From: an uncultured Pseudodesulfovibrio sp.
GTDB taxonomy: Bacteria; Desulfobacterota; Desulfovibrionia; Desulfovibrionales; Desulfovibrionaceae
Direction of reading: 5' to 3'
Assembly: GCF_963677845.1 (NCBI RefSeq)
Contig: NZ_OY782498.1
Span: 2,425,518-2,489,517, forward strand
Length of the DNA stretch: 64,000 nt
Positions 1 through 64,000 of this stretch are shown here, piece after piece. A program made the translations under genes and the position numbers. Within the stretch, counting starts at the first letter, position 1, and each line of letters begins with the position of its first letter. The notes below the pieces were generated by a model. The model had not been told where the DNA came from. It worked only from the letters and a program-made list of their open reading frames with translations, and made no database searches.

Positions 1-1340
1 GAATCGAATACCGGCACACCCATATCACTGATGTAGGCGAGACATTCGGGACGCTGCGGAGCATAGATGGAATGCATGACAACTGGTTTGTCAGAAGACT
101 GCACACGAGTGATCATGCTTTTGGCAACATCCATTTCCAATTCCCTGAACTCTTCGGACAGGTCTGCATATCCGCCGTACAGTCCGACAATCACAACACC
201 ATCGATGTCTGGATCATTCAAAAGCACATCAAGGCAGCGATCAAAGACCCACATGTCAGCTTCGGGCGTACCCGCAAGGTCGACAGGGTTTTTAATGGGA
301 CAATGAGGCATCAGGATCTCAGCCAGCTTTGCCTGTGTGGCCTCCGAAAGAACCGGAGCCTCCAACTTGAAGCTTTCAGCAGAATCCGTGGCCATAACAC
401 CGTGACCGCCACCGTCTGTCAGGATAGCGATACGCTTTCCCTGAGCCGGTTTACACTTGGAAAAGGCCTCGGCAACATCCAACAATTCGTTGGGACTGTC
501 TACACGGATAATACCAGCCTGATTCAAGGCTGCATCAAAGATCTTTTCACTACCGGCCAAAGAACCGGTATGCGATGCAGCGGCTCGAGCGCCGGCAGCA
601 CTGCGACCGATCTTGATCGCGGCGATGGGCTTCTTGGCAGCAACTTTCCGAGCGGCTTCAAAGAACTTGCGGCCATCTTCTTCAGATTCGACACGCAGGC
701 CTTCCATATAGAGGAGAATGACTTTGGAAATATCATCTTCTTCAAGATATTCCACGAAATCATGAAACCGCAGGTCCATCTGGTTGCCAATGGTGGCCCA
801 GCAACTGTAACCGAGGTTACGAGCCTTGGCGTTGAAGTTCAGGTCAATGCCGAAGTTTCCACTTTGCAACACGAGGCTCATGGGACCAGGGGCGAGATCA
901 ATGATACTGGCATTCATGCTCACGGCTGCGCTGTAGGTTCCCATGCAGTTAGGACCCTGAATACGCATGCCGCCTTTGCGGGCGGCCTCAAGCATCTGCC
1001 GTTCGATTTCCTTGCCCTCGGCACCGGTTTCACCAAAGCCGGTGGAAACCACGATGGCACTTTTCACTCCCTTTTCCACACACTGCTCCACAACGGGAAC
1101 AATATATTTGGGGGCAATAGCGATAATAGCGAGATCGACATCCCCTTCCACAGACATGATATCCGGGTAGGTCGGGTGACCCAAAATTTCTCCGCCAGAG
1201 CGGGAAATCAGGTAAATATCGCCTTCGTATTTATTATCAAACAGGCTTTTTGCCGTCCAATAGCCATACTTTTTCGTATCGCGCGAAGCACCGATCAATG
1301 CCACGCTACGAGGGCGGAACAGAGTCTTCAAATCAGACAT
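1..1340 (-). CDS. ADP-forming acyl-CoA synthetase (CoA-binding/alpha part), truncated at window edge
   Basis: Converts an acyl-CoA plus ADP and phosphate to the free acid, CoA and ATP. The reading frame begins at an ATG at 1338-1340, preceded by AGAGG, and runs off the left edge after 446 codons. The N-terminus (LFRPRSVALIGASRD) is a CoA-binding Rossmann domain. A ligase-CoA domain follows, with the motif SHTGSLAG; its histidine is residue 257, the same number as the phosphorylated histidine of Pyrococcus ACD alpha subunits. The gene is last in the visible kor operon, 23 nt after the ferredoxin subunit, so it probably harvests the acyl-CoA made by the oxidoreductase as ATP. Whether the ATP-grasp (beta) domain is fused or separate lies outside the window. 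Confidence 0.92.
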   Translation of the reverse strand, partial: MSDLKTLFRPRSVALIGASRDTKKYGYWTAKSLFDNKYEGDIYLISRSGGEILGHPTYPDIMSVEGDVDLAIIAIAPKYIVPVVEQCVEKGVKSAIVVSTGFGETGAEGKEIERQMLEAARKGGMRIQGPNCMGTYSAAVSMNASIIDLAPGPMSLVLQSGNFGIDLNFNAKARNLGYSCWATIGNQMDLRFHDFVEYLEEDDISKVILLYMEGLRVESEEDGRKFFEAARKVAAKKPIAAIKIGRSAAGARAAASHTGSLAGSEKIFDAALNQAGIIRVDSPNELLDVAEAFSKCKPAQGKRIAILTDGGGHGVMATDSAESFKLEAPVLSEATQAKLAEILMPHCPIKNPVDLAGTPEADMWVFDRCLDVLLNDPDIDGVVIVGLYGGYADLSEEFRELEMDVAKSMITRVQSSDKPVVMHSIYAPQRPECLAYISDMGVPVFD

Positions 1341-1363
1341 TGTATTCCTCTTGACTCTACGGG

Positions 1364-1585
1364 TTAGTCCAACTCGACGACGCCGATGGCGACATCAGGA
1401 CAAACGATGCGACACAGGCCGCACAGGACACAATCTTCAGGACGGACCTGTTCCACAACATTATATCCCTGGCCGTTCAGATTCTGGCCGATGGCAAGGG
1501 TATCCTTGGGGCAGGCTTCAACGCACAGGCCGCAGGACTTGCAGCGTTCGGCGCAAATAACGTGCTTTTTATTCTTGGCTTTCAT
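1364..1585 (-). CDS. korD: 2-oxoacid:ferredoxin oxidoreductase, delta (2x[4Fe-4S] ferredoxin) subunit
   Basis: A 73-residue dicluster ferredoxin subunit that carries electrons out of the 2-oxoacid oxidoreductase. Two CxxCxxCxxxCP motifs are visible (CKSCGLCVEACP and CVLCGLCRIVCP), enough for two [4Fe-4S] clusters. Its length fits KorD/VorD subunits. It lies 4 nt downstream of the gamma subunit in a tight leftward operon. In many genomes korD comes first; here it follows gamma, and the acyl-CoA synthetase comes after it. The 2-oxoacid substrate cannot be read from this subunit. Confidence 0.9.
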   Translation of the reverse strand: MKAKNKKHVICAERCKSCGLCVEACPKDTLAIGQNLNGQGYNVVEQVRPEDCVLCGLCRIVCPDVAIGVVELD

Positions 1586-1589
1586 AGTA

Positions 1590-2141
1590 TTACTCCGCAG
1601 CGCTGGCGTAGAGGGCGCGACCCTTTTCCAGGGCTTTCAAGTTCATTTCCAGCAGGGCAGGCTTCTTGACGCCCATAAGTTCCCGCAACACTTCTTCCAC
1701 GGTCTCAAATGTCAGAACCTTGGTGGCTTCCAACACAGCACCGAGCATGACGATGTTTGCGCAACGCACAGAACCGAGTTCCACAGCGACATCAGAAGCC
1801 GGAATCAAGACTTGCTTCACGCCTTCACGTTCACGAATTTCCGTAATCAGGGAACTGTTTGTCAGAACAAGGCCACCGATGGCCGAGCCGTCGACACAAC
1901 CGTCGTAAATAGTGGGGCTGAGAGCGACACTCACATCAGCGTCATTCTCTACGAGCGGGTTGCCGATACGAGAATCGGACACGACCACATAGCCGGTGGA
2001 GTCACCACCACGCTGCTCAATGCCGTAGGTCTGGGTCATCACGACCTGCAGCTCCTGCTTCATGGCACCCTTGCAAATCAGCTTGGCGAGCAGTGCTGAT
2101 CCCTGACCGCCGGAACCAGAAAATGTACACTTAGTTCTCAT
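1590..2141 (-). CDS. korC: 2-oxoacid:ferredoxin oxidoreductase, gamma subunit
   Basis: A 183-residue gamma subunit of the four-subunit enzyme. The N-terminal GSGGQG motif is typical of the family. I chose the ATG at 2139-2141 because it starts the conserved sequence MRTKCTFSGSGGQG and has GGAG 8-9 nt upstream. A longer open frame exists, but its extra N-terminus lies wholly within korB and has no family similarity. The gene overlaps the end of korB by 11 nt, which suggests translational coupling. It works with korA, korB and korD in the cytoplasm. Confidence 0.9.
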   Translation of the reverse strand: MRTKCTFSGSGGQGSALLAKLICKGAMKQELQVVMTQTYGIEQRGGDSTGYVVVSDSRIGNPLVENDADVSVALSPTIYDGCVDGSAIGGLVLTNSSLITEIREREGVKQVLIPASDVAVELGSVRCANIVMLGAVLEATKVLTFETVEEVLRELMGVKKPALLEMNLKALEKGRALYASAAE

Positions 2142-2892
2142 TCTTCTGCTCCATTTCATTTTTGAAGACCTGTGGCTCAAAGTACTCAACCATTTTTTCC
2201 TTGTTCCACTTGTAGGAGTCCGGCACGGAAAGCTTGAGACCTGTGGGACAAGGGACAATGAATTCAACAAAAGAAAAACCGAGACCCTTCATCTGGCAAT
2301 CCAAGGCCTTGCGTACACTGCTCGCGGCCTTGCGGATGCTCTTGGCATCACACACGGATTCACGGGCAACGTATTTAGCGCCACGCATGTCAGCCATCAT
2401 TTCCGGGACACGCAAGGGGTAACCATGCTGATGCACGTCACGTCCCTTGGGAGTAGTCGAAGTGACCTGTCCTTCAAGCGTGGCGGGCGACATCTGGCCG
2501 CCAGTCATGCCGAACAGGTTGTTATTGATCATGAAACAGGTGACGGGAAGGCCGCGGTTGGCGGTGTGCAACAGCTCCGCCAAACCAATGGCACTGCAAT
2601 CGCCGTCGCCCTGATAGGTGTAGACAATGTTGTCCGGGTTCGCGACTTTGTACCCCACGGCAACCGCCGGAGCACGACCATGCATGGCCTCAATTGCATC
2701 AATATCCATATAGTGATGAGAAAAACCGCCACAACCGATTCCGACAACACTGACTGTGCGCTTGCGGATGCCCAACGCTTCAATGGCTTCCGCTACGAGG
2801 CGCGTTACAATGCCATGGCCACAGCCGGGGCAGTAACTGAACTTCTTATCCAGCAACAGTGTTTCGCCGTATATTTTTGCGAGTTCTTGCAT
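2131..2892 (-). CDS. korB: 2-oxoacid:ferredoxin oxidoreductase, beta (thiamine-diphosphate) subunit
   Basis: A 253-residue thiamine-diphosphate-binding subunit that decarboxylates the 2-oxoacid. Visible motifs are CPGCGHG near residue 21, and the ThDP/Mg motif GDGD followed by NN (about residues 95-124: GDGDCSAIGLAE then INNNLFGMTGGQ). The length fits KorB/VorA. It starts 11 nt after korA and overlaps korC. The family includes 2-oxoglutarate- and branched-chain 2-oxoacid-specific enzymes; the kor symbol is a convenience and the substrate is open. Confidence 0.92.
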   Translation of the reverse strand: MQELAKIYGETLLLDKKFSYCPGCGHGIVTRLVAEAIEALGIRKRTVSVVGIGCGGFSHHYMDIDAIEAMHGRAPAVAVGYKVANPDNIVYTYQGDGDCSAIGLAELLHTANRGLPVTCFMINNNLFGMTGGQMSPATLEGQVTSTTPKGRDVHQHGYPLRVPEMMADMRGAKYVARESVCDAKSIRKAASSVRKALDCQMKGLGFSFVEFIVPCPTGLKLSVPDSYKWNKEKMVEYFEPQVFKNEMEQKNEN

Positions 2893-2903
2893 ATCGTCTA
2901 TCC

Positions 2904-3968
2904 TTACAGCAACGTGTTGATTTTATCGGTCATTTCGGCAAGCGTGCACAGCGGCATGTCGCCTCCGGTTTTACCAAGGAAATGCACCGGGACACTGCCG
3001 TTCACTGCCAGACGCACGTCGTCGACCATCTGACCGTGGTTCATTTCCACCACCAGCATGGACTTCACGGACTCAGGCAGATTTTCGAAAGGCTTGTTCG
3101 GGAAAGGCCACAGAGAGATCGGACGAATCAGGCCGACCTTCTTGCCTTCAGCGCGCATATTTTCGACCAAATCCTGACCCATGCGACCATGAATACCGAA
3201 AGCAACCAACACGACTTCAGCGTCATCCACTCGAATCTCTTCCCAACGCTGTTCTTTTTCCTGAATACGCTCATACTTAGCGAGCAGACGCTGATTCAGC
3301 TCTTCACCCTGAGCATGGGTGTAACTGCCGGTCAGCAGGTAACGCTTGGAATGATCGCCCGTACCTGTGTAAGCCCAGGAAGAGGTATCGAATTCGGCTG
3401 CGTAATCATGTGCGTCCGGGAAAATTGCGGATTCAGTCATGGTGCAGGTCACGCCATCGACAACGAACAGCACGGGGGTGCGGTAGGTGTAGGCCAGCTT
3501 CACAGCATCCGGCATGATGTCCACGATCTCCTGACCGCTGGCCGGGGCGAGCACGATAACACGGTAATCACCATGTCCACCGCCACGCGTGGCCTGAAAA
3601 TAGTTGCTCTGTGCGCCAACGATATCGCCATCACCGGGACCGACGCGCATGGCGTCAAGCATGATGCAGGGCAATTCGCCGCCAGCCATAAAGGAAATAG
3701 TCTCCTGCATCAGGGACATTCCGGGACCGGATGTGGACGTTGCGCCCAACTTGCCGGTGCAGGCACACCCTGCCAGTGCATTGGCAACTGCCAACTCACT
3801 TTCCATCTGCACCATCCGCCCACCGTACTGGGGAAGAATAACAGCTGTATGCTTCATCACTTCCGTCGCAGGCGTAATGGGGTATGCAAAATGATAACGC
3901 ACCCCGCACCGCACCATTGCCTCAGCAAATGTCTGCGCATTTTTCAGGAACAAAGTCTCTGATTTCAT
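2904..3968 (-). CDS. korA: 2-oxoacid:ferredoxin oxidoreductase, alpha subunit
   Basis: A 354-residue alpha subunit with the pyrimidine-binding domain (YPITPATE near residue 29) and the substrate-domain signature TSGPGMSLMQE, as in KorA/VorB proteins. The ATG at 3966-3968 is preceded by GAGGG. A TTG 33 nt further upstream has no visible ribosome-binding site. This is the first gene of the operon korA-korB-korC-korD-acyl-CoA synthetase. The upstream region has two copies of a 25-bp element that recurs before the aconitase X genes, and the next gene upstream on the same strand is an IclR regulator, the obvious candidate controller. Confidence 0.92.
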   Translation of the reverse strand: MKSETLFLKNAQTFAEAMVRCGVRYHFAYPITPATEVMKHTAVILPQYGGRMVQMESELAVANALAGCACTGKLGATSTSGPGMSLMQETISFMAGGELPCIMLDAMRVGPGDGDIVGAQSNYFQATRGGGHGDYRVIVLAPASGQEIVDIMPDAVKLAYTYRTPVLFVVDGVTCTMTESAIFPDAHDYAAEFDTSSWAYTGTGDHSKRYLLTGSYTHAQGEELNQRLLAKYERIQEKEQRWEEIRVDDAEVVLVAFGIHGRMGQDLVENMRAEGKKVGLIRPISLWPFPNKPFENLPESVKSMLVVEMNHGQMVDDVRLAVNGSVPVHFLGKTGGDMPLCTLAEMTDKINTLL

Positions 3969-4029
3969 GTAACCCTCACTTGCACTTGTTTTGAAATTCA
4001 ACCGATATTTTCATCATTAGTTGAATTCG

Positions 4030-4127
4030 TACCATATTGTGTTATGCCGTACCACTAATAGAGCTGAAAAAAATCAGCAAAAGCAATTGGCTACGACTGT
4101 CGTACCACATTGTGTTTCGCCGTTCCA
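4030..4127. promoter_or_regulatory. Two operator-like 25-bp elements before korA
   Basis: Copies at 4030-4054 and 4103-4127 share TACCA, then ATTGTGTT, then GCCG, with TACCA (TTCCA in the second) exactly 20 bp after the first TACCA. A third copy with the same spacing is at 22976-23000 before the aconitase X genes. They lie 62-160 nt upstream of korA. They could be binding sites of the adjacent IclR protein or of the TetR protein at 23380; which one is unknown. Confidence 0.6.
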
Positions 4128-4374
4128 TAAAAATCTATTCCTCAATGACCTTTTCGTCAAGGAGTTTCAAAATAAAAATGTGCTCCTTTATTCAAATTTT
4201 TCTCTATCGGTTGCATACAATTAAACTTATCCCCTAAGATAATTGGAAAATCAGAAATCTTGTGCCCACTTCAAAAAACATGAAAAGGCTTTCATGCGAA
4301 TATTCTATCGCATAAAAAGCCCTGCCTATGTGCTTTACGTACACCGGGTTTTATTGGGATTCACCTGATAAAAA

Positions 4375-4400
4375 AGCAACGACCTTTCAAGATCGTTGCT
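4375..4400 (-). terminator. Rho-independent terminator of the IclR gene
   Basis: On the minus strand AGCAACGA and TCGTTGCT form an 8-bp stem with a 10-nt loop, followed directly by a run of at least six T. It lies about 95 nt past the stop of the IclR gene and separates it from korA. Confidence 0.8.
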
Positions 4401-4494
4401 TTCATATTTCAATTCTATATTGGCTGAATCAAACCATACCACCAACACAGAGAAGATGCAGCCAAGCGAATTGCGCTGGACGAAATCACTCTTT

Positions 4495-5286
4495 CTATGA
4501 CTGTTTCTCCGGCGGATAACTGCTGGCACCTAACCGTATCGAAAGTTGCTCTGCGGCCTTAAACAACTCTCGACTCGCCATTTCACGCACACCAGGAGAA
4601 AAACGCACACTCGGCACAGAGGTTCCAATGGCGGCAACAAACTCATCATTGCAATCAAACACAGGCACGGCCACACAGCACACGCCTTGGTATATTTCCT
4701 CATTGTCATACGCAATGACGTTTTCCCGCGCTGCTTCAATTTCTTTTATAAAATGAGCCATCTCGGCAGGGCCAATCGCTCCATCCGATTCTTTTCGAAT
4801 ATTTTCCAACAACGAACCGGACTTCATGGGGTCCAAAAAGGCAAGGCATACCTTCCCGGAAGCCGATTGATATATCGGGAATGAACGGCCAACAATTGAA
4901 TCCTGACGTAACACCTGCTTTGTTACCAGCCTATCCACAACAACCATTTCTGTGCCGGAATACACACTGAGATTGATTGTTTCGCCGACGGCCTCAAGCA
5001 GCCTTCTCCCATATGGTCTGGCCATTTCCTGAATACTTGCATGTTCAGTAACGAGGCTTCCCATTTTAAAAAGCTTGAATGTCAATGCATACGCACTTTC
5101 TTCTTCGCTTTGAAAAACATACCCAAGATCCTGCAAAGTCAATAAAAACCGATGTACCGTTGTTTTTGGGATACCAACCGCCCGACTCAAGTCGGCAAGC
5201 TCCCACTTGTGCTGCTTGGTCATCTGCTCCAAAACAGAAAACACTTTTACTACAGATCCAATTGTATAATATGCGTCTTTCGCCAT
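4495..5286 (-). CDS. IclR-family transcriptional regulator
   Basis: A 263-residue protein with an N-terminal winged helix-turn-helix (YTIGSVVKVFSVLEQ then LADLSRAVGIPKTTVHRFLLTL) and a C-terminal IclR effector domain (SASGKVCLAFL; YDNEEIYQGVCCVAVPVFD), the standard architecture and length. I chose the ATG at 5284-5286 because it has GGAG five bases upstream; an in-frame ATG at 5299-5301 has no ribosome-binding site. It is encoded upstream of korA on the same strand but has its own terminator. The effector is probably a small organic acid related to the kor substrate, an inference from position only. Confidence 0.9.
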   Translation of the reverse strand: MAKDAYYTIGSVVKVFSVLEQMTKQHKWELADLSRAVGIPKTTVHRFLLTLQDLGYVFQSEEESAYALTFKLFKMGSLVTEHASIQEMARPYGRRLLEAVGETINLSVYSGTEMVVVDRLVTKQVLRQDSIVGRSFPIYQSASGKVCLAFLDPMKSGSLLENIRKESDGAIGPAEMAHFIKEIEAARENVIAYDNEEIYQGVCCVAVPVFDCNDEFVAAIGTSVPSVRFSPGVREMASRELFKAAEQLSIRLGASSYPPEKQS

Positions 5287-6072
5287 CTCTTCTCCATTCA
5301 TATTTTTATGCCTGCATAATGATTCCAGATTCACTAAAAGTATATTCAGCATGAATCCAACAGCTATAACTCATCACTTGCAGCAATATCTCAACTCATA
5401 ATTTCATGAAACAAAACACGATCAGGCAATCATCCAGTGACAAAAATCATTGATATGAAAACCCAAAAGCCTTGCCCCTTTCATACCAGCTCAAAATGCT
5501 GAAACCGGTATAGTGGTGCGCCCAAATTTCGTGATAAACATTGGCATGAATCCAGTCTTTGAAAAAACACTGGATCGCTCTGACGAGGACTGGTGAAAGA
5601 TCAAACAAAAATCATAAAATCAACAGCCAACCAATAATCTGCCATTCTCAACTCAACTCTGCCTTATTCTCAGAGGACGCTCGTATGTTTCAACAGGCCC
5701 ACGAATTCAAGCAAGAAGCAGCACTGAAAACCGCTTGCGAATTTTTGTAGCTATGGTATCCGTTTCCATATGTCAAGATAGCGTAACACTCCTCGGTACA
5801 AAAGAAAAGTCTATTTTTACATAATATTAAACAAAGCTTTACCAATACAACCATGGAGCATGGCTGTTTTTAAAAGACTTGAAAGACAACATTCCCAAAC
5901 ATTTCTTTTATAGAAGGCACACTAAAACTCCCTTGAAGCAACACAAACAATCATCCACGCCTTGATTGTTCCGTTGCACTCCCGAAAATATCCTGTATGC
6001 TCAAAGAAAATCGAACTCTTTTCGGTCTTTCTGCCACCCGAAGGACAGGCTTCCGAAGGAGGAGTTGAGGGT
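5287..6072. other. Long divergent intergenic region
   Basis: About 790 nt between the leftward IclR gene and the rightward histidine kinase. I see no convincing gene, RNA or strong hairpin. Short open frames here lack ribosome-binding sites and composition support. It must hold the promoters of both flanking genes. Confidence 0.5.
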
Positions 6073-7785
6073 ATGAAACGTCTCGCTTTGGTCATAATTT
6101 GTCTCATAACAATACTTATCGTCGTTCTGGGCACCTATTTCATATCCATGAACCAGCAGGTCGATACCGCGTGGAATAATTCCAAAATACAACTTGAAGC
6201 ATCGCAAAATATTTTTCTTGATAAAATTAACAAATATAAGCATTTGCCTTTTACTGTCTCCAAAAACAGAACGATTCTGAGACTTTTCGAAAACCGTGCT
6301 GACCACATCAAAACAGGGATATTGATCAAGGCCATTCAAGTGCGGTCAGGCGCGGCTGTCGTTTACATCATGGACAAAGAAGGTAACACGATCGCGTCAA
6401 GCAATTATGATGAACCAGACAGTTTCGTTGGCAAAAACTATGGATTCCGACCGTATTTTCAACGAGCCATGGATGGCCGAGAAGGGGCCATGTACGCCAT
6501 CGGTGCTACAAGTGGCATTCCCGGTTACTATCTCTCCCACCCCATCACGCTTAATTCCGAAATAGTGGGAGTTGCAGTGGTTAAGTTTGAACTTTCGGAA
6601 CTTCAAAACGCATGGAAAGCCACGAACAACATTGTCATGGCAAAAGACCCAAATGGCGTCATTGTCCTTTCAAGTCGGGAAGACTGGATCAACAAGACGC
6701 TTGCCCCATTACCGAAAGGACTCCTGAAAGCAGCTCGCAAGGGACGTCTGTATAAGGGGGCTCCCCTTGCCCCACTTAATGTTTCCACCGGGACAAGTCT
6801 GGGCAATCAATGGATCGAAATCAACCAGACACGATATCTGCTCAATGAACAACGGGTCCTCGGCAAACGATGGGAACTCATTGTCCTCGTCCCATGGTCC
6901 GACATGGTGGACAACAGTCTGCGAAAAAGCCTCATCGCCTTCCTGGCAAGCCTCGCGGCTGCGGCCGGCATACTCCTCATTCAGGCACACTTCCTCAAAA
7001 AACGCATGGAACGCAGGATTGAAAGGGCCAGACGGACCCGACGAATTGACTCTGAAAGAGAGGAATCACTCAGGCAACTTGCAGATTCCATAGCCCACCA
7101 GATTCGCAACCCGCTCATTGGTATCGGAGGCAATGCCAACCTGCTGAAACGGAAAATTCCAGAAGATCAAAGCATGGTTGAACATCTCGGAACAATCATG
7201 GACTGTTGCCACGATCTGGAACAACTGGTTGTCTCAGTCAGGGATTACATTGACATTATCCCCACACAAACGACTCTTTTTGACCTAGAAACACTCATTG
7301 AAAAATCCCGTTTGGCAGCCATTGAGAGTGTGAAAACTCCACTCGAATCCGTCAATTGGCGTATCAATATCGCACCGGTTTCTCTGCCCATGGACGAAGG
7401 CCTCATGGGCAAAGCACTCTATGAAATCCTGACTAATGCATTGGAAGCAAGAGACTCCGACACCATTTCCATCGAAATTATCGGTGAATGGAAGACAACA
7501 AAAGAATGCGCCAACAAATTCGAACTCCCCAGCGAGAAATGTTATGTGCTCACAATCTACGACTCAGGCAGTGGTATTGACCCAGAAATTTTCAATCATG
7601 TCATGGAACCTTTCTTCTCGACCAAACCGCACGGTTCCGGTCTCGGCCTCGCCAAAGCAAAACGCGTCGTACAGATATTCAACGGCGAGTTCACAATTGC
7701 TTCGCCTGTTCCAGAGCACACGGAATGGAGCACCATGGTGCAGTTGACCATGCCATTTTTGGTCGATCTCAAAATTGAGCAATAA
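6073..7785 (+). CDS. Membrane sensor histidine kinase with periplasmic Cache-type domain
   Basis: A 570-residue kinase. An N-terminal membrane helix (about residues 3-24) is followed by a periplasmic double-Cache-like sensor (about 35-275), a second helix (about 280-300), a phosphoacceptor region with ADSIAHQIRNP (His342) and a HATPase domain with YDSGSGIDPE and GSGLGLAKAK. The layout resembles DctB-type sensors of small organic molecules. The ATG at 6073 is chosen for the AGGAGG upstream and because the membrane helix begins there; the longer frame would add 37 non-conserved residues. No response regulator gene is adjacent, so the partner is elsewhere. Confidence 0.9.
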   Translation: MKRLALVIICLITILIVVLGTYFISMNQQVDTAWNNSKIQLEASQNIFLDKINKYKHLPFTVSKNRTILRLFENRADHIKTGILIKAIQVRSGAAVVYIMDKEGNTIASSNYDEPDSFVGKNYGFRPYFQRAMDGREGAMYAIGATSGIPGYYLSHPITLNSEIVGVAVVKFELSELQNAWKATNNIVMAKDPNGVIVLSSREDWINKTLAPLPKGLLKAARKGRLYKGAPLAPLNVSTGTSLGNQWIEINQTRYLLNEQRVLGKRWELIVLVPWSDMVDNSLRKSLIAFLASLAAAAGILLIQAHFLKKRMERRIERARRTRRIDSEREESLRQLADSIAHQIRNPLIGIGGNANLLKRKIPEDQSMVEHLGTIMDCCHDLEQLVVSVRDYIDIIPTQTTLFDLETLIEKSRLAAIESVKTPLESVNWRINIAPVSLPMDEGLMGKALYEILTNALEARDSDTISIEIIGEWKTTKECANKFELPSEKCYVLTIYDSGSGIDPEIFNHVMEPFFSTKPHGSGLGLAKAKRVVQIFNGEFTIASPVPEHTEWSTMVQLTMPFLVDLKIEQ

Positions 7786-7800
7786 CACTCAATTTAAAAA

Positions 7801-8268
7801 TTATTTTGCAACCGAAGCAAATGAAGCACGGGTCAAAGCCCCAAGATCCTGTGGAGAAAGTTCGATATCCACTCCCCTGCGCCCACCACTCACAAAGATG
7901 GTTTCGTACTCTTCCGCCGAGGCATCAATAATTGTCTTTAGCTGCTTTTTCTGTCCTAGAGGGCTCACACCGCCGACAACATAACCGGTCACACGCTCGA
8001 CCACTCCGACATCTGCCATCCCCACTTTCTTCACCCCGATGGCCTTGGCCAACAGCTTCATGTCCAACTGTTTTGAAACAGGCAGAACTGCCACGGTCAA
8101 ATCTTTCGCACTGCTCCCGACAACAAGGGTCTTGAAAACTCTTTCAGGGGTAATCATCAATTTTTGAGCCGCTTCCATGCCATATGATTCGGCAGTTGAG
8201 TCATGCTCATATTCGTGAACAAAGAAAGTAATACCGGCTTTCTTCGCCTTATCAATCGCTGGTGTCAT
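7801..8268 (-). CDS. ybaK: YbaK/EbsC-family Cys-tRNA deacylase
   Basis: A 155-residue aminoacyl-tRNA editing protein that hydrolyses Cys-tRNA mischarged on tRNA-Pro. It has the family pattern: an N-terminal ITFFVHEYEHD segment, the lysine motif ERVFKTLVVG near residue 45, and VGGVSPLGQKK near residue 100. The length is normal. It converges with the kinase gene, 15 nt apart. Confidence 0.92.
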   Translation of the reverse strand: MTPAIDKAKKAGITFFVHEYEHDSTAESYGMEAAQKLMITPERVFKTLVVGSSAKDLTVAVLPVSKQLDMKLLAKAIGVKKVGMADVGVVERVTGYVVGGVSPLGQKKQLKTIIDASAEEYETIFVSGGRRGVDIELSPQDLGALTRASFASVAK

Positions 8269-8533
8269 AATCTTATCCTATAATGTCTTGGCCAAAAGGG
8301 GGCTCCCGCCGCCATGGCGTACAGTTCGGTCCAATTACCACCGAACCATCCCAGACCACAAGCCAGTCAGCCCGTAAAAAGGATTGATTTGAGCACATCG
8401 CAAACGAAAGACAATCCCTGTTGGGATGGAATTATTCAAAACTAAATGATATCGGACAAGAAATACATGGATCAAAAAAGACACAGGCTGACACTTCGAA
8501 AACACCAACCAACCTTCATCAAGGAAGGACCAC

Positions 8534-9637
8534 ATGTCGCATTCACGTTTCAAGGGTACCCTGCTCCTGTTCGTAGCCTTATTGCTCGCATACCCGCACG
8601 CATCACAGGCCTGCACTGGAATGCGCGTTATCGCCAAGGACGGTTCTGTTGCTTTTGGCCGTTCGCTTGAATTCGGTTTTCCTTCAAAATCCGACATCAT
8701 GGTTGTCCCGCGCGGCATGACATGGACCGCCTCTGCTCCTGAGGGCAAAGATGGCCTGCAATGGACCAACAAATACGCCTTTGTCGGCCCCAATGCTTTT
8801 GGGTTAAATCGCCCCCTTGAAGGCATGAACGAAAAAAGCCTGTATGTCGCCGGGTTTTGGATGACAACCGGAGAAACCGATTTCCCCAAGGTCAAGCCAA
8901 CTGATTACCCTAAAGCGATTTCCCAATTAGATATGTGCGCATGGGTTCTCAGCAATTTCACGACCGTTGCAGAAGTAAAGAAAGGTCTTTCCAAACAAAA
9001 GCTGACCGGCGTGGCTCTTGAAGCCATGCACACCACTCCCCTTGCCCATTGGTATGTGATGGACAAGACCGGTAAGGCAATCGTCATCGAATCCATAGGT
9101 GGCAAAATTCAATTCTCTGACAATCCTGTAGGCGTTGTCACCAATGCTCCATATTTTGGTTGGCATCTCGACAACTTGCGCAATTACATCAACTTACACC
9201 CCGCAAATGTTGAGCAATTCAAACTCGGAGAGTATACCGTGCGCCCCTTGGGTGAAGGAACCGGCCTTCTCGGATTGCCGGGAGACATGACCCCTCCCTC
9301 TCGCTTTGTCAGAGCAGCCTTTTTTGCAAACACCGCTATTCAGCCTGCTGACGCGGACGGCGCTGTCACCTTGGGCATGAACCTGATCGCCAACTTCTCC
9401 ATTCCCAGGGGGATCACATCATCCGTTGATTCAGAAGGGAAACGCGGCTACGACTATACGCAATGGACAACCGTTTATGACCTGAGCAGAAAGGCATTGT
9501 ACTACCGGACCTACATCAACCAAGACTATAAGGTCATATACTTTGACAAACTCCCGCTGGATGGGAAAAAGCAACACATTATCCCCTTGTGGGGTGTCAA
9601 GCCTGCTTACGAAGACGTCAGCAAAAATAGTAAATAA
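8534..9637 (+). CDS. Secreted linear amide C-N hydrolase (choloylglycine hydrolase/penicillin V acylase family)
   Basis: A 367-residue Ntn hydrolase. Residues 1-26 are a signal peptide (KGTLLLFVALLLAYPHASQA) whose cleavage would expose Cys27 (CTGMRV) as the N-terminal nucleophile. The family arginine (FGRSLEF) follows, then an asparagine-containing segment near NAPYFGWHLDN. It probably hydrolyses an amide in the periplasm; bile salts, penicillin V and N-acyl homoserine lactones are substrates of relatives, and the real one is not determinable. The ATG has GGAAGGA upstream. It is monocistronic, with a terminator downstream. Confidence 0.9.
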   Translation: MSHSRFKGTLLLFVALLLAYPHASQACTGMRVIAKDGSVAFGRSLEFGFPSKSDIMVVPRGMTWTASAPEGKDGLQWTNKYAFVGPNAFGLNRPLEGMNEKSLYVAGFWMTTGETDFPKVKPTDYPKAISQLDMCAWVLSNFTTVAEVKKGLSKQKLTGVALEAMHTTPLAHWYVMDKTGKAIVIESIGGKIQFSDNPVGVVTNAPYFGWHLDNLRNYINLHPANVEQFKLGEYTVRPLGEGTGLLGLPGDMTPPSRFVRAAFFANTAIQPADADGAVTLGMNLIANFSIPRGITSSVDSEGKRGYDYTQWTTVYDLSRKALYYRTYINQDYKVIYFDKLPLDGKKQHIIPLWGVKPAYEDVSKNSK

Positions 9638-9648
9638 CTAAAAACCAC

Positions 9649-9686
9649 AAGAAAGGCTTGAAAAGAATATCTTTCAAGCCTTTCTT
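9649..9686 (+). terminator. Rho-independent terminator
   Basis: AAGAAAGGCTTGAAA and its complement form a long stem just after the Ntn hydrolase stop codon; T-rich sequence follows. Confidence 0.85.
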
Positions 9687-9760
9687 GTATATCTCCAACA
9701 ATTGACACCTGTCACCTGATCAGGCAGAGGAATTTCATAAGACTGAATCAAGGAGAGTTG

Positions 9761-9826
9761 ATGATCATTCGTTTTATGGATCTTGTGTCTGAAGTTGCCA
9801 AAGAGCAAGGCAATCAACAGGCTTAA
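9761..9826 (+). CDS. Possible 21-residue peptide ORF
   Basis: An ATG with AGGAGAG at ideal spacing opens 21 codons encoding MIIRFMDLVSEVAKEQGNQQ plus Ala. The rest of the 408-nt gap between the Ntn hydrolase and rsgA shows nothing else. There is no homology I can name. It could be a small peptide, a gene remnant or chance; the strong ribosome-binding site is the only support. Confidence 0.3.
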   Translation: MIIRFMDLVSEVAKEQGNQQA

Positions 9827-10045
9827 ACTGTTTTTCATCCACAGGCCATTGTGGCGTGTAATCAGGTCTCACAGGCCAGTTTGATGTGTGTTTCTTCCGA
9901 AACCACTCATTTATTTTGCCCTCGCTTTGTTGCAACACATTCATCATTGGTTATACTTCCAAAACCTTTGACCTTGCGTCATGGGTTTTATGACTATGAA
10001 TCACGGCTGAACTCACAAGCCGCTACAATAAAATGGTGATGACAC

Positions 10046-11155
10046 ATGACAGATCATAACGAATTACAATCAAATAAATCCTTCGATCCGACACAGCTCG
10101 GCAAATTGGGATGGAATACATACTTTGACCGTCAACTGGCGGACATGGATAGGGGAAACAGTCACATTGCCCGTGTAATAAGCGTACAGCGTGGACAATT
10201 TCTAGTGACAGACGGCCACCACGAACGCCTGTGTTCCGTTGCGGGCAGGCTGCTGCACTCAAAAGACCGGGATTACCCCATTACGGGGGACTGGATATTG
10301 GTTGACGACACCATCATTACCGGCGTCATCCCCCGCAAGAATATTCTATCCCGTGGCGAAGCAGGCTCTCGTGGCCACCGGACAAGAACCGCAAAACGCG
10401 AACAACCGATTGCCGCCAACCTTGACACAGTCTTCATCGTCTGTGGGCTGGACCGGGACTTCAACACAAGGCGGCTGGAGCGCTACCTGACGCTGGTCCA
10501 CAACTATGGACTTCCCCCGGTCGTGGTGCTGACGAAAGCTGACCTCCATGAAAACCCGGAATCGTTTCAACAAGACGTTGAAAGCATTGCTTTCGGCGTA
10601 CCCGTAGTGTTGACATCCATGGAAGATGGAAGAGGTAAGGCCGAACTGGAATGCTACCTCAAACAAGGTCAAACAGTAGCCATGATAGGTTCGTCCGGTG
10701 CAGGGAAATCCACCTTGGCGAATATGCTGCACGGCAGCGACATTCAGGCCACCGGCGCAGTCAGTAATAGCGTCGGCAAAGGCCGCCATACAACGACAGT
10801 GCGAGAAATTATCCGTATGCCGCAAGGTGGATTGCTTATGGACAACCCCGGCATTCGCGAAATAGCATTCCACGAAGAAGGCAGTGGCATAGAAAACACA
10901 TTTGCCGACATAGAAGAGTTGGCTACAATGTGCCGCTTTGCCAACTGCTCGCATCAACAAGAACCGGATTGTGCAGTCCTGCATGCCGTCAAAACAGGCA
11001 CACTTCTGCCAGAGAGACTGGCAAGCTTCCGCAAGATGCAAAGTGAAATGGACTACATTTCGACACGCCGCACCAAAAGTGCAGACCGTATCGAAAAAGA
11101 ACGTTGGCGAGGCGTCTCCCAACGCATAAAGAACATGAAAAAGGACAAAAAATAA
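10046..11155 (+). CDS. rsgA: Ribosome small subunit-dependent GTPase RsgA
   Basis: A 369-residue circularly permuted GTPase that helps mature the 30S subunit. An OB-fold comes first (about residues 40-110), then the permuted GTPase motifs: G4 TKAD (about 168), G1 GSSGAGKST (about 216) and G3 DNPG (about 272). A C-terminal zinc-binding segment CRFANCSHQQEPDC (about 298) follows. Length and order match the family. It stands alone between terminators; the ribosome-binding site is weak. Confidence 0.95.
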   Translation: MTDHNELQSNKSFDPTQLGKLGWNTYFDRQLADMDRGNSHIARVISVQRGQFLVTDGHHERLCSVAGRLLHSKDRDYPITGDWILVDDTIITGVIPRKNILSRGEAGSRGHRTRTAKREQPIAANLDTVFIVCGLDRDFNTRRLERYLTLVHNYGLPPVVVLTKADLHENPESFQQDVESIAFGVPVVLTSMEDGRGKAELECYLKQGQTVAMIGSSGAGKSTLANMLHGSDIQATGAVSNSVGKGRHTTTVREIIRMPQGGLLMDNPGIREIAFHEEGSGIENTFADIEELATMCRFANCSHQQEPDCAVLHAVKTGTLLPERLASFRKMQSEMDYISTRRTKSADRIEKERWRGVSQRIKNMKKDKK

Positions 11156-11177
11156 TACACGCCCCACAGGCACAAAA

Positions 11178-11207
11178 AAGGCTGAGAAGATTTATCTTCT
11201 CAGCCTT
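11178..11207. terminator. Bidirectional terminator
   Basis: AAGGCTGAGAAGA and its exact complement form a 13-bp stem with a TTTA loop. A runs precede and T-rich bases follow, so it can serve both rsgA and the convergent hybrid kinase. Confidence 0.85.
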
Positions 11208-11257
11208 ATTATTCTGGACACTCACCTCACCAAAAATCAAATTTAAACCATACTCCT

Positions 11258-14200
11258 TCATCCTTTAAACAGATCCACAGCCCCCTTCAATTTCTGACGA
11301 AGCAACGAATCATCGAAACAATTGGCGAGAACAAACTCGGCTGTTACAAGGACCTTTTTCCAACGAGGTCTCTTAGGTAGGGTTGTTTCATCAAGATATT
11401 TATCCAAAGTCTGCGTTCTAAAATATCCGTCTCTCTCCATATAAACATTCCACAAGCCAGATTGTTCGGCCATGTCGGCCTTGGTGGTGCCAGTTGACTC
11501 GATCCAACAGTCAATAGCCAACCTCATAATTGTGACGGCCAAAGAACGCTTGTTGTCAACCGTATCAAACGACACTCGCGAACTCATTCCTTCAAGCAAC
11601 TGGTCCAAAGATTTCAAATCATCCAAAACCGCCTGCTGATTTTTCACATCACCCGATTCAAGAGAAAGGATGACATCCTCCAAATTCACAGATCGTTGCC
11701 GGTTTAAATTCAACGCACTCTGCAATTGTGTATAAATAGATGAAGCATGATCCATATTCATGGAACCAGCCGGTCGAACAATCATCAAACGCAACGACTC
11801 TTCTTCAACTTCCAACCCTGTCACCCAAAAGGAGACCTTGAGTTCACGACCTTTGCTAACGGATAACAGGACATCGTCGAACAAATCCGGCATGTCCGAC
11901 GACACCGATTCAAAGTGCGCAGAATCAAGCAAGGCCACACTCTGTTGCGCTTCGTCATTAACCAGCAATGAAGCAAGAGGTTGACCGAGCAAGGTGTCGG
12001 CAACATTCCCGGTAAGCTCTTCAAAGGGGTGATTACAAAAAGTTATCTCGTTACTTAAATTCACACCGACAATGGCATCCTCCAAAGAATCCAAAATCTT
12101 AGCCAACCTCGCTTGCACAACCCGAAGCCTACTTTCCGTTTTTCGTCGAAGTTCAACTTCACGCTTCAATTTCGCATTCTCTTCCAATGCAACATAGGCT
12201 TTTTTCAACTTGAGTTGCGTGGCAACACGCGCTCCCAACTCTTCTCGAGAAAACGGTTTCGTAAGATAGTCATTCGCACCGGCTGCAAAGCCTTTGACGA
12301 CATCTTCAATCCGATTTTTCACAGTCAGCAAAACTATAGGTAAAATAGAAGCCGGATATTTCTTTCGCAATTCCCGGCATACCGCATACCCGTCCATAAT
12401 CGGCATCATAACATCCAGCAGCACCACATCCGGCACGTTACCGTCTTCAATCATCTTTAACGCAATGGGACCGCTTTCGGCCGTGCGAAAAGATATCTCG
12501 GCAAGATTTAAAATGGATGCGACAACCTGCAAATTGACCGGCTCATCATCCACCACCAAAACTTTATAAGCTCCGTCTGAAGACGTTGTATGACTCTGTA
12601 AAGATTCTTCCGTCACAGGAACAGGCAAACTCATTCCTTCCATGAAAGAATCATCAGAATGAAAGGGCTTCGGCACTAGAGGCACCGAACCGGGCGGCAT
12701 GCTCAGTAAAAAGGTATCTGCCAAAGGCAGGGAGAAACGAAAGGAGCTTCCCATCCCCTCTTCAGAGACAACTGTAAGAGCCCCTCCATGCAGTTCCACG
12801 AGATGCCCGGCAATTGAAAGTCCAAGCCCTGCCCCCCCGGAACGAGATTCGCTTCCTTGGGCATATGCATCGAATATCCATTTTTGATCCTCGGTAGAGA
12901 TACCCACACCGGTATCAGTGACGACGATTTCTGCAAAGCCCTCATGCTGCTCCGCTGAAACAATTATATGACCAGCTTCGGTAAATTTAAGACTATTTCC
13001 AACCAAGTTAAACAAAATTTGTTCAAAACGATCAGAATCTGCTTTTACTGCGGGGAAATCCATCGGGATGCAATTGATCAATAACATGTCATCATTACGT
13101 TTCAAAGCTTCACTCAATGCAAGTACTCGTCGAGCAACCACATACGGCTGGACAGATTCGACCCGCAAAACTACATCACGATGCTTCAACCGAGAAAGAT
13201 CAAGTACATCATTAATAAGCTTTGAAAGCCGTTTACCGCTATGAACAATAACCTTCAAATCTCTGGTTGCCGCATCGGACAATTCCCTACCACCTCCGGC
13301 AAGGAGGGAGTCGGCGATACCGACCATCCCAGCCAATGGCGTTTTCAATTCATGCGTAGTGTTAGCAAGAAATTCATCCTTTAATCGGTCCAATTGCACC
13401 AGACGAACGTTGGTCGCTTCCAATTCTTCGGAAAGTGCCTCCGTTCGGGCAAACGCATTGGAAAAACGAAACACCAGATAAAAGGCATAAGAAAAGATAA
13501 AAACAAAAACCCCAAGAGGACGGAGTAAGGCTGAATTAATAATGTGCAAATCAAAAAGCAGATCAACCAATTCCGCAAACGCTAGGGCGATATAGCCGAC
13601 AACAAGTATTCCGATTCCCTTTTCACCACGAAAGAGATCTACAGCGAAACAGCAAAACATATAAACCAATACAAAACTACTGATCAAAAAACATGAAAAC
13701 AAAACGACATCATACGCATTGGGAGGCGTCATGAGAATATAAGCAACATAGAGCAGGCCTATGGTCCAATATACACGCTCCATGATCCAGCCATATTTCT
13801 TGGGGAATAGTCGATGATAAAACATCAACATCAATGGGGCGATCACCCCGTACGGCAACACTGAACAATTGATATACCACTCCCATGAAAGAGACGGAAT
13901 CAGTATGGTCGCCAAGAACCCGGATGAAGGGCTAAAAATGATCGCAACGCACCAGAATAAACAAAACAATCCAAAATAAAGATACTCTCTGCCAGACCGA
14001 CGCATATAAAAAAGGGCAATATACAAAACACTCAGACAACAAACTGCGCTTGCCATGCATGCACCGAGAAGTCTTGGCAAAGTATAAAAATCAAGAATTT
14101 GGTGAGAAGTGCCGAGAAGTATATCGTTATTCAGACCGCCCTGCACATTATGATAATTGGAAACGCGAAGTTCGATCTCCATGACTCGCCCCGATGCTGG

Positions 14201-14707
14201 GCATTCTGCAATCACATAATGTCGCATGGGGATTTCGGACTTGAGACTCTTTCCGACGGTGCCGCTCGCCGCGACCTTTGTCCCGTTAATCCAGACCTCA
14301 CAAACCGACATGGCTCCAGCAACCAGAACAGCCATCTGCTCCGGGTGATCGTTGGGCATATTAATACGAAGACGATAAATCCCGTTACCCTTCGGGCTCA
14401 ATACGCGCCCTTGGAAAGTTTCTCCCTCCCACAGGCCAGGTACATGAAAACGATCACTTTTCTCAAAGCCATTCGTTCGTGTCGAACAAAGGTCTCCGTT
14501 CTGCCCACACCACAAAAACTTCCACTCCCCAAAAAGACGCACAGGACCATTGCTGTCAAAATCCCATGAAGAAAGATCGATGGCACCACCGAAAGCCCGC
14601 GGAGCCGACTCTTGCGGAGTACACCCGAAAAGAATGAACAACACAGCTGCAGTCAAAAGAATAAAACGAACCGAAGCCAGATGTGTTCCATTTCTACGCA
14701 GCGTCAT
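11258..14707 (-). CDS. Large hybrid histidine kinase with 7TM-DISM-type sensor, receiver and PAS domains
   Basis: An 1149-residue hybrid kinase. It starts with a lipoprotein-like or signal segment (FILFGCTP), then an extracytoplasmic beta-sandwich (about residues 40-200) reminiscent of carbohydrate-binding 7TMR-DISM domains. Seven to eight membrane helices follow (about 210-420). Cytoplasmic parts are HisKA (ANTTHELKTPLAG), HATPase (DTGVGIS, GAGLGLSIAG), a receiver (VLVVDDEPVNLQVV, LLDVMMPIMDG), a coiled coil, a PAS domain (about 890-1000) and a C-terminal region I do not recognise. The start is the ATG at 14705-14707; the ribosome-binding site is weak. No partner regulator is adjacent. The ligand is unknown. 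Confidence 0.9.
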   Translation of the reverse strand: MTLRRNGTHLASVRFILLTAAVLFILFGCTPQESAPRAFGGAIDLSSWDFDSNGPVRLFGEWKFLWCGQNGDLCSTRTNGFEKSDRFHVPGLWEGETFQGRVLSPKGNGIYRLRINMPNDHPEQMAVLVAGAMSVCEVWINGTKVAASGTVGKSLKSEIPMRHYVIAECPASGRVMEIELRVSNYHNVQGGLNNDILLGTSHQILDFYTLPRLLGACMASAVCCLSVLYIALFYMRRSGREYLYFGLFCLFWCVAIIFSPSSGFLATILIPSLSWEWYINCSVLPYGVIAPLMLMFYHRLFPKKYGWIMERVYWTIGLLYVAYILMTPPNAYDVVLFSCFLISSFVLVYMFCCFAVDLFRGEKGIGILVVGYIALAFAELVDLLFDLHIINSALLRPLGVFVFIFSYAFYLVFRFSNAFARTEALSEELEATNVRLVQLDRLKDEFLANTTHELKTPLAGMVGIADSLLAGGGRELSDAATRDLKVIVHSGKRLSKLINDVLDLSRLKHRDVVLRVESVQPYVVARRVLALSEALKRNDDMLLINCIPMDFPAVKADSDRFEQILFNLVGNSLKFTEAGHIIVSAEQHEGFAEIVVTDTGVGISTEDQKWIFDAYAQGSESRSGGAGLGLSIAGHLVELHGGALTVVSEEGMGSSFRFSLPLADTFLLSMPPGSVPLVPKPFHSDDSFMEGMSLPVPVTEESLQSHTTSSDGAYKVLVVDDEPVNLQVVASILNLAEISFRTAESGPIALKMIEDGNVPDVVLLDVMMPIMDGYAVCRELRKKYPASILPIVLLTVKNRIEDVVKGFAAGANDYLTKPFSREELGARVATQLKLKKAYVALEENAKLKREVELRRKTESRLRVVQARLAKILDSLEDAIVGVNLSNEITFCNHPFEELTGNVADTLLGQPLASLLVNDEAQQSVALLDSAHFESVSSDMPDLFDDVLLSVSKGRELKVSFWVTGLEVEEESLRLMIVRPAGSMNMDHASSIYTQLQSALNLNRQRSVNLEDVILSLESGDVKNQQAVLDDLKSLDQLLEGMSSRVSFDTVDNKRSLAVTIMRLAIDCWIESTGTTKADMAEQSGLWNVYMERDGYFRTQTLDKYLDETTLPKRPRWKKVLVTAEFVLANCFDDSLLRQKLKGAVDLFKG

Positions 14708-14921
14708 GTGGAGTTCCCGAAAGCAGTATGTTCAATGCTATATGAATAAATATGATGTGACCCGCCACCTTCAAGATGTCTAGTCTTTTCAAACAAAAAG
14801 ATTCAACAAATCAGCAAACAATACTCGATGTTTCAAAAAAAACTTTCATTTTTCACTCGTATTCACACAATTTACCTTGACGATACTCACACTCAATATG
14901 ACTTCCCATATAAGTCAAAAA

Positions 14922-14953
14922 AAGAAGGAAAGCCCAAACAGACTTTCCTTCTT
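14922..14953 (-). terminator. Terminator of the membrane glycan protein gene
   Basis: AAGAAGGAAAG and its complement form an 11-bp stem with a 10-nt loop; on the minus strand seven T follow. It is about 100 nt after the gene at 15053. The rest of the 345-nt gap holds nothing I can name. Confidence 0.8.
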
Positions 14954-15052
14954 CATGTGAAAGCCACAATTTTTTCACAACCGACTAATGTCAACTATCT
15001 AAAACGTCGACATAATCATATGCCCAATCACGACGGTGTCCTCAAAATTCTA

Positions 15053-16498
15053 TTACTCGACTCGAGTTAAGGTTGGTTGAAACGCCGAATAATCAGATGT
15101 GAGGAAATACCACCAATACCAAAAACGGCCTTCCTGATGGAAATCAGTCAACTTAAATTCATACCTCGTATAATTATCGCCTGTAGCGTCCTTGGCAAAC
15201 AACATTTTGCGCTCTTTTTTGTCCACATTGTACAAGTCTTCAAGAGTACCCTTATCCAATTTCATTTTACGGCGCCAAAAACCATTCGCCATCCATTCAA
15301 GCTTCCCGTATGCCTTATAAAGGCACATGTTTATTGCATAATTATGGACATGACGAGGCCCTTCATACCCAACAGCTTTAACTGCAACATAACCTGAAGA
15401 AGGGGCTTCAACTTGCGAAAATGACTCTGTAAGTGCCTCTTTGAAAACCACGGCAGCGACCTTATGACTATGCCCTTGATGCTGTAGAACAAGAAAGGCA
15501 GCAATAAGCACCCCAGCCACAATAACTCGCGTTTTTTCGGGCCAACGAGATGAAAAATATTGCCCGATGATGACTAAGCCAAGGGCGCAAGGAATACTCG
15601 TCAAATAGGTGAATCGAGAAGTGAAGCTACCGAAAGCGAAAAATCGTAGAGGGCGTCCGACAGCCCAATAAGCAAGTCCAGAAAAGAAAGCCAAGACGAG
15701 GAAGGCCAGCACACATCGTGTAAAATGTTCTTTCTTGTCTTCGCCTGGAAGGAACTTCCTCCCCACAAACATCATCCCTAATAGAACAACGGCAAACAGG
15801 CCAAAACCTAAGAATTCAGTCAACCTTTCAACGTTAAACGTGTTGTAGTTGCCGCCTTGATGAATGTTGCCAAACATATAAATTGGGATAAAGACACACA
15901 CAAGAAAGAGACAAAAAGATGCTGTCTTCAATAGCTTCCGCCAAACATTTTCTTTATTCACAGTCATCATGAACTCTGCACCGGCGAAGCCGACAGCAAA
16001 AGCGAATATTGAAAAAAATTGCAGAGAAATAGCAAAAAAGACAAACGCAAGGAGCGGTTTATCCCGCCACAAATTGACGGCAATCATAAAAAACCAAACA
16101 CAAAGAATTGATAAGAAGGTGATCCCAGCAGCTAATGAATGCCAAACAGGAAAAGCAAGAATTATCCAAGCTCCAAAATATGCATAAGATTCATCGAATC
16201 CGAAACGTTTTCTCAAAAGCTTGAACGTTTCTAAAGCTATCCCGCATACAGAGACAACCGTAATCAGATTGACAAAGACTTTGGGATTCACACCCGTGAA
16301 AAGAGAAATTTCATTAAGAGCAAATGAGAGGTAATATTTTACAAATTGAGTCCCTAAATATGGTTTTATGTAAAATGGATCTTGTAAATAAAACGCCATT
16401 TCCCCCCAAAGCCCGTCCCACATAAAAGTTGTATTAATCAAGAGTGGAGTCAAAGACACGATCCCGACAACAAGACTAATCCACTTATATTTATTCAT
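15053..16498 (-). CDS. Polytopic membrane protein, possibly a GT-C-type glycosyltransferase
   Basis: A 481-residue protein with about ten predicted membrane helices and a roughly 130-residue soluble C-terminus rich in Trp, Tyr and Lys. The first helix is followed by a periplasmic loop containing WDG. This layout (helix, acidic or aromatic loop, many helices, C-terminal soluble domain) is seen in GT-C glycosyltransferases, but I see no diagnostic DxD and do not recognise the family with certainty. The ATG is preceded by AAGGAAA. It diverges from the glycan cluster and probably modifies the same surface polymer. Confidence 0.7.
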   Translation of the reverse strand: MNKYKWISLVVGIVSLTPLLINTTFMWDGLWGEMAFYLQDPFYIKPYLGTQFVKYYLSFALNEISLFTGVNPKVFVNLITVVSVCGIALETFKLLRKRFGFDESYAYFGAWIILAFPVWHSLAAGITFLSILCVWFFMIAVNLWRDKPLLAFVFFAISLQFFSIFAFAVGFAGAEFMMTVNKENVWRKLLKTASFCLFLVCVFIPIYMFGNIHQGGNYNTFNVERLTEFLGFGLFAVVLLGMMFVGRKFLPGEDKKEHFTRCVLAFLVLAFFSGLAYWAVGRPLRFFAFGSFTSRFTYLTSIPCALGLVIIGQYFSSRWPEKTRVIVAGVLIAAFLVLQHQGHSHKVAAVVFKEALTESFSQVEAPSSGYVAVKAVGYEGPRHVHNYAINMCLYKAYGKLEWMANGFWRRKMKLDKGTLEDLYNVDKKERKMLFAKDATGDNYTRYEFKLTDFHQEGRFWYWWYFLTSDYSAFQPTLTRVE

Positions 16499-17003
16499 AA
16501 TTTCCTTTTATTCAAAAAAAAGAACACTTTCAGATAACAAGAAAAGTGCATTAAAATTTAAACGACCAAAAAGTATCTATATAATTTCGCAAAACGTCAA
16601 CGCCTCACGTTCCTGCTGAAAAAGGCAAACATTAGTAATGACGCTCAATTCATTATTATCCTTAAAACAAAAGAAGATAGACTAACAAAAAAGGACGTCC
16701 GCCTCCCCTAGGTTTTCAAGGGGTACGCACATTTCATTTGTGCAAACCAATATCTCGACAAGACAGTTGAACATTGACTTGCCTGCAAAGTTGCCACACA
16801 ATTACCAAGGCCGTTCAAGCAAATGGGACATAATTGCTCAAATCATCAGGTCGCTTCTCAAACGTTTTATTAGGCTACAAAAACACAAACAAACATATTG
16901 AGAAAAGCGATATCATACGGCATAACGGCACAAAAAAAATCCCAGTACTTTCAATATGAAGCATATAAACGACTTATAAAATGTATGCCCACACATAATT
17001 GAC
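16499..17003. other. AT-rich divergent intergenic region
   Basis: About 505 nt of AT-rich sequence between two divergent glycan genes. No gene, RNA or strong hairpin is visible; it should contain promoters for both sides. Confidence 0.5.
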
Positions 17004-17936
17004 ATGAAAAACAAAAAATTCAGTGTAGTTATTCCTGTATACAACAGTGCCAAGGTCGTTTCTCTCACGGTAGAACGAGTTCGTGCCTTTTTTTTAAAAC
17101 ACGATTTTTCATTCGAAATAATTCTCGTGAATGACGGAAGCCCCGATAGCAGTTGGGATGTTATTTCCGAGCTGGCACAAAAACATGAAGAAGTCATCGC
17201 GATTAATCTGTTGAAGAACTATGGGCAGCACAATGCCAACCTGTGCGGTTTTCGTGCCTCATGCGGGGACTACCTCATTACTATGGATGACGATCTGCAA
17301 AATCCCCCTGAAGAAATCATCAAACTGATCGAGACCATCGAACAGGGATATGATTTGGTTATCGGCAAATTTGAGAAAAAAGAGCACTCCTTGTTCCGTT
17401 CTCTGGGCAGCAAAACCATAGGGCACATTATTCGTAAAGTCTTTCGTGTCAAAGACAATCTCATCCTTAGCAATTTCAGAATAATTCGACGAGATGTTGT
17501 TGACCGTGTGTGTGAAGATACATCTGTCACCCCATACATTCCAGGGCTTGTCCTTTTATACTCCGTCAATAGATGCAATGTCCTTGTCAAGCACAATGCC
17601 CGTGAATATGGAACCAGCAATTACAACCTCGTTAAGTTGGCAAGACTGGTAATGACCATACTCTTTAGTCATTCCACAATCCCGTTACGCTACGCAGCAG
17701 GATTCGGTTTCATAGCATCCATCATAATCTTCTGTCTGGGCCTTTTTTACTTAATTAATGCCATCTCCAGCGGTTCTGGTGTGCCGGGCTGGCCAACGTT
17801 AATAGTTCTCCTATCTTTTTTTAGCACCATTACCATCACATTACTTAGCATCATAGGTGAGTACATCATTCGACTACTTCGCGAGACTCACTCTTCCCAA
17901 AGTTATATCATCACCAAGATTGTAGGCAAAAAATGA
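17004..17936 (+). CDS. Polyprenyl-phosphate glycosyltransferase, family GT2 (ArnC/DPM1-like)
   Basis: A 310-residue GT2 enzyme that probably transfers a sugar from a nucleotide donor to undecaprenyl phosphate on the cytoplasmic face. The GT-A domain has FSVVIPVYNSA at the N-terminus, VNDGSPD (about 41) and the metal-binding MDDDLQNPP (about 93). Two C-terminal membrane helices (about 230-255 and 265-290) are typical of ArnC/GtrB proteins. It overlaps the next gene by 4 nt (ATGA). Two small DMT proteins in the same operon could be the matching flippase. Confidence 0.88.
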   Translation: MKNKKFSVVIPVYNSAKVVSLTVERVRAFFLKHDFSFEIILVNDGSPDSSWDVISELAQKHEEVIAINLLKNYGQHNANLCGFRASCGDYLITMDDDLQNPPEEIIKLIETIEQGYDLVIGKFEKKEHSLFRSLGSKTIGHIIRKVFRVKDNLILSNFRIIRRDVVDRVCEDTSVTPYIPGLVLLYSVNRCNVLVKHNAREYGTSNYNLVKLARLVMTILFSHSTIPLRYAAGFGFIASIIIFCLGLFYLINAISSGSGVPGWPTLIVLLSFFSTITITLLSIIGEYIIRLLRETHSSQSYIITKIVGKK

Positions 17937-18697
17937 ATCAACTGTTCATAGTTGGCGCCCAGCGCTCTGGATCAACCTATTTATACAAGCTCTTTGACAA
18001 TCATCACCAAATCTACATGGCTAAACCTATCCGGCCTGAACCCAAATTTTTTCTCGATACAAAAAGAATAGAAAAAGGCAAGATTGCATACGAGAAACAG
18101 TACTTCTCCGATGTCCCATCCCAAACCTTATATTGCGGAGAAAAGAGTTCTTCATACTTGGAATCAGCAACCACCGCCCAAAAGATTCACTCTTTTTATC
18201 CAAAAGCGAAAATTCTGGTTATCATTCGGAACCCTATACTAAGAGCGTGGTCCAACTACAAATTTAGCACCCAAAATGAGTTAGAAACATTGACCTTTGA
18301 AGAAGCTCTTGACCTTGAACCGACACGTCTGAAGGACGCCAAGTACACCACGTCCGTCAACCCTTTTGCCTATCGGACAAGAGGGGAATATATGAATTAT
18401 ATTTCACCGTATGTAGACATCTTCGGTAAAAAGAATGTTAATGTAACGATCTTGGAGGAATTAACGGGAAATATTCATAAAATCCAAGATCTTTATTTAT
18501 GGTTGGGTGTGGACTCAACTGTAAAACCAGCGACATCAAATGATATAATAAATTCATCTGACAACACAAATAAGTGCTTACCAGATAAGGCAACAATGCA
18601 GAACCTCGCAGCAGGCTTCAAAGACTCCCTATCTCGATTGGAAGCATTTTTAGACCGTCCCATAACATGTTGGCGGGAACATTGGAGCTCTTTTTGA
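17933..18697 (+). CDS. Sulfotransferase (PAPS-dependent)
   Basis: A 254-residue sulfotransferase. The 5'-phosphosulfate loop is visible as GAQRSGSTYL at residue 8, and the 3'-phosphate-binding segment as VIIRNPILRAWSNYKF (about residue 98). It probably adds sulfate to a sugar of the surface glycan made by this operon. It is coupled to the glycosyltransferase by a 4-nt overlap, and its stop codon overlaps the start of the next gene. Confidence 0.88.
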   Translation: MNQLFIVGAQRSGSTYLYKLFDNHHQIYMAKPIRPEPKFFLDTKRIEKGKIAYEKQYFSDVPSQTLYCGEKSSSYLESATTAQKIHSFYPKAKILVIIRNPILRAWSNYKFSTQNELETLTFEEALDLEPTRLKDAKYTTSVNPFAYRTRGEYMNYISPYVDIFGKKNVNVTILEELTGNIHKIQDLYLWLGVDSTVKPATSNDIINSSDNTNKCLPDKATMQNLAAGFKDSLSRLEAFLDRPITCWREHWSSF

Positions 18698-19047
18698 ATC
18701 TTCTACCAATACTCTTGGTTTTCATAGCCACCATGTTTGGTATTCTGAGCGCAATCCTGCTCAAATTCACCTCAACCCTTACCACTGAGTCGATGTTGCT
18801 CATCGGCTTTTTATTTTGTCTAGTTCTTCTTTGTAACTTTGGGAGAATGATCGTCTGGGGATGTATTTATAAACGTTACAGCATAAGTTACGCATACCCA
18901 TTGAGTAGTATTTTCTTCCCCCTCATTTTGGCCGTCAGTTACTTCTTTTATGGAGAAGAAATAACTCTTTTTAAAATCGCCGGTGTCACGCTTATTGTGG
19001 CAGGAATTATCGTGATAACGAGGGCCGAAGGATCTCCTAATGAATAA
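18694..19047 (+). CDS. Small DMT/SMR-family membrane protein (ArnE/ArnF-like)
   Basis: A 117-residue protein with four membrane helices and the DMT pattern near its C-terminus ([20 protein letters not shown] then [12 protein letters not shown]). I chose the TTG at 18694, which overlaps the sulfotransferase stop as TTGA and has GGAG 6 nt upstream. An ATG at 18667 is in frame but has no ribosome-binding site and lies deeper in the previous gene. With the second small DMT protein at 19597 it could form a heterodimeric lipid-linked sugar flippase, as ArnE/ArnF do; this is inference from context. Confidence 0.8.
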
Positions 19048-19597
19048 AATTAATCAGCGACTCTACAAAGACCACTTTTTAAAAAGCATTACCAATTCAT
19101 TATATGTGTATCTCGCATTCCTCTTCCATACTGTCGTCAACTTCCTACCTGGCATACTCAGAGTCTTATGCTTCAGGCCCTTATTAAAGAAGTGTGGCAA
19201 ACATGTTTTTTTCGATCACAATATTTACATTAAATATCCATGGCTTGTAACAATGGGAGACTCCGTCGTACTAAACCGCGGAGTCGAAATATATAATGAC
19301 TACTTCAGCAAATCAAAAGTTCTCATAGGTTCAAAAGTCCGGTTGGCACCTCATGTCAAAATTCACGGTTCAGGCCATGAACTTGAATCCGGAAACATGC
19401 ACCATGCAGGAGGCGACATCGTTATCAAAGATAATGTATGGATCGGTGCAAACGCAATTGTATTGGCCGGAGTCACGATCGGCGAAGGAAGTGTTATCGC
19501 AGCAGGAAGTGTTGTAACAAAAGACATTCCTTCTCACGTCATCGCGGCAGGTATCCCCGCTGTAATCAAACGTAAATTATCAGACACGGGTAAATAA
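19040..19597 (+). CDS. Hexapeptide-repeat O-acyltransferase
   Basis: A 185-residue left-handed beta-helix acyltransferase of the WbbJ/Maa type. The C-terminal half has isoleucine-rich hexapeptide repeats ([38 protein letters not shown]) and a catalytic histidine candidate in HGSGHE (about residue 112). It begins inside the end of the preceding gene and ends overlapping the next start. It probably O- or N-acetylates a sugar of the surface glycan; with the WecE-type aminotransferase nearby, N-acetylation of a 4-amino sugar is conceivable. Confidence 0.85.
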
Positions 19598-19902
19598 TGG
19601 CTCCCATTTATCTATTATGTGCCATCGTCGCCACGGCTTTTGCGCAGATCATCTTTAAATATGCCATAACCAAACGTCACAAAATTTGGCTCGCTACAGC
19701 CTTGCTACTCTTTTGTATCGCTCCGCTCATGAGCTGTCTTGCCTTGAAGACTTTGTCTCTTAGTACCGTGTACATGGCTACCGGATTGACATATGTTCTC
19801 GTCATATTGATGGCAAAATGCTTTCTGAAAGAACAGATGACTAAACAAAAAATCTCCGCCATGCTTTTGATCGTGGCGGGAGTCATCGTTTTCAATATTT
19901 AA
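19597..19902 (+). CDS. Second small DMT/SMR-family membrane protein
   Basis: A 101-residue, four-helix protein (YLLCAIVATAFAQIIFKYA at the start, MLLIVAGVIVFNI at the end). It overlaps the acyltransferase stop by one base. Two unequal SMR-like genes in one glycan operon fit a heterodimeric flippase or transporter. No glutamate is visible in the first helix, so a multidrug/proton exporter of the EmrE type is less likely. Confidence 0.82.
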   Translation: MAPIYLLCAIVATAFAQIIFKYAITKRHKIWLATALLLFCIAPLMSCLALKTLSLSTVYMATGLTYVLVILMAKCFLKEQMTKQKISAMLLIVAGVIVFNI

Positions 19903-19919
19903 TTTCAAACAGGTAACCT

Positions 19920-21068
19920 ATGGGTATTCGATTCAATTTCCCCCATCAAATCGGTAGTGAACTGGATTACATAAAAGACTCGCTGACAAACGGAAAACTT
20001 GCCGGTGATGGACCTTATACACACAAATGCTCTCAAATCCTTGAGCAATATCTTGGCTCACCAAAAGTTCTGTTGACACATTCTTGTACAGCGGCCTTGG
20101 AAATGGCTGCCATCCTTGCCGATGTTCAGCCAGGTGACGAAGTCATAATGCCTTCATATACTTTTGTTTCCACGGCCAACGCATTTGTACTGCGAGGTGC
20201 TGTACCTGTTTTTATCGACATACGACCTGACACGTTGAACATTGACGAATCCCTTATAGAAGCTGCGATCACCCCTAAAACAAAAGCTATTGTTCCCGTG
20301 CATTATGCTGGCGTAGCATGCGAAATGGACACCATTCTCGACATCGCCGCCAAACACGATCTTCTTGTTATTGAAGACGCTGCACAAGGATTGGGAAGTT
20401 CATATAAAGGACGCAAACTAGGCACATTAGGAGATTTGGCCGCCATCAGTTTCCACGAAACGAAAAACATCGTTTCAGGGGAAGGCGGAGCCCTTGCGAT
20501 AAACAACCCAGCTTTCCATGAGCGTGCTGAAATTATCCGCGAAAAAGGAACAAACCGTTCAAAATTTTTCCGTGGAGAAATAGATAAATATACATGGGTC
20601 GACCTTGGTTCTTCATATCTACCAAGTGAATTGGTCGCTGCGTTTCTTTATGGTCAACTCGAAAAGATCGACGAAATAAACAGCAAACGTATAGAGATAT
20701 GGAACCACTATGACAAAGTTATACGCCCTCTGGAAAAACAGGGACTCGTTTCGTTAACTCGGCATCCTGAAGGCTGCCTGCATAATGCGCATATGTATTA
20801 CATACTCACGCGTACCCCTCAAATCCAACAAGCGATGCTCAAGGCTCTGAAGAACGCAGGTATTAATGCAGTATTTCATTATATTCCATTACACGCCACA
20901 GAAGCAGGCATAAAATTCGGGCAAACCGGATCTGCAATGGATGTTACCGATGACGCTCCATGGCGATTAATCAGATTACCTATTTATCCAGACTTGGAAC
21001 GCAAGGAACTCCAATTTATTTGTGAGACTGTGCGTAAAGAAATAAAAAGACTCACCAATCAGGATTAG
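19920..21068 (+). CDS. wecE: dTDP-4-amino-4,6-dideoxygalactose transaminase (WecE/RffA family)
   Basis: A 382-residue PLP enzyme of the DegT/DnrJ/EryC1/StrS family, closely resembling E. coli WecE: GSELDYIKDSLTNGKLAGDG at the start, PSYTFVSTANAFVLRGA, VPVHYAGVACEMDTI, and the PLP lysine in SFHETKNIVSGEGGA (about residue 180). It aminates a 4-keto-6-deoxyhexose nucleotide to the 4-amino sugar. It is last in the glycan operon. The enzymes that make the keto sugar are not in the window. Confidence 0.92.
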   Translation: MGIRFNFPHQIGSELDYIKDSLTNGKLAGDGPYTHKCSQILEQYLGSPKVLLTHSCTAALEMAAILADVQPGDEVIMPSYTFVSTANAFVLRGAVPVFIDIRPDTLNIDESLIEAAITPKTKAIVPVHYAGVACEMDTILDIAAKHDLLVIEDAAQGLGSSYKGRKLGTLGDLAAISFHETKNIVSGEGGALAINNPAFHERAEIIREKGTNRSKFFRGEIDKYTWVDLGSSYLPSELVAAFLYGQLEKIDEINSKRIEIWNHYDKVIRPLEKQGLVSLTRHPEGCLHNAHMYYILTRTPQIQQAMLKALKNAGINAVFHYIPLHATEAGIKFGQTGSAMDVTDDAPWRLIRLPIYPDLERKELQFICETVRKEIKRLTNQD

Positions 21069-21108
21069 AAACTCTCAATAAATCTGTATTGGGCGAAAAA
21101 AGAATGAG

Positions 21109-21140
21109 ACTGCGGCCAAGATGAACATCTTGACCGCAGT
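21109..21140 (-). terminator. Terminator between wecE and aconitase X
   Basis: ACTGCGGCCAAGATG pairs with CATCTTGACCGCAGT (one mismatch, 2-nt loop). On the minus strand a T-rich stretch follows, so it best serves the aconitase X genes. Confidence 0.75.
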
Positions 21141-21151
21141 GAATAGACATA

Positions 21152-21577
21152 TCAGGCTACGAAGCTAATCTCACCAGCAGTGCTGTTGACCGTGGCCTCT
21201 TTCGCTTGACTCAGCATCTCCATCCCCGTCTCATCAATGCAGACTACGGGCATTTCCTTTTTATAAAACTCTCGCATAACCAACGGCCCTGTTAAAAGAA
21301 CCGTATTGGTACGAAGATTCACCAAAGCCTTTGGAGCCTTGCCTACCCGAGCCAGTTCGAGCAATACCAATCCTGCCCCACTGGAGCCTTTTCCGAAAGG
21401 GAATACAAGAATTTTTTCAGCCATGGACTGCCCATATTGATCACTTAGTGGATCCTGTATAATCCCGGTTTCAGGATCAACGCCACCTATAAAGCTCAAT
21501 GCCTTGCGAGAAAACAAAATTTCACCAGCGACTTTCCCTTTGACAATACCTTTGCACTCAATTGTGGTTAATGCCAT
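21152..21577 (-). CDS. Aconitase X, small (swivelling) subunit
   Basis: A 141-residue protein of the DUF126/aconitase X swivelling-domain family. The active-site serine segment GKGSSGAGLVLLELAR is visible near residue 83. With the large subunit it forms a heterodimeric dehydratase. Characterised aconitase X enzymes act on cis-3-hydroxy-L-proline or on mevalonate 5-phosphate; the substrate here is not known. The start has GGAGCG upstream and lies inside the end of the large-subunit gene (10-nt overlap), so the two are translated together. Confidence 0.9.
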   Translation of the reverse strand: MALTTIECKGIVKGKVAGEILFSRKALSFIGGVDPETGIIQDPLSDQYGQSMAEKILVFPFGKGSSGAGLVLLELARVGKAPKALVNLRTNTVLLTGPLVMREFYKKEMPVVCIDETGMEMLSQAKEATVNSTAGEISFVA

Positions 21578-22824
21578 GACTTCACGCTCCTCTTCATTGT
21601 GCCAGCAACGGCCGTTTCAACACAATCCTCAAGGCTTCCGTACACAGGTTTTATTCCACTATACGAAAAACAGTACGTGCTGAATTTACCGGAATTACTC
21701 ATAATCCCTTTAAAATTCCATTGATCAAACGGCGAAGACATAGGACAGCCGTCGGTGTAGACTTTCACACCACAACGTCGCAACGCTTCGTACATTCCAT
21801 TCTTTTCCATATGTTGTTTATTACAACGATTGGTAAATGCCCAAAACTCCATTGATGAATGAACCTTTCGTCCAGCGAACGTCTTTAATAAACTTTCACA
21901 CTCGGCATGCGAAAGATGAGGGCAACCAACAGTAACCATATTGATTTCATCAGGTGAGGCATTACTCATACGCTCTTCTGATTGACGAAGACGCTCAGGA
22001 GTAACAATTACGACATCCCCGGGTTTTTCACCATGAAAAGCCATTTCAAGAGTCTGTGCCTCCGGCGTCAAACCAAGAAGATGAAACAAACCGACACCGC
22101 CAGATGAAGCTGAAGTCGCTGAAAAACGCTTTAAACCATCAATTTTACTATGCAGCGGCAGCCCTTCCATTGCTCCAATTCGATCACCAACGATTTCGCC
22201 ATGCACATAACCAAGCATGTCATAAATAGCGTCATCGAGAAAATCGTCTTCTTTGAATCCCTCAAGTTTTATAAGAACTTCTGCTTTTCGATTTTCAGGA
22301 CAATGCAAGCCTTGATATGGGACTCGCCCAGTCAAACCAGCACAAAGGTCAAGCAATCCGGCATACCGTTCTGTACGAGCCCCGATGATGGAATTCACAT
22401 AATTCGTCGCGTTTGATTCTGCCCAAGCAACCTGTTCGCCAAAACGAGGGACAAAACCCGCAAAATAGGGAGCACAGGTCCAGGATGCAGAAGCACCAAG
22501 AGTGGTATGCGCTTTTTCAATACGTTTATGAATCGCATACAACTCGGGATCAAACCTTTGCTCTTGCCACTTTTCCAAATCCATCAAGCACGAATTCAAT
22601 GAGGTCGGTACGCAAAACTTCCCACCCAGTTCGACAAGATGCTCAGCGAACTCCAAAGCGGCAAGTCCGCTATACCAAGCACTGTCATCATGAACCATGG
22701 AGATGGAAATCATTTTTTCCGCTCCCATGGTTTCACCAAGATCGGAAAGGATACTCATCCCAATCCGTGCGGCCTCTCCGCTATCTCCATTCAATAAAGA
22801 CTTGTCATAATCATTCAAATACAT
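21568..22824 (-). CDS. Aconitase X, large catalytic subunit
   Basis: A 418-residue DUF521/aconitase X catalytic subunit. Recognisable segments include YLNDYDKSLLNGD at the N-terminus, ASWTCAPYF (about 114), VTVGCPHLSHAECE (about 301) and YTDGCPMSSP (about 360); the cysteines are candidates for the iron-sulfur ligands. The ATG has AAGGAGAAAATAAGGA upstream. The promoter region carries a 25-bp element also found twice before korA, which suggests that this dehydratase and the 2-oxoacid oxidoreductase belong to one pathway or regulon. Confidence 0.9.
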   Translation of the reverse strand: MYLNDYDKSLLNGDSGEAARIGMSILSDLGETMGAEKMISISMVHDDSAWYSGLAALEFAEHLVELGGKFCVPTSLNSCLMDLEKWQEQRFDPELYAIHKRIEKAHTTLGASASWTCAPYFAGFVPRFGEQVAWAESNATNYVNSIIGARTERYAGLLDLCAGLTGRVPYQGLHCPENRKAEVLIKLEGFKEDDFLDDAIYDMLGYVHGEIVGDRIGAMEGLPLHSKIDGLKRFSATSASSGGVGLFHLLGLTPEAQTLEMAFHGEKPGDVVIVTPERLRQSEERMSNASPDEINMVTVGCPHLSHAECESLLKTFAGRKVHSSMEFWAFTNRCNKQHMEKNGMYEALRRCGVKVYTDGCPMSSPFDQWNFKGIMSNSGKFSTYCFSYSGIKPVYGSLEDCVETAVAGTMKRSVKSWH

Positions 22825-22975
22825 TCCTTATTTTCTCCTTGCACTATATACCATGTACCATCGTAAATGAGCTAAAAAGGCAGACGCCATCTTCCCAAAT
22901 CTTCAGTCTTTTCAATGTGCACACGTCCTTTCGCAACACGATTTCAAGTTGGTCTTTTTTTTGTGTCGACATATA

Positions 22976-23000
22976 TACCAAATTAGGTTACGGTGTACCA
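22976..23000. promoter_or_regulatory. Operator-like 25-bp element before aconitase X
   Basis: TACCA, then ATT, GTTA and a second TACCA 20 bp after the first, matching the two copies upstream of korA in sequence and spacing. It sits about 150 nt upstream of the large subunit, in the 555-nt gap shared with the divergent TetR gene. The rest of this gap shows no gene. Confidence 0.6.
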
Positions 23001-23379
23001 CTTATTGAGATTATTAATATTTCCTAACTATTGTCAACCACTCCAAATAACCTATTGAAAAACATTTAATGAAAATCAGTTTTTTAGACTCTTTCCGTCA
23101 ACGACATCTGCCACAAACCGATGTTTCACACGGTAATGCCTCTAAACATAAACTTGTCATCCCTCTTCAAAAGTAATAGCCCAACGCCCTAAAGCATTTA
23201 TTATTGATTCCTCAAATTAATGCCCACCATCAGAAGTGATCATTTTTTCGAAATTGTTATAAAAAAAAATCTTGATTTTTTTCAAACTTACGATAAACTC
23301 TCTTCAGATACCATAGCACCGCAGTCTGACACGACTGGTTATATTGTTTTTTTGTTCCCCTTTAAATACTTAGGATATT

Positions 23380-24096
23380 ATGAAATCTTCCAAAACCCGT
23401 GCGCGGATCAAACAACAACGAATTATCAAATATTTTATAGATGCCGCCAACGAGATCATCAAGAAAGAAGGGGTCGGATCTGTCACCATACGTAAGGCCG
23501 CAGACCTTGCAGGATATACTAGTGCAACTCTTTATAATTATTTTGACAATTTGCAGCACTTGGTTTTTCTGGCAACCATGACATACCTTGAAGAGTACAA
23601 TGCTGCTCTTCCTCACTATTTAAAAGGTTCCGAAAACTCCATTGAAAGATACATGCTGGTCTGCAAATGTTTTGCAGAATATTCATTTTCCGAGCCTGAA
23701 ATTTACGAACTGTTATTTTTCACACATAGCGATGAAAAACTCGAAGAGTATACCCAGCAATATTATGACCTCTTCCCAGAGAAAATCGTTGACGATTGGC
23801 CAGCTCCTCTCAATAAAATTTATGTTCTGAACAGTATTTACTCGCGTAGCTATATGATGCTTGATGACTGTATTCAGGACAATCTCATTACGACTGAGAA
23901 TGCGAGAGACTTTAACGATGTGAATCTCCGCATATACAAAACCATTCTTCAAGACGTACAAAACGGTGAACTCACAAAAGAAGAAGCCATATCAATGACA
24001 ATGAAATATTATTTTCAACTCATGGAACATTATATGGAACCAAAAGCCAAACCGCTACTTGAACGCTTTATGAAAAACTTGAATAGTGATTCATAA
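23380..24096 (+). CDS. TetR/AcrR-family transcriptional regulator
   Basis: A 238-residue regulator. The N-terminal helix-turn-helix is typical (IIKYFIDAANEIIKKEGVGS, then IRKAADLAGYTSATLYNYF). The C-terminal effector domain has no family I can name. It is divergent from the aconitase X genes, so it may control them. The MBL hydrolase 115 nt downstream could be in the same unit. Confidence 0.9.
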   Translation: MKSSKTRARIKQQRIIKYFIDAANEIIKKEGVGSVTIRKAADLAGYTSATLYNYFDNLQHLVFLATMTYLEEYNAALPHYLKGSENSIERYMLVCKCFAEYSFSEPEIYELLFFTHSDEKLEEYTQQYYDLFPEKIVDDWPAPLNKIYVLNSIYSRSYMMLDDCIQDNLITTENARDFNDVNLRIYKTILQDVQNGELTKEEAISMTMKYYFQLMEHYMEPKAKPLLERFMKNLNSDS

Positions 24097-24210
24097 TTCA
24101 AATCTCCTGACCAAGCTGTCACGTTCTTCCTTAAAACATAAGATCGTACATGGTTAGATCCTCAACAGACATACCCGTCTATCAAATCCATACCCTTTGA
24201 AAAAAAAGCA

Positions 24211-24828
24211 ATGCAAATACAAAAATTTATTCTCAGCCCATTTCAAACTAATGGGTACTTGCTTTCGAAAAATGGCGAGGCAATCTTCATCGACCCTGGA
24301 GACGACCCGACCAATGTCATCTCCGTTATACAGCAAGAATCTTTAATACTGACGCATATTCTCATCACGCATATGCATAGCGACCATTTTTATGGAGCGG
24401 CCAAGCTTGCCAAAGAAACCAATGCAACAATTCTGGGCAGCGCAGACGACGCTTTCATGGTCGATTCCGAAATCACTGACGCTCCACGCTGGGGCTTTCC
24501 TCCTTTAGACGAAGAGTTTTCATTCACTCCAATACAACCCGGTGAACATCAATTCCTCGGGGAAAAATGCCAAGTAATTCCCACGCCAGGGCACTCACCT
24601 GGTAGTTTGACATTCCACTTTATTGACAACAATTATGCATTTGTTGGCGATCTAATTTTTTATCGGAATATTGGACGATCAGATTTTGCTGGCGGCAACC
24701 ATACCGCCCTTTTGAATTCAGTCAAAAACCATATATTTACTATGCCGGACACAACAATTCTTTACCCCGGACACGCCAACCCCACCAACGTGGCAGACGA
24801 AAAAGCACACAATCCATACTTTCGCTAA
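24211..24828 (+). CDS. MBL-fold hydrolase (glyoxalase II-like)
   Basis: A 205-residue metallo-beta-lactamase fold hydrolase. The metal motif HxHxDH is present as THMHSDHFYG (about residue 50), followed by TPGHSPGSL (about 129), the bridging aspartate in VGDLIFYRNIGRSD (about 148) and YPGHANPT (about 188). Short stand-alone versions like this are often hydroxyacylglutathione-hydrolase-like thioesterases; the substrate is unknown. A terminator follows. Confidence 0.88.
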   Translation: MQIQKFILSPFQTNGYLLSKNGEAIFIDPGDDPTNVISVIQQESLILTHILITHMHSDHFYGAAKLAKETNATILGSADDAFMVDSEITDAPRWGFPPLDEEFSFTPIQPGEHQFLGEKCQVIPTPGHSPGSLTFHFIDNNYAFVGDLIFYRNIGRSDFAGGNHTALLNSVKNHIFTMPDTTILYPGHANPTNVADEKAHNPYFR

Positions 24829-24874
24829 CACCACCGAGACATCAGTTCCCCAAAACAAAGGTAGAACTTTAAAA

Positions 24875-24912
24875 AAGGCCTGTAAGCTATAACCCCATAG
24901 CTTACAGGCCTT
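24875..24912 (+). terminator. Rho-independent terminator
   Basis: AAGGCCTGTAAGCTAT and its exact complement form a 16-bp stem, followed by TTCTTTTT, about 50 nt after the MBL gene. Confidence 0.9.
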
Positions 24913-25125
24913 CTTTTTACGCCCCCCTCCTCCAGCTTCCCCCATACAAATAAATTACAGCCCATTCCTTCCCTCTTCAGTCAGCTCAAACACAATTTAA
25001 CAAGCTGCCTTGAACCACTCAGAACAAAAGAAAACGATAATCTAGGCTAAAAAATGAAAGAAATAGCAAAATATTTATTAGACTAAGTTATTATAATAAC
25101 GCGATTATATCATATTTTTCATTTT

Positions 25126-25225
25126 ATGATCATGATTTATTTTTAAAAACGATTGCAAAACAATCGTGATTGTGACAAAAATCACTTCAATTAAATGAAC
25201 GCGATCAATATTCCTCTGGCGATCA
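25126..25225. promoter_or_regulatory. Cluster of CRP/FNR-type sites before caiT
   Basis: Within the 530-nt gap before caiT I see TGATCATGATT (from 25127), an inverted repeat ACGATTG-N5-CAATCGT (25149-25167), a CRP-type palindrome TGTGA-N6-TCACT (25171-25186) and the direct repeat GCGATCA at 25201 and 25219. Similar TGATC-N2-GATYA palindromes recur at 31195, 42305 and 44318. In E. coli the cai operon is activated by CRP and FNR, so control by a CRP/FNR relative is plausible here. Confidence 0.55.
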
Positions 25226-25359
25226 CATAACCTGTCCACCATGAGGAGCCCAAAAACGTTCAAGGCAGTTGAGGTGAGCACACCGAGTGCGCTCAGGGGG
25301 TAAGAGCAGTTGTCGGCTGACTCTACACTTTTTTTTCTAAATAACGTGGAGTGTTTCGG

Positions 25360-26874
25360 ATGGAACCAAACAAAACCAAAAAAGTGAAGATAGACCCAAA
25401 GGTCTTTTTCCCTTCACTGACTATTGTGGGAATCCTGAGCTACCTGACCGTCAGGGATCTGGATGCGGCCAACAAAGCCATTAACACGCTGTTCAGCTAT
25501 GTCACAAACTCATGGGGTTGGGCGTTCGAATGGTACATGGTTGTTATGCTGGTTGGCTGGCTGTGGATGGTTTTCGGACCGTGGAAAAACAACAAACTTG
25601 GCGAAGGAGAACCTGAGTTCAGCACCGCAAGCTGGATTTTCCTGCTCTTTGGTTCTGCTACTTCCGCTGCTGTCCTCTTCTGGGGTTCCTACGAAGCATA
25701 CTGCTATGTTGCCACCCCGCCCTTCGGCTTTGAGCCTTTCTCTACAACCGCAAAAGAATACGGTCTGGCTTACAGCTTATTCCACTGGGGACCGCTTCCC
25801 TGGGCTGGATATGGATTCTTCACCGTTGCCTTCGGTTACTTCCTGTTCGTCAAAAAGATTAATGTCATGCGCCCCAGCGGTTGTCTGGCTCCAATCATCG
25901 GTGAGAAAAACTGCAAAGGCATCATCGGCACGATCATCGACAACATGTACATTGTCGGCCTGATCCTCGCCATGGGCACAAGCCTCGGCCTGTCCACTCC
26001 GCTGGTCACCGAGTGCATGCAGTGGCTCTTTGGCATCCCGCACACTTTACAACTTGATGCATGCATCATTGCCGCTTGGATTCTCTTGAACGCCATTTGT
26101 GTAGCATTCGGACTCTCCAAGGGTATCAAACTGGCCTCTGACTTCAGAAGCTACCTCTCCATCGCAGTACTGCTGTGGATTTTCGCCATCGGCGGCACAA
26201 CCTTTATCCTGAATTACTTCACCGACTCTGTGGGAATCATGCTGAACAACTTCTCCCGCATGGTATTCTACACCGATCCGATCCGTGAGACTGGTTTCCC
26301 GCAGGGCTGGACCGTCTTCTACTGGGCATGGTGGGTCATCTACGGAATTCAGACCTGTTTGTTCCTCGCCCGCGTTTCCCGCGGTCGTACCGTACGTCAA
26401 GTCTGCGTCGGCATGGTGGGCGGCCTGACCGCTACCACCTGGATGATGTGGACCATCCTGAGCGGCAACACCATGAGCCTCATTCATCAGGGCATCCTCA
26501 ACATGCCTGAACTTGTCTCAAAATATGGCGCACCTCGCGCAGTCATTGAAACTTGGGCAGCATTACCGTTCAGCACCGTTACCATGGTCGCCTTCTTCGT
26601 ACTATGCTTCGTAGCAACCGTGACTCTAGTCAACGCCTGCTCTTACACGCTGGCAATGTCCACATGCACCGAAGCTGATGGTTATAGCGAACCCCCAGTT
26701 TGGGTTCGTGTTGGCTGGTCAATTCTGGTCGGCATCATCGGCGTAACTCTGCTTGCTTTGGGTGGCCTCAAGCCCCTCCAGACTGCAATCATCGCGGGTG
26801 GTGGTCTACTCTTCTTCGTGAACCTGATGATCATTACTTCCTTCATTAAAGATGCACGAGCAAACAACTGGTAA
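25360..26874 (+). CDS. caiT: L-carnitine/gamma-butyrobetaine antiporter CaiT
   Basis: A 504-residue BCCT transporter, the same length as E. coli CaiT and very similar throughout. It exchanges external L-carnitine for gamma-butyrobetaine. Twelve membrane helices are predicted. The aromatic substrate box is seen in [16 protein letters not shown], and the arginine that replaces sodium in CaiT (Arg262 in E. coli) is Arg263 in SDFRSYL. I chose the ATG at 25360 over the GTG at 25351 because GGAG lies 8 nt upstream and the length then matches. It opens the carnitine operon. Confidence 0.95.
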
Positions 26875-26880
26875 TTAATC

Positions 26881-26913
26881 CGAAGGGGGAAGCTCCAAGA
26901 GTTTCCCCCTTCG
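26881..26913 (+). other. Intercistronic hairpin between caiT and caiA
   Basis: CGAAGGGGGAA pairs with TTCCCCCTTCG around an 11-nt loop in the 61-nt gap. A run of A, not T, follows, so it is unlikely to terminate; it could protect the caiT mRNA end or mark a processing site that sets different levels of transporter and enzymes. Confidence 0.6.
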
Positions 26914-26935
26914 AAAAAATAGAGGAGATTCTCTC

Positions 26936-28069
26936 ATGGATTTCAGACTTACAGATGAACAAGAATTGTTTGTCGCGGGCGTCCGCGACCTGATGGAAAG
27001 CGAAAACTGGGAACAGTACTTCGTTGAGTGCGATAACAACCACGAATATCCCGAACGCTGGGTGAAGGCGCTGGCCGATCTGGGCGTCGACACCATGCTC
27101 CTCCCCGAAGAACACGGTGGAATGGGCATGGACATGGTCACCCTGACCGCAATCTGGGAAGAACTGGGACGCCACGGCGCTCCGACCTATGTTTTGTACC
27201 AGCTCCCCGGTTTCAACACGATCCTGCGTCACGGAACTCAAGAGCAGATCGACACAATTTTTGCCTACCGCGGCACCGGCAAGCAGATGTGGAACTCCGC
27301 TATCACCGAGCCCTCTGCGGGTTCCGATGTTGGCAGCCTTAAAACCACATACACCCGCAAAGACGGCAAGGTATACCTCAACGGCCAGAAATGCTTCATC
27401 ACCAGCTCAGGCCACTGCCCATACGTAGTTGTCATGGCTCGCGACTCCGCATCCGAAAAGCCCATCTTCTCTGAATGGTTCGTTGACATGTCCAAGGAAG
27501 GCGTGAAGAAGAACCCCCTCGACAAGCTGGGCCTGCGTATGGACAGCTGCTGCGAACTGGTCTTCGACAATGTGGAACTGGAAGAAAAAGACATGTTCGG
27601 CACCGAAGGCGAAGGGTTCAACCGCGTCAAGGCCGAATTCGACGACGAACGTTTCCTGGTCGCCTGCACCAACTACGGCGTTGCCTTGTGCGCATACGAA
27701 GATGCAGCCAAATACGCCAACCAGCGCGTGCAGTTTGGTGAAGCCATCGGCCGCACCCAGCTCATTCAGGAAAAATTCGCCCACATGGCCATCAAGCTGA
27801 ACAGCATGAAAAATATGCTTTTTGAAACAGCGTGGAAAACCGATCAGGGCACTGCCACTTCCGGAGACTCTGCCATGTGCAAATACTTCTGCGCAAACGC
27901 ATCTTTCGAAGTCATTGACACCTCCATGCAAGTTCTCGGTGGTATCGGCGTAACGGGTCACCGCGTGGGCCGCTTCTGGCGCGACCTCCGCATTGACCGT
28001 CTCTCCGGCGGCTCTGACGAAATGCAAATTCTCACCCTTGGCCGTGCAGAATTGAAAAAGTACCGCTAA
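26936..28069 (+). CDS. caiA: Crotonobetainyl-CoA reductase CaiA
   Basis: A 377-residue acyl-CoA dehydrogenase-fold flavoprotein (E. coli CaiA is 380). It reduces crotonobetainyl-CoA to gamma-butyrobetainyl-CoA, taking electrons from FixAB. Visible features are [20 protein letters not shown] at the start, [15 protein letters not shown] (about 122), and the C-terminal [18 protein letters not shown] and [13 protein letters not shown] segments. The ATG has GAGGAG upstream. Order caiT-caiA-caiB-caiC is as in Enterobacteria. Confidence 0.95.
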
Positions 28070-28109
28070 TATTCAAAGCAATCAAAATTAAAATAATCAG
28101 GTTAGATAC

Positions 28110-29327
28110 ATGTCTAATAAAATAAACACCCCAAAATTCGGTCCTTTGACAGGCGTCCGTGTCATCTTCTCGGCTATCGAGATCGCTGGCCCTTTCTCTG
28201 CCCAAATGCTGGCCGAATGGGGAGCGGAAGTCATCTGGGTTGAACACACTGCATACGCGGACACCATCCGCGTACAGCCCAATTACCCGGAACTGTCACG
28301 CCGCAACCTGCATGCCCTGTCCATGAACATCTTCTCGGACGAGGGAAAAGAAACCTTCCTGAAACTCGTCGAAAGTGCCGATGTCCTGATCGAAGCAAGC
28401 AAAGGTCCCGCCTTCGCTCGTCGAGGTCTCCCCGACGAGCTGCTTTGGGAGCACAACTCCAAATTGGTCATCGGGCATCTGTCTGGTTTCGGCCAGTACG
28501 GTGATGACAAGTACACAAATCTGGCAGCCTACAACACCATCGCGCAGGCATTCAGTGGTTACCTGATCCAGAATGGAGACGTAGAACAGCCCATGCCAGC
28601 ATTCCCGTACACGGGAGATTACCTCGCAGGCTATGCTGTCACCAGCTCCGTCTTGGCTGCCCTGTACAATGCACAAAAAACCGGTAAGGGCGAAAGCATC
28701 GATATTGCCATGTACGAAGTTCTGCTCAACGCAGGCCAATACTACATGATGGACCACTTCAACGGAGGCGAAATGTGCCCCCGTCAAACTCGAGGAAAAG
28801 ATCCTATTTGGGTCGGTTGTGGAACCTATATCTGCAACGATGGTTTCATGGTCATGGAACTTGTCGGCGCTGCTCAAATTGAAAAGATGTTCGCCAAGCT
28901 CGGCATTGCGGACAAACTCAATACAGAAGAGTACCCCACGGGCACTCAGCTCATCTCTCGAGAAAGTGCCTCCGGCCCTGAGGTTGAAGAGAAGCTGGAA
29001 GCCTTCATGGCAGAACGAACGGTTGAAGACGCTCTGGCCGAACTGGCGGAAATCAAAATCGCGGGCGCTAAGGTATTAGCTGTTGATGAACTGGAATCCA
29101 ACCCGCAATACATTGCCCGTGACTCCATCGTCGAATGGGACAGCATGTCTGGTCGAAAAATCAAAGGACCGAACATCATGCCTAAATTCAAAAACAATCC
29201 TTGCAAGATCTGGCGAGGAATGCCCTCCCACGGCATGGATACCGCCGCGATTTTGAAAGATTTGGGCTATTCGGACGATGACATCAAGCAACTTGCTGCA
29301 AACGGTACTGTCAAATTGGATAGCTAG
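28110..29327 (+). CDS. caiB: L-carnitine CoA-transferase CaiB
   Basis: A 405-residue family III CoA-transferase, identical in length to E. coli CaiB. It moves CoA from gamma-butyrobetainyl-CoA to carnitine or crotonobetaine. The catalytic aspartate is Asp170 in [10 protein letters not shown] (Asp169 in E. coli CaiB). The N-terminal [20 protein letters not shown] and the [19 protein letters not shown] segment are family hallmarks. It follows caiA by 40 nt. Confidence 0.95.
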
Positions 29328-29358
29328 ATCTAAATAAACAGTACTTAATTGAAATAAA

Positions 29359-29484
29359 ACGGACTGTTCAAGAACGAGTGAGTAGCATTCATCTCAAAAA
29401 AAACAGTCGCAATGAATACCTCTCAGTACGAAGTGCGATTGTCTTTTTGAACCTCATCAAAAAAAACGTTTTTGAACAGTCCGT
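29359..29484. repeat. Long inverted repeat between caiB and caiC
   Basis: An 18-bp sequence at 29359-29376 (ACGGACTGTTCAAGAACG) is repeated in inverted form at 29467-29484 with one mismatch, enclosing about 90 nt that hold a second, smaller inverted repeat (29403-29411 with 29434-29442). The 126-nt element could fold into one long branched hairpin. It may be a miniature mobile element, a terminator/attenuator or an RNA processing site. Confidence 0.6.
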
Positions 29485-29537
29485 AACAGAATAATTCTTC
29501 TTTGAATGTGACTCATTCAGATAAAAGGATACGACAA

Positions 29538-31133
29538 GTGGATATTGTTGGGGATATAAATTTAGGCACTCTGTGGGATGAATTGGCCCGCGTTCATGCT
29601 GCCAAAACAGCGTTGGTTTTTGAAAACGTTTGTGGTGACACAAGCGAATTCAGCTATGCTGAACTCAATGACAACATCAATCGTGCGGCTAACCTGTTCC
29701 TTGAATTGGGCATAGTTAAAGGTGACAGAGTTGCTGTTCAAATTCACAATTGCCCAGAATTTCTGACAAGCTGGTTTGGTCTTGCCAAGATCGGCGCCAT
29801 CATGGTTCCCATTAATGTTCACTATCGTCATGGCGAATGTGTGCACATACTCAAAAAGTGTGCCCCCAAGGCTTTAATTATTGAAGAGCAATTTCTGCAA
29901 ATTCACCAAGAAATTCAAAGTCAACACGACATCTTCATTCAACACACATTAATCGCTCGTGCTGACCACGAAATAGACATTGCGAACACGCTTAATTTCA
30001 ACAAAAAATTGTGCGAACAGCCCGCGACTCTGACAAAAAATATTTCCGTGAGCTGCGATGATCCTGCAGAAATCATATTCACTTCAGGAACCACAACGCA
30101 CCCGAAAGGTGTCGTTATCACGCACTATAACCTCTGTTTTGCAAGCCGCTACACGTCGTGGCAGGTCGCCTTAGGAAGTGACGACAGGTATCTTACCATG
30201 ATGCCCGCATGTCACATTGATTTTCAATGCACGGCGGCCATGCCTACATTTGCTGTTGGCGCAACATTCATTATGCTGGAAAAGTACAGTGCCAGCAAAT
30301 TCTGGAGGCAAGTATGCCTGCACCGGGCCACACTCACAGAATGTATTCCGCTGATGATTCGCACGCTCATGCTTCAACCACAAAAAGCATGGGAAAAAGG
30401 CCATTGTCTTCGAGATGTGCTCTTCTACCTCACTCTTTCAGACGAAGAAAAAGAAGCCTTTGTCAAACGATTCAATGTCTCCCTTTTTACATCCTACGGG
30501 ATGACTGAAACCATCGTTGGAATCATAGGCGATCGCCCTGGAGACGAAAGGAAATGGCCTTCCATCGGTAGGACAGGAATCTGTTATGATGTACAGATTC
30601 AGGACAAAAACGGCAATGAAGTCCAGGCAAACGAAATTGGTGAAATTGTCATCAAAGGCATTCCAGGCAAAACGATCTTCAAAGAATACTATGAAGAGCC
30701 GGAAGCGACAGCTCAAACCCTGACTTCTGACGGATGGTTGAGAACTGGCGACAAGGGATACGCCGACAAAGACGGATATATCTACTTTGTTGATCGAAAG
30801 CTCAACCTCATCAAACGATCCGGCGAAAATATTGCCAGCACCGAAATAGAAAATCTTCTGGTCAGTCATCCCCTCATTCTCGAAGCTGCAGTTGTCGGCA
30901 TCCCTGATGCCATGTGCGACGAGACAGTGAAAGCCTTCATCATCGTGAAGGAAGGCGAATCGGTGACTCAGGAAGAAGTGCTTAAATACTGTTCTGCTCG
31001 AATTTCGAAATTCAAGGTGCCTTCGTCTATTGAAATTCGAAAAACATTTCCACGGACTTGCGTTGGCAAAGTGCAAAAAAGCATCCTTAGAAACGAATCA
31101 ATAGCAAACGACTCTCCCTGCAGAACTCATTAA
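29538..31133 (+). CDS. caiC: Crotonobetaine/carnitine-CoA ligase CaiC
   Basis: A 531-residue AMP-forming acyl-CoA synthetase resembling E. coli CaiC. It primes the cycle by making the first betainyl-CoA. The P-loop IIFTSGTTTHPKGVV (about residue 176), TSYGMTETIVGIIGDRPGD (about 318) and the hinge WLRTGDKGY (about 398) are present; the C-terminal catalytic lysine candidate is in CVGKVQKS. I chose the GTG at 29538, preceded by AAGGAT, because the protein then starts (M)DIVGDINLGTLW like CaiC (MDIIGG...). An upstream in-frame start lacks that support. Confidence 0.93.
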   Translation: MDIVGDINLGTLWDELARVHAAKTALVFENVCGDTSEFSYAELNDNINRAANLFLELGIVKGDRVAVQIHNCPEFLTSWFGLAKIGAIMVPINVHYRHGECVHILKKCAPKALIIEEQFLQIHQEIQSQHDIFIQHTLIARADHEIDIANTLNFNKKLCEQPATLTKNISVSCDDPAEIIFTSGTTTHPKGVVITHYNLCFASRYTSWQVALGSDDRYLTMMPACHIDFQCTAAMPTFAVGATFIMLEKYSASKFWRQVCLHRATLTECIPLMIRTLMLQPQKAWEKGHCLRDVLFYLTLSDEEKEAFVKRFNVSLFTSYGMTETIVGIIGDRPGDERKWPSIGRTGICYDVQIQDKNGNEVQANEIGEIVIKGIPGKTIFKEYYEEPEATAQTLTSDGWLRTGDKGYADKDGYIYFVDRKLNLIKRSGENIASTEIENLLVSHPLILEAAVVGIPDAMCDETVKAFIIVKEGESVTQEEVLKYCSARISKFKVPSSIEIRKTFPRTCVGKVQKSILRNESIANDSPCRTH

Positions 31134-31194
31134 ATAGCTCTGTCGTCAAGTCGGATTAGAAATGTGAATAAATGGCCCAAAAGACTCAGCAAAC

Positions 31195-31206
31195 TAATCA
31201 TGATTA
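31195..31206. promoter_or_regulatory. CRP/FNR-like palindrome before the MaoC gene
   Basis: TAATCATGATTA is a perfect 12-bp palindrome 51 nt before the MaoC-type gene and resembles the TGATC-N2-GATCA sites elsewhere in this cluster. Confidence 0.35.
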
Positions 31207-31256
31207 ATAAATACAATCTGATTACAACCTAATCAACAATTGAAAGGAGAATGAAC

Positions 31257-32108
31257 ATGGCATTAAAACTCGACATGGTCGGCAAGTGGTATGGTCCCTT
31301 TGAGCGTGAATACGACTTCAGGGAACTCAGCATTTTTGCATTGGGTTGCGGCGCTGGTGCTGATGGCCAGACCGACCTGGAATATGTCTATGAAAAAGAC
31401 ATGAAGATTCTGCCCATGTTTGCGGCCATGCCCATCGTCGACAGTGAAGTCACCAAAACCATCGACTACGGTTTTGAATGGGGTGGTTCACTGCACTGGG
31501 GTTTTGATCTCAACATCCACCAGCCTATGACTGAACTGTCCGGCAAGCTGACCACCAAGGTCCTGCTGAAGGCTCTGTATGATCGCGGGGAAGGCCGAGG
31601 TTGCCTTGCGCAGCATATTGGCGAGACTTACGACGAAAAAGGCACCAAGCTCTTCACCAACGAAAGCTGGGATTGCGCACTATACGACGGCGGCTGGGGC
31701 GGCGAAAAAGCTCCTCGCGACATCGTTGAAATTCCCGAGCGCGAACCCGACTTTGAGGTTTCCGAACAGGTTCCCTTGAACCAATCCTTGATTTACCGCC
31801 TCAACGGTGACTTTCACCCGCAACACATCGACTGGGAATACGCCCAGAAATTTGGCCATCCCAAGCCAAACCTGCACGCAGTCAGCACCGCTGGTTTCGC
31901 ATGCCGCCACATCATCAAGACCCTGATGCCCGGCGAACCCGGACGTTTGACTCGTTTCAAAACCAGAATCACCAAATCCCTGTACCCGGGTTGCACCATC
32001 AAGACTCAGATGTGGAAATGGGATGACAACTCCATCCACTTCCGCGTCATCGATGCTGACAACCCTGAAATCGCGTACCTGAATTACGCACTGGCTGAAT
32101 GGAAATAA
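31257..32108 (+). CDS. MaoC-type (R)-specific enoyl-CoA hydratase, candidate CaiD substitute
   Basis: A 283-residue double hot-dog hydratase of the MaoC/type 2 enoyl-CoA hydratase family. The C-terminal domain has the hydratase-2 motif as YRLNGDFHPQHIDWEYA: the catalytic Asp and His are kept, while the usual Asn is His. No crotonase-type caiD is present in the cluster, and this gene sits where it would be expected. Hydratase-2 enzymes make (R)-3-hydroxyacyl-CoA, and L-carnitine is the (R) isomer, so it could interconvert crotonobetainyl-CoA and L-carnitinyl-CoA. That role is inferred. The ATG at 31257 is chosen over 31251 for its better spacing to AAGGAG. Confidence 0.85.
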   Translation: MALKLDMVGKWYGPFEREYDFRELSIFALGCGAGADGQTDLEYVYEKDMKILPMFAAMPIVDSEVTKTIDYGFEWGGSLHWGFDLNIHQPMTELSGKLTTKVLLKALYDRGEGRGCLAQHIGETYDEKGTKLFTNESWDCALYDGGWGGEKAPRDIVEIPEREPDFEVSEQVPLNQSLIYRLNGDFHPQHIDWEYAQKFGHPKPNLHAVSTAGFACRHIIKTLMPGEPGRLTRFKTRITKSLYPGCTIKTQMWKWDDNSIHFRVIDADNPEIAYLNYALAEWK

Positions 32109-32139
32109 CACTTCGTACGAGAAGTTGAGACATGCTGAC

Positions 32140-32196
32140 AAGAGAGGGGGAAACCTCCCGTGCGGGCTAAGTTTTACCCGCAGTTTCCCCTCTCTT
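32140..32196 (+). other. Structured intercistronic hairpin before fixA
   Basis: AAGAGAGGGGGAAAC and GTTTCCCCTCTCTT pair with one bulged G, enclosing an inner TGCGGG-N10-CCCGCA stem. No strong T run follows. It lies in the 117-nt gap between the MaoC gene and fixA and may be an mRNA stabiliser or partial terminator. Confidence 0.6.
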
Positions 32197-32225
32197 CAGC
32201 AAAGATCAAAACAGGAAGGATAGAC

Positions 32226-32999
32226 ATGAAAATCATAGTTGGTTGCAAATTGGTTCCTGAAGAACAGGATATCGCTGTTCAAAAAGACGGAACCCTTGAC
32301 CTGAGCAAGGCCACCCCGAAAATCAGTCAATTTGACCTCAACGCCATTGAGGCTGCGGTCGAAATCAAAACCGATGTTGCCGACAGCAGCATCACCGCAT
32401 TAAGCATTGGCGGAAAAGAACTGGAAAACACCAAAGCCCGCAAGGACATTCTGTCTAGGGGCCCGGATGAACTGGCTGCCGTTATCGAAGACGATTTCAA
32501 AGGCGCTCTGCCACACCAAACCGCGTCTGTGATGGCCGCCGTTGCAAAAAAAATCGGCTTCGACCTGATCATTTGCGGCGAAGGTTCCGGCGACCTTTAC
32601 GCACAGCAGGTCGGTATGCGTCTCGGCGCAGAACTTGAAGTTCCGACAATCAACGGTATCAGCAAAATCATTTCCGCAGACAACGACAAACTGACTGTTG
32701 AACGCGCCTTGGAAAATGAAGTGGAAAGTCTGGAAATCCCCCTGCCCGCAGTTATTTCTGTTTCGTCTGACATAAATGTCCCTACCATCCCCGGTATGAA
32801 GGCTATTCTTGGTGCTGGCAAAAAGCCTGTTGAAGCCATGAACCTCGCGGACCTCGACCATGCAGACAATCCGGCTCTGGTGGAGATCGTTGATATCAAA
32901 GCACCCGAAAAGAAAGAACGTAAAAACATCATCATTGAAGGTGATGGCGAAGATCAGATCGCAGAATTCGTCAGCCACTTGCGTACAATCGTGAACTAG
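32226..32999 (+). CDS. fixA: Electron transfer flavoprotein FixA (beta-type subunit)
   Basis: A 257-residue ETF subunit (E. coli FixA is 256) that with FixB carries electrons to CaiA. It starts [18 protein letters not shown] and has the AMP/FAD-binding-type segment [20 protein letters not shown] (about residue 112). I chose the ATG at 32226 with AAGGAT upstream; a longer frame adds 22 residues from the hairpin region. The fix genes also neighbour cai genes in E. coli. Confidence 0.95.
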
Positions 33000-33010
33000 G
33001 GAGAAGGAAA

Positions 33011-33955
33011 ATGAGTAAAATTTCCAACATATGGGTATTTAGTGACACAGAATCCCGTCTGCCCGAAGCCATCGCAGGCGGTAAGCAACTAGGAGAAAAA
33101 GTCTCCGCATTTGTTATCGGTTCTCAGGACGACGCATCGAAGGCTTTCTCTTATGGTGCAGACGCCGTCTACCACCTTGGTGAAATGGACGCCGCATGCA
33201 TCGTGGAAACATATGCAGACACCATGGCCAAGGTCATCGAAGAAAATGACAAGCCCGCCATGATCCTGCTGCCCGGCACCAAACGCTGCAAGGCCTTGGC
33301 TTCCCTGCTGGGCGTCAAGCTCAATGCAGGAGTTGTGACCGAAGCTTCCGAAATCAACACAGATGACAACGGTGTTCAGGTCAAACACATGGTCTACGGT
33401 GGCCTTGCTCTGGGTGACGAAAAAATCGCATCGCCAATCTCCATCGTTGTCTTTGGTGGAGGTGTATTCCAGCCAACCGAGACCGACTCCTCCAAGACCG
33501 GCGAAACCGTTACCGTGGACTTCGTTGAACCCAAGGCATCCATCAAGTGCATCAAACGTGAGCCCAAACAAGGTAGCAGCGTGGACTTGAACAAGGCCAA
33601 ACGGATTGTCGCCATTGGTCGCGGAATCGCCAAGCAGGAAGATATGCAGATGGCAGAGAGCCTCTGCACATCTATCGAAGCGGAATTGGGATGCTCCCGC
33701 CCCATCGCTGAAAGCGAGAAGTGGATGGAACATGAACGTTACATCGGCATTTCCGGTGTAATGCCCAAGCCTGAATTGTACATGGCACTGGGAATTTCCG
33801 GTCAAGTTCAGCATATGGTCGGCGCAAACGGATCCCAGGTCATCGTCGCAGTCAACAAAGACAAGAACGCTCCCATCTTCGAGTATGCCGACTACGGTAT
33901 CGTCGGAGACATTTATACAATTGTCCCGGCTTTGGTGGACGCATTCAAAGGATAG
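33011..33955 (+). CDS. fixB: Electron transfer flavoprotein FixB (alpha-type subunit)
   Basis: A 314-residue ETF alpha-type subunit (E. coli FixB is 313). The C-terminal FAD domain is clear: VAIGRGIAKQEDM, GCSRPIAESEKWM, GISGVMPKPELYMALGISGQ and the end VGDIYTIVPALVDAF. It lies 11 nt after fixA and forms with it the donor to crotonobetainyl-CoA reductase. The pair could bifurcate electrons as related FixABCX complexes do; that is not shown here. Confidence 0.95.
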   Translation: MSKISNIWVFSDTESRLPEAIAGGKQLGEKVSAFVIGSQDDASKAFSYGADAVYHLGEMDAACIVETYADTMAKVIEENDKPAMILLPGTKRCKALASLLGVKLNAGVVTEASEINTDDNGVQVKHMVYGGLALGDEKIASPISIVVFGGGVFQPTETDSSKTGETVTVDFVEPKASIKCIKREPKQGSSVDLNKAKRIVAIGRGIAKQEDMQMAESLCTSIEAELGCSRPIAESEKWMEHERYIGISGVMPKPELYMALGISGQVQHMVGANGSQVIVAVNKDKNAPIFEYADYGIVGDIYTIVPALVDAFKG

Positions 33956-33977
33956 TTAATAATTTAACAGTTCACGG

Positions 33978-34002
33978 CAGGGCCGCCTTAATGGTGGCCC
34001 TG
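33978..34002 (+). terminator. Possible terminator after fixB
   Basis: CAGGGCC and GGCCCTG form a 7-bp GC-rich stem with an 11-nt loop 22 nt past fixB. The following sequence is only weakly T-rich. Confidence 0.45.
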
Positions 34003-34093
34003 TATTCAACCGAATGGAGCACTCAGGATTCATAAAAAAGTCATATCAAAATATAAAGAGAGCGCGATGTCTTCTTCACAATAAAGACAAGCC

Positions 34094-34360
34094 TCAAGTC
34101 GTCAAACGGGTCATGGCAAAGGGCACCCTCCTGTCATCCTCCACAGAAAAATTGACAGGTTTTACTATGATCCCCTGACATTCCGAACGCCATTCAGGAA
34201 TGCCAAAAACCGACGGGAAAAACGATAAGACATAAACAATATTGCAATCGGCCAAACCCTTATCCTCCACAGCCTTGCCTGCGTCAATTTGATGCAGGTC
34301 GGCCCGAAAGCAAATTGAATCAAAGCTCAACGTGGATTGAGATAGAACGGCAACGTTCAC
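34094..34360 (-). other. Possible relic or orphan coding frame
   Basis: The 655-nt gap between fixB and the small symporter protein contains an open minus-strand frame whose distal 88 codons (from a GTG at 34360) have plausible coding composition (for example GLADCNIVYVLSFFPSVFG). There is no ribosome-binding site, and a terminator-like hairpin lies just before it. I do not recognise it. It may be the tail of a degraded gene. Confidence 0.25.
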
Positions 34361-34365
34361 AAAAA

Positions 34366-34410
34366 GGTCTTCATTATCACCGCTTTTTTTATGCGGTGAT
34401 AATGAAGACC
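34366..34410. repeat. Perfect 18-bp inverted repeat
   Basis: GGTCTTCATTATCACCGC at 34366-34383 is repeated exactly in inverted form at 34393-34410 around a 9-nt loop. On the minus strand CTTTTTG follows the stem, so it looks like a leftward terminator with no obvious gene to serve; on the plus strand it would be a hairpin in the leader of the symporter genes. Confidence 0.6.
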
Positions 34411-34610
34411 CTGCAAAGAACCAGAAGTATCTATGTCGAAAAAGGTTCTGAAATGATGGGATGTCACGATGACACAGAAAAGGCATACGTGTTCTTTTGA
34501 GGGAATGAACACTGAAATTCAGGACTCAAACCCTCTTGCAGTTATGACCCATTTGATTATACAGGGGGCCAAACAACAGCTGCAAGACCAAAAGACAATA
34601 AGGACGAGCT

Positions 34611-34739
34611 ATGGGCGAAATCATCTTTTCCGTTTTTATAGGCACATGTCTTGTTGCTGTTGGATTGTTCATGAACTGGGATCTCTCGAAAGAATGCCAA
34701 AAGCAAGGTCGAGAAAAAAACAAATCCCATTCGGAGTGA
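34611..34739 (+). CDS. 42-residue symporter small accessory membrane protein
   Basis: A short gene with AAGGA upstream of its ATG encodes one membrane helix (IIFSVFIGTCLVAVGLFMNW) and a charged tail. It ends 4 nt before the SSS symporter start. Small single-helix proteins encoded directly before SSS or NSS transporters are a known arrangement (symporter small accessory proteins), so I take it as a partner of the next gene. Confidence 0.7.
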   Translation: MGEIIFSVFIGTCLVAVGLFMNWDLSKECQKQGREKNKSHSE

Positions 34740-34743
34740 ACTC

Positions 34744-36363
34744 ATGAACATCTATACTATTGGCGTTCTCACCTGTATTCTCGCCTACATGCTGATCGGT
34801 GTATACGCTGGCCGAAAAATTAAAACAGTTGAAGACTACTATGTCTGTGGTCGCAATGCTCCTACCATCATGATCGCCGGGACCCTGTTCGCTTCCATGT
34901 TGAGCACAAATGGCTTCATGGGTGATACCGCATATTGTTACTGCGGCAACATAACGACCATGATCCTGATCAATACGTTATGTGCATGTGGTTACGTTCT
35001 CGGCCCACTCTTTTTTGGACGTTACCTTCGCCGGGCCGAAGTCAACACCATGCCATCGTATTTCTGGCTTCGATTCAACAGCAAAAGAATCCGACGCTTT
35101 GCAGGAATAACAACGGTAATATCCCTTTCAGCATACCTTCTCAGTGTCATTCAGGGCACCGGAATGCTCATGGAAACCTTGATTGGATATGACAGAATCA
35201 CCTGCTTACTCATTGCATGGTTTTGCATCACGCTTTTCACCATATACTCGGGTTCTCGCGGCGTGGTTATTACCGACACCCTCATGTGCATTTTCTTTCT
35301 CTGCGCGACCATCGTTGCAGGCCCATTCGTATTCAATGCAGGCGGCGGCCTTGAAAACCTGATATCCAATCTTGCAACCTCGCCCCACACTCCGGCTGGA
35401 CTTCTGGATTATCATGGCAATACAGGAACCGGCAGCCCGATGGACACCATCATGTATGCCATCACCATAGGTATTGTCTGGATGCTCGCTGTTGGGGTCA
35501 GCCCGTGGCAAGCCGGACGTAACATGATGGCGAAAAATGAACATGTTGTTTTCCGTTCCGGTGCCATTTCCGCCTTCTTGACTGTGTTCTTTCTTTTATA
35601 TCTGTATCTGATCGCAGTCAGTATCATTCCTTTACACCCCAATATAGATCGCCCAGAAAAAATCCTTATTTGGGCAGCCTTTGAAGTCATGCCTCAGCTT
35701 ATCGGGGTCATCCTTTTAACCGGTATCATGACAGCCGGTCTTTCCTCCGCCTCAACATTCCTTTCAGTCGTCAGCTTCAGTATCTCCAGTGACGTTCTGG
35801 ACATCGACTTCAAAGACGAAAAAGCTCAACTAAAATTCACACGAATTGTCGTTTTGATTGTCGGACTGGTTGCTCTGGCTTTAGCCTGTTTGGAACTCTC
35901 ATCCATCCGCATAATTACATGGTTCGCCAGTACGATTATTGCTTCTTCATGGGGCGTCGTGGCAATCGCCAGTGTCTGGAGCGACAAACTCACCGAACGG
36001 GGAGCGTATTACTCGATGGTTGGAGGCTTCTTCAGCTATCTGATCGCTAAATGGCTCAAGGAATTTGGCGGACTCCCGCTCAATAATTTCCTTGACCCAT
36101 TTTACATTGGTATCGCCATTAGTGTCCTTCTGGCTGTCTGGGGATCTAAAGGCCAGGAGCGTACACAAGAAGAAATTCGCTTCCATACTAAACTCCATTT
36201 GACACCGGTATCAGAAACCCTTGCCGAAGATTACAGAAGAGATAAAATATATGGTTGGGGGCTCGTGGCTGCAGGCGTAGTCATCTCCTCAATATTTATA
36301 TTCTATTGGGCTGTACCATACAACATACTCAAAGGGATCGACCTACTGTCCATCCTGAATTAA
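34744..36363 (+). CDS. Sodium:solute symporter (SSS family)
   Basis: A 539-residue protein with 13-14 membrane helices. The SSS pattern is visible: VEDYYVCGRNAPTIMIAGTL (about residue 30), FAGITTVISLSAYLLSVIQG (about 119) and the sodium-site helix GIMTAGLSSASTFLSVVSFS (about 328). It lies between fixB and fixC, so carnitine, a related betaine or a product is the likely cargo; the sequence does not show which. Order with a small membrane protein just upstream suggests a two-component symporter. Confidence 0.88.
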   Translation: MNIYTIGVLTCILAYMLIGVYAGRKIKTVEDYYVCGRNAPTIMIAGTLFASMLSTNGFMGDTAYCYCGNITTMILINTLCACGYVLGPLFFGRYLRRAEVNTMPSYFWLRFNSKRIRRFAGITTVISLSAYLLSVIQGTGMLMETLIGYDRITCLLIAWFCITLFTIYSGSRGVVITDTLMCIFFLCATIVAGPFVFNAGGGLENLISNLATSPHTPAGLLDYHGNTGTGSPMDTIMYAITIGIVWMLAVGVSPWQAGRNMMAKNEHVVFRSGAISAFLTVFFLLYLYLIAVSIIPLHPNIDRPEKILIWAAFEVMPQLIGVILLTGIMTAGLSSASTFLSVVSFSISSDVLDIDFKDEKAQLKFTRIVVLIVGLVALALACLELSSIRIITWFASTIIASSWGVVAIASVWSDKLTERGAYYSMVGGFFSYLIAKWLKEFGGLPLNNFLDPFYIGIAISVLLAVWGSKGQERTQEEIRFHTKLHLTPVSETLAEDYRRDKIYGWGLVAAGVVISSIFIFYWAVPYNILKGIDLLSILN

Positions 36364-36499
36364 CACCATAAAAAAGCCTTAATGGGCTTAAATTATTAGA
36401 AATTAGACAAAACTCCTTCACTCAACATGAGTAAAGGAAGTCCCTTCACTTAACCCAAAAACATCTCTAAGGCCCTTTGGCCACATATGAGGTAACGTT

Positions 36500-37786
36500 A
36501 TGTCTGAAGACACATTTGATGTAATTATCGTTGGCGCAGGCCTCGCAGGTTGCACCAGTGCATACTTGCTGGCTCAGGCCGGCTTGGAAACGCTGGTCAT
36601 CGAACGCGGCAACTTTCCTGGTGCCAAAAACATGACTGGCGGAAGACTGTACGGTCATAGCCTGGAAAAAATCTTCCCCAACTTCGCAGAAGAAGCTCCG
36701 GTGGAACGTTGCATCGCTCATGAAAAAATCTCCTTCATGAATGAAAATGACAGCGCCACACTCGATTATGCTTCTCCCAAATCTGATGATCCAGCCAATC
36801 GTTCTTACTCCGTACTTCGTTCCAAGTTCGACCAATGGCTGGCCGACAAGGCAGAATCCGCTGGAGCCAGCATCGTCCCGGGCATCCGCGTGGACGATCT
36901 CATTGTTCGCGACGGCAAAGTCTGCGGTGTCGTAGCGTCAGGAGAAGAAATGGAAGCCCACACGGTCATTCTGGCCGACGGCGTCAACTCCATTCTGGGT
37001 GAAAAACTGGGCATGGTCACCAAGGTAACTCCCCATCACTGTGCTGTGGGCGTGAAAGAAGTGATTCAGCTCTCCAAACAGCAAATCAATGACCGCTTTG
37101 GTTGCTCGGACGACGAAGGTGCCGCATGGCTCTTTGCAGGAGCCCCCTCGGACGGCCAAATGGGTGGTGGTTTCATCTACACCAATGAAGATTCCTTATC
37201 CCTTGGTCTTGTATTCGGTCTTCACAATATCGAAAAGGCCGGAAAAAGCGTGCCCCAGATGCTGGAGGATTTTAAAAATCATCCCACTGTCAAACCCCTT
37301 ATCCAAGGCGGCAAACAGATTGAATATTCTGCCCATGTAGTACCGGAAGGTGGGCATGAAATGGTACCGGAAATGGTCGGTGATGGCGTTCTCATCGCAG
37401 GAGATGCAGCAGGCCTGTGCCTCAATGTAGGCTTCACTGTTCGAGGCATGGACCTGGCCATTGCTTCAGGCGAAGCCGCGGCAAAAGCAATCATTGCTGC
37501 AAAAGAAAAGGACGACTTCAGCAAAAGCAGTCTTTCTTCCTACAAGACCGAACTTGAAAACAGCTTCGTCATGCAAGACATGAAGCTTTACCAGAACCTT
37601 CCAGAGTTCCTCGATAACACCCGCATGTACAATGAATACCCGAACATGGTGACTGGAATCATGAAAGACCTCTTCACCATCAACGGTCCCTCCATGCCCC
37701 TACGCAAAATGATTATGCCTCATTTAAAACAGGTCGGATTCCTGAACTTGATTAAAGACGGTTTCAAAGGAGCAAAAGCAATATGA
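36500..37786 (+). CDS. fixC: FixC flavoprotein (ETF:quinone oxidoreductase-like)
   Basis: A 428-residue FAD protein, the same length as E. coli FixC. It has the N-terminal dinucleotide fold FDVIIVGAGLAGCTSAYLLA and the second FAD motif GVLIAGDAAGLCLNVGFTVR (about residue 295). With FixX it feeds electrons to or from FixAB during carnitine reduction. It overlaps fixX by 4 nt. In E. coli the four fix genes are contiguous; here a symporter pair separates AB from CX. Confidence 0.95.
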   Translation: MSEDTFDVIIVGAGLAGCTSAYLLAQAGLETLVIERGNFPGAKNMTGGRLYGHSLEKIFPNFAEEAPVERCIAHEKISFMNENDSATLDYASPKSDDPANRSYSVLRSKFDQWLADKAESAGASIVPGIRVDDLIVRDGKVCGVVASGEEMEAHTVILADGVNSILGEKLGMVTKVTPHHCAVGVKEVIQLSKQQINDRFGCSDDEGAAWLFAGAPSDGQMGGGFIYTNEDSLSLGLVFGLHNIEKAGKSVPQMLEDFKNHPTVKPLIQGGKQIEYSAHVVPEGGHEMVPEMVGDGVLIAGDAAGLCLNVGFTVRGMDLAIASGEAAAKAIIAAKEKDDFSKSSLSSYKTELENSFVMQDMKLYQNLPEFLDNTRMYNEYPNMVTGIMKDLFTINGPSMPLRKMIMPHLKQVGFLNLIKDGFKGAKAI

Positions 37787-38070
37787 CCACCCCAGTCAAC
37801 GTAGATGTCAAACTTGGCGTCAATAAATTCTTTGTAGACGAAGGGAACCCTCACATCGAACTGGTGGCAACACCTAATGATGAAGAATTCGCAAAACTCG
37901 AAGCAGCATGCCCTGCCGGTCTGTACAAAAGAGATGACAACGGCACCATGCATTTTGACTATGCGGGCTGTCTGGAGTGCGGCACCTGTCGCATCTTGTG
38001 CGGTAAAACCATTCTCAAGAAATGGGAATATCCCAATGGGACATTCGGTGTTGAGTTTCGCTTCGGCTAG
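37783..38070 (+). CDS. fixX: FixX ferredoxin-like protein
   Basis: A 95-residue ferredoxin-like partner of FixC, the same length as E. coli FixX. Cysteines for one [4Fe-4S] cluster are in ACPAGLYKR and in GCLECGTCRILCG. It overlaps the end of fixC (ATGA). Confidence 0.95.
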   Translation: MTTPVNVDVKLGVNKFFVDEGNPHIELVATPNDEEFAKLEAACPAGLYKRDDNGTMHFDYAGCLECGTCRILCGKTILKKWEYPNGTFGVEFRFG

Positions 38071-38229
38071 CATCAATCATTTACTATAAACTACTGAATT
38101 AAAACATAAAGAAAGCATAAAACCTTCCCATCCCCCTTGGTAAGTCCAGACTATGTTTCGCATCATGACAAAAGACTTCCATTATGTCATTGACATGCCA
38201 AGCATACCCCCTCAAACATGGGCTTTCCG

Positions 38230-38261
38230 GTGCCGACAGTGGAAACCAGCACTGTCGGCAC
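38230..38261 (+). other. Hairpin between fixX and the YhdT-like gene
   Basis: GTGCCGACAGTG and its exact complement form a 12-bp stem with an 8-nt loop. No T run follows. It lies in the 266-nt gap before the YhdT/PanF pair and may be a weak terminator or leader structure. Confidence 0.5.
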
Positions 38262-38336
38262 CACGAAAGGGACCTTACCTCACAGGCTCATGACAAGCCT
38301 GAATATTTCTCACTTCATCTCCAAGGTGACACCATC

Positions 38337-38660
38337 ATGAATAAACAATCACAAGACCCGCGCTTCAAACAAGCCAACAAGGAAGCCCTGCTCGCATTGG
38401 GCGTATACGCCTTGTATTTTGTCTGGTGGTATGTCTGCGCTTACGGCATGGGCAGCGGAAACCCCGACAACTATTCCTATGTACTGGGCATGCCGGAATG
38501 GTTTTTCTATAGCTGTATCGTCGGATATCCTCTCGTCACCATTCTCCTCTGGATCGTTGTTCGCTTCAACTTCAAGGACATGCCGCTGGACGCTGATACT
38601 GGTGCCCCGTCCATCGACATCAACAAGGGCACGGACGCCAACTCCAAGGGGAAACGCTAA
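38337..38660 (+). CDS. YhdT-family small membrane protein (DUF997)
   Basis: A 107-residue protein with two membrane helices (ALLALGVYALYFVWWYVCAY and a second near residues 48-73). It resembles E. coli YhdT, which lies next to panF. I chose the ATG at 38337 with AAGGTG upstream; an earlier in-frame start would add 51 residues through the hairpin region. It is directly joined to the next gene (stop followed by ATG) and probably forms a small subunit of that symporter. Confidence 0.85.
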   Translation: MNKQSQDPRFKQANKEALLALGVYALYFVWWYVCAYGMGSGNPDNYSYVLGMPEWFFYSCIVGYPLVTILLWIVVRFNFKDMPLDADTGAPSIDINKGTDANSKGKR

Positions 38661-40130
38661 ATGCCTACCAATCTCTCAACAATCATACCTGTTGTCGCGT
38701 ATTTGGCCCTCTCCTTTGCCGTGGCATTCTGGGCTCGTAAAAAGACAGAATCATCTGTCTCCTCGCAAGGATTCATTGAAGACTACTTCATTGGCGGACG
38801 TTCCATGGGCGGCTTTGTACTCGCCATGACCATCATCGCGAGCTACACGAGTGCCAGTAGCTTTGTAGGCGGCCCCGGCGTGGCATACCGCCTCGGCCTG
38901 AGTTGGGTACTTCTTGCAATGATACAGGTTCCCACCACTTTCCTGACGCTCGGCATTCTCGGTAAACGCTTCGCCATTATGGCTCGAAAAACTCAATCCG
39001 TGACCATTACGGACTACCTTCGCGCCCGCTACGACAGCGATGCCGTGGTTATTCTTTGCTCCGTGGCCATGATCGTCTTTTTCATGGCTGCCATGCTTGC
39101 ACAATTTATTGGAGGCGCCCGTCTTTTTCAAACAGTGACAGGCTACCCATACATTATAGGACTCGTACTCTTCGGTGTCAGCGTCGTATTGTATACGGCT
39201 GTCGGAGGCTTTCGGGCCGTGGTTCTGACCGATGCCATCCAAGGCATTATTATGATTGTGGCTGTGGTTGTTGTACTGCTGGCTGTCATCGAAGCAGGCG
39301 GCGGAATGGAGCAATGTATATCCTCGCTCAAAGCCATTGACCCAGGTCTCATCACCCCAACCGGCCCCAAAGATGCCATCCCCCAACCCTTTACTCTTTC
39401 GTTCTGGGTGCTGGTCGGCATAGGCATCCTCGGCCTTCCCCAAACAACGCAACGATGCATGGCTTACAAAGACTCAAAAGCCATGCATAACGCCATGGTC
39501 ATAGGCACTCTGCTCATAGGCTTCATGATCCTCTGCGCTCACCTCGCAGGAACATTGGGACGCGCTGTTATCCCCGACCTCCCGGCAGGAGACTTGGCCA
39601 TGCCAAGCCTCATCGTGGAATTACTTTCTCCGGTATGGGCGGGAGTCTTCATCGCAGGCCCCCTCGCGGCCATCATGTCCACTGTGGACTCGATGCTTCT
39701 TCTGGTCTCTGCTGCCATCATCAAAGACCTATATATCCACTACAGACTCAAAGGCGATGCATCGCGCATGACTATTGTCAGCCTCAAAAAGGCAAGCCTC
39801 ATAAGTACTGCCGTCATCGGACTTATGGTCTTTGTCGCCGCTATTGAACCTCCAGACCTTCTTGTCTGGATTAATCTATTCGCCTTTGGCGGTCTTGAAG
39901 CGGTTTTTCTTTGCCCCATGGTTCTGGGCCTTTATTGGGATAAGGCCAACGCCACTGGAGCTATCGCCTCCATCATATTCGGCGTGTCCACCTTCATCAT
40001 CCTGACCATCATGAAACCAGCCATGGGCGGCGTCCATGCCATCGTACCAACAACGATGACCTCACTGGCAGCCTTCATCATCGGTTCATACGCTGGTCAT
40101 CCAGTCCGGCTTCGAAAACAGCACAATTAA
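38661..40130 (+). CDS. panF: PanF-like sodium:solute symporter
   Basis: A 489-residue SSS transporter with 13 predicted helices, close to sodium/pantothenate symporters: FIEDYFIGGRSMGGFVLAMT (about 35), ASSFVGGPGVAYRLGLSWVL (about 65) and the sodium-site segment GPLAAIMSTVDSMLLLVSAA (about 333). The YhdT-PanF gene pair supports this family. CoA demand of the carnitine pathway could explain a pantothenate importer here, but a betaine substrate is also possible. Confidence 0.82.
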   Translation: MPTNLSTIIPVVAYLALSFAVAFWARKKTESSVSSQGFIEDYFIGGRSMGGFVLAMTIIASYTSASSFVGGPGVAYRLGLSWVLLAMIQVPTTFLTLGILGKRFAIMARKTQSVTITDYLRARYDSDAVVILCSVAMIVFFMAAMLAQFIGGARLFQTVTGYPYIIGLVLFGVSVVLYTAVGGFRAVVLTDAIQGIIMIVAVVVVLLAVIEAGGGMEQCISSLKAIDPGLITPTGPKDAIPQPFTLSFWVLVGIGILGLPQTTQRCMAYKDSKAMHNAMVIGTLLIGFMILCAHLAGTLGRAVIPDLPAGDLAMPSLIVELLSPVWAGVFIAGPLAAIMSTVDSMLLLVSAAIIKDLYIHYRLKGDASRMTIVSLKKASLISTAVIGLMVFVAAIEPPDLLVWINLFAFGGLEAVFLCPMVLGLYWDKANATGAIASIIFGVSTFIILTIMKPAMGGVHAIVPTTMTSLAAFIIGSYAGHPVRLRKQHN

Positions 40131-40149
40131 CAAATCATCATAGCATCAA

Positions 40150-40186
40150 AAAAGCCCAAGTCCGAGAATTTCGGACTTGGGCTTTT
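40150..40186. terminator. Bidirectional terminator
   Basis: AAAAGCCCAAGTCCGA and its exact complement form a 16-bp stem with a 5-nt loop between the convergent panF-like and chemoreceptor genes, with A runs before and T after. Confidence 0.9.
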
Positions 40187-40219
40187 CATTATCTTTTCAA
40201 CAAAGGGACAAAAGCGATA

Positions 40220-42253
40220 TTAAAATCGTTCAAAGCCCTGATCCATCGGATCATTACCTTCATTTATCGATGCCGGATGAGTTGAAACTGCTATCTGTTT
40301 GTAAGGAGTTTTTACAACCTTGCAGGTTTTGTTCGGTCCAACATAACGGCGAGAATCACTGGAATCAGAAACCTTAAAAAAGGCCATCGTTTGCTGAAGA
40401 CTCGTTGCTTGCCCTGCCAATTCTTCCGACGTTGCGGACATTTCTTCAGCGGCCGAAGCAATTTGCTGAATCACCAGATCAAGTTGACTAATAGCACGAT
40501 TGACTGAATCGGCTCCAACATTCTGTTCATTGGTAGAAGCTGCGATTTCCTGCACCAACTCTGCCGTACGTTGAATATCCGGCACCATAGTGGAAAGCAT
40601 GAAACCAGCAGATTCAGCAATTTCCACACTACCAGAGGAAAGCTCACTGATTTCTGCAGCAGCAACACCGGAGCGTTCTGCCAATTTGCGAACTTCGGCA
40701 GCCACTACCGCGAAGCCTTTACCATGTTCTCCCGCACGCGCAGCTTCGATGGCTGCATTCAACGCCAACAAATTCGTCTGACGTGCAATATCTTCAATAA
40801 TACTGATTTTATCTGCAATCTCACGCATAGCACGCACAGTTTGATCAACAGCCTTCCCTCCCTTTTCAGCACTGTCTGCCGAAGACAAGGCGATTCGCTC
40901 CGTCTCCTGTGCATTCTCTGCACTCTGACGAATATTAGCTGCCATCTGAGTCATGCTGGCTGATATCTCCTCTACATTGGCAGCCTGCTCTGTAGCCCCC
41001 TGCGACAATGATTCTGCCGTAGAAGAAAGCTCATTTGAACCACTGGTCACGTCATCCACTGCACTACGCACGTTCACGACAACGGTTTTAAGATGATCGC
41101 CCATGCTACTCAAACTACGAGCCAAAGTCCCAATCTCATCCTGCTGCTGAATATTCAATCGTGCTGTAAGATCTCCGCCTGCGATATGTTGAGCAAACCC
41201 GACTCCATCAAGAATAGGACGGACGATACTCCCAGCAAGGAAAAAGATGACGGCTACAATAATAACAATAGCACCAATATTCAGCCCTACACTCAACATG
41301 GTCAGCCTATTAGCATCAGCAAAAACTTTCGCTTCAGGAGCAGAAACAAGAAGTGCCCAATTTTGACCAGTTTTCCCTATAGCAATAGGAACACCAACAA
41401 ATTCAGATAATTCACCGGTACTCGCAGCAATAAGCTCCTCTGAAAAAACCGTCCCGGATTCCATAGAACGCATCAACCGATCCGCAAATCCAGAGTCGAC
41501 GACCTCTGTAACATTCTTGCCGATAAAATCCTTATTGGGATGAACAACGACCACACCATTGTCTGCGATTAAAACAGCGTATCCAGTTTCAAACGGTTTA
41601 ATCGCTCCAACAATACGGGCAAGGTTATTCATCACCAGATCACTACCGGCTACACCAACGACTTCTCCCTTATAGCGAATGGGAACACAACCACTGACGA
41701 GAGTAACCATCTCTCCATCAGTATTATAGGTCGCCGGTTCTGTAAGGTATTCCCGTCCTGTACGCAAAGGACGCTGGAAGTATTCGCCGCTGAAATCATT
41801 CATCCATGACAGCTTCTTTCCCCCCTTGGTCGCATAAGGTGACAGCCGCCCCTCTTTTTGCATACCAGGCTGGCCAGCAAATTCACTATTCCGACCATCA
41901 TAAAAATTCCGTTTCAAACCAAACCAGACTCCATCCACCTCCGAGTTGTTATCCCGTAAGTTCATAACAACATCAATCAACACTTGGCGGTCTGGACGGG
42001 GTTCAGTATTAAGAAAAGTTTCAACCGTACTCGCAAGATCATGCCCTATTTCTGTAGTATGCTTGAGATCATTCTCCACGGAAGTACCATACCGAGCTGC
42101 AATCTCTTCAACATACGCCTTAGATGCCTTCCAAGAAATGTCACGAACGGATGATACAAGTACGGAAAGAGAAACCGCCATCACAAAAATGACAGTCAGG
42201 ACTACTGGAACAAGAATCTTGTTCCGCAAACTCAAATTTTTGTAAAACAACAT
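40220..42253 (-). CDS. Methyl-accepting chemotaxis protein with Cache sensor
   Basis: A 677-residue chemoreceptor. A first membrane helix (about 12-34), a periplasmic double-Cache domain (about 35-310) and a second helix (about 318-342) are followed by HAMP and the signalling domain with the conserved hairpin tip [20 protein letters not shown]. No C-terminal CheR-binding pentapeptide is seen. The ATG has AAGGATG upstream. Its place beside the carnitine cluster suggests a betaine-type attractant, which the sequence alone does not prove. Confidence 0.92.
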
Positions 42254-42304
42254 ATAGTCATCCTTTTATACTTCTAAATTTTGAAAAACCATGTCATACA
42301 AAAT

Positions 42305-42316
42305 GATCACGATCAA
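42305..42316. promoter_or_regulatory. CRP/FNR-like palindrome before the SGNH gene
   Basis: TGATCACGATCA lies 18 nt before the SGNH hydrolase start, in the short region divergent from the chemoreceptor. It is close to an FNR box (TTGAT-N4-ATCAA) and resembles the sites before caiT. Confidence 0.45.
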
Positions 42317-42333
42317 GCTTTGGAGTACGATTA

Positions 42334-43065
42334 ATGACTCATATTTTGGCATTCGGCGACAGTTTCTCAGATAATGCATATTGTAACGGCTGCGGATATA
42401 ACAGACTCAGCAACGGCAAGGTCTGGGTTGAACACCTCGCTCAAATGCTGGGAGCTACTTTGGAAGACCGCGCGTGGTGCGGAGCAAAATCTGGTCAAGG
42501 CAATGCTTCCGGTCCGGAAGACTGGTCTGGTTTGGCCTGGCAAGTTGACACATACACTCCCTCAAATTCTGAAAGAGATGTTCTCTGCACAATATTAATA
42601 GGCATTAACGATGTGTACGATGGGACAGGCAAAGCGGAAGAAATCGTGGCAAATACGGTCTCAGCCATGAGCACTCTTGAGGGGAAAGGCGTCAGTCATT
42701 TTCTAATTTCCAATATTCCCGATATAACCCTCGCGCCAGCATATCGTAAGGAATACGCCCCACTCAAAAAGACGGTCCAAAACCTCGTCAAAAATATCAA
42801 TAGCCAACTCGACATGGCCATTTTAGGTCCACATGGATTTTGTAAACACCACCCCGACACAGCAGTGTATCCTTTGCTGAACACATACGCCCTCTTCAAC
42901 GAGCTTGTTACAAGCAAGGAGTTCACAAACACCCGTGAACCCTGGAATGGCACGTATTCAAATCCAAACACAACCGGTTATATGTGGTGGGACGACTGGC
43001 ATCCGATGACTCAAACACACAAAACTCTCGCTCATGCAGCTCTCAAGATGCTTGAAACCGATTAA
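42334..43065 (+). CDS. SGNH/GDSL-family hydrolase
   Basis: A 243-residue esterase-type enzyme without a signal peptide. Block I is FGDSFSDNAY (Ser11), block III GINDVYDG (about 90) and block V DDWHPMTQTH (about 224), giving the Ser-Asp-His triad. The family includes thermolabile-hemolysin-like phospholipases. It might release choline or betaine esters, given the neighbours, but this is only a guess. Confidence 0.85.
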   Translation: MTHILAFGDSFSDNAYCNGCGYNRLSNGKVWVEHLAQMLGATLEDRAWCGAKSGQGNASGPEDWSGLAWQVDTYTPSNSERDVLCTILIGINDVYDGTGKAEEIVANTVSAMSTLEGKGVSHFLISNIPDITLAPAYRKEYAPLKKTVQNLVKNINSQLDMAILGPHGFCKHHPDTAVYPLLNTYALFNELVTSKEFTNTREPWNGTYSNPNTTGYMWWDDWHPMTQTHKTLAHAALKMLETD

Positions 43066-43210
43066 TATAAAGAATCTTAATCAGAACCTTTCAATCTCTG
43101 TCCGAAAACAAAAATTCTAACATTCTCATTGAGCTTTCTTACTGGAACACAAAAAGGAATCGCGACTTAAGAAGACTATTTACAATAGCGTTTGCAAAAA
43201 ACCACAGGGG

Positions 43211-44188
43211 CTATGGAGCGGAACGATCATCATGCCGTATGGTGCACGGCGTAACGCACTTCTCTTTCATGTATCCTCCTTCGGGAACATCCAAAAAAGG
43301 AGGCAGCTGATGCGCAAAATGTTTCGGAATAAATCGAGATGGGAGACTGCTAACCATGGCTCCGAACAGAGCAACCACCCCACCCCAAAGAGCCATGCTC
43401 GGAGAAGTTTCTCCTAAAACAACATACCCGATGGCAGTGGCCAAAATCGGTATGGCATATTGAAAAACAACAATTCGAGAAATATTGCTCTTGGAAATAC
43501 TGTAACACCACAAGGCATAAGGGGCAGCAGTCCCCAAAAAACCAAGATAAAAAGTACTCATAAGGGCACTTGGAGAAGCATCACCCAACTGTATGATCAA
43601 ATCCGGCATGTAGACACAAAGGGAAAGGGCCCCGGCTATAAATGTATACGTCACATACTCGACAGAGGTATACCTTTTAAGCATCTGTTTTTGAAATATA
43701 TTATATACACTATCAAAACATGATGCCATCAAGACAAAGAGGGCTCCTACATTCAAGGTCAGTCCATCCCCTTCTCCAAACGAGATAATACCGACACCTA
43801 TCATGCTGATAATGATACCAAAAATATTTCTGCGCGTAATCCTCTCCTTAAGGAAAACTACGGCCAAAATCGTTGCGATAACCGGCACAGTACTCACAAT
43901 AAAACTCGTCGACCCAACACTAATACGTTCCGCACCATGTAGAATCGCCAAATTAAACGCGACGATACCTATTAAACCATGAAAGAAAAAAGTCGGGATA
44001 TCTCGTAGTTGTGGCAGGCGAATTTTCTTTATTATTCCGAAAATGACCATACACGTCGCGGCGATTGTAACCCGCAAAAGCGCTAAAGGTTCTGGATCAA
44101 AACTTGTCAGACTGATACGGAAGGCAACAAAACAACTGCTCCACAACGTAATGGCAAAGCCTACAGAAAAGGGTGTACGATCAATCAC
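43211..44188 (-). CDS. EamA-family (DMT) transporter, ten helices
   Basis: A 325-residue transporter with two EamA repeats of five helices each (for example FIVSTVPVIATILAVVFLKE in the first, IPILATAIGYVVLGET in the second). It has a 40-residue hydrophilic tail rich in Cys, His and Arg, unusual for the family. The start is GTG at 44188. The upstream region carries a copy of the caiT-type regulatory sequence. Cargo unknown. Confidence 0.85.
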   Translation of the reverse strand: MIDRTPFSVGFAITLWSSCFVAFRISLTSFDPEPLALLRVTIAATCMVIFGIIKKIRLPQLRDIPTFFFHGLIGIVAFNLAILHGAERISVGSTSFIVSTVPVIATILAVVFLKERITRRNIFGIIISMIGVGIISFGEGDGLTLNVGALFVLMASCFDSVYNIFQKQMLKRYTSVEYVTYTFIAGALSLCVYMPDLIIQLGDASPSALMSTFYLGFLGTAAPYALWCYSISKSNISRIVVFQYAIPILATAIGYVVLGETSPSMALWGGVVALFGAMVSSLPSRFIPKHFAHQLPPFLDVPEGGYMKEKCVTPCTIRHDDRSAP

Positions 44189-44312
44189 TTATAACACTCA
44201 TTTATTTAACCAAACTCACCAATATAATATATTGATCTCATAATTCTACTCCAAAAAAGGTTCTCATTCGGTCGATTGTTCAAGAACTTAACGACTTGAT
44301 AATCGTGCCACA

Positions 44313-44347
44313 CAAAACAATCGCGATCAATATTTAGATAGCGATTG
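44313..44347. promoter_or_regulatory. caiT-type regulatory sequence before the EamA gene
   Basis: CAAAACAATCGCGAT (44313-44327) matches 25156-25170 before caiT in 14 of 15 bases. GCGATCAATATT (44323-44334) matches 25201-25212 exactly, each with a further GCGAT 18 bp on. This supports shared control of the EamA gene and the carnitine operon. The rest of the 485-nt gap holds only the hairpin at 44546. Confidence 0.5.
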
Positions 44348-44545
44348 ATAAAATTATTTTTGAACTTAATGACAACTATTCTGACAAGTGTCGACAATTG
44401 CGGCACAATTGATCGGTAATAGCTAGATATGACAGGAAATTCACGCCGATATACAGCTGTAAAACACTCTTTTACAACCCATTAAGCGCCTTTATTGTCG
44501 AACAAAAAATGAAACGCCCCCCCCCTCTTCGTCTCCACAAAATCC

Positions 44546-44590
44546 AAGGGCTGTACCTGATGCCCTCTCTAGTCATCTGGTACAGCCCTT
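44546..44590 (-). terminator. Likely terminator of fdhA
   Basis: AAGGGCTGTACC pairs exactly with GGTACAGCCCTT (12-bp stem, 21-nt loop) about 85 nt after fdhA. The T tract on the minus strand is short and interrupted. Confidence 0.6.
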
Positions 44591-44673
44591 GCTCAGTAGG
44601 CCTTCACCCCATATACTTCGGCCTGTTATGCTCCCTGTCTTGAATATGCTTATGCGTAGACAGATTTACGTCT

Positions 44674-47436
44674 TCAACGCGCAGGATAATCAATTCTGAC
44701 AGAACACGCCTTGTATTCGGCTGTGTCCGAAATCGGGTCTGCGGCTGAGTTTGTAAGCCAGTTCGAATTGTTTTTGTAAAAATGAAAAGCCATCCAGACC
44801 ATTCCTCTAGGGACTTCATCCGTCACACGCGCTCGAACGGTAATGGTACCGCGCCTTGAGGTGAGCTGAATCATTTCCCCTGTCTCAAATCCTAGAATCT
44901 TTGCATCTTCAGGCGCAATATCGACGATCTCTTCACTGAGCAATTCGTTGAGGCCAACTGCGTTGGCCGTCTGCGAACTGCAATTATAATGATAAAGTCT
45001 TCTGCCTGTGCTCAGGATGAAAGGATACTCCTTGTCTGGCGTTTCCGCAGAAGGTGTCCAATCAATGGCTTGAAAGTGGGCTTTCCCCTGTTTGAATTTG
45101 ACGTCACGGAACAAATGAGGCGTATCCTTAAACAAATGAGGAGTGCCGGGGTGCAAGGAATGTGGAACCGGCCACTGCAATGATTCATTTTCCAATCGAT
45201 CATAGGTAATTCCATTCAGCATCGAGCACTGTGGAGCCATTTCATTATCCCAAATATCCTGAGCACTGGAGGATTCCCAAGTGTCTCCCATCCGCTTTGC
45301 CAGTTCACGAAAAATCCACCAATTGGGTCGAGCTTCACCAGGAGGAGGAGAAACCTTACGAACACGATTCACCCGACGTTCCGTATTGATAAATGTCCCA
45401 TCATCTTCGCTCCAGGCAGCAGATGGAAGGACCACATCCGCATATTCGGTCGTCTTTGTGGGGAAGATGTCGTTACACACCATAAACTCGGCAGAGGAGA
45501 GACACCCGTGGACATGGTGCATATCAGGCTCGGTTGTTGCCGGATCTTCACCAAAGACATAAAATCCACGGACTTTTTTCGTTTTCAGGCCTTCGAGCAT
45601 GGCGGGAAGCCGCAACCCCTCATAGCCAAGGAGATTGCCAACATTCCACGCCTTCTGGAACTTCTTGCGAGCAGCCGGGTTATGCACCTTCTCATAGCCG
45701 GGGAAGGAGTCCGGCAATGCTCCGGCATCACATGCGCCCTGAACATTGTTTTGCCCCCGCAAGGGGTTAACGCCCCCACCGGGTATACCAATGTTCCCAA
45801 GCAACAATTGCAGATTTGCACAGCTGAACACATTATGAACACCAGAGGTGTGCTCTGTAATACCAAGCGTATATATAAGCATTGCCGGTTTCGATTCAGC
45901 TAATAGCCGTGCGAGATCGACGACTTGTTCAGCTGGCACTCCAGTGACCTTTTCGGCCTCCTCGGGAGTGTACCTGAGTACGGTTTCCTCAAGCTCATCA
46001 AAACCATCAACCCACTGCTCTACGTAATCTTTGTCATACAGATTTTCCGTGATCAAAACATTCATTATGGAATTGATCAGCGCGACATCAGAACCGACTT
46101 TCAGCCGCAAGTGCATATTCGCCCATTCTGTAAGCTTGGTCGCCCGAGGGTCCACGACAACCAGTTTTGCACCTTTTTGCACGGCATTATGAACAAACGT
46201 CGCAACCACTGGATGGGCTACAGTCATGTTCGAGCCGATAACGAGTATTGTGCTCGCCTTTTCGATATCTTCAAAGTTATTGGACATTGCACCGGAACCA
46301 AGCATTGTCGTCAGACCGACGACCGATGGAGCGTGTCAGGTTCGTGCGCAATGATCGATATTATTGGTGCCGATGGTTGCCCTGAAAAGCTTCTGCATGT
46401 TGTATGAATCTTCGGTAATGCTTCGAGCACAACTCAAACCAGCAATGGAATCCGGCCCGTACTCGTCGCGAATCTCCATAAATTTGGACGCTACAAGATC
46501 GAGAGCCTCGTCCCATGACGCCTCCCTAAATTCTCCATTCTCCTTGATAAGCGGTGCTGTCAATCGATTTTTGGAATAGATAAAATCATATCCAAAGCGG
46601 CCCTTCACACACAATCGTCCCTTATTGGGCTCAATATTCTCATCGGCTGTGACTTTGATGATCTTTTCGTCTTTAACGTGAAGGATCAACTGACAACCAG
46701 TCCCGCAATATGGACATGTCGTCTGGACTTTTTTGACTTTTTTTTTGGTTATCCCAAGTGCTTTCTTGTCGAAAAGAGCCCCAACAGGACACGCTTCAAT
46801 GCATTGCCCGCAATGGGTGCATTTCTCCATGTCAACAGAAGGATGCCACGTTCCATTAAAAGAATGGCGGGAAATAGCGCTCTGCCCAATGTCCTGACAA
46901 GTCGCGATGCATTGACCGCATTTGATACAACGACTGTAATCTCGAGCAATAAACGGAGAACGATTGTCAACAACCGGCGTTTCAATTTCCAAGGGAACAT
47001 CCCTAACAGGCACCTTGTGCTTCCCTGCCATTTTTTGAAGAACACATGCTCCTTTTGCCGGGCATTCATGATCGTGCCATTCCAAATCCCTGGCTTCAAG
47101 ATGGCCGGGTGCGCATTTCCCTTCCGGCAGCTTGGCTGTAAAACAGTTGTGCGCCCCAGTAGAAAAGATGGACGTCAATTTGCTTTTTCGCGCCTCAAAA
47201 ACTTTGGGAGACTCAGTTGTAATATTCAACCCTTCCACGGCAAGCGTTGTCGATGTCGATATCAACTCTCCCGTATCGACATTCTCGGCGACACTGAGTT
47301 CACAACTGTCGTCGCAATAACAGGTCTCGCTTTGGCACAATGTCGGGATGCTGATACCTGCTTGAGATGCAGCATCCAAAAGCGTCTGATTCTCTCTAAA
47401 TTCCACTTTCTTATTGTTAATAATAACGTGTCGCAT
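44674..47436 (-). CDS. fdhA: Formate dehydrogenase catalytic subunit with selenocysteine
   Basis: A 920-residue molybdo/tungstopterin enzyme that oxidises formate to carbon dioxide. The frame is interrupted only by an in-frame TGA at 46336-46338 (codon 367) in IDHCART-U-HAPSVVG, exactly where formate dehydrogenases have selenocysteine. A SECIS hairpin follows at 12 nt. N-terminal parts are a NuoG-like [2Fe-2S] domain (TLLDAASQAGISIPTLC), two ferredoxin clusters (CIKCGQCIATC, CTHCGQCIEACP) and the catalytic [4Fe-4S] site (CPYCGTGC). The C-terminal molybdopterin-binding domain is complete. It is leftward after a zinc-ribbon gene; in the formamide locus it would dispose of the formate released by formamidase. 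No diaphorase or hydrogenase subunit is adjacent. Confidence 0.95.
46307..46323 (-). promoter_or_regulatory. Bacterial SECIS element in fdhA
   Basis: On the coding strand GTCGTC-GGTCT-GACGAC forms a 6-bp stem with a GGTCT loop, starting 12 nt after the TGA. The E. coli fdhF SECIS has an apical loop containing GGUCU at a similar distance. It should recruit SelB for selenocysteine insertion. Confidence 0.88.
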
Positions 47437-47494
47437 TGGATATCCTTTCTATTATCTGAGTAAAATTAATCAGTTTTAAACTCTTTGTGCCCGG

Positions 47495-48013
47495 CTAAGA
47501 CGCATGCTTTTTAAAAGCTGAAAAAAACATTTCCATGCAGTACTTCGAGCAAAAATCGAAACTTTCATCGATTCCACCTCCTGCGGGGACCTTGGTGAAA
47601 CTCTGCGCTTCATCGTCCACAGCGTTGAAACGCCTTCCACACTGATCACAAATTTTTATGTTGCTTGTAATAAAGGCACTGACACAATTTTCAGAACACA
47701 ATGGGATGTCCCCTTGAGTCTCACCGTAAATACGCCTGCCACAGACATGACAAAAGACAACTTCATCAGGCGCAGAGTTCAAGGCCCCACCGCATAAAGG
47801 ACAGAAATTTGAAGGTCTGGATTCCATCGTATGATGGCAGTGCGGACAACTTGAACGCAAAGCTGTTTTGCACTGAGGGCAAACAGAGGGGGCTGTAGAA
47901 TCTTCCACCTCAATTGAAAAAACATTGAAATACGACGCTGGCTCGTGCTTCGTATTCAAATGAGGACAACGAGGGTTAGGGCAATACATATAAGTCGAGT
48001 GGTCTTTTTCCAT
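47495..48013 (-). CDS. Cysteine-rich multi-zinc-ribbon protein
   Basis: A 172-residue protein with at least five zinc-knuckle pairs: CPNPRCPH, CPQCKTAL, CPHCHHTM, CPLCGGAL, CHVCGRRIYG, CDQCGRRF and CSKYCMEMFF. No enzyme domain is visible. It sits 58 nt before fdhA on the same strand. Zinc-ribbon accessory proteins such as FdhE help mature formate dehydrogenases, but I see no real FdhE similarity, so a maturation or metal-handling role is only suggested by position. Confidence 0.75.
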   Translation of the reverse strand: MEKDHSTYMYCPNPRCPHLNTKHEPASYFNVFSIEVEDSTAPSVCPQCKTALRSSCPHCHHTMESRPSNFCPLCGGALNSAPDEVVFCHVCGRRIYGETQGDIPLCSENCVSAFITSNIKICDQCGRRFNAVDDEAQSFTKVPAGGGIDESFDFCSKYCMEMFFSAFKKHAS

Positions 48014-48046
48014 GGCATAACTAATCTTTCTAAGAGTTGATGAAAA

Positions 48047-48082
48047 AGGCTGGAGGTGAATGAGGCGATTAACCTCCAGCCT
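48047..48082 (-). terminator. Terminator after the urea channel gene
   Basis: AAGGCTGGAGGT and its exact complement form a 12-bp stem with a 12-nt loop; on the minus strand TTTTTC follows. It lies between the channel gene and the zinc-ribbon/fdhA genes and may reduce read-through into them. Confidence 0.8.
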
Positions 48083-48150
48083 TCATAAAAGCCGATCGAT
48101 ACCTTTGGTGCAGCGAGATGCTGTTCACCCCAAAACTACTTTCTCCAAAG

Positions 48151-49143
48151 CTAAGGGTGTTTCAGATTGCTTTCGGGCGTACCAAGCATCTCCGCAGGAA
48201 CCGCGGCTATATGACCAAAACCTTTACTCGCGAACATGAACATCCAGGTGACCATGACAAATGGCCACGTCAACGACGGCATACCGATGGGAGCAAGGAG
48301 TACACTTATGGATGCCTGGGCTATGGAGCCGACAACCATGCAGAATGTTGCATAGAGAAATGTTTTCCAATTGAGGTAATAAAAAAGCCCGCCCAGTGCG
48401 ATGGCACACAGCACCGAGTTGTAGCCATACAATCCAAGACGAAGCGGCGCTTCAGGAGACTGCATAACCAAAGCGGTCAACAGGCCAATTAAAGAGCCAA
48501 AGATCGCAAAGAATGCGGATATTCTGGAATTAATGAGAATGGCTATGACAAAAATAATTCCGGTAACGATGCTGTCCTCGAACATGACTTCGCCTATGCC
48601 CTTGGTTACACCTTCCATAAATGTCATAACTGAGATTTTACCAACCACAATCGAAGTGTGCGGATCAGGGATTGAAGTTGCCAATAATGTTCCAGCCTCC
48701 AGAAGACCAAACTTGGAGGCACAGAACATGAGAATCCAGGTGGCGAAGACAAAAGGGGCTGTCAGAGCAGGCATGCCCCACTTGCCCAGAAAATTGATAA
48801 GCGCACTCATGATAATAGTGCTCAAAGCGGCGTTGATAACCACGTAAAACAATAATTCGGGGCTACAAATAAAATAAAAAGGCAGTGCGATACCCGCGAG
48901 TGTTCCGTTAAATCCGAACAACCCGGCCTTGATAAGACCTTTGTCCGCGCCAAGCGCTATGGCCGTCAATGTTGATGCGGCAGTCCCCAGAACAGCACAG
49001 GCACCTAATTCCCATGAATTATAGAATATTCCTATAAAAAATATAAAACCGGTCACGGGGTTGTTCTGGAACATGACCTGCCCACATCCGCGCAGGCATG
49101 CGTCTACAAATTGAAATAACGGATTGTTTTTTGGCGCTTCCAT
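48151..49143 (-). CDS. Urea transporter-family channel (probable amide/urea uptake)
   Basis: A 330-residue membrane channel with two homologous halves, as in Desulfovibrio vulgaris dvUT (about 337 residues). Both halves carry the UT signature: [13 protein letters not shown] and [13 protein letters not shown]. Such channels conduct urea and small amides. No urease is in the window, and the gene sits with fmdB and formamidase, so formamide is the more likely cargo here (inference). It follows fmdB by 40 nt, with AAGGAGA upstream. Confidence 0.9.
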
Positions 49144-49183
49144 GATCGTTACATCTCCTTAAATGGTAATGGGCGGGTGGCGT

Positions 49184-49417
49184 TTATACCGTTTGAGCTT
49201 CCAGTTCCTTTTTGAGTTTGTCGCGCTCCTGAGATTTATGCATGGCGCTCATCATGTTTTTCATCCAATGATCAGCATGACGATACGATGTAAGAGAAAT
49301 GTATCTGCGCGTATCAGCTGAGCCACAATGAACGCAGGGAATTATCTCATCGCTTGAGTGAGCAAGTGTCTCAAAATCTGTGTCGCAGCCGTTACAATGC
49401 AGTTCATAAATTGGCAT
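49184..49417 (-). CDS. fmdB: FmdB-family zinc ribbon protein
   Basis: A 77-residue protein starting MPIYELHCNGCDTDFETLAH, with a CxxC...CxxC zinc ribbon (CNGC, CVHC) and a helical charged tail. The family is named after FmdB, encoded with formamidase in Methylophilus methylotrophus and reported as a regulatory protein. It is the first gene of the leftward unit fmdB-urea channel and has a sigma-54-like promoter and an activator site upstream. GGAGAAG precedes the ATG. Confidence 0.88.
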   Translation of the reverse strand: MPIYELHCNGCDTDFETLAHSSDEIIPCVHCGSADTRRYISLTSYRHADHWMKNMMSAMHKSQERDKLKKELEAQTV

Positions 49418-49450
49418 AGTCTTCTCCGTGAAAAGGTTGTGGCCTTTTCA

Positions 49451-49468
49451 TTGCGACAACCATACCAA
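49451..49468 (-). promoter_or_regulatory. Sigma-54-like promoter of fmdB
   Basis: On the minus strand TTGGTATGGTTGTCGCAA has the GG-N10-GC core; two of the less conserved -24 positions and one -12 position differ from TTGGCACG-N4-TTGCA. It lies 34 nt upstream of the fmdB start, and an activator palindrome lies about 170 bp further upstream. Confidence 0.55.
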
Positions 49469-49625
49469 CTTCAAAAAAATCGGTAAACGTCTGTTTATTA
49501 AAGATAAATTTCTTAAATTATGATAATATTCAAAGGAAAGGGGTACAATAAAGATTGTTGTTTTATGGACCCAAAAGAATGAAATGCGAGCCATAAGGGC
49601 TGAGGCCTTACAACAAAATCGGTGG

Positions 49626-49643
49626 CTACAATATAACTTGTAG
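49626..49643. promoter_or_regulatory. Activator site CTACAA-N6-TTGTAG upstream of fmdB
   Basis: A perfect palindrome of two 6-bp arms with 6-bp spacing. The same sequence with the same spacing occurs twice in tandem before formamidase. It lies about 190 bp upstream of the predicted fmdB transcription start, a normal distance for an NtrC-type enhancer. Confidence 0.7.
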
Positions 49644-49710
49644 GAGTTGCTTTGCCGTAATCAACAACGTGCATTGAACAATCGCAGGAGACGCTTTAGA
49701 GGACAAAAAA

Positions 49711-49750
49711 ACGCCAGAGTAACACCACAATAGAGGGGTTACCCTGACGC
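49711..49750 (-). terminator. Terminator of the two-component genes
   Basis: On the minus strand GCGTCAGGGTAAC pairs with GTTACTCTGGCG-type sequence (with wobble pairs) and seven T follow, about 70 nt after the activator gene. It separates that operon from fmdB. Confidence 0.75.
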
Positions 49751-49820
49751 ATAAAATAAATTTCTATTCTTTAAAGGTTAGGCAAAAAGCCTTAATGTTC
49801 TCGATGAGGAAGAAGCGTCG

Positions 49821-51254
49821 CTAACTACTCATCTTCTTTAATTTCAGACTCAATGATTGTTGTGAAATACCGAGTATTCGCGCTGCGGCACTCTGATTCC
49901 CGCCCGACCGTTCCATGGCTGTATTTATAAGTGTCGTGGATATCTTTGAGACAACTTCCTTAAGCGGGGGAAGACTTTCCGGCGGAAAATTCACAGTGTC
50001 CCATGAAGCGGTCTCTTCAACATGAGGGACCACTCCCCCAAGTGAATCTTCGCTCTGAATATGATTCTTGAAACTGGCGGAAGACAGCATGCGTGAACAA
50101 TGCTGGCTCACGGCATCGCTTGCCATGGCTTTCAACTCTCGGACATTCCCGGGGAATGAGTATGTCCGTAAAAAGTTCAGAAGTTCAGGGTGATATGCAG
50201 GCTTCTTCTTGCCTTGCTCAGTTGCTTCACATTCCAAGAAATAATCCAAAAGCAGGGAGATATCATCAAGCCTTTCGCGCAATGGAGGGAGCGTAACCTG
50301 ATGGCCGACAAGTCTATAGTAGAGATCTTCCCTGAACTTCCCTTCTTGTTTCAAGGTGGACAAATTCTTCAGTGTTGATGTCACGACACGAACATTGGCC
50401 TTTTTCGGAAGGTCAGAACCAACCGGGAAATATTCTTGCTCCTGCAACAATCGCAAAAGTTTCACCTGCGAACTCAGGCTCAGGTCTCCAATTTCATCAA
50501 GAAACAGGGTGCCTCCATTGGCCTGCTCGACCAACCCTTTGCGCGCCTTATCTGCGCCGGTAAATGCCCCACGCACATGACCAAATAAAGAATCCGCAAA
50601 AACCGGATCATCAAATGCAGCCACATTCACTGCCACAAATTCTCCGCAGCGCATGCTCAGATGATGAATGGCTTGAGCGATCAACTCCTTGCCTGTTCCG
50701 GTTTCCCCTGTAATCAAAATGGGATTCTGACTACCAGCCACCGCTTCACAATATTTGAAAATAGAAAGCATTTTGGAGTTTTGCGTAAGAATCTTTGAAA
50801 ACATTTCCGGGTGTTTCAATTTCGTTTCAAGAATTTGTTCACGCAGTCTGGCATTTTCCTGCTCCATGTCCTTGAATTCAAGAGTACTTCGTACCCGTTT
50901 TGCCAGTTCAGTCTTATCTACGGGTTTAAATAGATAATCTCTGGCCCCGTCCCTCATACATTGGATCACTGATTTCCCATCGCTGACAGCTGAAATAATA
51001 ATAATTGGGAGCCATGGATACTTTTCCTTGATCATCTTCAGTAGAGCAGGCCCCCCGATGTGAGGCATCACCAAATCAAGTAAAACAAGGCTAAATTGTT
51101 GTTTTTCCATTAACGACATAACTTTTCTACTGTCTTCACAGGTGATTACATTTGAGTAACCAGATGCATACAAAGCTATTTCAAAACTTTGCAACGCTGA
51201 TTTCTCGTCGTCAACAACAAGAATAGGATGTGAAGGGCACAAATGATTTTTCAT
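49821..51254 (-). CDS. NtrC-family sigma-54-dependent response regulator
   Basis: A 477-residue activator. The receiver has VVDDEKSALQSF and the phosphoacceptor Asp60 in LVLLDLVMPHIGG. The AAA+ domain has Walker A GETGTGKE (about 183), the sigma-54 contact loop GAFTGA in GHVRGAFTGADKA (about 230) and Walker B GGTLFLDEIGDL. The C-terminus is a Fis-type helix-turn-helix (NQSAAARILGISQQSLSLKL). It lies 28 nt after the permease-kinase gene, its obvious partner. The palindromes CTACAA-N6-TTGTAG before fmdB and formamidase are its likely binding sites. Confidence 0.93.
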   Translation of the reverse strand: MKNHLCPSHPILVVDDEKSALQSFEIALYASGYSNVITCEDSRKVMSLMEKQQFSLVLLDLVMPHIGGPALLKMIKEKYPWLPIIIISAVSDGKSVIQCMRDGARDYLFKPVDKTELAKRVRSTLEFKDMEQENARLREQILETKLKHPEMFSKILTQNSKMLSIFKYCEAVAGSQNPILITGETGTGKELIAQAIHHLSMRCGEFVAVNVAAFDDPVFADSLFGHVRGAFTGADKARKGLVEQANGGTLFLDEIGDLSLSSQVKLLRLLQEQEYFPVGSDLPKKANVRVVTSTLKNLSTLKQEGKFREDLYYRLVGHQVTLPPLRERLDDISLLLDYFLECEATEQGKKKPAYHPELLNFLRTYSFPGNVRELKAMASDAVSQHCSRMLSSASFKNHIQSEDSLGGVVPHVEETASWDTVNFPPESLPPLKEVVSKISTTLINTAMERSGGNQSAAARILGISQQSLSLKLKKMSS

Positions 51255-51282
51255 AACTCACCTCATTTACGATCTATTGTAA

Positions 51283-54200
51283 TCAATTGGAGCCTGTGAA
51301 AGACAAGGTTACGCATGTTCCTTGCCCCTCTTCTGAATCAATAAAAATATCACCGCCATGCTCCTTGATAATTCCCGCTGAAACAGACAACCCAAGCCCA
51401 GTCCCACCCCACTCTCTTTTTGTCGTATAAAAGGGATCCCTAACGTGCTTAAGGTCTTTCTTCGAAATACCGATTCCCTGATCTGTTATTTTGAAATAGA
51501 CCTTTTCTTCTATCGCGTAGGTCTCAATAAGAATGGAATCTTCCCGCGATTTCAACGCTTGACAGGAATTTTGGATCAAATTGACAAGAACTTGTTCAAT
51601 CCGACGCAAATCACCTTTGAACGAAGGCAAGCAATCGTTGATACTTATGACAAAGTTGTCCGTACTATTTTTAATGAGATTGGTAAGCAGCATGTGGGCA
51701 GATCTGAAGGCCTTGTTGATATCCACATCACCACCCATTTTGACGGGAGATTGTCTGGAATAATCTTTCAAGTTTCGGACGATGGTTGAAACACGATCAG
51801 ATCCTTCATTAATGCCGAGAAGCAATTTGGGCATGCTTTTCTGCACATAACTCAAGGGCAAATTTCCAATCCAAACCTCTTCACCCTCTTCATTCTGTTG
51901 CCTGAGATATTCCATCATACCTTGCCAGATCTCATCCATTGTCTGAGAATTCAGGCTGATGAGATTCAAAGGATTATTGATTTCATGAGCCATGCCAGAA
52001 ACAAGAATTCCAAGAGATGCCATCTTGTCGGCCTGATGCAAAGATTTGTAGCTCTGTTCCAATTCCTTGGTCCGCTTCTGGATTTTCCCTTCAAGACTCT
52101 CATTCAATTCCTTCAACCGTTGCCTGTTTTCCTTCAACGCTTTATCGGCTTTCTTCTGTCGATTGATGTCGTTGAGAAGCCAGATGACACCTTGGCTGGG
52201 ATTGCCGGAATCAATGGCGCTGATGGAGAGTTTGCGCCACTCACTCTCTGTTTGGTTCATTTTCAACGGTATTTCGCAATTAAAATGTCTTCCCTGTCTC
52301 AGAAAATTTTCAGAATCTCTTTCGATTCTTGAATATAAAGTCTTATCAAGAAAAAGGTCTTTTGTTGCAATTGGCCTTTTTGTACCTTTTGGAACAAAGC
52401 AAATTTCAAGGAATCTATTATTACACCATTTCAATTTTGAATTAACGATAAATGCAATACCAATCGTTGCATTCTCCAATATCATTTTTTGTTGTTTACT
52501 CGTCTTATTCAGCTTTTCACTGATCCTCTTACGAGCATGGACTTCTTGCTCCAATTCATCAATTTGAATGGCAAGTTCTTCCTCCACTTCGATTCGCCGT
52601 TCTTGAATCAAAGTAAACCACCAAACCCAAACAGCAATAATAAGAAGTGTAAAAATATATATTGTTATGACGTACCATTTAAAGTTGTGCCATATTTGAT
52701 AATCAGTGTGCTCTGAAAGAAACACACTAGAAGAAAAGACTACACCAAGGACAACAGAAATAATGAGATAATGTTGAAGAAATCTTTTCGTTTTCTTCAT
52801 GAAAGCTTCTTTTGGTGAAGGAGTATACTGCCTTTGCTTCTTTGAACTATTTTCTTCACATTTTCCGCCGCACACACTGTCAAGTACACAACACAAAGAA
52901 CAAATATGGTTATCACGCATGGGGCAATAAACCATTTCACTTTGTCCATATTCTTTTTCACAAATTGGACAAGTCATAAGAGCATCACTCTGTAAAATAG
53001 TATTTTCTCGGCGAATATAATATTTACCTTTGGTAATAATGGCGACCAAAGGTGCAACGGTAAATGCAACAGAAAATGCAATTAATGTTGAAAATGATTT
53101 CCCATATATTCCAAATGAACCAAAATATGCAGGAATGGCTACAGCAAGTGAAACGACAAGAGAAATAATACCCACAGGGTTTATATTATAAAGATATGCC
53201 CGTTTGTATTCGATAGTTCTTGGGGCAATCTTGAGAGGCTTAATGACAGTTAAATCAGCAACAATAGTACCAATCCATGACAATGCAAATATGGCATAAA
53301 TGAAAAGCATGGAATGCATTGTCTTGAATACCCCCAATTGCGCAAAGAGAATTGACATGAGGATATTAAACAGAAGCCACACAGCCCTTCCCGGATGGCT
53401 TCCTGTTATTCTTGAAAAGAAATTCGACCATGCGAGAGACCCGGCATAGGCATTCGTCGCATTAATTTTTACCTGACATATTACAATATATAGAGTGACT
53501 AGCAGCAATGCATACTGTGGATTATCAATTACTGTATCAAATACGTTGAGATAAAGCTGAACAGTATCAATACTTTCACTGCTCACGATATTTCCCGCCT
53601 CTATGAACAAAACAACGAGAAAAGCGCCGCAGAGAATTTTCAAAGCACCGATTATGATCCATCCAGGCCCGGCAGTAAGCACAGCCAACCACCACTTATA
53701 TTTATTTTCATCTGTTTTATCGGGAAGAAAACGCAAATAATCTACCTGTTCACCGATTTGTGGAATCAATGAAAACAGTACAGAAAGGGCTGAACCGAAG
53801 AGAAAGGGATCAAATGAGCCAGTTCCAACATGATTTTCGTATGAAACCCATCGGGTGACACTGGTAGGGTCTTTAAAAATGATAATAGCTATGGGAACAA
53901 TCCAAAGGACCAGCCAAAGAAATTGCGTATAGTTATGCAGCTTATTAATGACCGTAATGCCATAAAATGAAAAAGGGATGATCACCAACGAACAAAGCAG
54001 GTATCCAATAGGTAATGGTATCCCAAAACAAAGAAATACCGCTTGCGCCATGATCGTTGTTTCAATGGCAAAAAAAATGATCGTAAAGAAGGCGTAAATA
54101 AGTGAGGTAATTGTGGAGCCGATATACCCGAAACCTGCTCCACGAGTAAGCAAATCGATATCAATATTTTCTTTTGAGGCATGATAGGCAATTGGAATAC

Positions 54201-54446
54201 CGGTGAGAAAGATCACGACTCCCAAGGATAAAATTGCCAAAGAGAATTGGCAAATCCGTAATTTATAATAAGTAATGCACCAATTGCTTCCAAAGCAAGA
54301 AATGAAATCCCACCAAGAGCCGTGCTGGCTATCTGCCATTCCGGCCACCGCCTGAACGACTTGCTTACACGCCGAAGGGAAAAATCTTCAATGGCCGTAT
54401 TGGTGACTAACAGGTTGTATGTTCGCTGCTGCCTGGATGTATTCAC
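51283..54446 (-). pseudogene. NCS1 permease-histidine kinase fusion, one-base frameshift near the N-terminus
   Basis: If repaired, a 1054-residue sensor. The N-terminal 480 residues are an NCS1 (nucleobase/hydantoin/purine-cytosine) permease with about twelve helices. A cysteine-rich linker follows (CPICEKEYG, CPMRDNHICSLCC, CGGKC), then two more helices, a coiled coil, a PAS-like domain and a kinase core (GMAHEINNPLNLI; GGTGLGLSVS). Translation starts at a GTG (54444-54446) with GAGG upstream. After 69 codons (ending LLIINYGFANSL) the frame breaks at 54239-54241, where the coding strand has CTTTGG; one more T would give ANSLLAILSLGVV, the normal NCS1 sequence. So either the fusion is inactive, the sequence has a homopolymer error, or a -1 shift occurs. 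It is upstream of the NtrC-type regulator and probably senses an amide. Confidence 0.85.
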
Positions 54447-54843
54447 AATCTTACCTCAATCTTCCTGACAGTCCGAAAACTTCACAGAAAGACTCAAACT
54501 TCTTCATTCAATCTCGTACAATCACGAATCCACGTCTTTCATCCGTAAAATATTTCGTCATTTTGAAAACCATTTCATATAAAGACGCCTCCTACTTTTC
54601 AATCTGACGCGTATCCGCATATGCAAAAGACAGCCCAATGATCTCCATCATAGATTTAACGTCATAATTCACACATAATTTCATGGTTTCACGAGACAAA
54701 ACACATATTAAATCACCAAAGCTATACCAGAAGCACCTTAAATCATTGATGAAAAAAGACTGTTATTCTTAATGTGAATTTTACTTCTTTTCAAGCTCTT
54801 CACATAAAAAAAGACTTTCATTTAACGCAACAATCCAGAACCC

Positions 54844-54879
54844 CTACAAGTATCATTGTAGCTACAATTGTCCTTGTAG
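54844..54879. promoter_or_regulatory. Two tandem activator sites before formamidase
   Basis: CTACAA-N6-TTGTAG occurs at 54844-54861 and again, directly abutting, at 54862-54879. The pair is centred about 190 bp upstream of the predicted formamidase start of transcription. The rest of the 684-nt gap (54447-55130) shows only the sigma-54 promoter. Confidence 0.8.
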
Positions 54880-55022
54880 CCAAAATGATCGCTTTGCTAC
54901 GGGGATTTTTAAGAATCACACCCGTACGAACACCACAATATTTGTAGGTTGGAAGTCTCGAATTATATTAGTTTTTTGGATATAATACTGTTTTTTCAGC
55001 AATTTAGATGCAGAAATAAACG

Positions 55023-55039
55023 TTGGCACGATAATGGCT
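55023..55039 (+). promoter_or_regulatory. Sigma-54 promoter of formamidase
   Basis: TTGGCACGATAATGGCT has a full -24 element (TTGGCACG), the GG-N10-GC core and a one-mismatch -12 element. Transcription should start near 55050, about 80 nt before the ATG. Confidence 0.8.
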
Positions 55040-55130
55040 CTAAGGCAATGAGCGCTCAAGAGTTTCTGTATTAAAGATTGCCAATATTCGCGATCTTCAT
55101 AGCAATTCACTAATTAATTGGAGGTTTTAA

Positions 55131-56135
55131 ATGGGAAGCATCGGCAGCATGAATCGTCCGACTGAAGGTATGCTCATGGGTTTGGTCCAATACCCTGTAC
55201 CCATTGTTAACTCGCGCCGCGACATCGAAGCAAACATCGACAGAATCTGTGAAGCCACAGTGAATACCAAAGCTGGTTATCCTGGCATGGATCTGATCGT
55301 ATGGCCTGAATACAGCTCACAAGGCCTGAACACAAAGAAATGGGTCAGTGATGAATTCCTGCTTGATGTCGAAGGGCCTTTGTTCCAGCGTTACGCTCAG
55401 ACTTGTAAGGAAAACGATATCTGGGGCCTGTTCTCTCTCATGGAGCGCAATCCCAACAAAGATCAGATGCCTTACAACACGGCTGTCATCTTCAACAACA
55501 AGGGCGAACTTGCCCTGAAATATCGCAAACTAAATCCTTGGGTTCCCATTGAGCCTTGGATGCCCGGCGATCTCGGCCAGCCCGTATGCGATGGTCCCGG
55601 CGGCAGTAAGCTTTCCGTCTGCATCTGCCATGACGGTATGTTCCCCGAGCAAGCTCGCGAAGCTGCATACAATGGTTGCAACGTTTACATCCGCATCTCA
55701 GGTTACAGCACTCAGGTCAACGACCAGTGGATGCTGACCAACCGTTCCAACGCGTGGCAGAATCTGATGTACACCGCATCCGTTAACCTTGCCGGTTATG
55801 ATGGTGTCTTCTACTACTTTGGCGAAGGTCAGGTTTGCAACTTCGACGGCACTACCATCCAGCAGGGTCATCGTAATCCTTGGGAAATCGTCACTGCTGA
55901 GGTTTTCCCGAAGATGGCAGATCAAGCCCGCAAAGACTGGGGCCTGGAAAACAACATTTACAACGTCGGTACCCGCGGTTACGTGGCCGTTCCCGGTGGA
56001 GTAAAGGAATGCCCTTACACATGGATCAAGGATTTCGCCAAGGGTGAATACAAATTGCCTTGGGAAGACGACATCAAAATCAAAGACGGTTCCATTTATG
56101 GATACCCGACAACCGGTGGACGCTTCGGCCTCTAG
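55131..56135 (+). CDS. amiF: Formamidase AmiF
   Basis: A 334-residue nitrilase-superfamily enzyme, equal in length and very similar to Helicobacter pylori AmiF. It hydrolyses formamide to formate and ammonia. The catalytic triad is present at the same numbers: Glu60 (WPEYSSQ), Lys133 (YRKLNPW) and Cys166 (CICHDGM). The N-terminus (MGSIGSM) and C-terminus ([13 protein letters not shown]) match the family. TTGGAGG precedes the ATG. It is controlled by a sigma-54 promoter with two upstream activator sites and ends at a strong terminator. Confidence 0.95.
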
Positions 56136-56260
56136 ACCACACTGAATCCCGTTTGTCTAAAAAGGATGAAAAATAATTATTCTCACATCCTGAGTAAAAA
56201 CAAACGAACAACAAATATGGCATAGCTACCAGGTGCATGCAGTCTAGCTGCATCTTGCAC

Positions 56261-56295
56261 AAACGCCCGCGAATTGGTCTTCGCGGGCGTTTTTT
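56261..56295 (+). terminator. Terminator of amiF
   Basis: AACGCCCGCGAA and its complement form a 12-bp GC-rich stem followed by TTTTTT, about 125 nt after the stop codon. Confidence 0.92.
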
Positions 56296-56359
56296 AAAAT
56301 TCATCCAAATGATGAAAGGACTTCCTTTCCTTTCATCGCAACTCCCCTTTCACTCTCAA

Positions 56360-56401
56360 AAAACGGGCCACCCAAGTTTCTCAACTTAAGTGGCCCGTTT
56401 T
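56360..56401. terminator. Second, bidirectional-looking hairpin
   Basis: AAAACGGGCCAC pairs exactly with GTGGCCCGTTTT (12 bp). The words TCTCAACTTAAGTG occur once in the loop/stem and again just after. It lies between amiF and the tRNA remnant. Confidence 0.75.
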
Positions 56402-56489
56402 CTCAACTTAAGTGTCAGCTTACACACCCCGTCGGAAGCGGCGGACACATAGCGGACATTTTCCCGAAATCATCCATCAGGCAAGAAAA

Positions 56490-56519
56490 AAGGACCTCGG
56501 ATAATTATCCGAAGTCCTT
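56490..56519 (-). terminator. Terminator belonging to the tRNA-Ala locus
   Basis: On the minus strand AAGGACTTCGGAT and ATCCGAGGTCCTT pair almost perfectly and six T follow, 10 nt after the tRNA 3' end. Confidence 0.85.
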
Positions 56520-56529
56520 AACTTTCTTG

Positions 56530-56580
56530 TGGTGGAGCTGGAGGGAATCGAACCCACGACCTCTTGAATGCCATTCAAGG
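56530..56580 (-). repeat. 3' half of tRNA-Ala(GGC): attachment site at the left end of a genomic island
   Basis: The minus strand reads the anticodon arm (stem CTTGA/TCAAG, anticodon GGC), variable loop AGGTC, T arm with TTCGATT, the 3' acceptor strand and CCA of a tRNA-Ala. Upstream of the anticodon arm the sequence (GCCCGCAC...) is not tRNA, so the D arm and 5' acceptor strand are absent. This is the pattern left when an element integrates into a tRNA 3' end: the displaced 3' half stays next to the original terminator, and the intact tRNA should lie at the far, right-hand end of the element beyond the window. One T-stem pair is T-T. The 260 nt to the right (up to 56844) show no gene. Confidence 0.85.
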
Positions 56581-56844
56581 TGCGGGCTTTGTATAGTTTG
56601 AAATCATTGGCTAATTTTTCAGGCGGATAACATTTTTTGGCGAAAAGCGGGAATTTTGTGCTGTGGAAGGTTATCCAAACAACGATACTCGTTAGCCGGT
56701 CACCCTTAACTGCCACTTAATCTGTCCAACAGAGTAAAATACTTCTTGGCATGGAATCTTGGAGGGATATTTCTTTTGTAATTACATATTCGATAGTTGC
56801 ATCAAAGTGGTAGCGGTGATAAGTCGAATGAAGAGGTGTGGACG

Positions 56845-57528
56845 ATGGGATTTACAATTTATTTTGGGACTTCAAGTAACGTAAAGCTAGATCAGTATAC
56901 TGTGATTGGTTCTGATTATGGCATAAAAGTTGAACAAGGCGTTGTAGTATCAAGTGCTATGTTAGAACCACAATTGGACTCTTCATTGCCAGATGGTCTT
57001 TCTACAATAGTCACACATCCCCTAAAGCTATCTTCACGCTTTGTTGCTAGGAAAAGTCAAATTCCATATATGGTTGAAGACACAATGATGGTTGTGGACT
57101 ATTTTTCAAATAACAACTCTCAGGGGCAACTTGGATTACCTGGGCCTGACACCAAAAATTGGTGGCTCAACTTAGGAGCAGAAGGACTCTTACATTTGCT
57201 ATCAGGTGAGACTAGACGTTCAGCAAAATTCTATTGTCAAATAGGCATTTATTGCGGTCCAGGCATATACATAACAGATGAATTTGTAGTGAATGGCGAA
57301 ATTTCAAAATGTGTGCGATTTTCTAGTGCGGCAATAGACGACTTTCCTAGATCAAACCCGCACTACTTCCACTCTATTTTTATACCTGAAGGATCGGATA
57401 TGACTCTAGGAGAAATGCCATCAGCTATCTTTGAAAAATATGATTATCGTAGAAAGTGTTTTAAAAGTGTGATTTCTAAAATGAAATCAACTATAGCCCC
57501 CAACTCCTACCAGCTCAAATTGTTTTAA
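56845..57528 (+). CDS. Hypothetical protein, first gene of a three-gene island operon
   Basis: A 227-residue soluble protein without signal peptide or membrane helix that I do not recognise. It begins MGFTIYFGTSSNVKLDQYTV, is rich in beta-strand-like stretches and has the segment DTKNWWLNLGAEGLLHLL near the middle. I chose the ATG at 56845 with GAGGTG upstream over an earlier in-frame start. It is 4 nt before the guanylate-kinase-like gene, so the two are translated together. Base composition is AT-rich compared with the genes left of the tRNA remnant. Confidence 0.7.
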   Translation: MGFTIYFGTSSNVKLDQYTVIGSDYGIKVEQGVVVSSAMLEPQLDSSLPDGLSTIVTHPLKLSSRFVARKSQIPYMVEDTMMVVDYFSNNNSQGQLGLPGPDTKNWWLNLGAEGLLHLLSGETRRSAKFYCQIGIYCGPGIYITDEFVVNGEISKCVRFSSAAIDDFPRSNPHYFHSIFIPEGSDMTLGEMPSAIFEKYDYRRKCFKSVISKMKSTIAPNSYQLKLF

Positions 57529-57532
57529 AATC

Positions 57533-58072
57533 ATGTTGCTTGCACTTTGTGGACCTTCAGCAGTTGGGAAGGACAGTCGTTGGCTTAAAACGGCTATTGA
57601 GATGGGGTACAAAAAGATTGTACCATATACTACTAGAAAAAAACGAGATGGAGAAGTAGACGGGGATGACTATTTCTTTGTGTCAAAAAATGAGTTTATT
57701 AAAAGGATAAGAGAGAAAAAATTTTTGGTATGGGATTATATGCTGAATAATTTCTACGGAACATCAATAGATGCATTACCTAATATCATAGACGGCAAAA
57801 AATGTTGTATACAGATAAAAACAACGATGGCTGAAAGGATAAAATTATTAACAGGGAATGTCAGAACTGTATTTTTGATGCCATCAGAAAATGAAGTTAT
57901 TCTGAAACGCCTTAACAGTCGCAAATACACGCACGAGGAAAGAATAATTCGCCTTAATTACAATCTAGAAGAGATAGAACTGTCAGAATTGTGCGATGTG
58001 GTTATACCAAATGCTGACATTGTGACCAATCTAGACGCAAAAAGAATTTTGGGCGATATATTAGTAGGATAG
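57533..58072 (+). CDS. Guanylate-kinase-like nucleotide kinase
   Basis: A 179-residue P-loop protein. The N-terminal Walker A is GPSAVGKDS (family GPSGxGKST), and YTTRKKRDGEVDGDDYFFVS is the GMP-binding segment of guanylate kinases. The rest is divergent and slightly shorter than housekeeping Gmk (about 205 residues). In an AT-rich mobile region between an unknown gene and a dUTPase-like gene, it is more likely a specialised nucleotide kinase than the essential enzyme. Confidence 0.8.
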   Translation: MLLALCGPSAVGKDSRWLKTAIEMGYKKIVPYTTRKKRDGEVDGDDYFFVSKNEFIKRIREKKFLVWDYMLNNFYGTSIDALPNIIDGKKCCIQIKTTMAERIKLLTGNVRTVFLMPSENEVILKRLNSRKYTHEERIIRLNYNLEEIELSELCDVVIPNADIVTNLDAKRILGDILVG

Positions 58073-58079
58073 CATCGCT

Positions 58080-59167
58080 ATGTATACCAAAGAAAAAATT
58101 TATGCGCTAATCAAGTCAAATGATTTGTCAATTTCTTATCCAGACTTTGTTGACGACTTTACCGTCAACGAACTTCCTGTTGTATACGGAAGTGGTAATT
58201 TTGCGGGGAAATTATTTGAAGAGAATTACCATGGCGACAGATTGAGCGTAATGTTGGTCCTGTCGTAAAAAGCTTATCTCAAATTTCTAACAGTGAAAGG
58301 AAACAATTTAAAAACTATCCTTATTGCTTTGACTTAAGAAAAAGCAATGGTGAGTTTGTCATTAGGCCAAATGAAACAATTGCGATTCCGACTTTAGAAC
58401 GAATTAAGACAGGCAAAAGTGTTGGCGGTATCGTTTTGCCTAAACTTGCTTGTGTGGATGCCGGATTAATATATATACCGTCGTACATTGACCCTGAATG
58501 GGACGGTGTTCTTCAGGCGGTAATTGTTAACGCCACGACCAATTCAATAAAAATCAGAATGAATGAAAAGGTTGGGATAGTTAAATTCCATTCTGTTGAT
58601 GGAACTCTAGAGAGCAACTACAGGGAAGAGTTTATAAGAAAAAGCCACCATTACGGGCAAGGTTGGAAGCGAATCATTGAAGAAGATTTTAATCCGTTAC
58701 CGACCAAAAAGGACGTTCATTTATCAAATCATGGTGTTTTTTCATTCGCTAGGAGGCTTACTAAAAGCCTCAACATCAATGCCACTAAGATTTTGTCCTC
58801 AATCGGCATACTGTCTATTTTGTCAATGGTATTTTATGTTGGATATTATAGCAGGACCTTGTCACAGTTGTCTCTTGTTCCACAGCAAATCAAATCCCTC
58901 GAAAACAAAATGTCTTTGATACCAGAAAGTGAATCTTCTGAAATCCAAATAGGGAATAAAGCGGGCTCTGGGAAACACACTATTTACCTTGATAGTACAA
59001 TTAAACCAAAATTCGTTATTTTTCAGGTCAAAAATGGTAGTCCTGTTTCCGTCGTTGATTATTCAACAGTTAAGTCTGATGGCGGCAAGTGGGCTATTGT
59101 TGTTGATTTTGTAGTGACTGAGCCTCGTATTGATAAGGTTTTACTAGACTACATAGCTTTTTTTTAG
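58080..59167 (+). pseudogene. Membrane-anchored dUTPase/dCTP-deaminase-like protein, frameshifted
   Basis: Two overlapping frames together encode one protein. The first (ATG at 58080) gives 62 residues ending at 58268; the second is open from 58220 to 59167, with no good start of its own. Both flow into each other if one base is restored between 58220 and 58268 (around GACAGATTGAGCG). The joined product has a dUTPase-fold domain (RPNETIAIPTLERI, LACVDAGLIYIPSYIDPEWD, NEKVGIVKFH), then one membrane helix (ILSSIGILSILSMVFYVGYY) and a C-terminal domain of about 100 residues that I do not recognise. It lies 7 nt after the kinase gene. It could be a true mutation, a sequencing error or a programmed shift. 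Confidence 0.7.
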
Positions 59168-59401
59168 CCTACAGGCTTAAAAACGCTATTGCCACCAGGA
59201 CTTGCACTCGAGAATCCTCTTTATTAAACAGACAACTCGTGTGTAAATCACTTATAAATTAAATTAGAACAAGTATTGCCCATTTTTGAGCAGCATCTCT
59301 TTTCTTGCGAAGAATTAAACTCACAAAATCAATCCGCTCCTCCTGTACCGTCATTTATTCCGCCAAAGCTGGATGGCAACTCAATTGCTTCGACCTTCCC
59401 T

Positions 59402-60727
59402 TTACGCTATTCCGTATTTCTCCAACTTTCTGGCAACAGTCTGTCGGGTTACCCCAAGCTCTCCTGCTACGCCACTTTTCGAACCAACACTCTGCCAAGC
59501 AGCCTCGTAATACCGCTTCTCACATTCCTCTAGCTTGTCCTGTATCTTTACCGGCAACCGAATTGCTGAGTCTGAAGCTGGGAATGACTCAACCGTACGC
59601 AGATGTCTTTTGATAAGTTCTTCGATGGGCAACTTTGCATTCATAATGACCTGTTCGATGAACATCGAACACTCACGCAAATTCCCAGGCCATTCATAGC
59701 CCTTAAAACCCTCTGACATTTTTGCTGGCAAATTCAACTCCTCACCTAGTCGCTGGATAAGATACTGCTCCATTGTAACTCGCTGACCAGCCTCTCCCTC
59801 TCCTGCGGTCATTTTTTTTATAACAGTGGTCATTAGATGATCATAAGCATCGCGCGCTTGTTTTTCATTAAATGTGTTCAGGCTATTCGAAAAAGATGGG
59901 ATAGAAATGGAAGGCCTAGCAAGTCTGTAATAGAAATCACGCCGCATACCATCACCTTGCTCCAAACTCTCTACTCGCCTGTTTGTGACTGCAATAATAT
60001 GAACTCTTCTGGAAATCTTATCCCCGCATCCCACATGATTGTACTCGTTGTTTTCCAAAAAGCGTAACAGCTTAACCTGAGTATCTTCTTCGGCTTCTGT
60101 GATTTCATCAAGTATAACCACTCCACCATTGCCGACCTGCTTAAATACACCATCACTATTTATAGCACCTGTAAACGCTCCCTCTACGCTTCCGAAAAGA
60201 GATACTTCAAACACCTGCGCGTTTGAAGTTGCTGAATTTAACGTAGCAACATTCCCGTTTTGCAGCTCAAATGCTTTTGTAGTGTGATCTTTATTTTTGA
60301 CGACGGATTCAACATTGCGCTTTAGTGAATCTGCCACAAAACTAGCAATTCGCTCCTTGCCCACCCCTGTCATCCCAACAATCAAAAAGCGACGAGGTAT
60401 CATCTTTGACGTTAAAATTTCAACTAAAGGATCATCAGCGAAAACACTTCCTACAAGCTGATCTGTGAATGCCTTCGGGTACACCCACTTAATGCCTTCA
60501 ATGTTTCTACGATAATACAACGCCTTATAAAAAAAGCTCAAAACGCCTTCGAGAGGCAGTCGCTTCAAATAGCTCGGCGACACTTTGGCATTCTTGAGGT
60601 AAGTACAAACCGCTTCATTCACAAATTCATGTGCTTCTGCGAGTTCCTTACCTGTAGCTTCAACCGAATACGAAAGAAGAATCGGGTCAAGATTGGTGAT
60701 CAAATCTTCAGTAGTGAAATCCAGCAC
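59402..60727 (-). CDS. Sigma-54 activator-type AAA+ protein with unusual N-terminal domain
   Basis: A 441-residue protein. The first 95 residues are not a receiver, GAF or PAS domain that I recognise. The AAA+ domain follows, with Walker A GMTGVGKERIA (about 117), the sigma-54 contact loop GAFTGA in GSVEGAFTGAINSDG (about 177) and Walker B GGVVILDEITE. The C-terminal helix-turn-helix is of the Fis type (GVAGELGVTRQTVARKLEKY). Start is GTG with GGAG upstream. It is divergent from a sigma-54-like promoter driving the YaaW-family gene, which it probably activates. The 234 nt after it (59168-59401) show nothing. Confidence 0.87.
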   Translation of the reverse strand: MLDFTTEDLITNLDPILLSYSVEATGKELAEAHEFVNEAVCTYLKNAKVSPSYLKRLPLEGVLSFFYKALYYRRNIEGIKWVYPKAFTDQLVGSVFADDPLVEILTSKMIPRRFLIVGMTGVGKERIASFVADSLKRNVESVVKNKDHTTKAFELQNGNVATLNSATSNAQVFEVSLFGSVEGAFTGAINSDGVFKQVGNGGVVILDEITEAEEDTQVKLLRFLENNEYNHVGCGDKISRRVHIIAVTNRRVESLEQGDGMRRDFYYRLARPSISIPSFSNSLNTFNEKQARDAYDHLMTTVIKKMTAGEGEAGQRVTMEQYLIQRLGEELNLPAKMSEGFKGYEWPGNLRECSMFIEQVIMNAKLPIEELIKRHLRTVESFPASDSAIRLPVKIQDKLEECEKRYYEAAWQSVGSKSGVAGELGVTRQTVARKLEKYGIA

Positions 60728-60756
60728 AACGGCTCCAATTTGAATAGATTGCTTAC

Positions 60757-60774
60757 GCTATGTTATAACATAGC
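60757..60774. promoter_or_regulatory. Perfect 18-bp palindrome, likely activator site
   Basis: GCTATGTTATAACATAGC lies 30 nt before the sigma-54 activator gene and about 95 bp upstream of the predicted start of the divergent unit. That position suits both autoregulation and enhancer binding. Confidence 0.6.
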
Positions 60775-60830
60775 ACAGTTGAACACTAGACATCAAACGG
60801 CTAATCGGCTGAAATTACTAACCGCATACC

Positions 60831-60848
60831 TTGGAACGCATTGTGCTA
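60831..60848 (+). promoter_or_regulatory. Sigma-54-like promoter of the YaaW-family operon
   Basis: TTGGAACGCATTGTGCTA has the GG-N10-GC core with one mismatch in the -24 and one in the -12 element. Transcription should begin near 60860. Confidence 0.65.
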
Positions 60849-60899
60849 ATACGAAATCAACTTCAAACTGAACTGTAAGAGCTAAGAGAGGAGGATCCC

Positions 60900-60926
60900 A
60901 TGGTAAGAGTCATCATCGCAAAATAA
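60900..60926 (+). CDS. Possible 8-residue leader peptide
   Basis: GAGGAGG at ideal spacing precedes an ATG that opens only eight codons (MVRVIIAK, then TAA). It lies in the leader of the YaaW-family operon just before a GC-rich hairpin, an arrangement that resembles translational attenuation. Confidence 0.35.
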   Translation: MVRVIIAK

Positions 60927-60965
60927 ACGAACCGCACACTTGCTCCTGTAAAGAACGAGAATGAT

Positions 60966-60995
60966 AGGGGAAGGGGCTTACACAAGCCCTCCCCT
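60966..60995 (+). terminator. Leader hairpin, possible attenuator
   Basis: AGGGGAAGGGGCTT and AAGCCCTCCCCT pair around an ACAC loop with a small internal asymmetry; ACCTTTT follows. It lies 35 nt before the YaaW-family start and could be a conditional terminator or the end of a short leader RNA. Confidence 0.5.
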
Positions 60996-61029
60996 ACCTT
61001 TTAAGGAAACCCAATCTACTGGAACGACA

Positions 61030-61695
61030 ATGAATGACGATAGACGGCTAACAGAACTGCTTCACAAAGCTTCCCGAGAAAAAGTGCAACCAATATATGA
61101 GCGTCATGGCATTGGCCTAGAAGATGGCCCAGATCGGCTCGTAGAAGAGATATGCCTGGACGGCTCAAACACTTTTGCGAGTCTCCTCCGAGGAGGCAAA
61201 GGGACTGAGTATATCAATGTAGTCCGGGATGTAGCCCGAAAGGTTGGCATAAAAGACAACAACCTAGATGCAATGACTGTCAAAGAACTCGAAAAAAAGA
61301 TTCTAGCCTTACTGATAAGTAACTATGTTGAAGAACTCGACGAGAAAGAACTCGCTGAACTTAAAACAGACCTCATTCAGGCCAAGTTGGACGAAAAGGT
61401 CATAAACAACAAGATAATCGGAGGATTGACCAAAGGTGGTGCCTTAGCACTCCTCAGCACTGTAGCAGGGAGAGAAATTGTAGTGGGCATTATTGGCCGG
61501 GTTGTTGCCACATATGTCGGCACCCGCACAGCAGCAACAGTCGCAACAAGGGCTGTCGGAGCTGCAATCCCATTCCTTAACGTCGCTCTTTTTGGCTGGC
61601 TGGCCTGGGACCTCTCAGGCCCGGCATTTAGGAAGACAATACCAACAATTATTGACATTGCGATACTTCGCTTAAAACTCAACCCAAAACAATAA
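61030..61695 (+). CDS. YaaW-family (UPF0174/DUF3944-like) protein
   Basis: A 221-residue protein resembling E. coli YaaW: an N-terminal helical part (LTELLHKASREKVQPIYERH), then the LLRGGKGTEYINVVRDVARK segment typical of the family, and a glycine/alanine-rich hydrophobic C-terminus (AAIPFLNVALFGWLAWDLSG then FRKTIPTIIDIAILR) that may contact membranes. Function is unknown. I chose the ATG at 61030; an in-frame ATG at 60961 would put the leader hairpin inside the gene. It heads the operon with three small genes under the divergent sigma-54 activator. Confidence 0.8.
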   Translation: MNDDRRLTELLHKASREKVQPIYERHGIGLEDGPDRLVEEICLDGSNTFASLLRGGKGTEYINVVRDVARKVGIKDNNLDAMTVKELEKKILALLISNYVEELDEKELAELKTDLIQAKLDEKVINNKIIGGLTKGGALALLSTVAGREIVVGIIGRVVATYVGTRTAATVATRAVGAAIPFLNVALFGWLAWDLSGPAFRKTIPTIIDIAILRLKLNPKQ

Positions 61696-61723
61696 TCCAC
61701 TTAATTATCAAGGAGCAAAAAAT

Positions 61724-62053
61724 ATGAGCGCATTTGATAAGTTTCGTAGCAGCCTTAATTACAGCAATGGTGGAGAATTAAAGCTTAAATTCCCGGCTCA
61801 TATTCACTACACATCGCCCAAAGTCACCACCTCCTCTTCCTCGGAGGTAACGCTCTATTTCGATACGATGGGATACGGAAAAGTATCGATTGGCGAAAAC
61901 GCAGATTTAGACACCGACACCTATCACCTAGATTTCACTCCTCACTATCAATCCTACTCCTACCAAAACACCGATGGACAAAACAAGCTGGTTATTGAGG
62001 GGAACTCTCCAAAAATGAATGGAGAGTACAAAGTTACAATAACAGAGAAATAG
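61724..62053 (+). CDS. Hypothetical small protein
   Basis: A 109-residue soluble protein, probably all-beta (alternating polar/hydrophobic stretches such as SEVTLYFDTMGYGKVSIGEN). No known motif. AAGGAG precedes the ATG. It is 28 nt after the YaaW-family gene and likely in its operon. Confidence 0.7.
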   Translation: MSAFDKFRSSLNYSNGGELKLKFPAHIHYTSPKVTTSSSSEVTLYFDTMGYGKVSIGENADLDTDTYHLDFTPHYQSYSYQNTDGQNKLVIEGNSPKMNGEYKVTITEK

Positions 62054-62068
62054 CAAGAGGAGGACGCC

Positions 62069-62374
62069 ATGAGTGACTATGAATACTATTTCAAAAAAGC
62101 ACTGGAAATACTCCTTGAAATGGATGTCCTTGATGACAATGCCTCGATTGGTGTTGCTAAACAGATTATCGGCCAGGGCCTCGGCAGTCTATCTGAAAGG
62201 CAATTCAAGGTATATCAACACTCTTTGTGCAATGAGGTTGAAGAACTCCAGGAATGCGAGGGATGCGGAGAAGACATTCCCCTTGAGGACTTGCAGGCAG
62301 CATATGAATACGATTCTGACAAATTTATGTGCGTCGATTGCCGTGAGACCGACTGGAGAATTAACAACAGCTAA
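62069..62374 (+). CDS. Hypothetical protein with a two-CxxC zinc finger
   Basis: A 101-residue protein: a helical N-terminus, then CEGCGEDIPLEDL and CVDCRETDW, likely a zinc-binding knuckle like those of DksA/TraR-type proteins. The helices before it lack the DksA signature, so I do not assign that family. GAGGAGG upstream of the ATG is a strong ribosome-binding site. Third gene of the operon. Confidence 0.72.
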   Translation: MSDYEYYFKKALEILLEMDVLDDNASIGVAKQIIGQGLGSLSERQFKVYQHSLCNEVEELQECEGCGEDIPLEDLQAAYEYDSDKFMCVDCRETDWRINNS

Positions 62375-62434
62375 CTGCCCAAGAGCCTGCCCGACGCTTA
62401 ATTTGTGACAATCAATTAACACTCTGGAGTGACC

Positions 62435-62701
62435 ATGCATCGCAAAGAAAAATTGACAAAAAAACTTTTGTTATCTCTGAGAACTGGAAATATCCTTTCG
62501 TCAAATATCTATGATCGCAATAGCGATGACAGCTACCAAAGCGCAACGCTTGATATAGTGCCGGATCACAGTGACAGAGAAGCCCTATGGCAAGAGATAA
62601 AACGCAAGAAAACCAACGGGCGACTTTGTTATATATACGACAGCAACGAGGCCTACGAGGAGCACCAGAAAGAACTTAATGCGATTATGGGGAAATCCTA
62701 G
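62435..62701 (+). CDS. Hypothetical small protein
   Basis: An 88-residue charged protein with no motif I recognise. I chose the ATG at 62435 (TGGAG 5 nt upstream) over a GTG two codons earlier. It is the last gene before a terminator and probably ends the YaaW-family operon. Confidence 0.65.
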   Translation: MHRKEKLTKKLLLSLRTGNILSSNIYDRNSDDSYQSATLDIVPDHSDREALWQEIKRKKTNGRLCYIYDSNEAYEEHQKELNAIMGKS

Positions 62702-62781
62702 ACACCGCACAAGGTAGCATAAAAAAAAAGTTGTTTTTGAACGGGATAAACGGGCTAGTGTTTAATAGCCCTAGAACTGAA

Positions 62782-62812
62782 AAGGACATTACCCAGATCG
62801 AGTAATGTCCTT
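62782..62812 (+). terminator. Terminator of the YaaW-family operon
   Basis: AAGGACATTAC and its exact complement form an 11-bp stem with a 9-nt loop, followed by GTTTATTTT. Confidence 0.85.
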
Positions 62813-62955
62813 GTTTATTTTATGGCGTAGTTGATACCCCACGAACTCGCGGCCTCCGACGCAGCAAAACTTCAGCCATTCTACACTTAACAACTGATCA
62901 TAAATATTACATCATATGGACACATTAGATCACATGCAGGACACATTGCGTCCAA

Positions 62956-63336
62956 CTAATCTTTTTTTATCACAGTGCAGTCAGGGTCAGCTTCACACTT
63001 TGCTAAAGCTTCCTTGACATCATCTGGCATTATATCGCGAACAATTGAATTTATTGCGGGCTCATAGGTTATCGTAGAGTCTGCATCGAACAGCTCCTCC
63101 CCTTCTTGGAAAGAGTTCACCGAGATAGCCCTGTAGAAATATTTCCCATCAGGAAACTCGTAAAAACCTTCTTTAAGCTCGTAGGATTTCCCCCGTTCGT
63201 CAGTGAGGGTAAATGATTTTGCAGTCCTGCCAGGATCCTTAAGAACAAACTGATGTGTATGAGTTATTTCTTTTGCAGCACACCCACACAATGCAACAAG
63301 AAAAACCAACATGACAGCAGTAAAAACAGACTTCAC
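62956..63336 (-). CDS. Small predicted lipoprotein
   Basis: A 126-residue protein with a lipoprotein signal (VFTAVMLVFLVALCGC; Cys19 is the lipidation site) followed by a short beta-rich domain (THQFVLKDPGRTAKSFTL, GKSYELKEGFYEFPDGKYFY). No family recognised. It stands alone, convergent with the preceding operon. Confidence 0.8.
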   Translation of the reverse strand: MKSVFTAVMLVFLVALCGCAAKEITHTHQFVLKDPGRTAKSFTLTDERGKSYELKEGFYEFPDGKYFYRAISVNSFQEGEELFDADSTITYEPAINSIVRDIMPDDVKEALAKCEADPDCTVIKKD

Positions 63337-63480
63337 ATTAACTCCTTCATTTAATGAATTTAATTATGACAGCAGTAACAAATATTTTTCAGATTCTTGG
63401 CAAAACCCTTTTAATGTCGTACAGCTATCGACACATTCGCACATTGCATATCATTTATCAAAGCCTTTGAGAGGTCCCAG

Positions 63481-64000
63481 ATGGCTGGTCCGAAATTCAT
63501 CAAGTACATTCCACCTGTTGTCGCTGCCCTTCAAGAGTTGGGAGGGTCTGGAACCCCTTCTGAAGTTCGAGATATCATCATTCGCAATTTGGAGATTTCA
63601 GAAAAGGCTCTGGGTGAAAAGCTGAATGATGGCACTTCCCGATTTGAGAACCAGGTTGCTTGGGCTCGTTTTTACCTTGTTCATGCGGGGTACATTGGAT
63701 CCTCCAAGCGGGGGATATGGACATTGTCAGAGCAAGGGCTGGACGTTGAAAATGCAAAGGCAATAGATGCCATGCATCTCTTCAAAAAGGTTCGGGACAA
63801 GTTCGAAAAAGAGAAAAAGAAAAACGTTGCTGACTCCGAGGAAATCTCTCCGGAAGATGCAAGCCTGGGGACCGGGAATTCATATAGAAAGAAGCTGCTG
63901 GACAAAATTAAGTCCATGTCCCCTGGGGGATTTGAACGTCTGTGCCAAAGGTTGCTGCGGGAGTCCGGTTTTCAGAAAGTCGTTGTCACCGGTAAAAGCG
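63481..64000 (+). CDS. Mrr-family restriction endonuclease, truncated at window edge
   Basis: The 173 visible residues hold the Mrr N-terminal winged-helix domain (FIKYIPPVVAALQELGGSGT, RFENQVAWARFYLVHAGYI, SKRGIWTLSEQG) and the start of the Mrr catalytic domain (PGGFERLCQRLLRESGF followed by VVVTGKS). Such enzymes cut modified foreign DNA (type IV restriction). AGAGG precedes the ATG. The catalytic D-QxK residues lie past the edge. Its place in the island fits a defence role. Confidence 0.88.
   Translation, partial: MAGPKFIKYIPPVVAALQELGGSGTPSEVRDIIIRNLEISEKALGEKLNDGTSRFENQVAWARFYLVHAGYIGSSKRGIWTLSEQGLDVENAKAIDAMHLFKKVRDKFEKEKKKNVADSEEISPEDASLGTGNSYRKKLLDKIKSMSPGGFERLCQRLLRESGFQKVVVTGKS

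Follow-up and report, generated by a model that had tools for sequence, protein, structure and literature searches.

The window analysed here, 64,000 nucleotides of DNA from an uncultured Pseudodesulfovibrio sp., probably contains a dedicated, inducible regulon for formamide use, in which a sensor kinase with an NCS1-like membrane domain would act through an NtrC-type regulator on sigma-54 promoters. The sequences compared support this reading: other species retain the shared palindrome and the sigma-54-type promoters along with the NtrC-type regulator and the permease-kinase. The locus comprises the following features:

44674..47436, minus strand: formate dehydrogenase with an in-frame UGA at 46336-46338; both halves match TIGR01591
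47495..48013, minus strand: double zinc ribbon protein (Znr), PF12773
48151..49143, minus strand: UT-family urea/amide channel; TIGR03441 287.8 against a cut-off of 274.6, PF03253 324.3 against 25
49184..49417, minus strand: fmdB-type zinc ribbon protein; TIGR02605 42.4 bits against a cut-off of 31.3
49452..49467, minus strand: sigma-54-type element of the fmdB unit, TGGTATGGTTGTCGCA; 3 mismatches, weak alone
49543..49560, no strand: palindrome, proximal copy of fmdB; 2 mismatches, both outside the core, which is exact
49626..49643, no strand: palindrome, exact, distal copy of fmdB
49821..51254, minus strand: NtrC-type response regulator; Response_reg, Sigma54_activat and HTH_8 domains, GAFTGA at residue 229
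51283..54348, minus strand: permease-kinase, main frame, with NCS1-like membrane domain, Cys-rich segment, HisKA and HATPase_c
54213..54446, minus strand: permease-kinase, N-terminal part in a different frame, GTG start at 54446; matches the start of intact relatives
54844..54861, no strand: palindrome, exact, on the amiF side, directly abutting the next copy
54862..54879, no strand: palindrome, exact, on the amiF side, abutting the previous copy
55024..55039, plus strand: sigma-54-type element of amiF, TGGCACGATAATGGCT; 1 mismatch, same element in relatives
55131..56135, plus strand: amiF, formamidase of the nitrilase superfamily; NCBIfam formamidase equivalog 605 bits against a cut-off of 406

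The genes named in the first-pass annotation (formamidase, FmdB, UT channel, NtrC-type regulator, kinase and selenocysteine-type formate dehydrogenase) all have profile matches, and the dehydrogenase has its in-frame UGA. AmiF is a putative formamidase by its equivalog score and by Glu60, Lys133 and Cys166, which we take to be the Glu-Lys-Cys residues of the family. Its closest solved structure is 2dyu (E 7e-177), a formamidase of H. pylori type; the UT channel is closest to 3k3f/3me1 (E 1e-137). UT is found without amiF in 5 of the 199 genomes of the order. Znr is a retained part of the locus, present in relatives L034-L039 and L043-L046. The UGA of the formate dehydrogenase sits inside an otherwise open Fdh-alpha frame, with TGA read as Sec. 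A hairpin 3' of it, sought as a SECIS element, has the loop GGUCU, presumably similar to that of E. coli fdhF; its z is 0.45, and 136 of 200 shuffles fold equally well.

The formate dehydrogenase, proposed as part of the formamide locus, is indeed present in the window; among the loci examined, it lies nearby in Pseudodesulfovibrio only, and loci of other genera contain an MFS carrier and no close formate dehydrogenase. It is a lineage-specific part of the locus. The description of amiF and fmdB as divergent units is right as to their opposite strands. They share no common intergenic region, as the kinase and regulator genes intervene; it is the kinase gene that is divergent from amiF. Rfam (gathering score) and ARAGORN scans of the window gave no matches. 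Scans of the window for sigma-70 promoters (24 vs 20.1) and terminators (8 vs 11.7) were at chance level, and no terminator is claimed between the regulator gene and fmdB.

The exact palindrome CTACAA-N6-TTGTAG occurs three times in the whole genome (one contig of 3,701,887 bases), each time at this locus; the reversed pattern, used as a control, has 0 exact sites genome-wide. This search was named in advance as a test of the first-pass annotation, which had placed the palindrome once at 49626-49643 and twice at 54844-54879. All three copies were found there, and the proposal survived. The distance of about 190 bp given for them is measured as 180 and 162 bp for amiF and 176 bp for fmdB, from the start of the palindrome to the -24 element. 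The inventory had missed a better conserved copy at 49543-49560. This proximal copy lies 93 bp upstream of the fmdB -24 element and is kept at 91-94 bp in 8/8 fmdB promoters scored, which is the best conserved spacing. Three one-mismatch palindromes at other places in this genome were set aside as chance matches, since the control pattern gives 12; degenerate matches are thus at chance level, and a wider regulon is not supported. Within the window, 5 palindromes with up to 2 mismatches are found against 1.96 expected, a weak excess on its own, as 7 of 100 shuffles reach 5.

Sigma-54-like promoters had been claimed for both units, and both are borne out, with 1 mismatch (amiF) and 3 mismatches (fmdB) to TGGCAC-N5-TTGCW, which we take to be the consensus. 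The fmdB element is kept at the same place in relatives with 1-3 mismatches; in L036 it reads TGGCACAGTTGTCGCA, with 1 mismatch. Consensus matches across the whole window are at chance (32 found vs 38.7 expected), so that position and conservation carry the case for the promoters. With both degenerate palindromes and sigma-54 matches near chance in the window, the argument for the pair of elements rests on the exact genome-wide sites and on conservation.

Conservation near amiF homologues, whose absence the first-pass annotation had named as a refutation, was found in the Desulfovibrionaceae loci examined. The core ACAA-N6-TTGT lies upstream of a sigma-54-type element in 16/16 amiF and fmdB promoters of 8 Desulfovibrionaceae loci (L035 was omitted since it nearly duplicates L034, and L045 since UT is cut by the start of its contig), and two loci outside the motif definition also carry the motif. 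Counting 16 amiF/fmdB regions and 3 Znr regions, the latter selected because the core had already been seen there, the core occurs 33 times in 19 regions, whereas shuffling gives 0.086 regions per set, with a largest value of 2 in 500 sets. Palindrome and element precede Znr in 3 of the 7 loci scanned (L037, L038 and L046); none was found there in the window, L036, L039 or L045. The two-part element has 15 matches in 199 genomes, 10 of them at the formamide locus in 7 genomes and 5 in the other 192. An origin of these elements by chance resemblance, in upstream DNA that is rich in AT, is extremely improbable: the near-chance degenerate matches in the window would fit it, but the uniqueness of the palindrome, its spacing and its conservation across genera, including GC-rich ones, oppose it.

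The regulator has the components of the NtrC type: a receiver, a sigma-54 AAA+ domain with GAFTGA, a Fis-type HTH and an adjacent kinase gene. Its recognition helix is kept in 9/9 orthologues. The same genome encodes a paralogous Fis-type regulator, L127, with a similar recognition helix, and two papers (PMC10781810, PMC13209695) give FmdB-type proteins a putative role in positive regulation. The palindrome could accordingly serve a different regulator, be it one of global nitrogen control, FmdB or the paralogue, with the adjacent pair having other targets. We consider this improbable, as the exact palindrome is found nowhere else in the genome, unlike the sites of a global regulator, and as the loci examined retain the motif along with both kinase and regulator. 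The paralogue (locus L132) is accompanied by a PAS-type kinase; by eye, its neighbours are aldehyde ferredoxin oxidoreductase-like and aminotransferase-like genes.

The permease-linked kinase reported from the first reading does have HisKA, HATPase_c and a membrane domain; it reads as frame-shifted in this strain, and its sensor domain is now called NCS1-like. The ORF at 51283-54348 is without its true N-terminus, which is found in another frame at 54213-54446, and alignment to an intact relative reveals a one-base length difference. Induction may therefore be lost in this strain, or the sequence may hold an error. A recently formed pseudogene in a locus that is uninducible or decaying is rather unlikely: the displaced N-terminal part and the one-base difference fit it, but the remainder of the kinase frame is open, with 97% identity to the intact copies that exist in relatives, no damage is seen in the other genes, the palindromes or the promoters, and a one-base sequence error would look identical. 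Full-length permease-kinase and amiF are found in the same 7 of the 199 genomes of the order, in a survey that scored 4 candidates per genome and could miss a lower-ranked full-length relative.

Profile and PDB-sequence searches with the permease domain gave no match, and its fold was therefore predicted. The prediction, made on the domain of a relative with an alignment of 13 of the 14 loci (all but L052), is closest to CodB and Mhp1 (NCS1), both stand-alone transporters with no kinase fusion. Three members of the sensor family have no direct PF02133 match at E up to 1, and the domain is for this reason called NCS1-like and not filed as an NCS1 member; a 41% identical stand-alone relative does match PF02133 (E 1.4e-9). 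The stretch between the permease and kinase domains contains a Cys-rich segment and has no Pfam match (STAC was sought). Phylum-wide, the sensor domain is found in 2 of 395 genomes, G000 and G049. Among 72,556 plasmid records searched, 524 also have it, 342 of them from Klebsiella; among the named matches listed, most are entered as 'ATP-binding protein'. The sensor tree was built without L052 and L093, and without ORF 7604 of L090, which did not resemble a permease.

In 12 of 14 named-genome loci the sensor has an amide hydrolase as its neighbour, and formamidase, urtABCDE or urease adjoins the kinase in 14 of 14 annotated plasmid regions, both counts being without a matched kinase control and the plasmid regions not being independent (a single plasmid holds both L090 and L094; L061 and L093 come from close species). 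The formamidases belong to two unrelated families, FmdA and AmiF, suggesting that the signal is a small amide or urea. Formamidase accompanies the kinase in 8 of the 14 plasmid regions; the other 6 have urea transport or urease and no formamidase within the stretch, and urea or a broader range of compounds may thus be the signal. That the sensor answers urea, or urea and short-chain amides, with formamide use as one output of nitrogen scavenging, is possible but less probable. It would fit the urtABCDE or urtA genes that adjoin the kinase in 13 of the 14 plasmid regions (the exception is L094), the stand-alone sister permeases found in urease clusters, and the UT family itself, which is a urea channel family. 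Against it, the gene shared with the sensor in Desulfovibrionaceae loci is amiF, and tblastn found no urease alpha subunit in 14 loci; in 8 Pseudomonadota loci fmdA is the immediate divergent neighbour of the kinase gene, and a search of these loci for UrtA-UrtD gave no match at E 1e-15. Sensor relatives beside formamide and urea genes in distant bacteria suggest a widespread, little-described form of small-amide sensing.

For the formamide regulon, we infer the following route. The sensor domain, derived from an NCS1-like small-amide or urea transporter, would detect formamide or a close small amide, and the kinase would phosphorylate the adjacent NtrC-type regulator. The regulator would bind the ACAA-N6-TTGT core copies about 80-180 bp upstream and activate sigma-54 RNA polymerase at amiF and at the putative fmdB-UT-Znr-formate dehydrogenase unit. 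Formamide would enter via UT and be converted by AmiF to formate and ammonia; the formate would then be oxidised by formate dehydrogenase. Counted against the regulon are the frame-shifted kinase, the weak fmdB element, the helix of the paralogue, the restriction of the Znr promoter to 3/7 loci and the 6/14 plasmid regions without formamidase.

Transporter-kinases that control the use of one small substrate are known. CrbS/CrbR and RpuS/RpuR control acetate or pyruvate use in this way; their sensor is of SLC5/STAC type, whereas the sensor here is NCS1-like. CbrA/CbrB of Pseudomonas likewise joins a transporter domain-histidine kinase fusion to an NtrC-type sigma-54 activator; CbrA differs in having an SLC5/SSS domain that takes histidine and a STAC domain, and in exerting global carbon/nitrogen control whereas the present system serves one locus (PMC8871633, PMC13022988, PMC7918813). 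The fmdCABDEF cluster of Methylophilus methylotrophus resembles the locus in its formamidase, FmdB-type protein and uptake genes, and has an ABC transporter and porin where the locus has a UT channel. In the accessible part of its description, it is induced by formamide and urea and repressed by ammonia, and a putative positive regulator is named and no sensor (PMC10781810). The present locus offers a candidate sensor and cis-elements for such induction.

Plasmid urtABCDE-formamidase clusters are also similar, with sensor-domain relatives beside formamidase or urea genes. They have FmdA or AmiF and an ABC transporter, whereas the locus has AmiF and a UT channel; their kinase is a hybrid with a receiver and a LuxR-type partner (by a domain scan of L058), whereas here a plain kinase is paired with an NtrC-type regulator. 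Near fmdA, PMC13296017 lists urtABCDE together with a hybrid kinase and a LuxR-type regulator (likened by description only), and PMC2907700 lists a 1131-aa kinase by urtA; in the portions of these papers available, no signal is assigned to them. An NCS1-type or amide-sensing kinase was not found in the literature, which is weak evidence of absence as few subscription journals were covered. MetT shows that an NCS1 transporter can take a ring-less substrate (PMC13390362).

It is somewhat probable that NCS1-derived transceptor kinases form a second class of transporter-kinase sensors, apart from SLC5. In Desulfovibrionaceae, Pseudomonadota and Cyanobacteria these kinases would specialise in formamide, urea and similar amides; they would have been wired to outputs of LuxR-type and of NtrC/sigma-54 kind and to formamidases that are unrelated to each other, and they may also carry their ligand across the membrane. 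Members of this sensor family do occur with unrelated formamidases in other phyla. If this is true, a second transporter fold joins the known transporter-kinase fusions, and the evolution from transporter to switch becomes comparable between two origins. The stand-alone sister permeases of urease clusters are candidates for urea or amide uptake.

The genome is a single contig of 3,701,887 bases, of which the window occupies positions 2,425,518-2,489,517. The formamide locus is laid out as follows:

55131-56135, plus strand: amiF, formamidase
51283-54348, minus strand: permease-kinase, with its N-terminus in another frame
49821-51254, minus strand: NtrC-type regulator
49417 down to 44674, minus strand: fmdB, urea/amide channel (UT), double zinc ribbon protein (Znr) and formate dehydrogenase, in that order

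In a profile search AmiF scores 605 bits against the formamidase model (cut-off 406), and it has Glu60, Lys133 and Cys166. The formate dehydrogenase gene contains an in-frame UGA. Znr (47495-48013) accompanies the locus in Desulfovibrionaceae relatives. The neighbours of amiF (56797-60727) include a Ham1-like protein (PF01725), a guanylate-kinase-like protein (PF00625) and an ORF without a match; an unusual sigma-54 activator at 59402-60727 has AAA+ and Fis-type HTH domains and no receiver match.

The first-pass annotation described a sigma-54-controlled formamide regulon with the palindrome CTACAA-N6-TTGTAG ahead of both amiF and fmdB, and this central idea is correct in outline; the adjacent regulator would act through the palindrome. 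The exact palindrome is not scattered through the genome: it has three sites, all at the formamide locus, and the reversed pattern has none. When one mismatch is allowed, three further sites appear, versus 12 for the control. The palindromes begin 180 and 162 bp (amiF) and 176 and 93 bp (fmdB) ahead of a sigma-54-type -24 element. The 93-bp fmdB copy (49543-49560) was missing from the sites listed earlier.

The first part of the kinase gene is out of frame with the rest, whereas same-genus relatives have a single frame. Alignment reveals a length difference of one base; the remainder is open and 97% identical to the relatives. The break may be a sequence error or a recent loss, and this strain may be non-inducible. 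The regulatory argument stands, because it is based on the relatives.

Among 199 Desulfovibrionales genomes (four candidates scored per genome), seven, this one included, have a relative that covers nearly the whole kinase; in 23 others the match is confined to the kinase end of the protein. At E 1e-80, amiF is found in exactly those seven and no others. Three same-genus loci (L034-L036) retain the entire gene set, formate dehydrogenase included. Three loci from two other genera (L037-L039) have amiF, an MFS carrier, fmdB, UT, Znr, kinase and regulator, in that order, and no match to the window-type formate dehydrogenase within 20 kb. A further relative, L046, has the same build; in L045 there is a downstream molybdopterin-enzyme match, which is only distant (26-32%). 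The L037 MFS carrier passes the L-lactate carrier model (415.8, cut-off 320) and matches oxalate/formate models below their cut-offs, so formate export by this carrier is a guess. Downstream of the L038 locus, two adjoining ORFs (13318-17355) resemble Cas3-type HD helicases by eye.

The outer bases of the palindrome differ between loci. The core, ACAA-N6-TTGT, is present in all 16 amiF and fmdB promoter regions of eight Desulfovibrionaceae loci, bearing out the expected conservation near their amiF genes; L044 and L046, fetched once the motif was fixed, also fit. With three added Znr regions there are 33 copies in 19 regions (shuffled-set expectation: mean 0.086 regions, maximum 2, 500 sets). 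The proximal fmdB palindrome lies 91-94 bp from the -24 element in 8/8 loci; amiF distances vary (81-181 bp). A third promoter, before Znr and upstream of kinase and regulator, is found in three loci, which suggests autoregulation there; it was looked for and not found in four others.

The two-part pattern ACAA-N6-TTGT-N62..90-TGGYAY-N5-TNGC was built from these same loci, so only its scarcity elsewhere is independent evidence. It has 15 matches in 12/199 genomes. The seven genomes with amiF account for ten, each of them ahead of amiF, fmdB or Znr at the formamide locus (positions derived by arithmetic); five are spread over the other 192. The reversed pattern has 11 matches, none in those seven. 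The regulator's recognition helix, SQQ[SA]LSxKLKK, is conserved in 9/9 orthologues, and one of the other 24 Fis-type HTHs of the genome comes close (SQPALSKRLKR). This paralogue (L132 3633-7168, from genome region 2,768,500-2,778,000) adjoins a PAS-type kinase that lacks a transporter domain.

The separate elements all have precedents: formamidase together with FmdB and amide uptake, two-component control through sigma-54, and fusions of a transporter to a kinase. A literature search, with most subscription journals outside its coverage, found no NCS1-like transporter-kinase linked to amide use. Across 84,980 species, a scan found 14 sensor loci; many relatives must be missed, because it relies on two short peptide patterns. 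An amide hydrolase is near the sensor in 12: three Desulfovibrionaceae have amiF, one cyanobacterium has an amiE-like gene, and eight Pseudomonadota have fmdA immediately next to the kinase and divergent from it. The other two are L045, cut off inside UT, and L048, where no amide gene was found at the locus and a second, stand-alone permease is present. AmiF (PF00795) and FmdA (PF03069) belong to different families, so substrate is what their neighbourhoods have in common; mainly for this reason, the signal would be formamide or a close amide.

The sensor domain also occurs in 524 of 72,556 plasmid records. Sixteen annotated plasmid regions were examined, 14 with the kinase; L057 was picked for its formamidase and the other 13 for the permease domain. 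Formamidase, urt genes or urease are present in all 14 (counts without a matched kinase control). Eight have formamidase; six carry urea genes only, so that the signal may instead be urea. In one of these six, from S. meliloti, the sole such gene is a cut urtA at a distance of about 8 kb. The L058 kinase, the one scanned from this group, is of the hybrid kind, carries a receiver and has a LuxR-type partner; no receiver was found in the three kinases scanned from Desulfovibrionaceae.

In a midpoint-rooted tree of 32 domains, 28 kinase-fused and four stand-alone domains separate at 100/98, and Desulfovibrionaceae kinases form a single clade (100/100). The simplest history would be that a small-amide transporter acquired a kinase, with NtrC/sigma-54 wiring added later in Desulfovibrionaceae. 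Kinase-fused and stand-alone copies are adjacent in L094 (4287-10620, Methylovirgula, beside fmdA) and on the cyanobacterial contig L048 (336-5884), and may be sensor-transporter pairs. The two remaining plasmid regions have a stand-alone permease inside a urease cluster. Such relatives in Klebsiella and Acinetobacter plasmid records (L087 6947-8554 and L088 8947-10554), annotated 'cytosine permease' and 'hypothetical protein', are candidate urea carriers.
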